This document shows, piece by piece, positions 1 to 64,000 of a stretch of DNA of 64,000 bases; position 1 is the first letter of the stretch; the number at the start of each line of letters is the position of its first letter. The DNA lies in assembly GCA_009746045.1 (NCBI GenBank), contig RPFO01000448.1, positions 2,641,509-2,705,508 of the forward strand, given 5' to 3'. Under the pieces are notes generated by a model. It ran no database searches, had not been told where the DNA came from, and saw only the letters and a list, made by a program, of their open reading frames with translations. The position numbers and the translations under genes are program-made. The DNA is from Mesostigma viride (Eukaryota; Streptophyta; Mesostigmatophyceae; Mesostigmatales; Mesostigmataceae).

Positions 1-97
1 TACGACTACGACTACGACTACGACTACGACTACGACTACGACTACGACTACGACTACGACTACGACTACGACTACGACTACGACGACGACGACGACT
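1..97. repeat. TACGAC hexanucleotide microsatellite
   Basis: Uninterrupted TACGAC units run from the window edge to about base 85 and then pass into GAC and TAC triplets. The array lies in the intron downstream of the last visible dynein exon (minus strand) and probably continues left of the window. Confidence 0.95.
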
Positions 98-144
98 GCT
101 ACTACTACTATCATAATAAAAAATAAAATGCGTCCCACACTCAC

Positions 145-1588
145 CAGCGTATCCTCGGTGATCTCTCGCAGCTTGTATGCCTGCGCGTGGCGTGTGGCGA
201 AGATGAATGGGTCCTCCGCGCGGAAGTACAGGTGGACCCTGCTCCGACAACACGATGCGAAATATATTACGATATTTCAATATACATGCACACCACATTA
301 TACACACGATATATACCTTGTTAAACAAGTCATGTAGCGTAAGCCATGGTATCAGGAACGCACCCATGAAATGTGGTCAAGGAACGCGGATACTGGGCTG
401 CAACAAGGCTCTGGAGACCAAGCCATAAAGGGAGGTAGGTCGAGGTCAGGTGGGCCACCCGGGCCAATGTCATCGCATCAAGGAGGGGGAGATCCGAATG
501 CATGTGTGTGTATGTATGTATGTGTGTTGAAACGCAGCATGTCTATGCTTACTGGCCTAAAGCCGCGGAGAAGGCCGTGGGCGCGGCGATGAGGAGAGAC
601 TATGCACACCTGCTCTTACAAGCACCACACAGCCAGCAGCTGCCATGATTGGTGTGTGGCTAGTGACAGTGACGTATGCACAGACAGCATCAGCATCATG
701 TCCTACCATGTAGGGAATCACCATGATAGATACAACTGTGATGAACATGGATGCAGCCATTTGGATTCATTTCATACAAGTATGGCAAACTGACAGGCCG
801 TGCCGTGTCGTGCACACACATGAACCTTCTTTTCTTTTCTTGAAGGCATCACTTGCGCCTAGACCTGTGCCTTTGCCAAGTCAACCTGTGCCCGACCCAC
901 TTGAGCGATTCGCCGCCACATCATATTCTGAACGTATTCGATCAGCTTCTCACTGCCCACCCCACTCGTACCTGGGCACCCACTCGGTCTCCTGTGTGTC
1001 ATCCCACTTGATCAAATACAGCCGCCCGTCACGGCTCTCCAGCGCCTTGCACGGCTCGAACCTCACTGCCTTGTGTTGGATCTTGGCCGCGAGGATCGCC
1101 CCCGCAGTCGCCTCCTTGTCCACGAGGGGGGCCACGTGGACGACATACGTGCGCACCGCGAACGCGGGGGTTCCTCCAGGGACCCCCAGCCACTGCTCGG
1201 GCGTGCGTGACTCGTAGTCCTCGTTGTCGAAAATTGCCAAGTCCATGGAGAACTCGGGCAGGATGATGCCGCCGGAACCTGGCCCGATATCGGCAGGGGC
1301 GATCCGGCCCAGCCCGTGCTGCTCGTGCAGCAGCTTCTCAATCGACTGCATCGCAAACAGCCGCTTCTTGCGCTCAATCTGGACCTTGCGGGGGATGTCT
1401 CCCGGTCGCGTCACAAAGGGGGCCAGGATCTTGGGGAGGAGAGCCGCGGGGAGCTCGTCCTCGTCAGCACCAGTCGAGTAGCTGCTGTCGCCGTTACCGA
1501 GGTTGGTGGCGCTACTGGCGACCACGCTCTCGGGTCCTCCACCCTCGGGGGGGGATTGCCTGGTGCCGCTCGGATCGGGCGTGGTGGC
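145..1588 (-). CDS. Axonemal dynein heavy chain, N-terminal region (two exons, partial)
   Basis: Two coding exons on the minus strand: 1588-972 and 238-145. The first follows a pyrimidine-rich acceptor ending in CAG and ends at a CAG/GTACG donor. The second follows a GCAG acceptor and ends at a CTG/GTGAGTG donor. They join in phase inside an Arg codon, giving the run WVPRVHLYFRAEDPF. The first exon holds IPRKVQIERKKRLFAMQSIEKLL and then DNEDYESRTPEQWL; these match, from memory of the family, the segment before the dynein tail in inner-arm axonemal heavy chains (IERKRRL, RTPEEWL, WVPRI..LF.AEDP). The product would be a ciliary motor subunit. The Pro/Ser-rich start of exon 1 is poorly conserved. 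Exons upstream of 1588 were not found and the rest of this very large gene lies left of the window. The 733-bp intron between the exons has no other coding signal. The dynein assignment is firm to family; the exact paralogue is not determined. Confidence 0.75.
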
Positions 1589-4249
1589 CTGAGTGGGGGG
1601 GGAGGGGGGCCGTACGGTCCGGGAGGGGAGAGAGGGAATGTTAGAGTTCGTGAGGAGAAGAAATGGTGGGTAGGCATGTGTGGTCAGGCGGTTACATGGA
1701 CACAACAGATCCAGACCCAACCGAGACATGTTTTTTACCATGGCTTCAGGCAAACTGTGCCCAGCCTTGATGGGCACGGTACGTGCGGCAGTGGCGTCCA
1801 GACAGCAGCAGCAAGGGCAAGGACTGCTAGCACGGGTGACAACACCATATAGAGCAAAGTAATGGCAGTGGCCACGGCACCATGGCCTCCGATATGATGA
1901 CCGGTGTGGCCGGGAAGCATCACTATCATGACTATTGAACATGGTTAATTGATCAAACTGGCAGCTGCAGCTGCGTTGCTGAGTGTGATAAGGGCGGGCA
2001 CGGAAATGGCAACAAGCCTGATGGTGGTAGCGGTGCCAAGGAGAAGAACGGTATCAGACGGAGGATGGGAGCGGTGGCCAAGAAAATAACAAGGTAGCCC
2101 TATTCAGCAAGCGCTTTCCTGGCATACACCAAGGTGACTTGTGACAGGGCAATATCCCATCCAGCTGTGCTGTATGCAAGCAAGGCCCTACGGAGCTCAC
2201 AAGTCCAAATCCATCCTGGGAAGATGTGGCCACCAGATGTGACAACCCAGCTGCCGGCACAATCGACACCTGTGGACGCAAGTGGAAACTCCATTAGCAT
2301 AACCCATAAGGGAAATATATGACTCTGCATGTCACTGAATGAGTCCAGCACACATCATTTGTATGGCCTCATCCTTCGCAGAGACTCTTGTGCGTATGTG
2401 CTGAGGATTTAGCTGACCAGGCTTTGCGCTCAAGACCACCAAATTGGACAGCTGGCATTCAAGGATAGTTGCATGCTTGGTAAATCCTGCTATGCAGCAA
2501 AGATCCGAGTTGCTGCCTCTACTGCCATAGCGCTTTTGGTTCACATCCAGTTGCCAGCCGTTAAGTGATACTAGAGTTGCTAGCATGAGTCCCATAGTCC
2601 AGCGAAGCACAAGGGGCAACAGTAACCCACGATGAAACAGTATGTAGGCCTTGCATTTTCGAGGTCCACGGGAAAAGTTCCAGAACGACTTTGAATTTTT
2701 TCCTTACATCACGTGAGCTTGGTCTGGGTGCCAAAGGCGACTGCGATCCGTTTGATTGACCCTCAGTCAGCTTCTGGGATGACCCTAAGCCGCTGGAGGC
2801 CAGAGGGGAACCGCTCGACTGCGGCGAAAACCCTGGGCTGCCAGCGGGCTTTACCAGGCGGGCTGTTGTTTCGTTTCATAAGCAGGCGCCGGAAAAACAC
2901 ACGAGCAAGCGCCAAATGGAACTGTAAATTGACATTTCAACGGACTTGTTAATGCTCATCTCAACGGATAAGGGAAACACATTCCAGCGTACTATCAAAG
3001 GTTGGTGTTTGTCGTTTCCAAAGCAACAGATCTTACCCCTCGGCCTCGGAGATGAGACTGACAGCACGCCGGCCTGGCCTTTAGGGGACATTGTAGGTTG
3101 AGGTGGAGCCGGCATGGCAGCTACTATCGCTTAGTCGGTTGCAATAACAAGTGCCCCTCTTGTCGCTTGGCAGTGCCTTCAAATCCTCCTCCCTTGCTCA
3201 TTAAGGAGCCAATCCTTGCCGTGGAGCGTGCCCCGTGTCTCAAATTACGAATCGCCATATATCGACTACATGCCAACGATTGATAATGCTTTCTTCCTTT
3301 CGATAAATCCTCGAGCAGTAGGCGTTGGCCTTTATGTCATTCTTGTGCGCAAATATTTTTTACTCGCTCCACCACTCTATTCGATGGCTGCTGCTAATTT
3401 AGGCGAGAACGACAATCATGGTGAATTTTGCTGGTAAATTGTGCCCGTATGTTCGTGTATGCCTTGCTCCTTGGCCCTGCAAAAAAAGTACCTTCAGCTT
3501 AGGGAGCCGTCTTAACTTCGAGTATCTCACCAATCACGTACCTCACTTAAACAGTTACTGGCATACTTGTACAGTTGTTGTTGTTGCTGTTGTTTTTTGC
3601 TCCCACGCACTTGTATCTATAGTTGTTGTTGTTGTTTTGTCCCACGCCGCAGTCAGCAGCAGAGAATTCGTATCTATAGTAACATAACCCCCGATATACC
3701 ACCGATACAATTATCTCCGGCCACTTTAATTAGGATTCGCTGATACTCATTTCCCCTCTCACCTCTTTGGTCCATAATTGGCTAATAAAAATATACCCAT
3801 TTCCCCGAAAAAAATTATCTCCGGCCAGGATCCGGCCAGGAGCAAACCAGATCTTTCCGCGCTCCGAGCATCAAGGAATTTGCCGGGAACGACCGGTGCA
3901 GTACTGCCTGTGCGAGTCAGACCGCAGTCTCCGTATGTTTCTGGTACGATATTCATAAATAAATGATCCTGATCTATCCCGATTTCAGGCGACGCCCGTA
4001 CGGCAGTCTATCACTTGCCACTTCCTGAATCACCATTCTTCTGATGGCAACGCTCCTGTCAGTCGTCAGCAACACGCGGGACTTCGAAGCCACGGCCCTA
4101 CGCCGATCTGATAACACCCCTGCTCTTTATCTGTTTTTGGCGGAAGCCTTCGTGGGCAGCTCTTGTGATCTGCGTCGCCATCGCCAGGCAACAAAGAAGA
4201 TAATCCGCGTACCAATTAATCGCTTTGATTCGCACCCCTAAATTGTAAA
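1589..4249. other. Non-coding stretch, no gene recognised
   Basis: Contains only short frames on both strands without recognisable domains. It presumably includes the upstream intron and 5' region of the dynein gene. A GTT-rich simple stretch lies at about 3575-3640. No RNA gene or transposon ends were seen. Confidence 0.5.
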
Positions 4250-4767
4250 ATGGCTCGAAGCACTATCAAAGCCGGTCTTGTCCTGGCTGCCTTGTTGGTC
4301 GCAATTTCCGTTACTGGCGCCGTTGCACGGAGCGCCCCGGCCCACGCAGGAGGTAAGCCATTGCTGGCAGCAACCAGTATTCCTTGCACACCGTGGTGAA
4401 ATAATTCAGAATTGATATGAGATTGCGAAGGTTTCCCGAGATTATCTTCTGATTCCGTGTTTGGGGCTGTGCTGCCGCTTGTGGGCGTGTTGTGGTCCGA
4501 ACAGTTTACGTGGAGTTTGATGAGTACACGAACCTTCGCCCTGAGTTCCGGCGGCAATTGCTCGAAGAGATGGAGGAGGATGAGCAAGAGGAAGCTGAGG
4601 ACGTGGACGATAATGACGACGACAATAATGACAACGAGGAGGAAGAGGTTGAGGACTCCGAATCTGACAGCGCTGATGATGATTATCAGAGCTTTGACGA
4701 TGGAGAGGATGTGTTTGACAATGCTGACTTCGACAGCGACGACGTCGAGGATATCGACGTGGAGTAA
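4250..4767 (+). CDS. Small secreted, highly acidic protein (two exons)
   Basis: Exon 1 is 4250-4352 and exon 2 is 4505-4767; the 152-bp intron has a GAG/GTAAGC donor and an ACAG acceptor, and splicing keeps frame (phase 1). The product is 121 residues. Residues 1-31 form a good signal peptide: a basic start (MARSTIK), a hydrophobic core (AGLVLAALLVAISVTGAVA), and small residues around ARSAPAHA. The mature part begins VYVEFDEYTNLRPEFRRQLLEEM and becomes almost purely Asp/Glu with Asn and Ser, ending VEDIDVE before TAA. Such tails can bind Ca2+ or basic polymers, but that is inference. No family is recognised. The splice frame, signal peptide and single clean frame on both sides of the intron argue for a real gene despite the low-complexity tail. 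The intron falls at the likely signal-peptide/mature junction. Confidence 0.65.
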
Positions 4768-5527
4768 GCAGGAGCGTCTCATGATGCTAAGCCGCCATTA
4801 ATCTCGTCAGACACCAGCTCTGTGACAACACCCTCATCCGATCGCATGTTCATGATTCGAGACTGGCAAAGAAAGCCGCGCGTTCCACCGCGAGCTAAAC
4901 GCAACTGATTTCTCGCGCAGAGCGGTGTTAGCGTCGCAGTTGCATCTTACCATCCTACTCTCTGTTATCTCTTTGATGGGATCTTGTACATATTCCCGAT
5001 GAGAAGCAACGTGGCGCTACGGGGCACGATGAGATGCTCCCAAAGGAATCACCCCATGTGTAGCTTGGCATTACTGTGCCCACGGACAATGCCGCATCCA
5101 CGTAGGCTAATCATTTGATTTTCATAGGGCACACGGATTGTGCTGAGCAGCCCTGTAGGTACTGCAGTAGATATCTTCCCTCTCTCACTCTTTATTTCTT
5201 TTGTAAGTTTTGGACCACATCAAGTAGGTTCAATGTCGAGCAGAAAAGCTCATAAATGGAACCCATTCATTGTGGTGAATGTAAAGGAACTCATGTTTGG
5301 TATTCAGTTTGGTATTCATCTATGCTTTTGCTTTTAATTTCAAGATATGCAAAATTGATCTTCATTAACCCTATCAGAAATTGTGGAAATACAGCAAAAT
5401 TTGTATCCTAAAGGCATGCACACGCCCTCCCACGTGTTAAGTACGTGAGTGCATCAGTCCGAGGGTTTGTACATAGCCCCCCAACGGGACTGCACGAGAC
5501 AACGAAGTAGACAACCGAACTAGATGA
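4768..5527. other. Intergenic, nothing recognised
   Basis: Moderately AT-rich sequence after the acidic-protein gene. It probably includes its 3' UTR. No frame, RNA or repeat that I recognise. Confidence 0.5.
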
Positions 5528-5727
5528 AGTGAGACAACTATGCCTGGACGCATGGCGATCCAACGCCGTGGAAGGACTAGGGTAGTTGTCTGAGAGGAAA
5601 GACGCGAAGGCCGCGGGAGCCGTTTGGCTATCTCTAGGTAGACCTGCATGGAGGGAGACAAGAAAGGTTGATAGGGAAAACACACATACATACACACACA
5701 TTTCTGGCCTGCGCTGGTTGTCTCTTT
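5528..5727. mobile_element. GAGACAAC-ended short interspersed element
   Basis: Begins GTGAGACAACTATGCCTGGA and ends with CTGGTTGTCTC, so GAGACAAC and GTTGTCTC form short terminal inverted repeats. An internal GTAGTTGTCT at about 5582 closes a smaller unit of roughly 65 bp. The left part recurs inverted at 42545-42635 and in altered form at 26458-26540. The right end (GGCCTGCGCTGGTTGTCTC) recurs at 18520-18545, 26595-26620 and, inverted, at 26758-26790. No coding capacity. Class is unknown; a MITE-like DNA element is the simplest reading. Confidence 0.5.
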
Positions 5728-5730
5728 GAT

Positions 5731-5956
5731 ACACACACACACACACACACACCACCACCACCACCACCACCACCACCACCACCACCACCACCACCACCAC
5801 CACCACCACCACCACCACCACCACCACCACCACCACCACCACCACCACCACCACCACCACCACCACCACCACCACCACCACCACCACCACCACCACCACC
5901 ACCACCACCACCACCACCACCACCACCACCACCACCACCACCACCACCACCACCAC
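5731..5956. repeat. AC then ACC microsatellite
   Basis: AC dinucleotides (5731-5752) pass directly into about 68 uninterrupted ACC triplets (5751-5956). The long poly-Pro, poly-His, poly-Val, poly-Trp and poly-Gly frames here are artefacts of the repeat. Confidence 0.98.
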
Positions 5957-6030
5957 GACCAGCACAAACAACCAAAACTAAGAAGGAAATGAGGGAACGC
6001 ATACACAAATACACGAAGGGGCTAAAAGAA

Positions 6031-6103
6031 TAATTAATTAATTAATTAGACTCGTGCTCCCGTTGGGGAGTCACGGAGCATTAACCCCGATGGATGGATG
6101 GAT
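6031..6103 (-). mobile_element. Retroelement 3' end module with stem-loop and TTAA tail
   Basis: On the minus strand this reads a few CCAT units, CGGGGTTAATGCTC, a bulged stem-loop (CGTG, bulge A, CTCCC, loop CAAC, GGGAG, CACG), AGTC, and then a (TTAA)-type tail. The same module occurs at 8428-8503, 25780-25850 and 27178-27236. It is consistent with the 3' terminus of a non-LTR element or a SINE that uses its machinery. Confidence 0.55.
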
Positions 6104-6391
6104 GGGTGCAAACATTCCTACCGGTCTAATCTATCTACATTGGCTACATACTACATCTAAAAGAATAAGTAAGGAGTATATGTACATTACAAAGGGAAAA
6201 AGAAAAAAGAGAAAGAAAGAAAGAAAAAAGAAAAGAAAAGGTAAAAGGTAGTAATACGAACAATGATAAATAAAAACAAAGTAAAGAATATTAATAATAA
6301 CAAAAACAAAAATGGAATAAAGGAAGGTCAATGCTGGGATGTGGTGAGGCACAGGTGATGTTGGAGTACTAGTGAACTAGATGACGGCCGC

Positions 6392-6528
6392 ATGAGACAA
6401 CTATTCCTGGACGCAATTAAGGTGGTCCAACATCGTGTGAAGACTACAGCATGGTGTTCGATCGATCCAGCTATGTTTACCCCAATTGATAAATTTGTAG
6501 ATATGCATTTGGGGATGTAGTTGTCTCA
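6392..6528. mobile_element. TGAGACAACTA-ended short element
   Basis: About 137 bp bounded by a perfect 11-bp inverted repeat, TGAGACAACTA on the left and TAGTTGTCTCA on the right. The left end continues TTCCTGGACGC as in the other family members. The interior is unlike the 5.5-kb copy, so only the ends are shared. Confidence 0.5.
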
Positions 6529-6537
6529 CTTAATACG

Positions 6538-7262
6538 TGGATCTTTCTAGCCTTGAAGCCAGGACCGCCCACACCGAGGCCCTGGCCACGCATGTCCCAG
6601 ATATCGCGGCGCAGACGACCACCATCGATCCCAACCCAGCCCACCCGGCAGGACGCTGGCAACCTCCCGCCACTCTCCTGATAATGCGGACCTGCTGGGT
6701 CGGCAACCGCCTCGACCACGGACGCCATCATCACGAGACTCCAGGTGATGGAGGCACACCGCCGGCTAGGCGGAGGAATTAACGGGAGGCCACCGATCGC
6801 GCCCGCCGCGAGTGCCTAGTGGTGCTGCGTCGTTTCCCCCAGGAGCCTGGGGAGATCGATCATCGACGTCAACCACTCTTGTGGACGAGCTCAAGAACAA
6901 GCTTATTACCCTCCTGGGACTGGCGGGTGAGCTAGAGCTGCCCGTGGGCACCGCCGGTGCCCACGGCCTTCGGACCCACACATGTGCACACAGGACAAGG
7001 CGGCTCAGTCCCCCACCATGCAGACATACGTCCTGCATGCTCACCTTCAGGTCCATCTCGAGAGCGGCGGTTGCTCTCTCGTCGCAAGAGGTTGCACGAC
7101 CTCCCCTGGACGCTGGACGACGACCTGACTCCCGCTCAGCAGCAGCAGCGACGCGACCTGTGACCGGAATGCCTCCGACACAAGCAAGACTACGGCGCAA
7201 CAAGCCCAACTTAGGTCTATTGGAGGGGCGGGGACTTGATGATCAACCACAAGATGCGGGAG
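6538..7262 (+). pseudogene. Non-LTR retrotransposon ORF1 remnant
   Basis: Frameshifted coding debris that reads, across frames, LEARTAHTEALATHVPDIAAQ (coiled-coil-like), then WTLDDDLTPAQQQQRRDL, and near the end VYWRGGDLMINHK. The same three blocks occur in order in the better-preserved copy at 46734-47780. The combination of a coiled coil, an LxDDLTPAQ segment and a terminal YWRGGxLY block resembles the C-terminal half of L1-type ORF1 RNA-binding proteins. Stops and frameshifts make it non-functional. Confidence 0.6.
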
Positions 7263-7685
7263 CCCCCTCAGTGGCCCCACGGGCTAGATTAGCCAATTCC
7301 TAGAGTAGCCTGTAACGGTGTAGCTAGCCCTTGTAGCTTATAGGCCTTGTAGCCGGCACGGTAGCCAAAATGTGCATGCATTAATTATGATCGTGCACGG
7401 TAGGCGGCCTAGCCTTGCCTCTACAGGGCTCCCGTGTAGCCAGTTGCTCTAGTTGCGCGGGCCCCACCGCCAGCCTAATCTATATGCCCCGCCCCGCCGG
7501 CCATGCATGGTGCACGTTCGCTCACGCCACCACAACAGCCACCATGCAATGCTCACACGGGCCGGTCTTATTGCACCTACAGTGAGTTATGAAGTGAGAC
7601 AACTATATGCCAGCCGGATCGTTTCGCGTACGGGGATCCGACTGCACATGCATGCACGTACCTGTGGCATGCCACTGGCATGACT

Positions 7686-8290
7686 GCATGAGGGCCGACG
7701 AGATTCTGGCAGCGGTCGTGCCGGAAACTCGCGCCGCCGATATTGGTGTCATGCAGCTCTTCCGGGACATCTATAATTGCGTTCTGCTGTACGTCGTCGC
7801 AACCGCCCCCAGCGGCCTGGCAACACAGCTTTCGCACGATGCTGGACAAAAACAAAGGGTTGCCCGCCGACCCCGGCAACTACTACAGAGGTTTGTGCAT
7901 CCAAAGTGCCCCCTCAACTGAGCTTCTCATGCCGCCGCTCATCCTGAACCGCCCTGGACGGCCGGCCACCTCAGGGAGACTCAGCTCCGCTTCCGTCCAG
8001 GCCGCAACACAGCACAAGCGCTCTTCGCTACTCGCCGCCTCGTGGAAGAACTGCACTGCCTCCAGCCTGGTGAGTCCCCTCTGCACCTTGTGCTGGTGGA
8101 CTTCATCAAAGCCTTCGATTCGGTTTTCATGGTCTGCGCTGTGGGACATCCTCGCTCTGTTGCGGATCCCCACCCCCCTTATTGCTGTCATCCGCAACGT
8201 GTATGAAGGGTCCACCACCTCCGTGCGCACTTCCTACGGGACCACGCCACCATTGACGCCCTTTACAGAAGGGTGTGTGGCAGGGCTGTG
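7686..8290 (+). pseudogene. Non-LTR reverse transcriptase fragment (N-terminal RT blocks)
   Basis: Broken frames give, in order, LPADPGNYYRGLCIQS (the PxxYRxI block at the start of LINE RTs), QLRFRPGRNTAQALFATRRLVEEL (the GFRPGRST block) and LHLVLVDFIKAFDSV at about 8090-8125, which is RT motif A with its catalytic Asp. Several frameshifts separate them. The fragment stops before the YADD block; a matching C-terminal portion lies at 21012-21300. No endonuclease domain was seen between the ORF1 remnant and this fragment. Confidence 0.75.
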
Positions 8291-8297
8291 TGCTGAT

Positions 8298-8345
8298 TAA
8301 ATTGTAACATATCTCCGTTGGGAGCTAGTACATGTAGCACATATC
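8298..8345 (-). mobile_element. Decayed LINE 3' stem-loop
   Basis: On the minus strand this reads ACATGTACTAG, CTCCCAACGGAG, ATATGT, a decayed form of the stem-loop at 23971-23995. It is in the opposite orientation to the RT fragment just upstream, so it belongs to another insertion. Confidence 0.35.
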
Positions 8346-8427
8346 CCTGAGAAGGGGCATATGGCTTTTAATTAATACATCATTAGAATAGAGTTGGCTT
8401 GATGTTGTAGATAGACCGGTAGGATTG

Positions 8428-8503
8428 TGTGTCCCCATCCATCCATCCACTATCGGGGATAATGCTCCGTGACTCCCCAACAGGAGCACGAGTCTAATTA
8501 AGG
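8428..8503 (+). mobile_element. Retroelement 3' end module
   Basis: Three CCAT units, then CTATCGGGGATAATGCTC, a stem-loop (CGTG, bulge A, CTCC, loop, GGAG, CACG), AGTC and a short TAATTAA tail. Same module as at 6031-6103, opposite orientation. Confidence 0.5.
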
Positions 8504-9874
8504 GGACTCGCACGTCCAAAAGCCTGAAAAACTGACTTAAATGAATATCAGTTCCAATGCACTAGGGAACCATCTAGTGATGATTGAGTACCATAAATAT
8601 GATGTTTGGACATTCATGCCACCACTTGTTGGGGGTACTACCCCCAACCACGCACCGGTGGCGAGCTAAAAATAGAAAAAGACGCTATTTATGAGATATT
8701 TTGCCCAAGACAAACCACTTATCCAAATGACCTGCCCATACATTTCTGCAAAGTTCCCCCACTTTTTTAAAAGCTGGGCTATTTACATGGCCAAAATGGT
8801 CACATTTGTTTGAGTTATTAATTTTCCCGCAAAATGGGTACTTTTTTGAGCCAAAAAAAAAATCAAATCATTAACACATCAGATTGGGTCATCCATACAT
8901 TTTAAATTCCACTGAGTGTGGGGAAACACAACCCCAAAGTTTGAGCTCATTCTGACAAGCGTAGCTCAAGTTATTGATTTTCCTGTGATGCCACCTGGGT
9001 AGGCGCTAAAAGAGAATTGAGCTAGTGCTGAGCCAAAATGACATCTGTTTTGCTAACCTAGACACCCAAAAACATGCCCACTTTGATCACGGAGTGTGAG
9101 GAGGATGTCCGGAGCGTCATACGCCCCACCCCTCCATCGGCACAGCCAGCCTTGTGAGTCTACCCTTAACAACAAGGCTGGTAGGACGACACGCCTGAGC
9201 AGCATATGTCATGCCTATCTCAGGCTAATAATGTGTTATTTTGTGCCAACAACCAAGTTGTTCCACCCAACAACACATTAAAAACCCTCTTCCAAAATGC
9301 CCAACCGACAAGCCGGACATGTGGAGGACCACACACGCAGTATATAAAGAGAAAATAAGCTGACTTTTTATCCAGCCAACCTGTGGCTAGCTGCTCTGGT
9401 TAGCATGACAAAGGCTATCATTTACTCAGTGGGAAAGGTGAAGAGACCATTGGAACAACCTACCTGACGCATGTGCCACCAAAGCATTGTGTCCCGCAAA
9501 ATGCACACTGCCTCCTTTCTAACAAGCACGAGCCACTTTCTTTAGGAGACAGGTGCCAGCTCGTCAGTGTCTGGGGAAAATGATGCCGCTGCTTAGGAAG
9601 ACCGCGTGAATTTCCTCGAACACAACTGTCTATAAAGCAAAAGAAATTTCAGAGAAGCATGGAAATAAAAGCATTACACCTTCCCGACAGGTTGTGGGCC
9701 ACGCCGGCGCTGCAGCAAGCCAGCCACGTCACAGACGAACTTGCTAAAAAACATCCAGGAATCCAGCGATGCAGCGCCAGGACCCGCAACTTCATGGCTG
9801 CATCTGGCCGGAAAGAAGGCAAAAAGCTTACGCTCAACGAGCTAAGAAAGCAGGAAAGCGCTATCTTAGGACGT
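8504..9874. other. AT-rich non-coding stretch, nothing recognised
   Basis: About 1.4 kb of lower-GC sequence with no long frame, no family I recognise and no clear repeat ends. It stops at the TTAA target site of the first piggyBac-like element. Confidence 0.5.
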
Positions 9875-9878
9875 TTAA

Positions 9879-11577
9879 CCCCTAAATGGTCTGGCTGCCG
9901 ATTTTCCGCCTAAAACTGAGTTACAGCCGACACGTCGGCCCCTTCTCGGGGGACCAAATGCCGCGAAAACTATTGAGAATTAGGAAACGTTTAGCTGAGA
10001 AGATCGAAAGTTTATAATTTTCCTCACAGCATGGTACTAGGGTTTGCATACTTCTGACAAAGTTATAGAGGTGTTCTGGCCGGTCAAAGTACAAGGGGTC
10101 AGGGTACTTTTTCACGTAAAACGTGCATTCCGGAAAACGACGACCTGGCCATGGCGGCTTGCGCCCACGCATGGCATTTACGTTTTCGTTCGAATTTTCT
10201 GACCAAACTCAGGAAATTGATTTTATACGTCCTAAAGATGATACAGGCCAATTTTTGGTTCGCGGGAATGCCATTTGATAGGTGTCGGCAGCGTTCTTGC
10301 TGGAAAAAACTGCGATCAGGCCGGACGATAGAAACGTTGACAGCAATACCTTTCCGGCGTATTTTAAAGGATATATTGGTTTCTTTGTACTTTTTATGAT
10401 ACATGGTAGTCGTAAACGTGCAAGGGTGGCCAGAAATCGCCGAATCCAGCGACCATGCTGCACAACTTTGGTGTTCCGAAATGCGCCATTTTGCGGCCAC
10501 CGCCTGGGCCAAGGTAACGCCATCCATGCCTGGTAAAGCTTAATCATCGTTTTCCTATCGATGTTTGACGTTTATATATACGTTCTAGCTTGTGTAGCAC
10601 ATTCTTTTTGCATTATTCATGCTCTTTCTTGACCCTGGCCTGGCCCCTTTCTAAAACACCCTTCTTAGATGCTTCCCTCAGTCAGTTGACCTGCCACAGG
10701 GTGATGGTGATAAGTTTTAGAGGCTGTATGGGTTTGAATACCTCCATATATGTTTGTTATACATTTCCCACACACATATTGCATGAGTGTGAGGCAGTTG
10801 GCTGGTCTCTGTGGCATCATCAAGCATGTAACCGGTGAGTAGAAGCTTCCCATTGTCAGCATGTGCCACCAGGTGTGCTGGCCATCACCTGGCAAGCTAT
10901 AGCAGCTTAGGCCTAGTTTATCCTTACTAGGGCAAGCTGAAATAGGCTTAAAATCACTAGTTTGTTGGTGGCTGCCTCCTAGAATGCATGCCTTGCGTAG
11001 GGTATCCGTACCACGTTACCTACATGCATGGACAAGGTGGCACCTGCACATAGGTGCCATGTAAGGGCAGTGTGATGATGCAGTTATGTTTCCCCATCAT
11101 TGTGGAAGGGAAATGTATTGTGCGGCATGGTTGGGGGCCATATTAGTAGGTATTAGTAGGTAGTATGCCCACTCCTACCCCCTTGGTTGCTTTTTACCAA
11201 CGGTACCCCTATGGGCTGTATTGGGTGTAACTGCTGGTATACCCACCCAAATGATGACCCCAATGGCTCAAACTGTTCAGCAACTAATTGTTTATCATCC
11301 CTGAAGTGGTAGGTGCCTAGCTCTTACAACATAATTCAAAATGCACATTCTACCAAAAATGAAAACGCTCGTCTTGACCCCCCTGACTTTGACGGCAGTT
11401 ATACATGGCCTACCCTGCATATATGTAAGGTTGTGATATACCAACCCGAAGGGCAACTCATGGACATGCTTGGCCCCCAAGGACAGCCATTGGATATGGG
11501 TGGGTTGGATGGCATCTGGTTTGCAAAATTGTGAAGTTACAGCCGATGCATCGGCAGTATTTCTGCCCATTTAGGGG
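9879..11577 (-). mobile_element. piggyBac-like non-autonomous element, copy 1
   Basis: A 1699-bp element flanked by TTAA at 9875-9878 and 11578-11581. The left end is CCCCTAAATGGTCT and the right end is CCATTTAGGGG, an inverted repeat of 11 or more bases. Subterminal GCCGATGCATCGGC-type palindromes lie near both ends. TTAA target duplication with CCC/GGG ends is the hallmark of the piggyBac superfamily. No transposase frame is present; internal frames match only the second copy's. Copy 2 (15037-16725) is highly similar along its whole length in the opposite orientation; strand is assigned relative to that copy. Confidence 0.85.
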
Positions 11578-11581
11578 TTAA

Positions 11582-12182
11582 TACAAGAACGTACCATAAC
11601 GGGCATTTATTCGTGCCCAGGCGCACAAGAAAGGCCACCCTTTCATGGAGAGGTCGGGCGCGCATCGCGCAGGCCTAATGTTATCTTACCGAAAAATGAC
11701 GGGAAAGGTAAAGATAGCAGCTGGAATTTTTACGGCTTTAGAAACATCATTAAACTAGCTTCCATTAGGACCATCAAAACTGGCAACAATCAACAATCAC
11801 ACCTGCAGGCATCCATTTTACTTTATTCATCCCGACAGGAATTCAGGCCGGACCCCCCCTGCCGATGGTAAAGAAAAAGAGCCCGCGACATCATAGATCG
11901 CAACTATCCCATGGACCATAAATTAGAACCAGTAACTAATTTTCTCCAAGAATCGAGCATTTTTTCTGCTTTCCGCGAGCCAGATTTGTCACGTTTCGTC
12001 TAAAAGCAGTCGCCATGGCCACTTCCGCAAGGGGTGCGCGCACCGTGCACCCACTTTTCACGGTACGGAGGGTACCGCGGAATTTTTTTGGCGCGGAAAA
12101 TATTCGCCGCGCCGAGTCCCCTTAATTAATTCTTCGCTACTTCCTGCATGCCGGCAAGGGTACACCCCTCGCATTAGTAGTT
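11582..12182. other. Spacer without recognised features
   Basis: Sequence between the piggyBac-like element and the left Penelope flank. A TTAATTAATT lies at about 12122. No gene seen. Confidence 0.5.
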
Positions 12183-12900
12183 TTATATAAACAAGCCCCC
12201 CCCCCCAAGCTGACGCGGACGCGTCAGCTTTTCCCCCACCGCCGATTCTCCGCACCCGCACCCCCGCACCCCCCCACCCACCCAGATTAACGGACCCCCC
12301 CACACCCCGGCAGCCCGCAGTTCCCCTGCCGCAGTTCGTCGCTACTCGCGCAGTCCAGTCTCCTCGCGGAGGCGACCACGTGGCGTGCCCCCACGCCCCC
12401 AATTTCTGCTGTCCGCCAGTGTCCGCCTGGCCCCAATGTAAACGAACCCCCACAGAAGCACTCTCGCTCCAGTATGCTCGTGCAGCTCCTCATCACTCGG
12501 CCGTTCAGTTCACCCACTTTTCTCCCTTTCGCGGTAGCTTATATTTCCCTTTCCTTCTGTTCGCTGCTACTCTCATCCTCCCCCAAGCCCGAGGAGTCTT
12601 CCCGTCTCTTCGAACAGCTCAGCTCCGGGCACCCGACGACCCATTTTCGTCTCCAGTTCACTCGATTCGTCGCTACTCCTTTCCCTCCCCTAGCCCTTCT
12701 TCCCCTCATTCGCGGTAACTCAGTACGATTCAGTTCATGCAGTCTCTCTTTGTGCCCCTACGTGGCATTTTCGCTTAGTATTCCTTACCTCTCAGAGGCC
12801 GCTCCCCCCCCCCGCGCCACTTCCCCTGCGTTTGCCACCGGAACTACCCGCCCGCCCACTTCCCCTGCGTTTTTCACCGGAACTCCAAGCAAGAGTTGTT
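12183..12900 (+). repeat. Penelope-element flank repeat A, left copy
   Basis: About 718 bp repeated nearly identically and in the same orientation at 19783-20498. It starts with ACAAGC, a C-tract and a 24-bp palindrome centred on GACGCG/GACGCGTC, and ends with CCAAGCAAGAGTTG. It is pyrimidine-rich on the plus strand and has no convincing coding frame. The two copies bracket the retroelement, so this is probably part of a long-terminal-repeat-like unit or the host repeat it inserted into. Confidence 0.8.
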
Positions 12901-12902
12901 TC

Positions 12903-13472
12903 TCAACATATATACTAAAATTTGTAAAACGCAGCCTTGGCACAATTTTAGCTAACACTCTTTCGAACGGCTTTCGGCTCCAGCCACTCAGCGGCGCTAC
13001 TTACAGTCCGCTTGACGAATGAGCTGCGCGAAATTACATTGCGACCAATCACGAAAAGGTCAAACCACGGCGTCCATATTATCACGGTTTTTGGGCGTTA
13101 CATCCAGATGAGCCATTTGGCAGAGGTCCGTATGCCCAGATTGCGCCAGGAGCCAAACTCTGCGATGTCCTGTGTTTGCGAGCTCCAGATATAACCGTCG
13201 CAAACTTTTGGGCTGTTGGACCAAACTTTATCCTGAGGAACCAGTTACAAACGCGCAGAAAGCTCACACGTGGATTTTCCTCTGCTCCACCGCCTGTAAG
13301 CGATTTTCCCCTGCTGTCTGCGGGGTTGGCGAGGTCACCCATCCCCGCGCGCATCGCGCTCCCGTGCAGAGGTAGCAGTCAATCTGTACTGAGCTAGTTG
13401 AACTCCGCAAGACGATGTTCGCGAGCTCCGTCCACTGCGCGGTTGCGCAAGTTTTCCCTTTGTAGCAACATA
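12903..13472 (+). repeat. Penelope-element flank repeat B, left copy
   Basis: About 570 bp that recurs as an inverted copy at about 19215-19780, adjacent to the right repeat A. Shared landmarks are the outer ATATACTAAAATTTGTAAAAC, AGTCCGCTTGACGAATGAGC, and the inner GAGCTCCGTCCACTGCGCGG. Penelope-like elements often carry such pseudo-LTRs in direct or inverted orientation, and this fits an inverted pair. Inner limits are approximate because similarity fades. Confidence 0.75.
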
Positions 13473-13817
13473 CATACCACTCGCCCACACCCCGTAAGCA
13501 CCCGTCGCGTCATTTATGCCATTTACAACCGCAGGTACCCTCAGCGTATCTACTTTGGCCAGACGCAACGGGATGCCTGGACGCGTTTTCAGGAACATGT
13601 CCGAGCGGCACGCCGCCTTCATATTGGCCGCCCTGCCGCCAACGACGACACCCCCCTACATGGCGCCATAGCCCAATACGGGTGGTGGGATTGGCGAGTC
13701 GTCCCCTTGGAACATGTCCCCGGCACCTTTACCGGCGCCGTTTTTCGCAAAGCCGCAGGGCATCGGGAAACGTTTTGGAAACGAATGTTACATGCATTTC
13801 TGCCCCACGGTTTTTGA
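13398..13817 (+). CDS. GIY-YIG endonuclease domain of Penelope-like element
   Basis: A 139-codon frame. After a leader overlapping repeat B (first about 33 residues), the domain reads RRVIYAIYNRRYPQRIYFGQT, followed by TRFQEHVRAAR and WDWRVVPLEHV. The IYAIY and IYFGQT pair is a GIY-YIG signature with slight changes, and the Arg in TRFQEH sits where the catalytic Arg lies. In this superfamily the domain nicks DNA for target-primed reverse transcription. It lies upstream of the RT, as in the Chlamys-type N-terminal GIY-YIG elements of green algae, rather than downstream as in canonical Penelope. The frame ends 159 bp before the RT frame opens in a different phase, so one or more frameshifts have separated two domains that were probably one protein. 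The true start codon is uncertain. Confidence 0.75.
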   Translation: MNSARRCSRAPSTARLRKFSLCSNIHTTRPHPVSTRRVIYAIYNRRYPQRIYFGQTQRDAWTRFQEHVRAARRLHIGRPAANDDTPLHGAIAQYGWWDWRVVPLEHVPGTFTGAVFRKAAGHRETFWKRMLHAFLPHGF

Positions 13818-13975
13818 ATTGAAGGCAAGAGTTTCAAAGCTCGGTCTCGCCGCCGCCCGCCTCCCCTCCGTCCCCGCCCTCTTATGTTCATCCGTGCCTG
13901 GCGTCTGAAGCACAATCTCCACCCATATCGCCCCTATCCCCCAGCGTCACCCCGGCCCCTCCACCTTCCACACAT

Positions 13976-15036
13976 GTGTCCACCGATCCTTCCCTTTACT
14001 CCACCAGTCTCCGCTGCTTACGTCACATGTCTCGGCTTATGCAACGCGGCAACTTTCATGCATCCTATCTCGAAGCCTGCAGCTTGAAGAAGCTTACCAG
14101 CTTACACATTGCCGTCGGGTCGTGCTCCCCAGCTGATCTGCAAGTCCCCCGCTCCCATGCCACTAGTCTGCGAGGCCTTCTCTCACGTATCATTCGGCAC
14201 CGTGTCAATGGGAATGCAGATGCACTGCGTCCGCGCCGTTTGCTGATCTCACCTTTCATTCATGCTGCGATGGATGAGCTGTGTTTGCCACACATTCTGC
14301 ATTTGCCGCAAGTGCAGGCTGCGATGCCGCTCGTGGTGCGCCACACTTTCGGCACTCCCATTGCCGCCTGGCATTACTCTCCCACCTTGGGACAAATGGT
14401 TTTCAGCAACGGGAAGGTCAGCCGCGATACAACGCCCACCGCGCTGGCCACCATCTTGGCAGGGCCCTGCCCCTGCCAACAACAACGGTATTTCAAGTAC
14501 CTTGATCCCACCTCACAGCACGTCATGACCGCTGACCTCAGCATCCTGCCGAGCCACACGCTTGTAGACCTTTTTGCCAAAGGCACCAAGTTTCGGCCGT
14601 GGGTCCAGCGCACGTGTGCCAAAGAGGTGAATGCACTGCTCTCCACATCACTGCGCAAATTCTGCAATGCCATGTGCACGGACCTACAGCTTGCTCCCCT
14701 TGCCATGGAACCGTGGTTTCGCGCCGTCATTCACGAATGCAATGCACGTCTCACCAGGCTTGATTACCGTCTCCAGCAGGTCCACCGCACCACCTGGCTC
14801 AACACCACAGATAAAGCACTTCTTGACCACTTCAAGCAGGACTTTATCATCACGTGTGTTGACAAGAGTGCCCACAACTTTGCTTTCATATGCAAGAAGC
14901 ACTACCTTGCTACTTTGCAACACGAGTTGGCGTCCAGCCCTACCTATGTTCAGCGTGCACAGTCCACCGCCAGTATCACTGCTGCTCATCGGGCTTTTCT
15001 GCACAGCCAAAACATTTTTGCTCGGGCATTCCTTAA
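13976..15036 (+). pseudogene. Penelope-like reverse transcriptase, N-terminal part (interrupted)
   Basis: Open frame of about 353 codons that is cut by the piggyBac-like element right after AFL. It contains the block CPCQQQRYFKYLDPTSQHVMTADLSIL, a Cys-x-Cys followed by His-Val-x-T-x-D that I associate with N-terminal GIY-YIG Penelope elements and possibly a metal-binding site. It also contains CVDKSAHNFAFICKKHY, the conserved DK...Y block ahead of the Penelope RT fingers. Codon phase continues exactly into 16730-17990 on the other side of the insertion, so the two parts were one uninterrupted 774-codon frame before the element landed. Confidence 0.8.
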
Positions 15037-16725
15037 CCCCTAAATGGTCTGAGATCCTGCCGATAAATCGGCTGGATCTTCACAATTTTGCAAACCAGAT
15101 GCCATCCAACCTACCCATATCCAATGGCTGTCCTTGGGGGCCAAGCATGTCCATGAGTTGCCCTTCGGGTTGGTATATCACAACCTCACATATATGCAGG
15201 GTAGGCCATGTTTAACTGCCGTCAAAGTCAGGGGGGTCAAGACGCGCGTTTTCATTTTTGGTAGAATGTGCATTTTGAATTATGTTATAAGACCTAGGCA
15301 CCTACCACTTCAGGGATGATAAACAATTAGTTTCTGAACAGTTTGAGCCATTGGGGTCATCATTTGGGTGGGTATACCAGCAGTTACACCCAGTACAGCC
15401 CATAGGGGTACCGTTGGTAAAAAGCAACCAAGGGAGTAGGGGTGGGCATACTACCTCCTAATATGGCCACTAACCATGCCAAACAATACATTTCCCTTCC
15501 ACAATGATGGGGAAACATAACTGCATCATCACACTGCCCTTACATGGCACCTATGTGCAGGTGCCACCTTGTCCATGCACGTAGGTAACGTGGTACGGAC
15601 ACCCTACGCAAGGCATGCATTCTAGGAGGCAGCCACCAACAAACTAGTGGTGTTGAGCCTATTTCAGCCTGCCCTAGCAAGGATAAACTAGGCCTAAGCT
15701 GATATAGCTTGCCAGGTGATGGCCAGCACACCTGGTGGCACATGCTGTCAATGGGAAGCTTTTACTCACCAGTTACGTGCTTGATGATGCCACAGAGACC
15801 AGCCAACTGCCTCACACTCATGCAATATGTGTATGGGAAATGTATAACAAACATATATGGAGGTATTCAAACCCATACAGCCTCTAAAACTTATCACCAT
15901 CACCCTGTGGCAGGTCAACTGACTGAGGGAAGCATCTAAGAAGGGTGTTTTAGAAAGGGGCCAGGCCAGGGTCAAGAAAGAGCATGAATAGTGCAAAAAG
16001 AATGTGCTACACTAGCTAGAACGTATATATAAACGTCAAACATCGATAGGAAAACGATGCTTAAGCTTTACCAGGCATGGATGGCGTTACCTTGGCCCAG
16101 GCGGTGGCCGCAAAATGGCGCATTTCGGCACACTAAAGTTGTGCAGCATGGTCGCTGGATTCGGCGATTTCTGGCCACCCTTGCACGTTTACGACTAATA
16201 TGTATCATAAAAAGTACAAAGAAACCAATATATCCTTTAAAATACGCCGGAAATGTATTGCTGTCAACGTTTCTATCGTCCGGCCTGATCGCAGTTTTTT
16301 CCAGCAAGAACGCTGCCGACACCTATCAAATGGCATTCCCGCGAACCAAAAATTGGCCTGTATGATCTTTAGGACGTTTAAAATCAATATCCTAAATTTG
16401 GCCAGAAAATTCGAACGCAAACGTAAATGCCATGCGTGGGCGCAAGCCGCCATGGCCAGGTCGTCGTTTTCCGGAATGCACGTTGTACGTGAAAAAGTAC
16501 CCTGACCCCTTGTACTTTGACCGGCCAGAACACCTCTATAACTTTGTCAAAAGTATGCAAACCCTAGTACCATGCTGTGAAGAATTTTATAAACTTTCGA
16601 TCTTCTCAGCTAAACTTTTCCTAATTCTCAATAGATTTCGCGGCATCTGGTCCCCCGAGAAGGGGCCGATGCATCGGCTGGAACTCGATTTTTGGCGGAA
16701 AATCGGCAGCAAGACCATTTAGGGG
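15037..16725 (+). mobile_element. piggyBac-like non-autonomous element, copy 2, inserted in the RT gene
   Basis: A 1689-bp element between TTAA at 15033-15036 and TTAA at 16726-16729. Left end CCCCTAAATGGTCT, right end AGACCATTTAGGGG, a perfect 14-bp inverted repeat. Near-identical but inverted relative to copy 1. No transposase is encoded. The insertion breaks the Penelope RT frame inside a Leu-Lys pair, so it is younger than the retroelement. Confidence 0.88.
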
Positions 16726-16729
16726 TTAA

Positions 16730-17990
16730 GCGGCAGCGACGCGCCACCACCACTACGTTCCCATATCTGTATCTCACTCTTAAGCTGCACAAAACTCCTG
16801 TTGCTTTGCGCACCATTGCTGCGTCGCATTCAGCCCCACTGATGCCTCTCTCGAAACTCATCTGCCATGCTTTGAATGCTCTTCTCCCCGAAGCCAATGC
16901 ATTATGGGTGGAGGTGCTGTCGAATGCCGGGTATGAATGCGCTGGTAGTTGGATCGTCATAGACTCAGCCCAAGTACGCCTACGCCTTGCCGCCCTTAGC
17001 CGTTCTAAGACAGCAGCAGAGAAACGTATACCTATGCCCATAGCCACCTATGATTTCACCACTCTATATACCACACTAGATTTGCACGATTTGAAAGCTC
17101 GTTTAGATAGCCTCCTTACTCGTCTGTATGCACGTAGGCCTCACGGGCGCAACCACCTGCACGTGCGTGTTTCTCAGACCAAGCCCACGGCAACGTGGCT
17201 CTCAGGGATCGCGGCAGGTGCTATCGTGCGGGATGGTTATAATTATATTATCACGAAGGCTGACCTTGTCCATTGGATCTCTTATCTTGTTGATAACACC
17301 TTCATCTGTTTTGCGGGCAATGTATACCAACAAGCTATCGGCATCCCTATGGGCACTAACTGTGCCGGGCTCCTTGCAAACCTCTATCTATACACTTATG
17401 AGCTTGCATTCATGGAGAATCTCATTGCCTCAAACGATGATGTTCTCATCAGGCGTTTTATCCATACATGTCGATACATTGATGATGTCATCGCTTTCGA
17501 CAACCCTGATTTCGCAACCCATTTGTATATCACCGCTGGTCTGCCTGGCATCTACCCGCAAGCGTCCCTCACATTAAAGCTCACGTCGGAGGATACTCAT
17601 TGCAATTACCTCGATCTTAACATTACCCATAACAAGAAGGGCTGGCGTACGGCTGTCTATGATAAGCGCAAGGATCCTAAATACCAGCAAATTCCTTTTA
17701 TTCGTTACCCCGATATTCACAGTCTCCTTTCCCACACAGCAAAATATGGTGTTGTTCTTTCTCAGTTACATCGTTTTTCCCGTCTTTGTTCTTATCGTGT
17801 TGATTTCATCACGACTCTTGTTGAACTCTTGCAGCGTTTATTGGTCAAAGACTATGACCGAGCCATTATGCTCCGTCAAGTCCGATGTTTTTTGCAACGT
17901 CACCCACATCTGTTCGGTGCTGCCCCTTGGCACAAGCTCTACAAACAGGTCGTGGACCGGCTGGATCGCATAGTATCTCCGCACATCTGA
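16730..17990 (+). pseudogene. Penelope-like reverse transcriptase, C-terminal catalytic part
   Basis: About 419 codons ending at 17990. RT motifs are intact: PYLYLTLKLHKTP (fingers), ATYDFTTLYTTL with the motif A Asp at 17052-17054, AIGIPMGTNCAGLLANLYLY (motif B), and CRYIDDVIAF with the catalytic pair encoded from 17481. The IPMGTNCA and YIDD forms are typical of Penelope-like rather than LINE RTs. A thumb-like region follows to HKLYKQVVDRLDRIVSPHI. A reading from a Met inside the transposon (16692) would make this piece openable on its own, but that Met belongs to the inserted element. Confidence 0.85.
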
Positions 17991-18399
17991 ACCCTGTGAT
18001 GCCAGATCTCCTTTGCGGCCGTTCCGAGCTTGGCACTGGATTCGTTGTCCACATCGTCGCGTCGCTGCCGCAACACGATGTTTTCTGGCATCCGCGGGCT
18101 TTTGGTTCCCGCCGCACATTTGAAAGTGCTGTCCTCCGGCTTTTTGCCTTTGCACCGTGTGCAGTTCTTGGACGTTTGGAATCATGGCATGGCTAACGTG
18201 ACTAGCTAGACCTTTTCAGTGGTTTTCCATTTGCGGGTATTTCCTCGTAAATGGTGGGAGAGCGATCGCAGCAATGGTGCTCACCACTAGACACTCCCGG
18301 CCACTGAGTTAGGCTAGAAACACACGCCCTGATCAAGCATGCTGTTTCCGGCCCCACCGTCTAGGTCATCTAGTCGCTCCACACGTAAGCCAGCCATAA

Positions 18400-18545
18400 T
18401 TTCAATGCACAAGGATACACATTTCCATCACCATTCATCTTCATCATCCTGAACGACTCGAAAACGCGGAAAAGATAACGGCAGGCTCGAGCTACCATGG
18501 TCCGGATTCTCCCGATTTCTGGCCTGCGCTGGTTGTCTCTTTGAT
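18400..18545 (-). mobile_element. GAGACAAC-family dispersed repeat
   Basis: Carries the end GATTTCTGGCCTGCGCTGGTTGTCTC preceded by CTCGAGCTACCATGGTCCGG and a tract homologous to 26800-26900 (in inverted orientation). On the minus strand it starts GAGACAACCAGCGCAGGCCA. Confidence 0.55.
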
Positions 18546-18569
18546 ACATATTCTGTAAGTTCCACACAG

Positions 18570-19196
18570 GTTGGTTGCGTAGACTTCACGCGCCAAGGCA
18601 CATTGCATCATTAGCGTGGTAACTGCAAGGTTGCGGGTTCGAATCTATGGGTTGTGCCCAAGTTTTGGGTTTTTTTCTTCACCCTTTTGACAACCTCCAT
18701 GAATCTTGTGGTGGAAAACCTAAAGCTAGCGCGCGCTCCTTGGCGAGGCTAGCGCCACCTGGCCCTTGGCGGCGGTACGTGGTGACTCACTTCTCCCTAG
18801 CCGGGGCTCCCTGGCCGGGGACCGGCCACAAAAAGTACATGCTCTAATGTCGCGGGCGAAGCCCGCAAAACTTGTTTTACATCTAAAGGACAAGTTTTGC
18901 GGGCTTCGCCCGCGACATTAGAGCTTGTACTTTTTGTGGCCGGTCCCCGGCCAGGGAGCCCCGGCTAGGGAGAAGTGAGTCACCACGTACCTCCGTCGAG
19001 AGCCAAGTGGCGCTAGTCCCGCCAAGGAGCGCGCGCTAGCTTTAAAGTTTAGACCACAAGATTCATGGAATTTGGCATAAGGGTGAAGGAAAAAAATCCG
19101 AAAATTCAATGGAAGGCCCATGAAGGTTTGAACCCGGCATGCCACGAACCCTCGTCTGATGAGGTGTGCCTTGGCGCCTGAAGTGTACGTAACCAA
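18570..19196. repeat. Large imperfect palindrome (arms about 300 bp)
   Basis: Arms at about 18570-18874 and 18891-19196 around a 16-base spacer (18875-18890). The innermost 40 bases are perfect: CTAATGTCGCGGGCGAAGCC against its complement. Outer parts have diverged, for example around the tRNA-like GGTTCGAATC (left, about 18636) and its counterpart in the right arm. It could form a very long hairpin RNA or a cruciform. It lies between the RT frame and the right flank repeat B. Confidence 0.8.
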
Positions 19197-19214
19197 TTTT
19201 CGTAGAAGTTGCAC

Positions 19215-19780
19215 AATATGTACATTGCTAAAAAGGGACAAACTGCGCAACCGCGCAGTGGACGGAGCTCGCGAACTACTTGCGGAGTTCAAGCTCCAGA
19301 TTGACTGCTACCCCTGCACGGGAGCGCGATGCGCGCGGGGTTTAGTGACCTCGCCAAACCCGCAGACAGCAGGGGGAAATCGCCTACAGGCGGTGGAGCA
19401 GAGGAAAATCCACGTGTGAGCTTCCTGCGCGTTTGTAACTGGTTCGGGAGAACAAAGTTTGGTCCAACAGCCCAAAAGTTTGCGACGGTTATATCTGGAG
19501 CTCGCGAACACAGGAAATCGCAGAGTTTTCTAGTAGGAGCCATCTGGGCATACGGACCTCTGCCAAATGGCTCATCTGGATGTAACGCACAAAAACCCTC
19601 ATAATATGGACGCCGTGGTTTGACCTTTTCGTGATTGGTCGAAATGCAATTCCGCGCAGCTCATTCGTCAAGCGGACTGTAAGTCGCGCCGCTGAGTGGC
19701 TGGAGCCGAAAGCCGTTCGAAAGAGTGTTAGCTAAAATTGTGCCAGGGCTGCGTTTTACAAATTTTAGTATATATGTTGA
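19215..19780 (-). repeat. Penelope-element flank repeat B, right inverted copy
   Basis: Inverted counterpart of 12903-13472, reaching TTTTAGTATATATGTTGA at the outer edge. It is directly adjacent to the right copy of repeat A. Confidence 0.75.
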
Positions 19781-19782
19781 TA

Positions 19783-20498
19783 TAACAAGCCCCCCCCCCC
19801 AAGCTGACGCGGACGCGTCAGCTTTTCCCCCACCGCCGATTCTCCGCACCCGCACCCCCGCACCCCCCCACCCACCCAGATTAACGGACCCCCCCACACC
19901 CCGGCAGCCCGCAGTTCCCCTGCCGCAGTTCGTCGCTACTCGCGCAGTCCAGTCTCCTCGCGGAGGCGACCACGTGGCGTGCCCCCACGCCCCCAATTTC
20001 TGCTGTCCGCCAGTGTCCGCCTGGCCCCAATGTAAACGAACCCCCACAGAAGCACTCTCGCTCCAGTATGCTCGTGCAGCTCCTCATCACTCGGCCGTTC
20101 AGTTCACCCACTTTTCTCCCTTTCGCGGTAGCTTATATTTCCCTTTCCTTCTGTTCGCTGCTACTCTCATCCTCCCCCAAGCCCGAGGAGTCTTCCCGCC
20201 TCTTCGAACAGCTCAGCTCCGGGCACCCCACGACCCATTTTCGTCTCCAGTTCACTCGATTCGTCGCTACTCCTTTCCCTCCCCTAGCCCTTCTTCCCCT
20301 CATTCGCGGTAACTCAGTACGATTCAGTTCAGTCTCTCTTTGTGCCCCTACGTGGCATTTTCGCTTAGTATTCCTTACCTCTCAGATCGAGCCCCCCCCC
20401 CCCCCCCGCGCCACTTCCCCTGCGTTTGCCACCGGAACTACCCGCCCCGCGCCACTTCCCCTGCGTTTTTCACCGGAACTCCAAGCAAGAGTTGTTTT
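19783..20498 (+). repeat. Penelope-element flank repeat A, right copy
   Basis: Same orientation and nearly the same sequence as 12183-12900, with a few small indels, for example a longer C-tract at 20392-20407 and loss of CATG near 20330. Followed by TTTTACATCTAAAGGATAAG, which also occurs as the spacer of the 18.9-kb palindrome. Confidence 0.8.
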
Positions 20499-20519
20499 TT
20501 ACATCTAAAGGATAAGCTT

Positions 20520-20945
20520 CTGTAAAATGTTCTGGCTGAAAACCAGGAAACAAACAAAAGAAAATTAATTAATTAACTCCGGGGGCTGAGGACTGGACTA
20601 AACAAACAAACAAACAGAGTTAAATTAATGAACTCCTGTGGGCTCTGGGTATCACTGACCTCCACTGACTCTAGCCTATGGCCGCCGAAGGGGGGCCGCC
20701 GGGCCGGATTGCCGGCCGAATCGGGGACGGCGTGTACGATATCTACCAAACAAACAAAAGAAAGTTATTAATTAAATAAGTACCCATGTGCCTTGAACGG
20801 CTGCAGGACAAACAAACAAACAAATGGTTTTGATTAAATAATAAAGAACCCGGAACTCTAACTGGCTCCCAACAAACAATCCAGGGTTATTCGTCATGCA
20901 AATACGGCGAAAATTGACCCCTAATAACAAACTACTAATGCGAGG
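20520..20945. repeat. ACAAACAAA / TTAATTAA simple-repeat cluster
   Basis: Four loosely similar modules, each with (ACAA)n followed by TTAATTAA or a variant, at about 20545, 20600, 20750 and 20810. The pattern suggests several nested retroelement tails. No coding frame. Confidence 0.4.
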
Positions 20946-21011
20946 GGTGTATAGGGTGTAAACTATGCCTGCTCTATAGCTGGGTGCAGAAAGTGCACCT
21001 GCACACCATGA

Positions 21012-22325
21012 TTAATACGTATATTCCATCACCTACGTATTCCATCAACACGGCATTACCCCGCCATGCCCACTGCATGCAGACCGGCGTCTGGCAGGGT
21101 TGCGTCCTGTCGCCGTACCTGTTTATTATTGTAGTGGATTATGTTATGCGCCAGGCACGTGCTCGCTTTGCTAGCATTGCAGGCCGTGCCCCTGGCGGCT
21201 AGCGATCACGAACGAGCTTGGAGAAGGGGGGCCGACTAACAAGCAGAATTTACTATAGCTGACCTCATGTATGCCGACGACATCACGCTCATCGAGAAGC
21301 CGGAGTCCGTCTGCCCAACTTTGGCTGGACTGCCTGGCGCTCGAGGCTCGGGCGGTTGGCCGGTCTAGAAATCAGCCCCAAAACGGAGGCCCTGGCGCTC
21401 GGCATGGCAGGGCCCCCACCCACACTCCGCCTCTTAGACGATGCCGATGTCAACTACCCTCCTTCAGGCCGCTTCAAGCTGCTCGGCAGTTGGCTTCCCG
21501 ACTGCGAGCTACTAAGGACGACATGACGACACGGATCGGCCGCATGGCGTGGGCGCACCTCCATGACCACCGCCGCTGGTGGAGCAACCCCGCCCTACCC
21601 CGGATTGTCAAGCGTGACCTCTTCAAGGTCGTCATTCTGACGATCCTGACCTACGGCGCCGAGACGTACCTGGACACTGACGCAGGAGCTGGAGCAATGA
21701 CTCGACGGCGCCGTCACCAAGATGCTGCGCAATTAAGGCCCTTAACATCCCCTTTGGTTTGCACATTAGTTATGAGGATTTGTACGCTGATTTGCCCTAT
21801 ATGTTTCCCACATTATTAGGCACAGGCGCCTGGGCCTAGCCGGGCACCTAGCCCGCACAGATCAGGTAGATACATCAGATAGACTAGCTGGCACCAAGCC
21901 CGCCCAGCCTGGGCGATATGTCCTCACCTGGCGTGCCCCCGGCCGCGCGCGGCATGCAGGGCCGCCACCCGTGGACTTTTCGTGTCACGAAGTCCGAGTC
22001 TATCAGATAGACTCGGCATGGACATGTGCTACACTAGACGTGACGGGCTCACACCCGGGCAGCCTCCCGGTTTGTCTGTAATATGGAGGCAGATGGTGCG
22101 CAAGGATAGATGGCAAGTAGTCAATGAAGGAGACCACCCCCAAGCCTGTGGGGGCTCCGCGCGTGACCAAGTATGGCATTCATAGCGATTCGGGCCGCGG
22201 TGCCCACACCCCTGTATCTAGGACCTAGATAGCTTACACCATCCAGTCCATCCCATGTTCCCTTCCCACTGAGGACTTATGTTCACGTGACGCAGTCACG
22301 TGTCTATTAATTAATTAATTAATCA
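21012..22325 (+). mobile_element. 5'-truncated LINE (C-terminal RT and 3' end)
   Basis: Coding debris contains TGVWQGCVLSPYLFIIVVDYVM (RT block with QGC..SP), MYADDITLIE (catalytic YADD at 21270-21281), LGSWLP, LDGAVTKMLR and HRRLGLAGHLARTDQ, the usual order for the end of a LINE RT. Frameshifts and stops abound. The copy ends with ACGTGACGCAGTCACGTG, a perfect hairpin, and a (TTAA)n tail at 22303-22323. Its flanks match an uninterrupted sequence at 42250-42440. Confidence 0.75.
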
Positions 22326-22634
22326 CCTAGGGCGCGGACATAGGGGGGAAGATCATCATGGCTATACAATGGCTACGGCATGGCTTCTCAGCAAAGAGTG
22401 ACTCTCTGCATAGGCAGAGCTTGGCTATATTCTTACTATAATGCCATCATCCATGGCCCGGAGTCCCATTATTATAGGCAGAGCTTGACTAAATTCTGAA
22501 GGCATCATCCATGGGGGGGCCATGTTATGGGCACACATGCACGCACGTAGGCGTGTGTGTGCCACGTGCGCTAGCTATCAGCTAAGCCTGACTAATCTAC
22601 TACACTACTGTTATGTACATTAATCCTTAGACTG
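22326..22634 (+). repeat. Right half of dispersed repeat X
   Basis: AGATCATCATGGCTATACAATGGCTACGGCATGG and the following CTCTGCATAGGCAGAGC align with 42345-42450. The left half of the same repeat lies at 20943-21011, before the LINE insertion. Confidence 0.55.
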
Positions 22635-22639
22635 ATGAG

Positions 22640-22990
22640 GTTGCTAGCTGGGGTGGCAGGCAGGGGGCGCCTGCCAGCTAGGGCTTGTGGTCGACGTACG
22701 TGGATGACTGCCCCCCTCCCGTATACCGGTTTCCCCCCGGCCTGCGCTCTGCCGGAGCTGGAGGTAGGTCGGCCATGGATAGCTCCCGCCGCCGCTGTTG
22801 CTGTGCCAGGGTCAAAGTTGTCGTCCAGCGTGTATACCTATAGGAAGTCCCCGCGAGAGCTTGAATCTTGCGGCATTTAAGAAACAACAGCTTATCCGCC
22901 ATGTACTTAATTAAAGGTGAGGAGCACGGGGGCCGGGCCAGCCTTACCCCGCGCGGGGAAGGCGGACAGCCGACATCCACAGCTCACCAG
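22640..22990 (-). pseudogene. LINE ORF1 fragment
   Basis: On the minus strand the frames give TRWTTTLTLAQQQRRREL and a downstream GGG..YVDHKP, a decayed version of the LDDDLTPAQQQQRR...YWRGGDLYVNKK block seen at 47620-47745. Frame-shifted and truncated. Confidence 0.45.
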
Positions 22991-23479
22991 TGAGTTGCAT
23001 GCATGGCCGGGGCAAAAATGTCACTATGGCAAGGGCAAGAGTCTCCGAGTTCTCACCTGCCGGCAGTGGTCGAAGTGCTTGACGATGACATTGTGGCTGC
23101 GCTGGGTGAGGTCGGCCTTAATTCATATAACCAGGTTAGTTCTTTTGTTTTTTCTATCATTGCCAATAATTGGATTCGCTATAGTGTGTTGGATGCATCA
23201 ATTGATAACGTAGCTCCTTGTGAACCCCTTCTACGCTTGGTTTGGGGGCTAGGCACAAGCTTTATACTTGTTGTATAGCAAGCTCTTGTGATTTTAAAGC
23301 TGGAAATGTGTTTGGGAACCCATGTGTGGCCATCTATGATGTTTTGTGCCACGTTGGAATTGAATGCCTATACGGTATAGTGCTACCAAAACACGCCACC
23401 AAAATAACTGCACCCGTTATAACGGTCTGAGCTATTTTGGGCATGTATGCTAGCTAGGCGCATAGGTCTTTAGAATCTT

Positions 23480-24022
23480 TGTACCAGGGCATGCCTCGCA
23501 TTTCGGACGAGATTAGACAGCGTAGGATAGCATTCGTAGGACATCTTGCTCGCACCAGCCAGGTAGACACCGCCCTCGGTCTGGCCGGCCCACAGCGGCT
23601 TGGCCAGCCAGGACGGCATATCCTGACCTGGCCTGGCCCCAAGGACATTCTATAAGAAGGTAGGCAAACATGTCATGACCTACCCACAGCAGTTGATGGC
23701 TGACCTACTAGTGGTCCCAGCGCAGTTTGAAAATCGCATTCACTCCCTCTCTCTTGCTTGGACTGCTATGCAGGACAAGAGGAGGTGGAAGACCATGGTC
23801 CAGGCTCATACGCCCGCCCCTGTGGGCAAGCCCCCTCCCCCCAAGCGGAAGGGGCGCTTTGATGAGTAGAATAAGTAGGGTTTTCTAGATTAGATTAGCT
23901 TAGAGTTAGATTAGTTCGGTTTCGCGGCTCTGCCCCCCCCCTCCATCGATGCATCCACGGGATTATGTGCTACATGATCTCCCAACGGAGTCATGTTATA
24001 ATTTAATTTAATTTAATTTAAT
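23480..24022 (+). mobile_element. LINE 3' end, copy with TTTAA tail
   Basis: Begins MPRISDEIRQRRIAFVGHLARTSQ in the C-terminal RT frame, followed by frameshifted LAGPQRLGQPGRHILTWPGP. It ends with a stem-loop (ACATGA, bulge T, CTCC, loop CAAC, GGAG, TCATGT) at 23971-23995 and an (ATTTA)n tail to 24022. Closely matches 25852-26395. Confidence 0.65.
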
Positions 24023-24792
24023 GCTAGCTAGCTAGCCTGTGCAGTTCATGGCATGTCATGTTGTGAATGCATCTATGGCATGCCTGTGATTATCTTAAAC
24101 TCCCCTCAAAGGGCCAGGGTCAGCAGATTTTGAGAAATGATCCATATTGCATTGTATATCTTTTGAACCCCATCATCTGCACCGTACCCCCTTGGGGGGG
24201 GGTGCTATTTATAGAAGCTGTGGGGCATAATAGATATGTGACCAATGATGACATGACCCAAAAGTTATTTGATATAATTTAAGCATCCTTGGTTCCAAGG
24301 GTGGGCCAGAAAATACATGTTATTTGGCTAGATACTCTCATATACTTACTAAGATACCCATACTCAGTCCGTTCTGGTGATTCCAGTTGACACACTTGAT
24401 GTCGGCGGTGGAGGTGGAGGCGGCAGTGCCGCAGTGGAGGTGGAGGCGAGGAGGGTGGAGGAGGAGGTGACGGTGGTGGAAAGGTGAGGTCCGAGCTTGA
24501 GCAGTAGCCAGCCAGCCTCAGTTGCTGCCACATCTGCACTGCGTCGGAGGGGAGTCACGTGCTGCTCTAGGGCCTCCTCGATGTAGCGGAGTGTGGGTGC
24601 GGAAATGGATGGAGCCCAGATCTCACCATCAGAGCTCATGAGGAGGGAGCATGCATGAGAGTGATGATGTGTTGGAGGCACCTGGGGCCGGTTGCACCCG
24701 AACAAAGCTTGGGGTTCGTTCCGGTGCCGTCCGGAATCATGGATGAGGCGGTTGATGGTGTGGAGATGGAGGCACGTAAAGCGAGGCCGGCG

Positions 24793-25787
24793 TCCATCCA
24801 TCCATCCATCCATCCATCCATCCATCCATCCATCCATCCATCCATCCATCCATCCATCCATCCATCCATCCATCCATCCATCCATCCATCCATCCATCCA
24901 TCCATCCATCCATCCATCCATCTGATCCATCCATCCATCCATCCATCCATCCATCCATCCATCCATCCATCCATCCATCCATCCATCCATCCATCCATCC
25001 ATCCATCCATCCATCCATCCATCCATCCATCCATCCATCCATCCATCCATCCATCCATCCATCCATCCATCCATCCATCCATCCATCCATCCATCCATCC
25101 ATCCATCCATCCATCCATCCATCCATCCATCCATCCATCCATCCATCCATCCATCCATCCATCCATCCATCCATCCATCCATCCATCCATCCATCCATCC
25201 ATCCATCCATCCATCCATCCATCCATCCATCCATCCATCCATCCATCCATCCATCCATCCATCCATCCATCCATCCATCCATCCATCCATCCATCCATCC
25301 ATCCATCCATCCATCCATCCATCCATCCATCCATCCATCCATCCATCCATCCATCCATCCATCCATCCATCCATCCATCCATCCATCCATCCATCCATCC
25401 ATCCATCCATCCATCCATCCATCCATCCATCCATCCATCCATCCATCCATCCATCCATCCATCCATCCATCCATCCATCCATCCATCCATCCATCCATCC
25501 ATCCATCCATCCATCCATCCATCCATCCATCCATCCATCCATCCATCCATCCATCCATCCATCCATCCATCCATCCATCCATCCATCCATCCATCCATCC
25601 ATCCATCCATCCATCCATCCATCCATCCATCCATCCATCCATCCATCCATCCATCCATCCATCCATCCATCCATCCATCCATCCATCCATCCATCCATCC
25701 ATCCATCCATCCATCCATCCATCCATCCATCCATCCATCCATCCATCCATCCATCCATCCATCCATCCATCCATCCATCCATCCATC
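24793..25787. repeat. CCAT tetranucleotide array, about 249 units
   Basis: A 995-bp array broken only once (CTGA at 24922-24925). Each frame is open, giving repeated IHPS on plus and MDGW on minus; these are not genes. The right end runs straight into the retroelement 3' module (CGGGGCTAATGCTCC), where other copies carry only three or so CCAT units. Confidence 0.97.
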
Positions 25788-25850
25788 GGGGCTAATGCTC
25801 CGTGACTCCCCAACGGCCCGAGCACGAAAAGGACCATTTTAATTAATTAA
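25788..25850 (+). mobile_element. Retroelement 3' end module after the CCAT array
   Basis: CGGGGCTAATGCTCCGTGAC, the stem-loop with a two-base interruption, GAGCACGA and a TTAATTAATTAA tail. Same module as at 6031, 8428 and 27178. Confidence 0.55.
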
Positions 25851-25851
25851 T

Positions 25852-26395
25852 AAGGGTATGCCCCGCATTACAAAGGAGATTAAGCAGCTTAGGATAGCAT
25901 TCGTAGGACATCTTGCTCGCACCAGTCAGGCCGGCCACCGCCCTCGGTCTGGCCGGCCCCCAGCGGCTTGGGCAGCTGGGGCGGCACATCCTGACCTGGC
26001 CTGGCCCCAAGCTAGGACATTCCCAGAACTTGGTTGGTATACCTGCCATGAACGTATGCAGTCACCAGGTTGCTGGCCGACCTAGTGGTCCCAGCCCATG
26101 CAGTTTGCACACTGCATTTCCTATCCCTCTCTTGCTTGGACTGCCATGCAGAACAAGAAGAGGTGGCGCAGACCATTGTCCAAGCCCACACGCAAGCCTC
26201 TGTGGGCAACCCCCCCGCCCCCCCAGGAGGAAGGGGCGCTTTGCTGAGTAGAGTAGTTAGGATTGTCCAGATTAGCTTAGAGTTAAGCTTAGTAAGGTTT
26301 CGCGGCTTAGCTCACCTCCATCCATCAAGCAAGGGAATACGTGATACATGATCTCCCCACGGAGTCATGTGATAATTTAATTTTAATACTTATTA
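25852..26395 (+). mobile_element. LINE 3' end, second copy
   Basis: Starts MPRITKEIKQLRIAFVGHLARTSQ and continues as in the 23.5-kb copy (RKGRF block followed by TAGAGTAG). It ends with the stem-loop ACATGA, bulge T, CTCC, loop CCAC, GGAG, TCATGT at 26347-26371 and a TAATTTAATTTTAAT tail. Confidence 0.65.
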
Positions 26396-26457
26396 AGTTA
26401 TCTATGTCCAACCATGCCTGGGCTCGCTTAATCATGATCTACCGGCCTGCTGTTCGA

Positions 26458-26540
26458 TCGAGACAACTATATCCTGGGTCAGAATATCCTGGGTTCGCAT
26501 GGCGATCCAACGTCGTGGAAGGACTAGGGTAGTTGTCGGA
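26458..26540 (+). mobile_element. GAGACAACTA short element
   Basis: GAGACAACTA ... GGACTAGGGTAGTTGTC, about 80 bp, with ATATCCTGGGT duplicated inside. The right half (CGCATGGCGATCCAACG) matches the copies at 5.5 kb and 42.6 kb. Confidence 0.5.
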
Positions 26541-26566
26541 TATCGAGGATTTATCTACAATTGGGC

Positions 26567-26925
26567 TCGAGCTACCATGGTCCGGATACTCCCGATTTCT
26601 GGCCTGCGCTGGTTGTCTCCTTGATAATTGCCTGGTCTAATCTTGTTGCCTGGCCCTAGCTCAGAACGTATACGTTATCTAGGGGGCATGCATGCTGCAT
26701 TGCCCCGGTTGGCATGCATGCACGGTTGCATGCGCTACCGGCCGGGATTTATCAATTGGAGACAACCAGCGCAGGCCAGAAATCGGGAGAATCCGGACCA
26801 TGGTAGCTCGAGCCTGCCGTACGTTATCTTGTCCGCGTTTTCGAGTCGTTCAGGATGATGAATATGAATGGAGATGGAAATGTGTAGCCTTGTGCATTGG
26901 GATTTATCATTATCATTCATTAGGC
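26567..26925. mobile_element. Paired inverted GAGACAAC-family ends
   Basis: One end (CTCGAGCTACCATGGTCCGG to GGTTGTCTC, 26567-26620) faces its own inverted copy (GAGACAACCAGCGCAGGCCA onward, 26758-26815). Both share about 50 bases. The outer continuation of the second copy to about 26905 matches 18410-18490 in inverted orientation. The spacer 26621-26757 is unrelated, so this looks like a composite or fold-back insertion. Confidence 0.5.
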
Positions 26926-27177
26926 CCGAGCTACTACGTCAGTGTGCATGCATGTGACCCGCCAAAAAGTGATAAGCATTCATTTTTGAATAAACATGTC
27001 CCAACCTTGCAAGACCATCATGCATGAGGATGAACGAAGGTTTGAATTGATAAATGCTTGCCTTTCTTGCATGGGCGCATCGCGATCATAGTTGTCTCCT
27101 TGATAGTTATGAGATCACTTAGCAGTTGTCTCACACTGCCTTACATTGCCACAGCCTGGCATAGGCATAATTACAAT

Positions 27178-27236
27178 TAATTAATTAATTAATTAATTAA
27201 TTAGACTCGTGCTCCCGTTGGGGAGTCACGGAGCAT
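27178..27236 (-). mobile_element. Retroelement 3' end module
   Basis: (TTAA)n tail at 27178-27203, then AGACTCGTG and the stem-loop in reverse orientation, as at 6031. Directly abuts a GAGACAAC-family end (ACCATGGTCCGGATTCTCC ... GGTTGTCTC, 27242-27289). Confidence 0.55.
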
Positions 27237-27299
27237 AATTACCATGGTCCGGATTCTCCAGATTTCTGGCCTGCACACGCTGGTTGTCTCATGTATAAT

Positions 27300-30200
27300 T
27301 CAAGCACATTCCCTGTCTCAATTAGATACACTGCAAGCTCAAGACGTAAGTATCTATGCAGGCAATGAGGGGATGAGCAACAAAACTTCTGCTCATCAAC
27401 AAGGTCGACAGTCAGTACCTGGCTTGACACAGCATGTGCACACGCGGGGCAAGCAATATCTGTCACTTGGCTTCACAAGAAAGCCTGGGTCTAATATCAA
27501 TACCAAATTAATAGCAACTCTGTGCAGTACTTGGTGTTACAGAGATGGCTGATGCATGGCAGGGAAATGGAGTGAGACAACTGTTCCTGGACGCAAGGCC
27601 TTCCAACGCCTCCTGCCCATAACATCCTATTACAGCAGAATCCCAACCACTTGTGTAGGGGTCGCCTTGCGACTGAGTGGTAGTCCGCATCACGTGTGCC
27701 TGGCACCCAGCACGGTTGCCTCGGCATACTCCGTCTCCCTGCACTTTGTCGCTGCAAACTCTGGCGGCTTCAACTTCTGGCGACTCGGGTCCCAGCCATA
27801 CTCCTGCGCGCAGCAAAGTGCCGCGTGCAGCCACCGCCCAACCACGCACCCAGCAAGGGATTCATGCAGGACTAGAATATATAAGGAATGTAATCTATTA
27901 GTCACCTCAAGACCACATTCATAGGAACACGACAGTCAAGGGCGAATGCACACCAAGGACGCCGAATATCATGGCCTACCAATTTCACGGCTGTCACCTT
28001 ACAAGTCTAGCGTCACTAGAATCGTGACTACGACCAAATTGATTGCTTGTGCCGAGGTTAGCAGCACATTTCACCCGACCTGTGTACGCGGTTATAAAGC
28101 ACTAAAGTGATCCTTTTTGTGCTGTGTGACCTGCAACGACGGTGCTCCAACTCGCTGCCATGACAACGGCCACCAATCATGACCCCCAGCCAACAGGAAA
28201 AAGAGTAAGATAACTGCTGACATTATCATGGACAGTCATAGGCAACCCTTTGTTGGATTCCATTTCTCCGGTCATTCCTCCTTAACAGCGCTTGGTTTAG
28301 TTTTTTCTCCACAGGCGGCGCCATGCCGGCAATAATATCACATGGCCGGTGGCCGGCGAGTGCCAGCCAGTTGCTACTACTACAACTTTGTTAGTAAAAG
28401 TAGTACCTGATCTGCTATTACTGCAATATTCGCCGCGCCGGCCCTGGTTGGGCCAGCCGTCTGGCCAGAGCCGCGGCGGGCACTTTATTCCACAGCCGGA
28501 TCCGTCCGGATACGGCTGCTGGATCCGACGGTTCCGGCTCAACACGAAGCACTGCTCCTTAATCCTCCTATCGCCTCAGAAAGGCAACCCCTAGCAATAA
28601 GTCGAGCCTGTTAAGGGTTGGATTCCCATTCTTCAGCCATTCCTCCTCATTCCCCCACTGCGCCATCACCTGGCCCATACCTGGTTGCTGGTCATCGGCT
28701 TCACGTATTTATCGGAGGGGCCCACCTTGGACCGGACATGCTGCGGGCCGCCAGGTGGCACAAGGAGCAAGGGGGGCCATGACAGGGGAAAATATGAGTG
28801 AGACGACCAATTACAAACCCCAACATCATGCCAACATAGAGGAGATGATGGATGACGCTATCCGCACCAGATACAAGATTGGTAAGCTGTGATCAATAGC
28901 ATAAGCTGTCAGCCCCGGACCAACCGGTGCTTGGTGGATGAGGAAGTAAGATGCAGCCAGGACATTAGCAAAGGCAGCGGCATGGTTGGTGGCTACAGGA
29001 TCGGAACCAGTAGGGATTGTATTGCGAAGCGGAAGGAACAGATGCCTGGGGAATCGCTGGGGAACAGGGAAAGGGAGGGCAGGGTCTGAGTGACGGTGCC
29101 ACCTGGAGAAGGGTGATGAGGAGCATATGAAGGCAGGGCGATGGCGCCTGCGATGAAACAGTGGGCATTCATGACAAAAGGACAACACCGGTGCAATGTC
29201 ATGGTCAAGATCGGACGTAAGAAATTGGAGTCCCACCACTTCTATCAGAGTCCGGCCACCAACAAGATCAGGAACAAACCCCTTGCGAAGCCGTAGATGT
29301 TATAGGGGCCGCGTTGCAAAAGCCGTAAACTGGTGAGCGCGACTAGCACCGGGTGCCTGCAAAGCTGGTATCTAAAGACTAGTACCTGCAACCGTAGTAG
29401 CACGCGCACGTGAGACCGCGGTAGCTGACATGGGTCGCCGTGATTGGCCATGGCATTGCACCTTTGAAAGGATCGATGCACTTCTCATGTGTCGATGTGC
29501 CCACCTTCTGGTTAGGGTGGAGATGATACTGAGGCTTCCTGAGGGCAAGGGGGAAGATTCCCTGATTCTAAGGGTGCGTGTGAGCGAGAGGACAGCGTGT
29601 GCAGTAGTGGCATCATGCATGCGTTCAAGGCTAAACAAAAATAGCAGGCTGATGGCAGATCCATGCGTGTAGCATCATAAAGCAGTCTGCCGCACAATCC
29701 ATAAGGCACACCACACCGGCATGCTGCACGAACGCACGGTAAACAGCATAAGATGTTGAGGCACGTGTTATACCCTTTCCCCTTAGCCAACCACCTAATC
29801 TACGTTCCCAGACATAATCCCCAGATATAATCTACGTTCGAGCATAATTTCAAAGTCGAGTGAACGGACACGCCAGCGGCGCCTAGTGAGGCGACGTAGG
29901 GAGGCGTCCGATGGCCTTTAGGCATCCCGTCGGCGACCATTCTCGCTGGCTCTAAAACTGGCCAAACCCAAGCCAGCAAGTTAAAGGAGGTCATAATGTC
30001 GGCGTGCAAGCTGGAGAAAGCAAGGGACGTCAACACCGTGTCCAGGGGCGCCTCACCGTTACTAGACTGCTTGTAAGTGCCTTGTTGGAAACGGACGTGA
30101 CGGCGGCCTTTCTCGTGGTCTTGTCGAAAGGGCCCTCATCACTCTTAATTATAGACAAAGAAAAATCCTCTGGAGGTCTTGCTTTTGTCGTCGGAGACGA

Positions 30201-30860
30201 GATTTTAGCTCCTGCGTTCGCGGTCGAGAAATTGAGCAAACAAAGTGGCAGACGTGGAGGTAAGAAACAATACATTTGATAGCGCCTGCAATTTGGACAG
30301 CGGGCATCGGGCATTTTTTCTCCCCTTCCGCCACAAAAAGACCAGCTGTCCCGCTGCTCAAGAAGAGCTTCAACTTGGTAGCAGATGCAGTCGTACCCGT
30401 AATGATGTCGAAGATTGCCGCCATTCTCAAGAATGCCCCTCTGCTCGTATACGCGGTCGGCTTCAGAATCTCATGCCTTCGGAATATGTGACCGGTACTT
30501 GTGGCAACGGATGCTTAATAATGATAATGCGGACAAATTGCACTTGGTAAATAAAAGGGTTAGTTGGCGACAAATATGGCTTCCATTTCAGGTCTGCCGA
30601 CGTGGGCAATATGCGAGTTTGATGAGACCAGGCGGTTCGAGGTTTGTTCCGTAACCACCCCGGAATCCAGATTCCCTTTCCAGTTTGCAACAGTAAACAG
30701 ACCTGGATCATTCTGCTCGTTGCGTTCTATACATCTAGCCCTGATTTTTATACTAACTTACTAACTAAAGTAACTAATTGCTACACGCCAGCTGGTGTCA
30801 GGATCAGCCACCAACTTCATCGTCCAGCAAGTACAACAACAGAATCGAAAATGAGCTCGA
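27300..30860. other. Non-coding stretch, no gene recognised
   Basis: Short frames only. One GAGACAACTGTTCCTGGACGC family end lies at 27573. Frames around 30000-30490 look weakly exon-like with donor-like GTAAGT sites, but both strands are open and no domain is visible, so none is called. Confidence 0.4.
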
Positions 30861-30871
30861 TCAAATGCAGT

Positions 30872-30985
30872 CATTCCCGCGTTAAGTTGCGCTTCTTAAG
30901 GTTGCGTTCCCGCGTTAAGTTGCGGCGCCGAAGTTTGGGGGGCGACCGCAACTTAAGCACGGAGGCCATCGCAACTTAACGCGGT
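30872..30985. mobile_element. GCGTTAAGTTGCG hairpin element, copy 1
   Basis: ATTCCCGCGTTAAGTTGCG on the left and CGCAACTTAACGCGGTAAT on the right form terminal inverted repeats of about 18 bases. A second internal TTCCCGCGTTAAGTTGCGGC and a CGCAACTTAAGC give a nested hairpin. About 114 bp, non-coding, MITE-like. Confidence 0.6.
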
Positions 30986-32286
30986 AATGACTCAATTTGT
31001 AGGTGTCAGGCCATTTTTGGCCGCGCAGGAGGCCATTTTTTGCCAAGTCCGGACCCGCTACGCGGGGATTTCAGGCGGCAAAATACGCAAGCCCCACTGG
31101 CGCGCAAATTTACCCGCCTGCTGGCTTAGGTGAAAAGCGCGAATGCAACCTTACAAAATCAGTTTTGCAGTCTGCGGGCTGCGGTACATAAGAATCCACG
31201 ACCGCCATGTAGGGTCTGCTACGGTAATTGAGACATCTTGCCGGAAATTACCACCATCATGCCGAATGCACCACTGAAGGGCAAAGACAAGGTCGTTGAG
31301 GCCACAGGCAGTCTCGCTCACTGCCTACACTATGACTGTGGCCTCAATGCTGTTATTATCATTGTTTACATGCAGGCCGTTGACAGTAAATGAAGCTCAG
31401 TTCCCTCACGACTGTTCCTATGTTTTCAATTGTCACAATCAAACATGAAGCCGGCTGGCAACTGATTAAGTAACCTGCCAAAAAGAGAGCCGAAGTCAGA
31501 GGGTTAAACCACACATTTGTAGTATAAAACGCAGGCACCGCGTGTTTTGCAGCCCGCCTTTGTCCAAAATATCTGGCCTGGAAAATGGACTTTGGCCGGC
31601 TTTGACGCTGCAGCTGGATCGGGCTTGACGAGAGCTGTCGAATGCCGTATAGAAGTCCGTCAGAGGAGGAGGTGGTGGGCTGCTAGCCTAATTCTACCGT
31701 TAAGTTGCGTTCCCGCGTTAAGTTGCGGCGCCAAGTTTTAGGGGGCGATCGCAACTTAACGCGGGAATTACTGTGCCTGGCTATCAGACGTTTTCCAAGT
31801 ACCGTTCCGTCACACAGCAACAATTACTCCGGCCGAGGTGCTTACTTGGCCTGGGCAGTTGAAGAGCCAGCCATGGTGCTGCGTAATTCCTAATTTTGCT
31901 GTCCCATACATTTTCTGCGCCGATGCCAGGCTCCACGTACTGGCATTTCCAATGGCAGTACTGTGGCAATACGCTACGACGGACACGTTTTGCAAACTCA
32001 AGTATATTGCTAGGGAAGCAGGTTTGCTGCTGTAATTCCCACCAAGTAAATAACCTTGTCTGCTCGCACTTGAGCAACGGCGATATTAGGATGCATACCC
32101 ACTAAAAGACGTGTGGACAAAGACGTTGGAATAAAGCATGCCATTGTGCAGGGTGTGCCGCGTTCCTGCGGACGCCGAGCTCTCTCTTTTCCAGTACTTG
32201 GGCCCAACATCAATATACATAAAGGGTTAGCTATTCCTGCGTTGCACCAACACTTCTATTTGCAGGCTTTATACGACGTTGCAAAA
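30986..32286. other. Mostly non-coding stretch
   Basis: Apart from the hairpin element at 31.7 kb nothing is recognised. A pyrimidine-rich acceptor-like TTCTATTTGCAG at about 32255-32266 probably starts the exon that carries the ATG at 32287. Confidence 0.4.
31697..31770. mobile_element. GCGTTAAGTTGCG hairpin element, copy 2
   Basis: Shorter relative of 30872-30985: GTTCCCGCGTTAAGTTGCGG, a GCGCCAAGTTTTAGGGGGCG loop, and CGCAACTTAACGCGGGAA. An extra partial CGTTAAGTTGCG precedes it. Confidence 0.6.
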
Positions 32287-32530
32287 ATGCGTATATTTGT
32301 GCAATACACTTGCCGACAAAACATGTCCCTCGTGCTGGGGTTCCCAGCTGGGAAAATGAGCATGACCGTCGGGGAAATGCTGGGAATCATCGAGGAACGC
32401 TACGAAGCTGAGACAAGGGAAAGCATCTGCGTGGCCGATATAAGCTCAGCAGAGGGCAATTTTTACCCGAAGAGGGCAATCGCAGGGGATGTGGTCCGTG
32501 ACGGGGATGTGATCATCGCGCACGTGCAAG
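32287..32530 (+). CDS. First coding exon of an unrecognised protein (small alpha/beta domain)
   Basis: ATG follows an acceptor-like TTTGCAG by about 20 bases, implying a 5' UTR intron, and the exon ends at a CAAG/GTACAC donor (phase 1). It encodes about 81 residues beginning MRIFVQYTCRQNMSLVL and ending GDVVRDGDVIIAHVQ. The pattern MRIFV..., then GKMSMTVGEMLGIIEERYEAE, then RDGDVIIAHV looks like a ubiquitin-like beta-grasp fold: beta hairpin, helix, final strand. That is inference from pattern, and I do not recognise the family. A possible last exon (from 32663, stop at 32734) would add 24 residues; it is unproven. Confidence 0.4.
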
Positions 32531-32537
32531 GTACACA

Positions 32538-33943
32538 TTCACGGCCCTGCTGATATCCGCGTTCATGTTTGTCTTCTCACGATCGTCCTTTGCGTGATGT
32601 ACTTACCGTACGTCTGCCCTTCAAGCAGCCACTTACCTCTAATGCTTTCTATAACTGGTCAGGAAGTCGTAGCACGTCTATGCACACTCGCCATTCCTCA
32701 GAAGCGGCACGTCTGTCCCGATTCTACGGCCTATAATCCTGACTACTTTCGGCATGGTTGCAGCCACGCTGTAGTCAGCCACATCTGCGAAGGCCATTTT
32801 CAGCGGATGCCATAGTGGGGCTATGTGGGGACGGGTTGGGGCGGGGAAAGAGGGAGAACTACGGAAGGAGGGCTCAGGCAGTTGCCGCGTTTGCACCTCC
32901 TTGTGCCATGCCTCCTTGTTTCATGCCCCCGCAGCGCACGTGACCAGTTTGCTGCCGGTCACCTCAGGTCTTGCTCTGTTAAGCTTGATATCCCCATGTG
33001 TTGCACTTGTAGTAGCAACGGTGGTAGCTGCAGTGATAGCAGTCGTGATTGCAATGAGTAAACAGTTCCAGTGGTTGCACTAGCTAACATGTACTATTTG
33101 AACAACACATTCGTCCTAAATACTGCCAGCATCGCGGTGAGTGTGATTTCGCACAACCCTGTCAGCCGAGTAACTTGTCCTTTGAGCATCATCGTCATAC
33201 ATGGTTGTCCATGTTGAAAACAGTACATGCCAGGTATAATGGTTATACCAGAGGTGCTAATAGTACCAGTTGCACTAACAATAGCTCTCAAGAACACTTG
33301 GTACGGTCCACGTCCTCACTGCCTTCAGTGCCTTAGTACGGTCCGCCAGGTTGGTTCTCACTGCCACCATCCAGCTCATCATCCCCACTGCCACCATAAC
33401 CCACATTCCTGGGGCTTGACTTCAATTTTATTTCAAATTTACTGCGATTTATTTGCGACATCATTGTGACGTTATTCCGACTTTATTTGCGACCTTATTG
33501 CAACTCTTTTTGCGACCTTGTTGTGACCTATTGTGACCTTGTTGCGACCTTGTTGCGACCTTATTGCCACCTTGTTGCGACCTTGTGGTGACCTTTTTGA
33601 ACCTCATCTCGACTGCGACCACTTTTAAGGATGGAATCCAACCACTGAAATGCGTTGCCTTTCGAATCGATAGCTTATGGCAGCCTTGCTCTGCTCTGCA
33701 ACCTCCAAAACAAAAAATTGGCAAGTGATGTAACGCATTAACAATTTACGTTCCCGATGCACTCGACGAGCCCAAGCCTAGACACAGAGTAATTGGCACA
33801 CCAAGAAATGCAAGCGATCGACTGACGAACCACCCACGGGGCATCCTAACTTGCACCCATCCGCAGGCTTCCCCGCATCTCCCCCCAACGCCAGCGGCGG
33901 CCTGCCCCTCAACAAACGCACGCCACCCTCCCATGCCACCAGC
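32538..33943. other. Intergenic or intronic stretch
   Basis: Contains the TTGCGACCTTG minisatellite (listed separately) and no further recognised gene. A possible acceptor (CATCCGCAG at about 33866) lies in frame upstream of the Met chosen for the next gene. Confidence 0.4.
33468..33600. repeat. TTGCGACCTTG-type minisatellite
   Basis: About twelve degenerate units of 10-11 bases built on TTGCGACCTTG, for example CTTGTTGCGACC repeated. Confidence 0.75.
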
Positions 33944-36900
33944 ATGAGCTCGGCCGGCCGCCGTCTCCCTCTCTCCTCGCAAGGCATTCGCGCCGCTGAC
34001 GACAACGCCCACGCGACGGACAGCTTCTGGCGGCTCGCCGTCTACATGGCACTGGGAGCGCTCACGGTGGCGCTCGTTCTCGTGATTATGCCTTCATCCG
34101 CGAAACGGTCGCACCCGCTGCGAGGGGATCTAGAGACGCTCCGCAAGCCGCTCCCGTACAAGATCCCCTTTGACACTGGGGGGGCCAGCGGAAGCAGCAC
34201 CAGCAGTAGTAGTAAAAGTGGGGTAGCCCTGAAGGCAGGAGCGGGGCTGAATGTAAAGGGGTCCGCAGGCAGGGGCCGGCTGGGCCCTGGGGCGGAGCAG
34301 TCGCGAAGGCGGACCCAACGGGTGGGGGATGTGGGTGCAGGTCTTGCGGGTCATCGAGAGGAGGCGGGCGGTGAAGGGGGTGGAGAAGGAGAAGGGGAAG
34401 TGGAAGTGGAAGGGGAGGGTTACGACGAGGAGGATGGCAGCACCTTGTACACGGGTACGGATGCTAGAGGTACAGCTCGGCGAGCTGCCACCCGCATCGC
34501 AGGGGGGAGTCCGACAGCACGCCGTCACGCAGGGAGCAGGGCACAGCATGCAAAGGGCATGCAGGGTGGGGCGGGGGTCTCGTCGTTGCATGCGCAAGAG
34601 CAAGCCCCTGGCCTTCGCCAGACAATGCCACAGGGAACAGAGGGCAGGCCGAGACATGCGTCACACATGGAAGGAGAGCTGTTGGGGGAGTCCTTATCAC
34701 GGACCGTGCAGCCATCGGGCAGGCAGCAGCAGCAGCCCTCCTTATCATCATCGGCCTTCTCATCGTCACCATTGTCCTCATCACCGTCACCGTCATCGTC
34801 ATCGTCATCGTCATCATTACCGTCATCATCGCAGCGGCTGCCATCCTCGTCCGCACGCTTGCCCCGCGTGCTGCCTGCTGGCACGCACCCGCGGCACCAC
34901 GTGGCGGCGTCCAGCACAACCAACGATGCGCACCAGCAGAACCTGCAGCCTCGGCCCCAGAGCGCCGCGTCCGCGTTCTTTGCTGGCACGCGCCCCGCGG
35001 TGCCCAACCCGGGCCAGTCAGCCCCGCAAGACCGGGCCGAGTCAGCCCGCGGTCAGCCCCAGTCCGCGGCCACCGCGGCTGCCATCCGCGCAGCGATGCG
35101 GTCGTCGGCGCTGATGTCATCGCAGTCTGGGATGCCCCACGCGGCCACCCCGTCTGCGGTCATGCCGTCGGCAGCAGCCACTTCCTCTCGTCCGGCCCGG
35201 CAGCGGCTGCCCACCTCCACCTCCCTCGTGCCTGCCGCTGCCATGTCTTCTGCCTCCCCAAACACGTTCACCTCCCTCCCCACAAACTCTCCACTGGGTG
35301 GCGGCGGTACAGCGGGGGTCGGCCCAGGTCGGCCTGTGCCGTCTGCTGGCAGCGGCGGCGGGGCAAGGGACGTTGTCGCGACGGTGGTTCGGCCGCGGGC
35401 TCCAGTGGATACACCTCCAGAGGGTCCCCTTCGGCGGGGGCTCATGCAGGGCGGCCGCTGCGTGTGCAAAGGCGAGAAGGTCGATTCGGCGTGCGCGGAC
35501 GAGCCAGGTCTAAACATAGTCTCCCTCCCGCTCCCCCGCGCGCTGCGCGAGCCGGCGCTTGCATACCTCCCGGATATTTACAGCGCGCCGGGGCTAGCGA
35601 TGATGCCAAAAGGGCCCCAGCCGCGGCCGAAACGAATCCGGGGGCTCCTGTGTTTCTATCAGAATTGCCCGGGCCGGCCGGGGTCGCAGGCGGAGGAGGG
35701 GAAGTTTGGTGAAGGTTTGGGGCTGGGGCCGGAGGTCGAGGATATGCTGAGGGGCCCCGCGTGCTGGAATGCTTGCGTCCGGGGCGGTGACGCGGTGATG
35801 ACCTCGATACCCCCGCAGTACCGCTGGAATGGGCGGTTCTTCTACCAGGTGGGTGGGATAGACGGCGTTTGGGTCAGGTGTGTGTGTGGGGGGGTTGTTG
35901 TACCAGGTGGGTGGCACAGGTGGTGCTCGTACCACGAGGGTGGGTGGTGGTCCATCAGTGTCTCACATTCACTACTCATCTTTCTTCCACTAGGTGGGTG
36001 GGCATGGCCAAGGGTCGCATTCTTGTTTGTGCTGGGTGTGAGCTACATGCGTTTGATCTCATTAAGTGTTGGCGTGGCTGCTGCTTCCACCTGGTGCATG
36101 TCCCTGGGAGATGTTCCGTGGCTGCGTTTCTGGCTTCTTCTTTCCGCTTTCTGCTTTACGGTTTCCGATTTCCCATTCCCGCTTCCCGCTTCCCCCTTCC
36201 CGCTTCCCGCTTCCCGCTTTCCGCTCTCGGCTGTCGGCGGTCGGCTACGGCGGTCGGCGGTCGGCTGTCGGCTGTCGGCTGTCGGCTGTCCGCTGTCCGC
36301 TGCCCGCCGCCCGCTGCCCGCTGTCGGCTGTCGGCTGTCGGCTGTCGGCTGTCGGCTGTCGGCTGTCGGCTGTCGGCTGTCGGCTGTCGGCTGTCGGCTG
36401 TCGGCTGTCGGCTGTCGGCTGTCGGCTGTCGGCTGTCGGCTGTCGGCTGTCGGCTGTCGGCTGTCGGCTGTCGGCTGTCGGCTGTCGGCTGTCGGCTGTC
36501 AGCTGTCAGCTGTCGGCTGTCTGCTGTCTGCTTTCTCGTTTCTGTTTTCTGGTTTCTGGCTCTTGTTTCCTATGACTGTTCAAGGCACCTACTTCGCAGC
36601 TGACGGATTCGGGTCCTATTCATCGTCCTAGCTTCCCCTGTCTAGGGGAGGAACATGCTTCCCATGATCTGTCAGCATCACTGTCACCCCTTGGAAGTGA
36701 TGGCAAGACGTGTTATGGCAAGACGGAAGCATTCCCTCCCGTCATCGCTCTGCATGCACGCGTGATTCTTATGCTGCCAACGTCCTGGGCCGATGTCATG
36801 CCAACATTAGGGGGGTGGGAGTGGGGGGTTTGGGGGATGGCCGGTGGGCAAGCGCGCCGGTGAACATTCACGCATCCATTTTGAATATTTCTTGACCATG

Positions 36901-39900
36901 CTCACAGCGGAGAGTATGCATTCATGAACATGGATGCATGCATGGATGGATGCATGGCGATGGGGGGATTGGGGTGGTCCCTTGGTCCACGCAGGATGGG
37001 GGTGGCTCAGGGTCCCCCGTGTTCCGAGTGTTAACCGAGGACGGCCATTACGGCTACGCCAAGTTTGCGTGCGTGCTGGGGCTGGACAAGAAGGGAAACC
37101 ACTTGTTCTGGAGCAACCGAAAAGACCGCGAGTGCGCCAATCGCGTCAAGGGGGGCGGCAAGGTGCGGCATTCCTGGCCTTGGCTTCGCGACAGCGACCC
37201 ATGAACCTTTGGGGGGATCGGATGGCCTAGTTCTAGGGTGGCAGTACTTATAGGAGTAAAGCTGGCAAGGCAGGACAGCCGTGGGAGAGGCGTTTTGAAG
37301 GGCAATGGGGGTAGTAGGAGCAAGGATGGATTGGAAGGGTGTTGGAGCGCCATGTTGGAGGGCCATTACAAGCCTAAGTGGCTTTGAGGGAAGGGAGGGG
37401 GGCGGGGAGGCCTGTAGGGTTCAGTAAGGGGGGCGGGGAGGCCTGTAGGGTTCAGTAAGGGGGGCGGGGAGGCCTGTAGGGTTCAGGAAGGGTCATAGGA
37501 GGGCCGTAGGAGTTTGTCTAACTTCGGAGGGAGTTTGGAGCGCCATACAAGGACCAGCAGAGAATCAGAGGATCTATAATCAAAGCTGCATTTGTGGGCA
37601 GGAAGCCAGGCACCTGGGGGGCAGATCAGTTGTGGCAGGGCTTGGGGGGATTCGAGAAGGGTTTGGGGCGGTTGATAGTGTGCATGAGTGGTGGTGTGGG
37701 GAATAATAGTTCAGTTTGGGTTTATGGTCAGCAATGCGGGAGCATTTAGTCTTAGATATTCATTGTAGTCGTAGTAGGGCTAGTTCAATGTATATATACT
37801 AGCTAATCTGCTGCTTCGAATAACGGTGCCCCACAGTCATGGCACATTTTGCGCCACAGGATGATCTCTGGTGCCGTCAGGTCACATCGAGTGAGCGATT
37901 AATGATTAATGTCCCTGCACATTGTGGTCATAACCCTTTACACCTTGTTGTTTAACCCTTCCCTCCCCCCCCCCCCCCCCCCCGATGTTCTTGCCCCCCC
38001 CCCCCTGCTTAACCCCCCTCCAGGTGGTGACCAACTCCCTGGCTGCGCAGAAAATCGCGGACGAGTGCGGCCTGGGCGACCTGAGCACGCCCGTGAGCTA
38101 CCAGCACATGTACAGCGCCATCCCTGAGGTCAACACGGTGGTGGACCAGGACTACCTGCTCACCTTGGAGGCGACCGGCGTGGCGTTGTCGATGATCATG
38201 TTCATGGGCACGCCCGCTAACGAGGTCCGACAGCTCATGAAGAAGGTGTGTGGGTGGTTGCCTGGATTTCCTGCTTGCAAATAAGGTGCGTGCCGTGGTT
38301 GGTTACTTCAGCTTGTCTAACTTTCTCGTGGAGAGAGTATGTGGCGTGGGCAAAAACCTTTCCTTACTTGCTTGCCCGCCTGCCCGCCCGCCCACCCGCC
38401 TGCCCGCCCACCCGCCCGCCGGCCCGCCGCCCTGCCCATATGCCCACATGCCCGCCTGCCTGCCCACCCACCAGCCCAAGCGCGTGCTGGCCCACCCACC
38501 TGCCCAAGCGCGTGCTGGCCCACCCACCTGCCCAAGCGCGTGCTGGCCCACCCACCTGCCCAAGCGCGTGCTGGCCCACCCGCCTGCCCAAGCGCGTGCT
38601 GGCCCACCCACCTGCCCCAGGGCGTGCTGGCCCACCCACCTGCCCCAGCACGTGCTGGCCCACCCACCTGCCCAAGCGCGTGCTGGCCCACCCACCTGCC
38701 CCCGCGCGTGCTGGCCCACCCACCTGCCCAAGCGCCTGCCAGCCCACCCACCTGCCCCAGTGCGTGCTTGCCTGCAGGAGACCAGCCGTTGCTGCCTTGT
38801 TTCCCGTGAGCGTACTTGTGCGAGGCAAGCGCCCATAACGAGTGTGGCAGCCGATTCACACTCCTCCCATTTGCTGCCGACAATTATCTAGGGCTGGTAC
38901 ATCCGAGTCATGTCGCGACCCGAACCCGAACACCAACACCTGGGGAGAGTACCTGAACACGAATACCGAACATATCCGGTGGATTTCCGGGTGACCCGAA
39001 CACGAACACAAACTTGTGCTGTAAGCTTTGAAGGTGACCCGAACCCGAAGCCGAACACTACCCGAACATTTACCGAATGTGAACAATTCATCAAGATACA
39101 CTTGTAAGTAGGATACGGACACCATCCTTTAGCCAATAAGGACAAGTGACTGTCACAAAAGAAAGCAACAAGCTAGCTGTCGTCTGAAGTTCTGAAACGT
39201 AGAGAAAAGATAAGTTCGCCGGTAGTATAGTGTCTTTTTCATTGTAGTATAGTGTCTTTTTCATTGGCTGCCGGGTACTGACTTATCGTATAATAAGTGA
39301 AAAGTTCTGCGGTTTGGTACTGAAATTTTGGGCAACAACAACAACAACAACTGAAAAGTATGGAAATGTTCGGTACCAGGTCAGAGGCGCATATGTTCGC
39401 CCGGTTCTCAGGGTGACCCGAATACGGACGCGAACATGTTCTGTAAGTTTCCAGGGTGACCCGAATCCGAACAGCACATGTTCGGCCGAACATTTTAAAC
39501 GACCCGAACACCGCACATGTTCGGTATTTGCCCGAACATGTTCATGTTCGGTATGCGGCGGATGTACCAGCCCTACCATTATCCTACTGAACTCCACTAT
39601 GGCCCCCTTGGCCTCACTTTGGATTAGTTGTTACTCAAAATTACTCATCTATTTTTGCTAGTACGAACATGCACATCCTCCTGTACCCCACCCACTCACC
39701 CACCCCAGGTCAACTCCACCTCCATCATCCGCGCAGCCCTCTTTGACATGCTCCTGTCAGGCTACGACCGCCACCCTGGCAACGTGTTCCTGACCGAGGA
39801 GGGGGACCTGGCGCTCATCGACAACGACCAGTCTTTCGAGGACCCGGCAAGTGGCTGCCCGATCGACTCCCTGTTCATCCCTGGGACGCGCAAGAATGTG

Positions 39901-41300
39901 GTGGGCAGGGCGCACCAGTATGTGGTGAGTGCCTGCCGGAAGTTATAGTTGCCGGATTACGTAGTTATCATATATTCTTGGGGAGCTCTGTAGTCGGGGT
40001 TTTCTTTTATGAATATAGTTAGGTAAGTACACGTGCCACTATGAGCAGGGTTGTATGTAGTCGTAGAGCATGGGTCTTCTTACGCGTACGCTATGAGCAC
40101 CCTCCTCTAAGGTTAGTCTGTTATGATGCATATCGCGAACCCGCATGATTTAAAGTAGGTGGGCAGGGAGCGAAGTCTCTTGTGCCCGTGCTTGGCGAGC
40201 GCTAAACACTAGAAGAAGCATTATCATACATTCATAATGCTATATATAGTCGTTAACTATGGTCCTGTTTAGCCGTGCACGGTAAGCGCTCACCACGGAA
40301 AGTCATGCCATATGCATTTTCTTCCTAGCTGTTCTTGCGTACATTTGTACTTGGTTCGGGATTGCGTTTGTTCAAGTAGTCCATCCTGTGCTACCAACTA
40401 GACAACCAGGCGATGTTTGTAAACGTCCTTGGTTCTTGACTCATGGCTTGACTGTGTTTCATTTGTGTGACCATTTCTTTAGCCTCAGAGAGCCTAATCA
40501 AGCCTGTGCTTAAGCCATGTGCTTATTGTGAGAAGAACTGCCTTTCTCCCAAGCGGCCTTCCGTGCCGACGCTATACAGACAGCATTCAATAGTCCATGC
40601 TGCCGTACCCTGCCATGCGAACTGTGCTGCCAAGTGGCATCATTAAATTGCCATTTCATAAGCATTGCGGTGCCAGGGTGTCTTTATGTCAATGAGACAA
40701 CTCTCTTCTTAATGTGTTTATTCCACATCCACTGTTTATTACACATACAATGGGTTCGAGCACGGACGGCAAACAGTGATGCTTGCACGTTTTTGCCGTG
40801 ACCTTGTTACCATGTGAGGCAAGTGTGCGCTTTGCCATATTACGCCGCTCTTGTACCTGGGCAGGTGGCAACAGCGCGGCTGAAACACACATGCACTGTT
40901 TTTCCTTTTTTGTATAGATAATCAAAGTGATAATCTCAGTAAAGTATTATCATGCCCATTCCTGTTGTCCCCGCAGGCACTTGACCTTCGCTGCCACGCC
41001 GACGGGGGCGTCATCGGCAAAAACTACCCGCTCTCCCTCTCGCGCTGCCTCGAGCGCTTCAAGAAGATGTCGCCTGTGCTGGTGATGGATCGCTACAAAC
41101 TGCTAAACCAAAAGCAGGGCGCGAGCGTGGTCAACCGCGCCACCCACATGCTCGAGCTTGGATTCGAGAAGGCATTGCAAAAGTCCCTCGAGTCGCACAA
41201 GGCGCGGTATGATGCGCTCCCGGACGAGAACCTGCCGAAGAAGGGCGCGGACATGATCTGCTACCGGCCCATTTTTGAACCCAAGTGCTTGAACCGATGA
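33944..41300 (+). CDS. Type II membrane protein with atypical kinase-like (DRHxxN / IDND) C-terminus, five exons
   Basis: Exons 33944-35848, 36995-37162, 38024-38245, 39709-39924 and 40977-41300 (TGA). All junctions are GT-AG and all introns are phase 0; together they encode 944 residues. Start chosen at MSSAGRRL because the open frame upstream has no ATG and contains an acceptor-like CAG. Residues about 31-49 (LAVYMALGALTVALVLVIM) form one membrane segment after a basic start, predicting a Golgi/ER lumenal C-terminus. A Ser/Pro/Gln-rich stalk fills residues 60-500. The folded part begins near GGRCVCKGEKVDSACADEPG and runs to the end. Exon 4 has YDRHPGNVFLTEEG (Asp785, Asn790) and LALIDNDQSF (Asp803, Asp805), the catalytic-loop and metal-binding pattern of PI3/PI4-kinase-like and FAM20/actin-fragmin-type kinases. 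A lumenal protein or glycan kinase is possible; the substrate is unknown. An extra upstream exon cannot be excluded. Confidence 0.75.
36222..36520. repeat. GGCTGTC heptamer minisatellite in intron 1
   Basis: About 30 perfect GGCTGTC units with degenerate borders (CCGCTTC, CGGTCGG). Because seven is not a multiple of three but no stop arises, the exon 1 frame stays open through it to 36631; the GTGGGTG donor at 35849 and phase-0 acceptor at 36995 mark it as intron. Confidence 0.9.
37392..37492. repeat. 31-bp tandem repeat in intron 2
   Basis: Three near-identical units of GGGGCGGGGAGGCCTGTAGG plus GTTCAGTAAG. Confidence 0.9.
38370..38775. repeat. 28-bp minisatellite in intron 3
   Basis: Starts with CCCGCCTGCC-type short units and becomes about eleven copies of a 28-bp unit, GCCCACCCACCTGCCCAAGC followed by GCGTGCTG. 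Open frames on both strands are repeat artefacts inside the intron. Confidence 0.9.
38889..39575 (+). mobile_element. hAT-like MITE in intron 3
   Basis: 687 bp with perfect 17-bp terminal inverted repeats TAGGGCTGGTACATCCG and CGGATGTACCAGCCCTA. Flanking 8-mers CAATTATC (38881-38888) and CCATTATC (39576-39583) match at seven of eight bases, an 8-bp target duplication as in hAT elements, whose ends also commonly start TAGGG. Inside, GGTGACCCGAA and GAACATGTTCGG motifs are repeated in both orientations, like subterminal transposase sites. A 23-bp tandem duplication lies at about 39222-39265. No transposase. Confidence 0.8.
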
Positions 41301-41689
41301 GCAGTGCGCCGTATTTGTGAGACGTACGCCATGTACTTCAACCTGTTGATGTATTATTAATAAATCCACGTGTTGTGCTTAACCTGTTAACTTTAATCCA
41401 GGAAGCGGATGAGAGCACACATGGACTATCATGAGTGGTTCCATACATGTAAGGTCCCAAGCTAGGCCTTGCATACTGGCTTATGCTGCCAGGATAAAGA
41501 CAGGCCGGCCGCGTGGCAAGCCAGACTGTTGCCGGGTTTTCTAGTTACATGAAGCATATACCCTGGCTGGCACCTGGCGCTTTGTGTCATGAGGATTGAA
41601 AAAATAATGCACACGTGTCCCCACCGGAGACACATGCACGGACCGAGCATGCACGATTCGGCCAATGATTGCATGCCATATATGTTGGC
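41301..41689. other. 3' flank of the membrane kinase-like gene
   Basis: A TATTAATAAATCCACG at about 41349 may belong to the polyadenylation region. Nothing else recognised. Confidence 0.35.
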
Positions 41690-41970
41690 CTAGGCGATGA
41701 ATTGTAGCCATTGCTTGCGCCTCAGCTAGCCTACGCCTTGACCACACCTCACCTATTTAGCATCCGCTTTATGTCGATGCCTAGCTGCTGATATTGCAGC
41801 TCGAGGAGTCCTCTGTGGCGCCTGCATGCCCGGTTGTGGCAGCGAGAGGAGTGTGGGCTCCCTAGCAAGCCTCCTTCTCATATGTTGTATACAGGGGTTT
41901 GATGCATGTATAGACCAATCGATCGGTACGTACCCCGCATACACGTGACACAGTCTACTATTAAGTGCAT
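41690..41970 (+). mobile_element. Diverged LINE 3' UTR copy
   Basis: Aligns with 47870-48180: shared TTGCGCCT..., TAGCC.ACG.CTTGA, CACCTCAC, GAGGAGTC..CTCTGTGGC, GGCAGCGAGAG and the terminal CACGTGACRCAGTC. Tail decayed to ACTATTAAG. Confidence 0.5.
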
Positions 41971-42244
41971 GAGACATGCAACTACGTATGCGCTTTTACC
42001 GGCCGGCGGGGCCTACAGAGCAACATTACAGCAGTCACTGTTGCTTGCAACTAGCTGGACGTAGTACTCCTGGCAACTTCCTAGGAATCTCGATCAATGC
42101 ACTGATCTCGCAATATGTTGTTTAGCTAAATTTCTGAATGTTAGCCAGCTCGATCCGTGAACTTCAAGTTCATCCGTGAACAAAAGTTATGCCACAAGTC
42201 TATACCCGCTACATCGGATGGCATTAGAATTTAATACATTCTGG

Positions 42245-42460
42245 GCTACTTCCTGAAAGGGTAGGGTGTAAACTACACCTGCTCTGGGTGCACAAAGTGC
42301 TTCTGCACCACCATGATGTATCAGAGCTCAAAGGCCTGGCATGGGGTGGAAGGTCATCATGGCTGAACAATGGCTAGGGCATGCATGGCTTCTCAGCAGA
42401 GAGTAGCTCTCTGCATGGGCACAGCATAACTAGATAAAGCTAGGCATCATTTCATTGCTC
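42245..42460 (+). repeat. Dispersed repeat X, uninterrupted copy
   Basis: GGGTGTAAACTACACCTGCTCTGGGTGCACAAAGTGC and then, after about 50 bases, GGTCATCATGGCTGAACAATGGCTAGGGCATGCATGGCTTCTCAGC. The two blocks match 20950-21010 and 22345-22410, which are separated there by a LINE. Confidence 0.6.
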
Positions 42461-42544
42461 GCCATGATATTGCGTAATAGCTTCGGGAAAAAATATCAGC
42501 GTGTGCGTCTTAGAAAGCGTGTAAAATAAGTCAGCGTGTGCGGC

Positions 42545-42640
42545 CTTCGATCGCGTCTTTCCTCTCAGACACCTACCCTAGTCCTTCCACAGCGTTGGCC
42601 GGATCGCCATGCGTCCAGGCATAGTTGTCTCACTTCATAG
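42545..42640 (-). mobile_element. GAGACAACTA short element, inverted copy
   Basis: On the minus strand reads GAAGTGAGACAACTATGCCT, GGACGCATGGCGATCC, GGAAGGACTAGGGTAG and CTGAGAGGAAAGACGCG, as at 5522-5600, with an extra GGCC. Confidence 0.6.
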
Positions 42641-42670
42641 AAAGACGAAGCGATTGTGATATTCACGGCC

Positions 42671-42831
42671 GAATTTGGCGCCCAAACGTGAAAGTTATGA
42701 GCTCCGCCGTCAGCCATGGCTTCCGCGTGGCTCGTGGCGTCCTGGCCATGATGATACATGGAACGAGCCACGAGCCACGAGCGGACATGGCTGACGGCGG
42801 AGCTCAGAACTTTTGCGACTGAGCCCCAAAT
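42671..42831. repeat. Fold-back inverted repeat
   Basis: Arms of about 65 bases (42671-42737 and 42768-42831) with perfect cores GAGCTCCGCCGTCAGCCATG and CGTGGCTCGTGG against their complements, outer ends GAATTTGG / CCAAATTC, and a 30-base loop. No coding content. Confidence 0.8.
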
Positions 42832-45800
42832 TCAGTCAGGCTTCTTGCATCAGATGCGTCTTATCAAGACCACATCACCTAAAAACGGCCTTTTTTGTTA
42901 CATGGGGTCATATCTCCCACACATATAGTCAGATCGGGGTGCCTTTCTGGACTTAAGGTCCCCCTAGGACCCTGTTCACATCACATTAATTGGGGGGCCA
43001 ACTGACCTATTTTTAGCATCAAACCGTGACGTGGAAAAGTGCAAAAAACGATGTTTTCCAGGCATAAGGAGGCATAGCAGCCACACACAAGTAGTAAATG
43101 TAGTCCAATTCAGCTGGAAATGGTCATGCTTATTAATTTATATCCAAAGACAAAAACCGCCCTTAAGTATGCAATGTAGGACCAAACTATGTGCTATAAT
43201 TCTGGCATACATGAGCCAAAACACCGTTTTAGTGCATTATTTTCAAACTTATGAAGCCCCTGCCAGCACATATGCGGCCCAATCATGCCAGAATTCGTCA
43301 CATTAATAGCACAATACTTGAATTTACACTAGAACACAAGTTGGACATATTAGGACCACTGCCGGCCCACTAAAAGTGACGGATGCAAGCAGAAATAGAG
43401 CGATTTTTGCAAAAATACTCCATATTCTGCGCCATTGTCTTGGAAAACTTTGCATTCTTCACTCAATTATCGTCATGGCTGTCATGGGATTCATATACAT
43501 GCCACTGGGGCTGGATACATTAGCCAACACAGACTAAAAAAGCGATCATCAAGGGATAAAATCACCATCAATCACAGTAGATGCTGGCATTCGGAACAAG
43601 CACCATAGTGCCTACAAGCCTCAAGAAGGGGAGCTTGGCTGACCAGTCGTGCCTGTCGGCTGACCAGTCTCTTTTCTAAACGGGCCCCGCTCGGCAGCAC
43701 ACACAATCTCCTTTGCAGTACTTGGCCCACTCTGCTGGGCACCCCTGCTGTGCGTGTCTTATAGCAGCTAATCCAAATATATATCTGCCAGGTGCCTCTC
43801 TGCTACATGGAAATACAAAGCGCAATCAAGGACAGCAGTGGCTTGGGCTGCTATTCAATTGAGCTCAGCACCTAGCTGCTGTACAACATAATTCTGCATC
43901 AGTGCCTGTCCTAATTGCGCCCCCCCGCCCCCTTGCCATCATCGTCATGCTCATCATAGTCTTTGGAACGTGCACTGAACTCCAACCCTTGGACAGTCCA
44001 TAGGTCATTAAGAATCTGTGCATGTAATGCTAGCTCTTCTCAGTTGAACTCATCTACCACCCTCTCATGGTCGTGTCATCTCTCATGTAATCCACCTAGG
44101 TTTATCGTGGCCACTGATCTTTCAGCCCCTCCTGACATCAAAATCTGGGCAAACACACTGTTGACATCGCCCTTCCGTTTTAGCCTGCATGGCTCCTCAT
44201 GTTTACCCTTATCTCATCCCTCAACACACCTATAACTGTCTATTCATCCCCCTTGCATAGGCGGTGCATAACTGCGGCATGATGGGGGCTTGCCAAAAAT
44301 AGGTGTAAAATGCATGGGATGGCACGGGGAGGCTCACACTCATCGGTTTACAATCACACTCATGTGCTAACAGTGTCCCTCTCTGCTTTTGACACTGCAT
44401 GCACATGCATTTCCTACCGGCTATATCAAGCCTTTAGTGTGGTTTGGTGCATCAAGAGAAATGGCAGGTCAGCTGAGTGCATCAGACCACATTTGTGTTA
44501 AGTGTACGCTTGCAACGCTGTTTGCCCACCGCATGGAGCTCCCCTTTCGGACAGTGGCGCAAGTAGCACTTACACCTTACTCCCAGCCGCTCACCCTGCC
44601 CATGCTAGCAACAAGAACAAATGCATGGTCCCCATCCCAACGTAAGGTGCATCACATGGATGGCCCTGCCATCACCTAGCAGTGTGCCACCCCTCTCCAC
44701 CTCAACCTACTCTGAAATGCCAGGGCCCCAACAAACCTTTCAAGACATGGCACTCCTCAAAGAAGGCAACCCCTCAAAGAAGGCGAGGCAGTTTAGGTCT
44801 AGGGGGGCTTTGGGTAAGTTAAAAGATGATAGAGTTCACTAACACAGGCCACGGCAACGACAACCTGCCTCACCCGCTGCATCCATACATCACAAGCCAT
44901 AAACTGCACAGCCTCGCATGATTGCCTAAGGGTCACGTGATCCAAGGTGCCCTTCAGGCTCACCCCAGCAGCACACCGGCCCATCCTCACCACCCCACTG
45001 GTCATAGTCATCTACAGTGGCATCAAACTCCTCTAGGACAGAGTGCAGTAAAGGCAACATAGACGTCCTGACACAATTGAATAAGAACGTGGCTGCTACC
45101 TACTGCCCTTAATAAAAAATGTCCATGGCTTGCACAAATACGCATTCAATTCTTCAAGCAAGCATGCTAACACCTTCACAGCACATCCCAAGGTTTATAT
45201 CCATCGAGCTTTGTCAACAAGCATGACTTCCTGATGCAAACTTAGCTGTCAAGCTAGGAGGAGGAAAGCTAGGTAAAGAGGTGAGATAGACCCCCCCACA
45301 GCACCTTCCTGCACCAAAACCATGACAATATCATCCAGAGCTTGCTAAATACGTACAGCTAGCCGGTAGCGGGCGACCTTGCAGTCCAGGTTCAGCGCGA
45401 ACATCTCGTGTCAGCACCCGGCGGAGATGGCGGACGCGAACCCACAATGCTATAAAAGCGAGTCATAAGACTATTTCGGGGAGCGGTGAACGGCTTGGAA
45501 CACCGAAGGTATGCCGCGACAAAAGCCTGAAGTTTTTCTCGGAAATACACGCCTGGATGTGGATTAGGGCACCGTTGTCGTGCTTGTGCTTGCGTTGCGA
45601 GCAGGCAACCAGTGTTTCTTGCAGTGTCGAGCAGTAACAGATGGTGGCGCGAGAGCAATATGTGACTTTTAAATCATGGCTACACAGCTTACACCTCCGC
45701 AGGCATGTTGGAACAAGCCCCGCCATGCCGTGAGCCGAAAAAAAGGAAGAAACGCATCAAGCAAGGACGGTCGTAAACGTCACTGAAAACAGCAAAATCT

Positions 45801-46430
45801 GACCTGCCGGCAGGTAATGCGACAGCCTGGAAAATGTGATTCGTTTCTCGAAAAACTGATTAGCGCTCGTGAAAGTAGACTTGAAGCCCATTCGGATTCC
45901 ACCTTTTGGGAATTGTGAGCTTCCAACAAAAAAGTTTCCCCCACAATTAATAAACATGCATTTTCGCTGCCAATTCCAGATCTGGCCGACACAAAAAATC
46001 AGCGTCTCAGTTTGCGAATTATTTTGACGCATGAAAATACGCGAATAATATCTACCATGCATCATCGCAAAGCAGGAGAGTTTACGCGTCGTTTGCATCC
46101 ATCGCAGCGACTTAACATGCATAATTGACTTTTGACTGATATTCCGGCGGACATAGGGTCGACAGCCATGCGAGGTGGAATTTTTCTGGTCCCGTCGTCC
46201 TCAACGCGACGCGTTCGCGCCAAAATTCCCAGGATCTCATGTAACCGGACGGACCGATTTTAGGTGATGTGCGCATCTGCTAGTATAATCGGTTACGGCT
46301 GTAACGCAGTATTTTGCAAATGCCACCAAAATGCAGCCTTGACAAACATTTTGAGCTGTCGTCGGCATTCCGCCGTCGACAGCAGCACGTGCGACATCAA
46401 CTCCTGCGGACGCCAACCTTTTCGCGCTGA
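42832..46430. other. Long non-coding stretch, nothing recognised
   Basis: About 3.6 kb of mixed composition with only short frames. No domain, RNA gene or clear repeat ends seen. A C-tract lies at 43920-43933. Confidence 0.5.
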
Positions 46431-48200
46431 TCGAAGCTCTCCCCCCCGGTCTGCCTCCCTTGACGCAGTGCTCTACGCCAAAATTTGTCGCCCATTCCCA
46501 AGAAAACCCGAACTTCCCATACCAAATGGGACGTCCGCCGCTTCGGCGCCGGCCAGCGGGATTTTTGCATCTTGGAAATCTTTACGCTCACGAAGGAACA
46601 ATGTGACGATGTTATCAAGTTCCTGGCCCGCATGACGAACTTTTCCTGCCTACCCCTGGCGACAAGGTCACCAAGCCCGCCTGGGAATGGCTGCTTCAAG
46701 AACCGGAGGCGTACTTGAAGGCAGTCATCATGCATGTGCAGCTACCTGCGCTGCGACGCCCACGACATCACCCAGATTGGCTACGCTGGCCTCAGGAGCC
46801 TCCTGCATGAGCGCAGACGGGCAGCCACAGCAGCTGCAGCATCCCCGCAGAGCAGCACCTCCCCCAGCACGGACTCCATCCGAGCTGCAGTGGCGGAGCA
46901 GCTGGCGTCGATGGCTGAGCAGCTCGCCGCCCTGAACGCGCCTGACGGCCCACTCAACACTCTCTCCGCCAAGGTCAACAACATTGAAGCCAGAGTCGCC
47001 CTTAAGCTCCAGCCTCAGTTTACTGCTACGCAAGAGCACATTGCCATCAAAGTTTCCGAGGCCACAGCCACTGTGACCACCCGCCTTAACCAGGTGGAAG
47101 GCTGAGTCGGCCAAGGCACCGTGAAACTTGAGGCAGTTGCTGCCAAGGTAGACGCTCTGGCCACGCAGGTCCCCGAGATCGCCGAGCGAACGGCCACCAT
47201 CGCCGCCCAACCTGCTGGTAGGGCTAGCGATGACCCCTCAACTCGCGCCTCCTGGGCGGACCTGCTCAAGAGCCAGGCATCCTCTACCACAACCGCCATC
47301 ACGGCCATCAAGCTCCAGGAGCTGGAAGACACGCGCCGCGAGGCCGCTGACCGCGACCGTCGCCGCTGCCGGGTCATCCTCAGGCGCTTCGACATGCTGC
47401 CGGAGGAGACCCCAGACTCTCTTCTCGACGAGCAGAAGAAACAGCTCTTGGCGTGGATGCAGCTGCCAGGTGCGATACTGTGCACAGGGCGCCTACCGCC
47501 TGCCCCATCCACGGGCCAAGGCTGGGCCCCCTCCAGTGGTCCTCACCTTCAGCGACATCACAGCCCGAGTTCGGTTCCTCTTTGCCGCAAGAAGCTGGTG
47601 GACACCTCCTGGTCGCTTGACGACGACCTGACGCCAGCCCAGCAGCAGCAACGCCGCGATCAGTGGCCCGACTACATCCGCCACAAGACCAACCCCGAGA
47701 AGCCCCAAGTGTACTGGCGGGGCGGGGACCTCTATGTCAACAAGAAACTGTGGAAGCCCCCCCGGGCTTCCCCGGGATAGAGCACTCCAGCTAGTTGTCT
47801 AGATGGGGGCCGAATCGATTATGGGATAGCTTAGGCATTACAGCACTTGAAACGATATTAGCGCACAGCGTTATAGTACCTTCAATTAGCTCTGGCACCT
47901 TGTGGCCATCAGCTTGCGCCTTAATTAGCCGACGTCTTGAGCCCACCTCACATTTGTAGCAAAAGCTATGCGTCAGCCTACCTATGGTATTGCACTGGTT
48001 GTATTGCACCCACAGTGTTGCGCCCCGGCACCATGCCGTGGAGAGAGCGCTCTGTGGCCTGCCCACCTGCGGCAGTGAGAGAAGCTAGGGCGCCCTCCCT
48101 CCTTCTCACTGTGTATATAGGGCTGAAGGTTCCTTTACTCTGTATTGGCACCCACGTGACGCAGTCACGTGCTTATTAATTATTAATGAATTAATTAATA
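46430..48200 (+). mobile_element. LINE-derived element with ORF1 and 3' end but no ORF2
   Basis: ORF1 coding sequence (to 47780) is followed after only about 420 bp by a LINE-type 3' end: CACGTGACGCAGTCACGTG hairpin at 48153-48171 and a TTATTAATTATTAATGAATT tail. No RT is present between them, so this is either an internal deletion or an ORF1-only (HAL1-like) derivative. Confidence 0.6.
46734..47780 (+). pseudogene. LINE ORF1 protein, degenerate
   Basis: One frame with a TGA at 47103-47105 splits a coiled-coil region (AEQLAALNAPDGPLNTLSAK before, VKLEAVAAKVDALATQVPEI after). RRRCRVILRRFDMLPEETPD follows, then a local frameshift between about 47490 and 47590, where another frame reads VVLTFSDITARVRFLFAAR. 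The end is WSLDDDLTPAQQQQRRDQWP and VYWRGGDLYVNKKLW. A coiled coil followed by an RRM-like and C-terminal domain is the L1 ORF1p plan; the protein would bind element RNA. Broken by one stop and two frameshifts. Confidence 0.65.
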
Positions 48201-49953
48201 CATGGAATAAGTACTATCAAAATTTAGTACTTAAAGCGTGAGATCCATATGGAAACCATTCGGCATTAACTGCATAATGTTAACACACAAGTATGTAACT
48301 TTTTTTTGAAGAATGTGATGATATCAAAGTTACCATCTCACGTGACCCGAAACCAGGATACGAAAATGTTAGCTGATTGCGTTGTAACTCAAGAACTGCA
48401 CCCTACAGGTACACATCGCACACTCATTTCCTGGGATGTGCGTGCCCACCCAAGTACCCTACTACTTGGCAAAGATAGTCCCGTCCGTGATTTGCAGCAG
48501 CCCCCAGCAAAGAGGCGCCCTCGTAGAATTTTGTATTGTACAGCATGGTCCCTGAGAGACATGCCACGAGCTTGGCTGTGGCGACTCATGGAAACGTGTC
48601 ACCCTGACGTTCTTTCCACAGCCAGCTGGATTCCATATCACCCAGCCCACTGAAGCCAGTGACGCGCCCACTCCAGCACATGAGCACGGGGCATACCACA
48701 TCCTGCCACCCTGCCGTGGTCAGACACCCGCTAGGTCCTAACGGACGTCACCTGTGCTAAGTAACAGGCGCTTGTTAGGGCTCGCGCTCTAGGGCTTACC
48801 CATGCAACAAGAAGAAAGGCTACCACCAACCAATAAAGACAAGTAGACGGGAGCTAAGAGCGCACAGCCCAGCTGACCTCCTCCTGGGCCTTAACCTTAA
48901 ATAACGAAGGCACAGGTGTTCGCAGCCACGCCCGGACACAGGGCCTCCACAGCTCAGCACCCGAAACCTGTTAAAACACCCTCGAAATGGCCACAAAAAG
49001 GCCTCAAAAGAATCTCTCTCGCCTTGGAGACACGGGCGTGCCCCCGACTCGGCATCAAATAGCACACGGTCACAAATCTTGCTGCTAGTATTCCAGCTTC
49101 AAGCAAGTCAACTCACGCCCATTCCCGCCAGACATTGAAGGCCTGGGGCCCAAACGTCCTCCCGTGTGGCTGCATCTTTGACAACCTTCCCCAAGGACGC
49201 ATGCACAACCCATGGGCGTCCCCAAACAGGGCCACATCGCAGCGGTCTCCACAGCACAAGACGCATGCCAAACCCCAACTCTTCAACCGTTCGGCCTGCC
49301 CGAATTCCGCCACTCCCAAGACCCACCCCTTCCCTTCCATCCCTTCTCACCCCGCTCACCCTCAGAAGAGCGTCCAAGGCATCCCTGCCCCCCCCCCCCC
49401 TAATGGGCCTGTCCTGCAGCCATGTCCGCGATACGCCTTTAGCTGCCCGCCACACCCCCCGAATCGCCGCCGCCTTCCAATGAATAGAAGGCACCCCATC
49501 CCCCACATGCGATCCGACAGGACATATACACTGGCGTAGATGGGGCCATATAAATTGATGTAAAATGGGACAGCAGCCAACCCACTTTACGTAAAACAGG
49601 CCGGCTGTCAGCCCACGTGACAGAAAACAAGCCAGCAGTCAGCCACCGTTTCAGAGACGGGCAGGCGGACCACTCTAGGCCACCCAGCACGCCGATGGCC
49701 ATCACGAGCGTCAAGCCACCCAACCGCTGATGGCCGTAACACCTGCAGGGACCTTCAAGCCCACTCCCTTGGCGACCGAGGCAAGAGAGCTCCAAGACCG
49801 GGTAAAACTCCCAGGCGAACAACGTCCATAAGCATCAGGCCGTAAAGACGGAGGCCATACAGATGGACGGAGGCATGCTAAAGGCAGCAGGGACAAGGCA
49901 GGCCAAGGCAGGGCCAGGGCACTATCATTTGAAAGGCCTGTTCCAAGGCAGGC
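48201..49953. other. Intergenic stretch downstream of the kinase gene
   Basis: Short frames only. C-rich region at 49389-49402. Includes the expected 3' UTR of the minus-strand kinase gene. Nothing else recognised. Confidence 0.45.
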
Positions 49954-52900
49954 TCATGGCACGGCCACTTTGAGCTGCTTGAGAAGTTTCCGCGTCATCA
50001 ACAGGTTGGCATCCTCGGGCGATAGCCCATGGGCCGCCGATGCCGCCCCGCTGCTTCCTTCCGGCCCCGCGCCCTGGGCCCTAACCTCCTCCCCTCGAGC
50101 CGCCCCTTCCCCAGCGGCCCCGCGATTGCTACCACCATCCGCACCGCCAGCACCGGTCATCGCCTCGTCCCCGCCGCTGCCATCGGCGCCCGCTGCCGGG
50201 ATCAAAATCGTGGGCAGATCCTTGCGCTTGACGCGGAGAGGGCTGAGCGGGCTGAGCGGGCTGAGCGCGTTCGCATGCGGGCTGAGTGGGTGTGCGCTCG
50301 GAGAGAAAGGGCCGTGCCCGTTGCCATACGCGCTGGCGCTCCCTGGGCTGAACGCGCCACCGTTGGGCCGGTATGCAGGGTACTCCCCGCCCCCGCCGCC
50401 AGAATAAGGGCTCGAACCGGGGGTCCTATCAGGGGACAGCTGCGGACGCGAGGGCGCAAAGGGGCTATTGCTGAACGGGCTCGCCGCAAACGGGCTGTTG
50501 CTGATCGGGCTGAACGGGCTAGTCGGCCCATCACTCCCCGTGGGGCTGAACATGCGGGGCGTCGACCGGCCGCTCCTCGGCGTGGTTGCCCCGCTGATTC
50601 GCCGCGACCGTCGCCGCTGCAGCTTGGTCCGCTCGGTCTCCTGGTGCTTCGCCGCGGCCATTGAGCGGAGCTTCGCTGCGATCTCGGGGGAGCTCTCGAG
50701 CAGCAGCATGAGGTCATCCTTGCGGATCTTGATCGCACGTACATCGGAAACGGCCTTGACCGTCTCGCTGTGGTGGCGCCCGCCGAGCACGAGCGCGATC
50801 TCGCCGACAAAGAAGCCCTCGTTGTTGTCGTTCGCGCCATAGTTCTGGCGCAGCACGGGCGTGTGGTCCTCCCCCTCCCCGTAGTCGTCGTCGTTCCAGT
50901 CCTCGTCGTCCACGTCCTCAAAATCGTCGTCGTCGTCCATGAACCTCGAGCTGTGCACCTCGCGCCTCTCCACGATTGTCTCAAACACCCGCCCTTCGTC
51001 GACCTGCCCCCCCCCTCGCCACCCCCCTCCCCTCCCCCCCCTCCCCTGCTCGGCGGCGATGGCCTCCTCGAAGCTCCTCGTGGCCCGAGCCTTGGAGCGC
51101 GGCGTGAGCGGCTCGCCCAGCTGCTCCAGGTGGTGCTCCAGGGTCATCCCCTTGGGCACGCTGAAGCTGCTCGGGCGGTCGTTCTCGATGATCATGTCCG
51201 TAATCCCGTTGAACACAAAGTAGGCCTCCATCGCCTCGCTGCCCTGCCGCGCGATCGTGTCCCCCGCCTTGAACGAGACCTCCTCGATGTCGCTCTGGAG
51301 GGCCAGGGAGTCCATCATCATGCCGCTCCCCTTGGAAGTACTGGGGATCTCCGGGAGGCCGAACTCAAGCTCCATCTGCAGCCGGCGGATCAGCTTCTTG
51401 CGCAGCTTGTCCCTCAGGAGCAGCTTTTTGTGCGCCTGCTCCTGGAGCCGCTTCTTCACGTCGGGCTCCCGCTCGAGCAGCTCGCGGAGGGCGCGCTCGG
51501 AGAGGACGAGCACCTGGCAGTCGGTGACCGCGCACACGGACATGGAGCGGTACGTCTGCGTTAGGATCATCGCGGTCTCGCCGATGAAGCTCCCCTTGGA
51601 GACGCGCGACAGCTCCATCTGGCCGCTCTTCTCCTTCTTCTGCGTCGACGAGAAGAAGACGTCCTCGATGTACACCGAGACGACGCCCGAGTTGATGAAG
51701 AAGCACTCTGTCGCCTCCTCCCCTTGCTGGAAGATGACGTCGCCGGCCTTATACGTACGCTGGGGCAGGCTGATGTCGCAGAACATCTCGGTGAGCGACA
51801 TGCTCGAGATGGCGTTGGAGACGTCCTTGTCGGAGACCTCCACGGGCTTTGGGGCGGTTGTTTTGGAATAGATAGTCATGCGCAGGTTCTGGTTGTCGGT
51901 CGTCCACGAGTCGGTCATGACCTCGACGAGCGAGAGGCGCTTGCGTGGGTCCTTGTGCAGCATGCCCAGCAGCAGCTGCTCCACGTCCTTGCTGATCGCA
52001 TGGCCCGAGGGGAACTCGAGCGGCTTCTCGCGTATGTTCTCGTACAGTTTGTGCATCGAGGGGCCCACAAAGGGGAGCCGCGCGAACAGGAGAGAGTAGA
52101 GAGTGACGCCGAGCGCCCAGACGTCGGCGCCGCGACCGTGGTACGTCCCAGGGACAAGCATCTCGGGGGCCATGAAGGACGGGGTCCCTGCGGTTTGAGA
52201 GACCAGGTCGCCGTCGACGAGGTCGTCGGCACAAATGTGGGCCGCGCCGAAATCGGCAATCTTGACAGTTCCGTCCTTGGTCTTGAGCAGGTTCTCGGGC
52301 TTGATGTCGCGGTGGAGGATGCGCTGGTGGTGGAGGTAGTAGAGGCCGTAGCAGATGTCGTGAAAGATGCGGCGCGCGTCCGCCTCGTGCATCGGCTGCT
52401 GCGGCTTTTTGGGGTTGACCAGCGACCCGCCCTCGGCGTACTCGAGCACCATGAGCACCGCGTCCGGCATGTCCGCCGAGTCGATCACGTGGTACAGCCG
52501 GATGATGTTGCGGTGGTCCAGCTTCTTCAGGATGGCGATCTCGCGCATCGGGCCGTCCAGCGCGGCCTCGCTCTCGGGCTTCCGGCGGGAAGGCAGACGG
52601 CGGAACTTGCGGCGCTCTACCTTCTTGATCACGCACGGACGATTGCCGTCCATGAGGTTCAGGCACAGCTTCGCGACGCCCGACGTGCCTCGCCCAAGCG
52701 TCTTGATGACCAGGTATTTCCCGGTCTTGGACTGGAATTCTCTCCCGGATCGCAGGCCCTGGTCGTCCATGCTGATATCGGACTCGGAGTCGGCATCCGA
52801 ACTTCTGCGATGCTCGTGCATGTACGTGTAGGGGTCGGCCACGTGAAGCTCCGACGCAGCCGTCTCCGAGAAAGGATGCCGTGGGGGCTTCGCACTCCCA

Positions 52901-53100
52901 GGCGTCCCCACAGCGGGAGACCCGTTGCCATCCAGGCGACCGTTGTCCGCTACCGCGCCCTCCGGAACGGAGGCTAGCCCTCCATCTCCATTCATTAGCC
53001 CTCTAAGTTTCTCGCTCCCTGCAAAGGGAGAGCCCACATCCATATCAACACCGGCGACCTCCCTCCCTACGGCACACATATCCCCCGGCATGGTGCCCAA
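49954..53100 (-). CDS. CAMKK-like protein kinase with two C-terminal cyclic-nucleotide-binding domains
   Basis: A single 1048-residue frame without introns. Kinase domain at residues 130-399: glycine loop GRGTSG (136-141), Lys159 in CVIKK, HRDIKPEN (263-270), DFG (283-285), TAGTPSFMAPE activation segment. MREIAILKKLDHRNIIRLY and the Pro-rich insert before HEADARRIFHDI recall CAMKK/SnAK-type upstream kinases. Then a cNMP domain (about 445-545) with FIGETAMI and Arg518 in the phosphate-binding position, and a basic linker. A second cNMP domain follows (KAGDTIARQGSEAMEAYFVFNG ... FVGEIALVLGG); it is split by an insert of over 100 residues with a strongly acidic run and has His where the phosphate-binding Arg should be. 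The tail is Ser/Pro-rich with NSPF/SPLSPL repeats. Likely a cytosolic cyclic-nucleotide- or ligand-regulated kinase; PKG has the reverse domain order. Start at the first Met; Met4 and Met8 are alternatives. Confidence 0.88.
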   Translation of the reverse strand: MGTMPGDMCAVGREVAGVDMDVGSPFAGSEKLRGLMNGDGGLASVPEGAVADNGRLDGNGSPAVGTPGSAKPPRHPFSETAASELHVADPYTYMHEHRRSSDADSESDISMDDQGLRSGREFQSKTGKYLVIKTLGRGTSGVAKLCLNLMDGNRPCVIKKVERRKFRRLPSRRKPESEAALDGPMREIAILKKLDHRNIIRLYHVIDSADMPDAVLMVLEYAEGGSLVNPKKPQQPMHEADARRIFHDICYGLYYLHHQRILHRDIKPENLLKTKDGTVKIADFGAAHICADDLVDGDLVSQTAGTPSFMAPEMLVPGTYHGRGADVWALGVTLYSLLFARLPFVGPSMHKLYENIREKPLEFPSGHAISKDVEQLLLGMLHKDPRKRLSLVEVMTDSWTTDNQNLRMTIYSKTTAPKPVEVSDKDVSNAISSMSLTEMFCDISLPQRTYKAGDVIFQQGEEATECFFINSGVVSVYIEDVFFSSTQKKEKSGQMELSRVSKGSFIGETAMILTQTYRSMSVCAVTDCQVLVLSERALRELLEREPDVKKRLQEQAHKKLLLRDKLRKKLIRRLQMELEFGLPEIPSTSKGSGMMMDSLALQSDIEEVSFKAGDTIARQGSEAMEAYFVFNGITDMIIENDRPSSFSVPKGMTLEHHLEQLGEPLTPRSKARATRSFEEAIAAEQGRGGRGGGWRGGGQVDEGRVFETIVERREVHSSRFMDDDDDFEDVDDEDWNDDDYGEGEDHTPVLRQNYGANDNNEGFFVGEIALVLGGRHHSETVKAVSDVRAIKIRKDDLMLLLESSPEIAAKLRSMAAAKHQETERTKLQRRRSRRISGATTPRSGRSTPRMFSPTGSDGPTSPFSPISNSPFAASPFSNSPFAPSRPQLSPDRTPGSSPYSGGGGGEYPAYRPNGGAFSPGSASAYGNGHGPFSPSAHPLSPHANALSPLSPLSPLRVKRKDLPTILIPAAGADGSGGDEAMTGAGGADGGSNRGAAGEGAARGEEVRAQGAGPEGSSGAASAAHGLSPEDANLLMTRKLLKQLKVAVP

Positions 53101-54725
53101 TTAAAGAGTTAATTAAAGCGGCAACCGACACTCCATCATCCTACCCATGCAAACGTACACATCCATGCCATAACTAAAGCTTTGTCGATACTGCGTCATG
53201 AGCATTGCCTGTTAGCGTATTACAAAGGCAAATTCCCTCCTCAGCGTGGCTAAAACCCTACGAGATGCGGTTATGCCGTTCTTCGGGCATGCGCATTGTC
53301 TCGCTTCCCGCGACCCGCGGTAAACACTGCGAAGGCTCAGATTCGGGCACCACTACAGTATGGTCAACGCAAAGAACGCCTGGACGTAGCCCTGGCGTGG
53401 CGTCCTCGTACGGTCTTCCTGATTGCGAGCCGCTGCTTGGGTGTCTTGAGTTCAAACGCCTTGTTTCATCCACTCACCTCGAGTTGCGAAAATTGTCAGC
53501 CAGTCTGCAAGAAGACGGGTTAGAAATTGCGTAGATCTATTGCGACTTTGGCCCCGCATGGCGCACAATGCCGGCAGGTGCCTGTCTCATGTCTGTCGTT
53601 ACCTCCGTGGTATGTCAGAAGATTTCCGGGTAAATGGGTATTTTTTATTAACCAATAGGAATATCGTTAGGTTAAGAGGTACCACGTATCGACCGAGTGG
53701 TATGTCAGAAGATTTACGGGGGCTGTGCCTACATTCCTATATCCCACTGGTAGATACTAATGCCCTGATGCCTCGGTAAAGCGCCTTATTTATCTTTTTA
53801 TATTTAGTATGCAACGGTAGTCTCGCTGACGCCACGTCGACGTCCGGGCTGTGGACACCACCACAACACGTGTCGATCGGTGGCATGCCCAGGCCCTGAT
53901 ACGGTCGTGATGTCCTCCAGAATTGCAGTTTGGCCATCGTGGAGACAGCCAAGCACGTGCGCGCTGCACGCAGCGCGACTGCAGGCACTGCATCCGCGTC
54001 TTTGCCAATACGCCGCACTTAGAAACGACTTTATAGAGTAGCCAGTTTGGGGGGGGGGACTTTTTAAAGGCAAAAATACGAGGATGATTGCGCAGACAGC
54101 GCGTGTTGCTCAGTTTGCCGCAAGCCTTGGATATCCTTCCCGGTCCAGCCGGGTGGTCGCCAGATCTGTACCTCCTGCGCGCCGAGCAGTGTGTGATGGC
54201 CCATTCCCACAGCGTGTTGCCCTTTGTCCAGGACGCCGGCAATTTTTTCTGCACCTAGCTTTAGCAGCCTCTACTACCATGTCTTCATCCGCGCCAGCGT
54301 CTGCCGCATCGGCCTCCATCCAGCCTGACCGGCAGCGAGCGATGCGAGACACCCGGCAAGGGATGGACCTGTTTACCCAGGTAATTGCCCATATGTTGGT
54401 CAGGCTACATCCACGGTTCGACGGGGGCGATGTGGCGGGCTTCTTTCCCAGGGCAACGCTTTCCTTGCTGGCCACGAGCACAGCTAGTTTTACAGGCATA
54501 CGTCACTATACATGTCAGTATATAAACAGCATGTATGTCAGCATATAACAGTAGTAGCATAGCCATATGTCACTCTGCGTTGGTTGTCTCCTTGATATGT
54601 CATTCTGTAGAACTTAAGCGTGCTGCACTGCATTACTTGTTGCACAGAAGACAGGAATACCTCAGGCATGGCACCATCGCCCATTTTCTGCACCCCTCCG
54701 GCAGTCCATACACGCAAAAACATAA
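53101..54725. other. Non-coding stretch upstream of the kinase gene
   Basis: Presumably holds the kinase promoter. GGTATGTCAGAAGATTT occurs twice, at about 53609 and 53699. A GTTGGTTGTCTCCTTGATA end of the GAGACAAC family lies at 54579. No gene is called; a 109-codon frame at 53205-53534 has no recognised domain. Confidence 0.4.
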
Positions 54726-54730
54726 TCACA

Positions 54731-57700
54731 ATACACAACACACAACACACAACAACAACACACAACACACAACACACAACACACAACACACAACACACAA
54801 CACACAACACACAGCACACAACACACAACACGCAACACACAACACAACACACAACACACAACACACAACACACAACACACAACACACAACACACAACACA
54901 CAACACACAACACACAACACACAACACACGACACACGACACACGACACACGACACACAACACACAACACACAACACACAACACACAACACACAACACACA
55001 ACACACAACACACAACACACAACACACAACACACGACACACGACACACGACACACAACACACAACACACAACACACAACACACAACACACAACACACAAC
55101 ACACAACACACAACACACAACACACAACACACAACGCACAACGCACAACGCACAACACACAACACACAACACACAACATACAACACACAACACACAACAC
55201 ACAACCCACAACCCACAACCCACAAACACACAACACACAACACGCAACACGCAACACACAACACACAACACACAACACACAAACACACAACACACAACAC
55301 ACAACACACAACACACAACACACAACACACAACACACAACACACAACACACAACACACAACACACAACACACAACACACAACCCTTAACCAACAACACAC
55401 AACACACAACACACAACACACAACACACAACACACAACCCTTAACCAACAACACACAACACACAACACACAACACACAACACACAACACACAACACACAA
55501 CACACAACACACAACACACAACACACAACACACAACACACAACACACAACACACACACAACACACAACACACAACACACAACACACATCACACAACACAC
55601 AACACACAACACACAACACACAACACACAACACACAACACACAACACACAACACACAACACACAACACACAACCCACAACCCACAACACACAACACACAA
55701 CCCTTAACCCACAACACACAACACACAACACACAACACACAACACACAACACACGACACACGACACACGACACAGGACACACAACACACAACACACAACA
55801 CACAACACACAACACACAACACACAACACACAACACACAACACACAACACACACACAACACACAACACACACACAACACACAACACACAACACACGACAC
55901 ACGACACACGACACACAACACACAACACACAACACACAACACACAACACACAACACACAACACACAACACACAACACACAACACACAACGCACAACGCAC
56001 AACACACAACCCACAACACACAACCCACAACATACAACACACAACACACAACACACAACCCACAACACACAACACACAAACACACAACACACAACACGCA
56101 ACACACAACACACAACACACAACACACAACCACACAACACACAACACACAACACACAACACACAACACACAACACACAACACACAACACACAACACACAA
56201 CACACAACACACAACACACAACACACAACACACAACACACAACCCTTAACCAACAACACACAACACACAACACACAACACACAACACACAACACACAACA
56301 CACAACACACAACACACAACACACAACACACAACACACATCACACAACACACAACACACAACACACAACACACAACACACAACACACAACACACAACACA
56401 CAACACACAACACACAACACACAACACACAACACACAACACACAACACACAACACACAACACACAACACACAACACACAACACACCACACACGACGCACA
56501 ACACACAACACACAACACACAACACACAACACACAACACACAACACACAACACACAACACACAACACACAACACACAACACACAACACACAACACACAAC
56601 ACACAACACACAACACACAACACACAACACACAACACACAACACACAACACACAACACACAACACACAGCCCACAACCCACAACACACAACACACAACAC
56701 ACAACACACAACACACAACACACAACACACAACACACAACACACAACACACAACACACAGCACACAACACACAACCCACAACACACAACACACAACACAC
56801 AACACACAACACACAACACACAACACACAACACACAACACACAACACACAACACACAACACACAACACACAACACACAACACACAACACACAACGCACAA
56901 CGCACAACACACAACACACAACACACAACCCACAACATACAACACACAACACACAACACACAACCCACAACACACAACACACAAACACACAACACACAAC
57001 ACGCAACACACAACACACAACACACAACACACAAACACACAACACACAACACACAACACACAACACACAACACACAACACACAACACACAACACACAACA
57101 CACAACACACAACACACAACACACAACACACAACACACAACACACAACCCTTAACCAACAACACACAACACACAACACACAACACACAACACACAACACA
57201 CAACACACAACACACAACACACAACACACAACACACAACACACAACACACAACACACATCACACAACACACAACACACAACACACAACACACAACACACA
57301 ACACACAACACACAACACACAACACACAACACACAACACACAACACACAACACACAACACACAACACACAACACACAACACACAACACACAACACACAAC
57401 ACACAACACACCACACACGACGCACAACACACAACACACAACACACAACACACAACACACAACACACAACACACAACACACAACACACAACACACAACAC
57501 ACAACACACAACACACAACACACAACACACAACACACAACACACAACACACAACACACAACACACAACACACAACACACAACACACAACACACAACCCAC
57601 AGCACACAACCCACAACCCACAACACACAACACACAACACACAACACACAACACACAACACACAACACACAACACACAACACACAACACACAGCACACAA

Positions 57701-57803
57701 CACACAACCCACAACACACAACACACAACACACAACACACAACACACAACACACAACACACAACACACAACACACAACACACAACACACAACACACAACA
57801 CAC
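54731..57803. repeat. ACACAAC heptamer minisatellite with higher-order copies
   Basis: About 3.07 kb of ACACAAC units with point variants (ACACGAC, GCACAAC, CCACAAC) and occasional AACCCTTAACCAAC. Rare variants recur at about 904-927 bp: AACCCTTAACCAACAAC at 56241 and 57146, CACATCACAC at 56337 and 57257, CACCACACACGACGC at 56482 and 57408, CAACGCACAACGCAC at 55987 and 56891. The long CVVCCVL and HNTQHTT frames are artefacts. Confidence 0.95.
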
Positions 57804-57824
57804 ATGCATGTTTCACTAACACAT

Positions 57825-57970
57825 TGAGTTAGGTTAAATAGTGCCGGAACCTTTTGCCCACTCGGCCGAATTAACTTGGGTGCTCGGAAGTGGTTATTCC
57901 GGGCAAAATAGTGTGACGGACCGAATTGCCTCAGTGGGCAAAAGGTTCCGGCACTATTTAACCTTACTCA
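57825..57970. mobile_element. Short TIR element between two minisatellites
   Basis: 38-bp terminal inverted repeats (57825-57862 and 57933-57970) with one mismatch; the core is AATAGTGCCGGAACCTTTTG and its complement. The 70-base centre is unique. Flanks share ATT if the element is read as GAG...CTC, a possible 3-bp target duplication. Non-coding, MITE-like. Confidence 0.65.
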
Positions 57971-57986
57971 TTGTCTGGTGTTCTCA

Positions 57987-59160
57987 CCCCATGTGCCCAC
58001 CCCATGTGCCCACCCCATGTCCCCACCCCATGTCCCCACCCCATGTTCCACCCCATGTGCCCACCCCATGTCCCCACCCCATGTCCCCACCCCATGTGCC
58101 CACCCCATGTTCCCACCCCATGTTCCACCCCATGTGCCCACCCCATGTCCCCACCCCATGTCCCCACCCCATGTGCCCACCCCATGTTCCACCCCATGTG
58201 CCCACCCCATGTCCCCACCCCATGTCCCCACCCCATGTCCCCACCCCATGTTCCCACCCCATGTGCCCACCCCATGTGCCCACCCCATGTGCCCACCCCA
58301 TGTTCCACCCCATGTGCCCACCCCATGTCCCCACCCCATGTGCCCACCCCATGTCCCCACCCCATGTCCCCACCCCATGTCCCCACCCCATGTCCCCACC
58401 CCATGTCCCCACCCCATGTTCCCACCCCATGTTCCCACCCCATGTGCCCACCCCATGTCCCCACCCCATGTGCCCACCCCATGTGCCCACCCCATGTGCC
58501 CACCCCATGTTCCACCCCATGTGCCCACCCCATGTCCCCACCCCATGTCCCCACCCCATGTCCCCACCCCATGTTCCCACCCCATGTGCCCACCCCATGT
58601 TCCCACCCCATGTCCCCACCCCATGTCCCCACCCCATGTCCCCACCCCATGTCCCCACCCCATGTCCCCACCCCATGTTCCCACCCCATGTTCCCACCCC
58701 ATGTGCCCACCCCATGTTCTCACCCCATGTGCCCACCCCATGTCCCCACCCCATGTCCCCACCCCATGTGCCCACCCCATGTGCCCACCCCATGTGCCCA
58801 CCCCATGTCCCCACCCCATGTCCCCACCCCATGTGCCCACCCCATGTCCCCACCCCATGTGCCCACCCCATGTGCCCACCCCATGTCCCCACCCCATGTC
58901 CCCACCCCATGTTCCACCCCATGTGCCCACCCCATGTCCCCACCCCATGTCCCCACCCCATGTCCCCACCCCATGTTCCCACCCCATGTTCCCACCCCAT
59001 GTGCCCACCCCATGTTCCACCCCATGTGCCCACCCCATGTCCCCACCCCATGTGCCCACCCCATGTTCCCACCCCATGTGCCCACCCCATGTTCCCACCC
59101 CATGTTCCCACCCCATGTGCCCGTTCCCACCCCATGTCCCCACCCCATGTTCTCACCCCA
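57987..59160. repeat. 13-bp minisatellite CCCCATGTNCCCA
   Basis: About 90 units of CCCCATGTCCCCA with variation mainly at one position (C, G or T after CCCCATGT) and occasional 12-bp units (CCCCATGTTCCA). All six frames are open over the array; no gene is implied. A lone CCCCATGTACC remains after the telomeric repeats. Confidence 0.97.
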
Positions 59161-59180
59161 CTAATTAACCCAACCCTACC

Positions 59181-59243
59181 CCCTAAACCCTAAACCCTAA
59201 ACCCTAAACCCTAAACCCTAAACCCTAAACCCTAAACCCTAAA
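59181..59243. repeat. Interstitial telomeric repeat, nine CCCTAAA units
   Basis: Nine perfect CCCTAAA heptamers, preceded by CCAACCCTAC and followed by CCCCATGTACC. CCCTAAA on the plus strand is the orientation of a left chromosome end, yet at least 59 kb lie to its left. Confidence 0.97.
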
Positions 59244-59779
59244 CCCCATGTACCATTTACCAGTGCAGCCGTAGCACACTGCAGCGTCGATCCCTTTTTG
59301 GATGGGTGTCTGAAGGGTAGCATGAGTCTTCTAGATTACCATGCGTTTGGTAAACCGCGTCTCATGTCGGATGGCTAGCAGCCTGCAACACGAGGCGTGT
59401 GATTTGCCTATAATGACCTTGCGACACTACCAGTCATGTACGGCAATGATCCAGCAGACAAGTTAGCGTCTTCCCGTGGGAAGGGAATGACATGAATGCG
59501 ATGCAGCGAGTGGTGTTGACAGCAGCTGTGGCTTGCCTTGGGGCATGAGAGAAGAGGGGAGACTCTGATTCCCCTCTCGTCGTGCAACAAACAGGGATGG
59601 ACAGCACTAATATCGTGCTCCCCAACTGGACCGTGTGAATCATTAATGGATTAATGGGAATGGGATGCGCACAGCTCACCGGGATTCCTGCTGGTGGAAT
59701 TCCAGCCGCTTGTATTTCCTTCCCATGATTTTTGCATAAGTCTGTCTCTCTTTCTTTGTGCATGCTGAGATTATCAACA

Positions 59780-59995
59780 ACTAATAATAATGCTCTACTA
59801 CATAATGATGTACTACTATCATAATGATGTACTACTATCATAATAATGCTCTACTACATAATGATGTACTACTATCATAATAATGCTCTACTACATAATG
59901 ATGTACTACTATCATAATAATGCTCTACTACATAATGATGTACTACTATCATAATGATGTACTACTACATAATGATGTACTACTATCATAACTTC
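59780..59995. repeat. Tandem repeat with ATGATGTACTACTATCATA units
   Basis: Alternating units ATGATGTACTACTATCATA and ATGCTCTACTACATA in a composite period of about 37-38 bases. Confidence 0.9.
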
Positions 59996-60067
59996 ATGCT
60001 CAATTTGGGTTTGTCCATGTCTAGTGCCCACCAGCCGCAAGCCTCGTCCCGCCCCACCAGGGTCAAA

Positions 60068-60265
60068 TGCCCTGTTGGGTCCATAATGCTGTTGGGTCAA
60101 TAGTTCTGTTGGGTCCATAGCCCGGTTGGATCCATAGCGCTGTTGGGTCAATTGTTCTGTTGGGTCAATTGTGCTGTTGGGTCGATGGTTCTGTTGGGTA
60201 AATTGTTCTGTTGGGTCGATGGTTCTTTTGGGTCAATAGTTCTGTTGGGTCCATCGCCCTATTGG
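60068..60265. repeat. 17-bp tandem repeat GTTCTGTTGGGTCAATT
   Basis: About eleven degenerate units centred on CTGTTGGGTCAAT/CCAT, ending with TTGGGTGCATACC. Confidence 0.9.
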
Positions 60266-60665
60266 GCTAGCACCCATGTTGGGTGCATACCAAGGTCGGA
60301 CGGCACCTATGGTGAACCAGTTGCCGTGCATGATGCATCCGCAGCTCCCCTCGCGCACCAGATCTCGCATCCCCACTCCTCCATCAAGCCTGCATGACCC
60401 CCCAAGCAGGCTTGCCCATGCGCCACCCCACTGCCCACCCCTGTCTAGCGACCCTTATGATTGTGTCCATACCCTTACAATTGTCTCCTTGATACCCGTG
60501 CCCTACGCGTGTGTCATGCCGCCGTGGGGGACTCACTGTTGACATGCCTGCGGCTTCGCAGGGCGACGTCGCAGGGTCCCTGGAGCTCTTCAACAGCGCC
60601 CTGGAGCGCGACGCGTCCATGGCACCCTGTGCGTGCACACGCCTCGAGTTTCATGGGGGGTTTGT

Positions 60666-62065
60666 TATTGTATTGTATTGTATTGTATTGTATTGTATTG
60701 TATTGTATTGTATTGTATTGTATTGTATTGTATTGTATTGTATTGTATTGTATTGTATTGTATTGTATTGTATTGTATTGTATTGTATTGTATTGTATTG
60801 TATTGTATTGTATTGTATTGTATTGTATTGTATTGTATTGTATTGTATTGTATTGTATTGTATTGTATTGTGTTGTATTGTATTGTATTGTATTGTATTG
60901 TATTGTATTGTATTGTATTGTATTGTATTGTATTGTATTGTATTGTATTGTATTGTATTGTATTGTATTGTATTGTATTGTATTGTATTGTATTGTATTG
61001 TATTGTATTGTATTGTATTGTCTTGTCTTGTGTTGTGTTGTGTTGTGTTGTGTTGTGTTGTGTTGTGTTGTGTTGTGTTGTGTCGTGTCGTGTCGTGTCG
61101 TGTCGTGTCGTGTCGTGTCGTGTCGTGTCGTGTCGTGTCGTGTCGTGTCGTGTCGTGTCGTGTCGTGTCGTGTCGTGTCGTGTCGTGTCGTGTCGTGTCG
61201 TGTCGTGTCGTGTCGTGTCGTGTCGTGTCGTGTCGTGTCGTGTCGTGTCGTGTCGTGTCGTGTCGTGTCGTGTCGTGTCGTGTCGTGTCGTGTCGTGTCG
61301 TGTCGTGTCGTGTCGTGTCGTGTCGTGTCGTGTCGTGTCGTGTCGTGTCGTGTCGTGTCGTGTCGTGTCGTGTCGTGTCGTGTCGTGTCGTGTCGTGTCG
61401 TGTCGTGTCGTGTCGTGTCGTGTCGTGTCGTGTCGTGTCGTGTCGTGTCGTGTCGTGTCGTGTCGTGTCGTGTCGTGTCGTGTCGTGTCGTGTCGTGTCG
61501 TGTCGTGTCGTGTCGTGTCGTGTCGTGTCGTGTCGTGTCGTGTCGTGTCGTGTCGTGTCGTGTCGTGTCGTGTCGTGTCGTGTCGTGTCGTGTCGTGTCG
61601 TGTCGTGTCGTGTCGTGTCGTGTCGCGTCGCGTCGCGTCGTGTCGTGTCGTGTTGTGCTGTGTTGTCTTGTGTTGTATTGTATTTTATTGTGTTGTGTTG
61701 TGTTGTGTCGTGTTGTGTCGTGTCGTGTCGTGTCGTGTCGTGTCGTGTCGTGTCGTGTCGTGTCGTGTCGTGTCGTGTCGTGTCGTGTCGTGTCGTGTCG
61801 TGTCGTGTCGTGTCGTGTCGTGTCGTGTCGTGTCGTGTCGTGTCGTGTCGTGTCGTGTCGTGTCGTGTCGTGTCGTGTCGTGTCGTGTCGTGTCGTGTCG
61901 TGTCGTGTCGTGTCGTGTCGTGTCGTGTCGTGTCGTGTCGTGTCGTGTCGCGTCGCGTCGCGTCGTGTCCTGTCGTATCGTGTCGTGTCGTGTCGTGTCG
62001 TGTCGTGTCGTGTCGTGTCGTGTTGTCTTGTGTTGTGTTGTATTGCATTGTATTGTATTGTATTG
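60666..62065. repeat. Pentanucleotide array TATTG / TGTTG / TGTCG
   Basis: TATTG for about 71 units (60666-61020, one TGTTG at 60871), TCTTG twice, TGTTG ten times (61031-61080), TGTCG 108 times (61081-61620), then a mixed junction, a second TGTCG block, and a return through TGTTG and TCTTG to TATTG at the right edge. Short CGTCG triplets occur at 61626 and 61951. Open frames here are artefacts. Confidence 0.98.
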
Positions 62066-63510
62066 CGTTTTTTACTTTCTGCTTATTATTACCAGCTGCT
62101 TGTGGAGGACTAGGGAAACCGGCCAGCAGCGTCAATCTGGAAAAGGCGGGAATGCATGTCAGTGGTCAGGCAGCACGCCTGGTAAAGTCCCTGGGGAGCT
62201 CATCTGAGTTGGGCATGAGTCAGGACGGGCTGGTTGTCTTTGAGGTGCATGTGAGGAGCCAGAATGGGATTCGTAGGTGACATCAATGTCGGAGATGTCC
62301 CTGCAGTAAGGATAGCCTGCGCCAGGGATGAACCAGGGTGCAGATCAGGGTGTTCAGCAACGCGGTTATGGACAAGGATCCGCTCTTGTTGTTGTATTCT
62401 CGTGCTCGCAGAGGTTTCCAACGCTTGAACCGTGTTGTGACGTGTGCAAAATTTAGATGTAAGGTTGCTCGCGCAAAGTTTATGCTTCAATATGTCTTTA
62501 CACAGTAACTCCTTTTTAAAGGCAAATGGAAGGACTTAGTTTGTTGCTTTCTTGTGCAAGGGTAGCCTATCTAATGGTTGCCCCTGGTGGACTTTTGCTC
62601 TGGATAGTAGGCTTTGCGGGCGCTTCCCCTTAAAGTGGGCGCTTTGCCCAGTTATAGTATACCAAGATGCTGGCCTGCTGCCTTTGTTTTTCTCCTGCCC
62701 TCACCCCTTATACTGCGGTTTCGTGCCCTCATTAACATGCCCACGTTTGCTTTACCTGCGGGTTAATTTTGCTTACCTGCTTGTTAGGGTTGCTAACATG
62801 TCCCCATACCCTATACCCTGTCTTCTGTGCACACCTGCATACCCCACCAACGCTGGATGTGATGGGGGTCCACTGCACGCTCGTCGTGGCACGTTGAATG
62901 ACCCTCGGGACGACACTGCTGCTGGCGCCTGGGGGGGTTCCGCCGGTCAGACCTGTGGCAGCGCGGCCTGACACTCTACTACCTGAAAGAGTAGGTATTA
63001 ACCTGGTCCAAGGTATTGATGTGAATATTAGCTATCTCCACTATCTTATCCAACCTGGTCGTTCCATTCTGTGTTTGAGTGTTACTTCAGCGACGGCTTC
63101 GCAGGGCAATCCTTTTTGAGGATGGCTTCCGATATTGTTGATGTTGGTACTGCTGTTGGGTAAGGATGTGTGTTAGCAGAGCGACCTCCTCTTTCCCACT
63201 TAGTGGAGAATGTGGTGGGGGGTGGAAGGGGGGACAGGGCGGCGCAGGGGAGAATGCAGGGGCGGAGACGGGTGGAAATTTTTTTCGAAGTGGTGTTATT
63301 TTTCATTGTATTTTATAGTTTTTTTTTTACCTTGCATTTAGGTGCTTCATACGCATCTCTGCAAGGGCAGACACTTATCAAGATACCATATTTAAAAAAT
63401 ATATAAATAATATTAATAAAACGTATCATGCCAATTATGGTGACAGCGCAGTGAAGCGACAATCACAGTGACCTGCTTGCCCGGGATGTCAGTGGAGAAT
63501 GCTGGCCGCA
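62066..63510. other. Non-coding stretch, nothing recognised
   Basis: Only short frames. No domain or transposon ends seen. Confidence 0.45.
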
Positions 63511-63514
63511 GCTT

Positions 63515-63640
63515 TGCATTCCTTGGAATGCTAGCATTTGCCTTGCAGTTTTTGGGATGCTAGCATTAGCCTTGCACTCTTTGGTATGCTGGCATGAGCC
63601 TTGCAGTCCTTGGGATGCTGGCATTAGCCTTGCATACCTT
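63515..63640. repeat. About 30-bp tandem repeat (TTGCAGTCCTTGGGATGCTG)
   Basis: Four degenerate units of CCTTGCAGTYYTTGGGATGC plus TGGCATTAG. Confidence 0.8.
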
Positions 63641-63840
63641 TGCACACGCTCGCTTTTGGAGATGTGCTGGTTTGGTGGGTATTTGGGGGCTTGCAGCAGG
63701 TTTTGTCAGGACGAGGTTTCAGTACTCGGGATGGGGGCCGGGGTATGCTGCTGGCAGCTGGCCGCGCGCATATCCCAGCGTCCACGGTTGTTGTCAGGGC
63801 TCGCGCTCGCTGGGTCGACCGCACTTTGCTACGGAAGTAT

Positions 63841-64000
63841 TCATGGGTCGTCTAGTGCGCGCGCCTCATGGCATGAGGTCTTTCTGGATGTAGTCATGGG
63901 TTCTCTAGTGCGCGCGCCTCATGGCATGAGGTCTTTCTGGATGTAGTCATGGGTCGTCTAGTGCGCGCGCCTCATGGCATGAGGTCTTTCTGGATGTAGT
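63841..64000. repeat. 53-bp tandem repeat, running off the window
   Basis: Three near-perfect units of CATGGGTCGTCTAGTGCGCG followed by CGCCTCATGGCATGAGGTC and TTTCTGGATGTAGT; the second has TTCT for TCGT. The third is cut by the window edge. Confidence 0.95.

Follow-up and report, generated by a model that had tools for sequence, protein, structure and literature searches.

Among Penelope-like elements (PLEs), those of the Chlamys type are reportedly permuted, with a GIY-YIG endonuclease in front of the reverse transcriptase (RT) (Craig et al. 2021). A hammerhead motif has been reported in the terminal region of some PLEs and is not required of all. The Chlamys-type group is named in PMC12477816, and for the canonical Penelope/Poseidon elements PMC11167929 gives a C-terminal position of the endonuclease. 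In the Penelope families of the rotifer Adineta vaga, inverted terminal repeats, palindromes and internally deleted copies have been described, and the same families are reported to contain in-frame stops as well as secondary insertions (PMC3846280). According to that source, a tail-to-tail order of copies is what is expected from self-priming on a sense template.

The hallmarks given for piggyBac transposons are the target TTAA and terminal inverted repeats (TIRs) of generally 12–19 bp that carry a CC[C/T]T motif (PMC2872659). Duplication of TTAA is common to piggyBac and Kolobok, and the termini of Kolobok are stated to be 5'-RR...YY-3' (PMC9587614). A relevant example of the piggyBac type is the coral MITE family III, the sequence of which starts with CCCCTC (PMC2872659).

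The locus described here lies in a 64-kb stretch of DNA that was analysed as a whole (the window), and what it presents is ordinary transposon nesting: one mobile element jumped into another. In our reading, to which we assign a probability of about 0.88, a non-autonomous piggyBac-like transposon inserted at a TTAA into the RT gene of a retroelement that looks Penelope-like and broke the RT frame. Nested insertions show in which order families of elements were active, and they yield clean empty-site sequences. In the present case the ends of a transposon family, found twice in the 64 kb, are fixed and one copy of the retroelement can be recognized as broken, without change to any general picture.

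The transposon and its target site

The transposon, to which no strand is assigned, occupies positions 15037–16725 (1,689 bp) and lies between two copies of TTAA, the left one at 15033–15036 and the right one at 16726–16729, which form its target-site duplication. The repeat CCCCTAAATGGTCT is present at both ends as a perfect inverted match of 14 bp. These coordinates, and the arithmetic based on them, had been given correctly in the preliminary description of the locus. A second copy on the minus strand, at 9875–11581 (1,707 bp including its TTAAs), aligns with the first over the full length, from TTAA to TTAA, with 1,630 matches, 67 mismatches and one 10-bp gap, or 96% identity in the aligned bases. 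Its own TIRs match each other at 12 of 14 bases, and a TTAA target-site duplication is found at both transposon copies in the window.

As a control on the TIRs, all 2,073 pairs of TTAA in the window that are spaced 100–4,000 bases apart were taken, and the inner 14 bases of each pair were compared as inverted sequences. All 14 bases matched in three pairs, and 12 of 14 matched in a single pair, which is the copy at 9875–11581. The two other pairs with 14/14 matches (6042–8501 and 57834–57961) are the ends of different inverted repeats, unlike in sequence, so that in a window this rich in repeats a 14-bp TIR match is by itself no unique finding. The boundaries of the transposon are settled by the second copy, which has the same ends; the presence of such ends in two copies, each at a different TTAA, is strong support for a mobile unit. 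When the 15-mer of the TIR was searched in viral contigs, 18 stretches matched. None of the 18 had an exact partner TIR in the DNA covered and none was similar to the element by blastn, and these matches are therefore taken as chance.

Several other features of the window were recorded. The block at 6042–8501 lies between inverted repeats that agree at 48 of their first 50 bases, and its ORF fragments recall, by eye, a LINE reverse transcriptase; the one ORF of the block that was scanned (7692–8297) had no Pfam match at E 0.01. The stretch at 57834–57961 is a foldback of 128 bp with 29 matching terminal bases, and it adjoins long tandem repeats. Such long tandem repeats, at 24367–25839, 54526–59190 and 60461–62277, are open in several frames and so give rise to spurious long ORFs. 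A minus-strand ORF of 1,048 aa at 49957–53100, in which Pfam recognizes a protein kinase domain and then two cyclic-nucleotide-binding stretches, is likely a host gene. Neither a tRNA nor an Rfam family that reached its gathering score was found in the 64-kb window.

Assignment to a superfamily

All ORFs of at least 70 aa, nine from each of the two transposon copies, were scanned against Pfam, and none of these 18 gave a transposase match; 16 were without any match and two had chance-level matches under the cut-off (E 0.071 and 0.084). The longest ORF has 122 aa in the first copy (15037–16725) and 146 aa in the second, and some ORFs correspond between the copies. As no ORF gives a transposase match, the 1,689-bp element is non-autonomous as far as is visible.

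Judged from its ends, the element is best labelled a non-autonomous piggyBac-like transposon. The termini are 5'-CC...GG-3', and the first bases are CCCCTA, so that CCCT begins at base 2. With respect to the terminal criterion for piggyBac (a TIR of 12–19 bp with CC[C/T]T), the TIR found here is 14 bp long and perfect, but it begins with CCCCT. One branch of Sola is TTAA-specific as well, and the element might derive from that branch or from Kolobok instead of piggyBac. We consider such an origin distinctly improbable: the element has no transposase by which its superfamily could be decided, and the TTAA duplication is shared by Kolobok, but the Kolobok termini (5'-RR, YY-3'; PMC9587614) were absent when both ends were read, and the start of coral MITE family III (CCCCTC; PMC2872659) resembles the CCCCTA seen here. 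The TTAA duplication and the piggyBac-like label proposed in the preliminary description are accordingly retained, the latter as the best label for TTAA combined with CC...GG as opposed to the RR...YY of Kolobok.

The interrupted RT frame

If the transposon and one TTAA (1,693 bases) are removed, the flanks are in one phase and an open frame extends from 13823 to 17990, with 824 sense codons and a terminal TGA when counted from stop to stop. Upstream it is limited by TGA at 13820–13822, and the first ATG in frame is at 14027. The joined sequence contains no stop in the RT frame, as compared to 14, 37, 21, 35 and 58 stops in the other five frames; agreement of the flanks in phase would occur by chance alone in one case out of three. 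The 2,322 bases in phase that had been counted earlier do make 774 codons, the terminal stop included, and the frame is as stop-free as was claimed, but it opens 51 codons further upstream than had been indicated, at 13823.

The insertion point is located just before the stretch FPYLYLTLKLHK in the RT gene. In-frame reading from the 5' part of the gene meets TAA at 15041–15043, in the left end of the transposon, and this stop prevents in-frame production of the RT core from the interrupted copy. The fact that exact removal of the element leaves the frame in phase would also be compatible with an intron, derived from an introner-like transposon, which is spliced out so that RT is still made. 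This is highly improbable in view of the TAA at 15041–15043, which is hit by the RT frame, and of the positions of possible donor sites: within 14930–15060, the GT closest upstream of the element is at 14973, and the one that follows, at 15047, is already past the stop. Use of the GT at 14973 as donor would lose codons. Exact splicing of the element with a GT donor is ruled out, as no GT is present between 14973 and 15047 in the region that was scanned (14930–15060).

In the nesting that we propose, the transposon separates two plus-strand segments of the RT gene. The 5' segment (13823–15036) consists of a proline-rich stretch and then the region preceding the RT core. It had no match in Pfam or NCBIfam, a single PHROGs match of unassigned function (E 0.1), and no relatives in the prokaryote contig collection. 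The 3' segment (16730–17990) runs from the RT core, with GIPMGTNCAGLLAN and RYIDD, to the stop codon, and most of its matches are to reverse transcriptases. The NCBIfam model for group II intron RT was found at E 6.8e-05, far under its curated cut-off, and two Drt (antiviral RT) models of NCBIfam at E 0.005–0.009, also far under their cut-offs. Among PDB sequences a defence RT (9yfd) matched at E 0.0068, the only other match being a tetratricopeptide protein at E 0.67, which is chance. An RT match was further obtained in PHROGs (E 0.028), as well as one to Pfam RVT_1 (E 0.14–0.16, under the cut-off). These matches are weak and stay under the curated cut-offs, but they agree on one stretch, and the presence of an RT domain in the 3' segment is thereby supported. 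No relatives of this segment were found in the viral or prokaryote contig collections.

The motifs TYDFTTLYTTLDL, GIPMGTNCAGLLANLYL, RYIDD and YLDLNIT...VYDKRKD in the RT segment are, we assume, those of a Penelope-like RT, and the retroelement looks Penelope-like on these motifs. Of the Penelope RT gene in the preliminary description, the RT is thus backed by weak profile and PDB matches, whereas the Penelope part derives from the assumed motifs. Structure prediction of the RT segment without an alignment gave a mean pLDDT of 34 and was unusable. A search for the hammerhead ribozyme in 12000–20700 gave three matches at E up to 5, none of which was a hammerhead.

The putative endonuclease and the state of the retroelement

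Ahead of RT, in a different frame, a plus-strand ORF at 13398–13817 that ends in TGA may encode an N-terminal endonuclease. Reading by eye gives VIYAIYN...IYFGQT...RFQEH...RETFW, motifs which we take to be those of a GIY-YIG endonuclease. Pfam yielded no GIY-YIG match for this ORF, the sole match being a chance-level one to Trp_halogenase, and nothing significant was found among PDB sequences. A structure prediction of the segment without an alignment was of low confidence (mean pLDDT 57); none of its 96 Foldseek matches fell at E ≤0.001, and no GIY-YIG protein was present among the 50 of these 96 matches that were listed.

The ORF is cut off by the TGA at 13815–13817 and has no ATG ahead of the putative domain. 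Past this TGA its frame is open to about 14084 and overlaps the RT frame. In the interrupted copy, endonuclease and RT cannot be demonstrated to form one continuous open protein. The breaks before RT may be older or younger than the insertion, or they may belong to a genuine layout with two ORFs or with an intron.

It is quite possible, at somewhat less than even odds, that the whole retroelement was already dead when hit, with its endonuclease cut off and an RT frame that had merely not decayed yet; this would be compatible with the nesting explanation. The TGA at 13815–13817, the TGA at 13820–13822 in the RT frame and the lack of an ATG before the putative endonuclease domain are in favour of it, whereas the RT frame itself is without a stop and the breaks could postdate the insertion or be due to an intron or two-ORF layout. 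The original statement that RT was intact when hit is consequently supported in part and overstated: it finds support in the RT frame, which was open and had no stop then, and none in the putative endonuclease ORF, with its TGA, its other frame and its missing ATG.

Order of events

The order of nesting, with the retroelement before the transposon, is secure and agrees with what was first proposed, as the transposon sits inside pre-existing sequence. The further suggestion that the nesting dates the insertion is correct for this relative order, but it provides no age. The two transposon copies differ at 3.9% of their aligned bases. At 2% private change per copy, 1.5 stops are expected in 824 codons, and a frame without any would be met in roughly one case out of five; the open frame is thus no proof of youth, nor is it at odds with an age that corresponds to 2% change. 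Dating of the insertion by decay was rejected, zero stops being compatible with 2% private change.

The probable course of events is as follows. A retroelement that looks Penelope-like, with a putative N-terminal GIY-YIG endonuclease followed by RT, was present first. A transposase made elsewhere, presumably that of a piggyBac element, then mobilised the non-autonomous piggyBac-like transposon, which was inserted into the RT gene by a cut-and-paste reaction that used one TTAA as target and duplicated it. Precise excision might still free the insertion site.

Repeats around the retroelement

The retroelement is surrounded by repeated blocks. A plus-strand block at 12182–12901 is repeated directly at 19777–20497 (plus strand; 97.7% identity over 726 columns), and a second one at 12896–13476 (plus strand), ahead of the putative endonuclease, is repeated inverted at 19217–19788 (minus strand; 91.4% over 583 columns). 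An imperfect palindrome without assigned strand at 18545–19222, the arms of which show 284 identities, 35 mismatches and 40 gap positions, is a candidate for the 3' ends of two retroelement copies arranged tail to tail. The stretch 18891–20496 is flanked by exact direct repeats of 16 bases, TTTTACATCTAAAGGA, at 18875–18890 and 20497–20512. The arrangement at this one locus suggests that 18891–20496 is a second, internally deleted copy of the retroelement. This copy would lie on the minus strand, placed tail to tail with the one that bears RT, and the block of 12182–12901 would be inverted in it.

Comparison with known systems

The transposon can be compared to the coral CMITEs, which as described in PMC2872659 also have a TTAA duplication, a TIR of 13–14 bp starting with CCC and no transposase, and which are likewise thought to be mobilised in trans. 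The difference is one of size, the coral elements being about 100 bp long and the present one 1.69 kb, with internal sequence to which no origin is assigned.

For the retroelement, the Penelope families of Adineta vaga resemble this locus in the inverted repeats, palindromes, in-frame stops, secondary insertions and deleted copies described for them in PMC3846280. In these families inverted junctions are most often head-to-head (PMC3846280), whereas the palindrome found here reads tail-to-tail.

The layout of the interrupted copy also brings the Chlamys-type PLEs to mind, with an RT that looks Penelope-type by its motifs and a putative GIY-YIG domain ahead of it; it differs from theirs in that the endonuclease is putative and is parted from RT by a stop and a change of frame. 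The locus might represent a variant of the permuted PLEs in ORF layout and integration outcome (N-terminal GIY-YIG in a separate frame from RT, tail-to-tail inverted copies with 5'-inverted blocks, and a target duplication of 16 bp), which we regard as unlikely. With respect to the canonical Penelope/Poseidon elements, the contrast lies in the position of the endonuclease, which is C-terminal in those elements as described in PMC11167929 and putatively N-terminal in the retroelement interrupted here.
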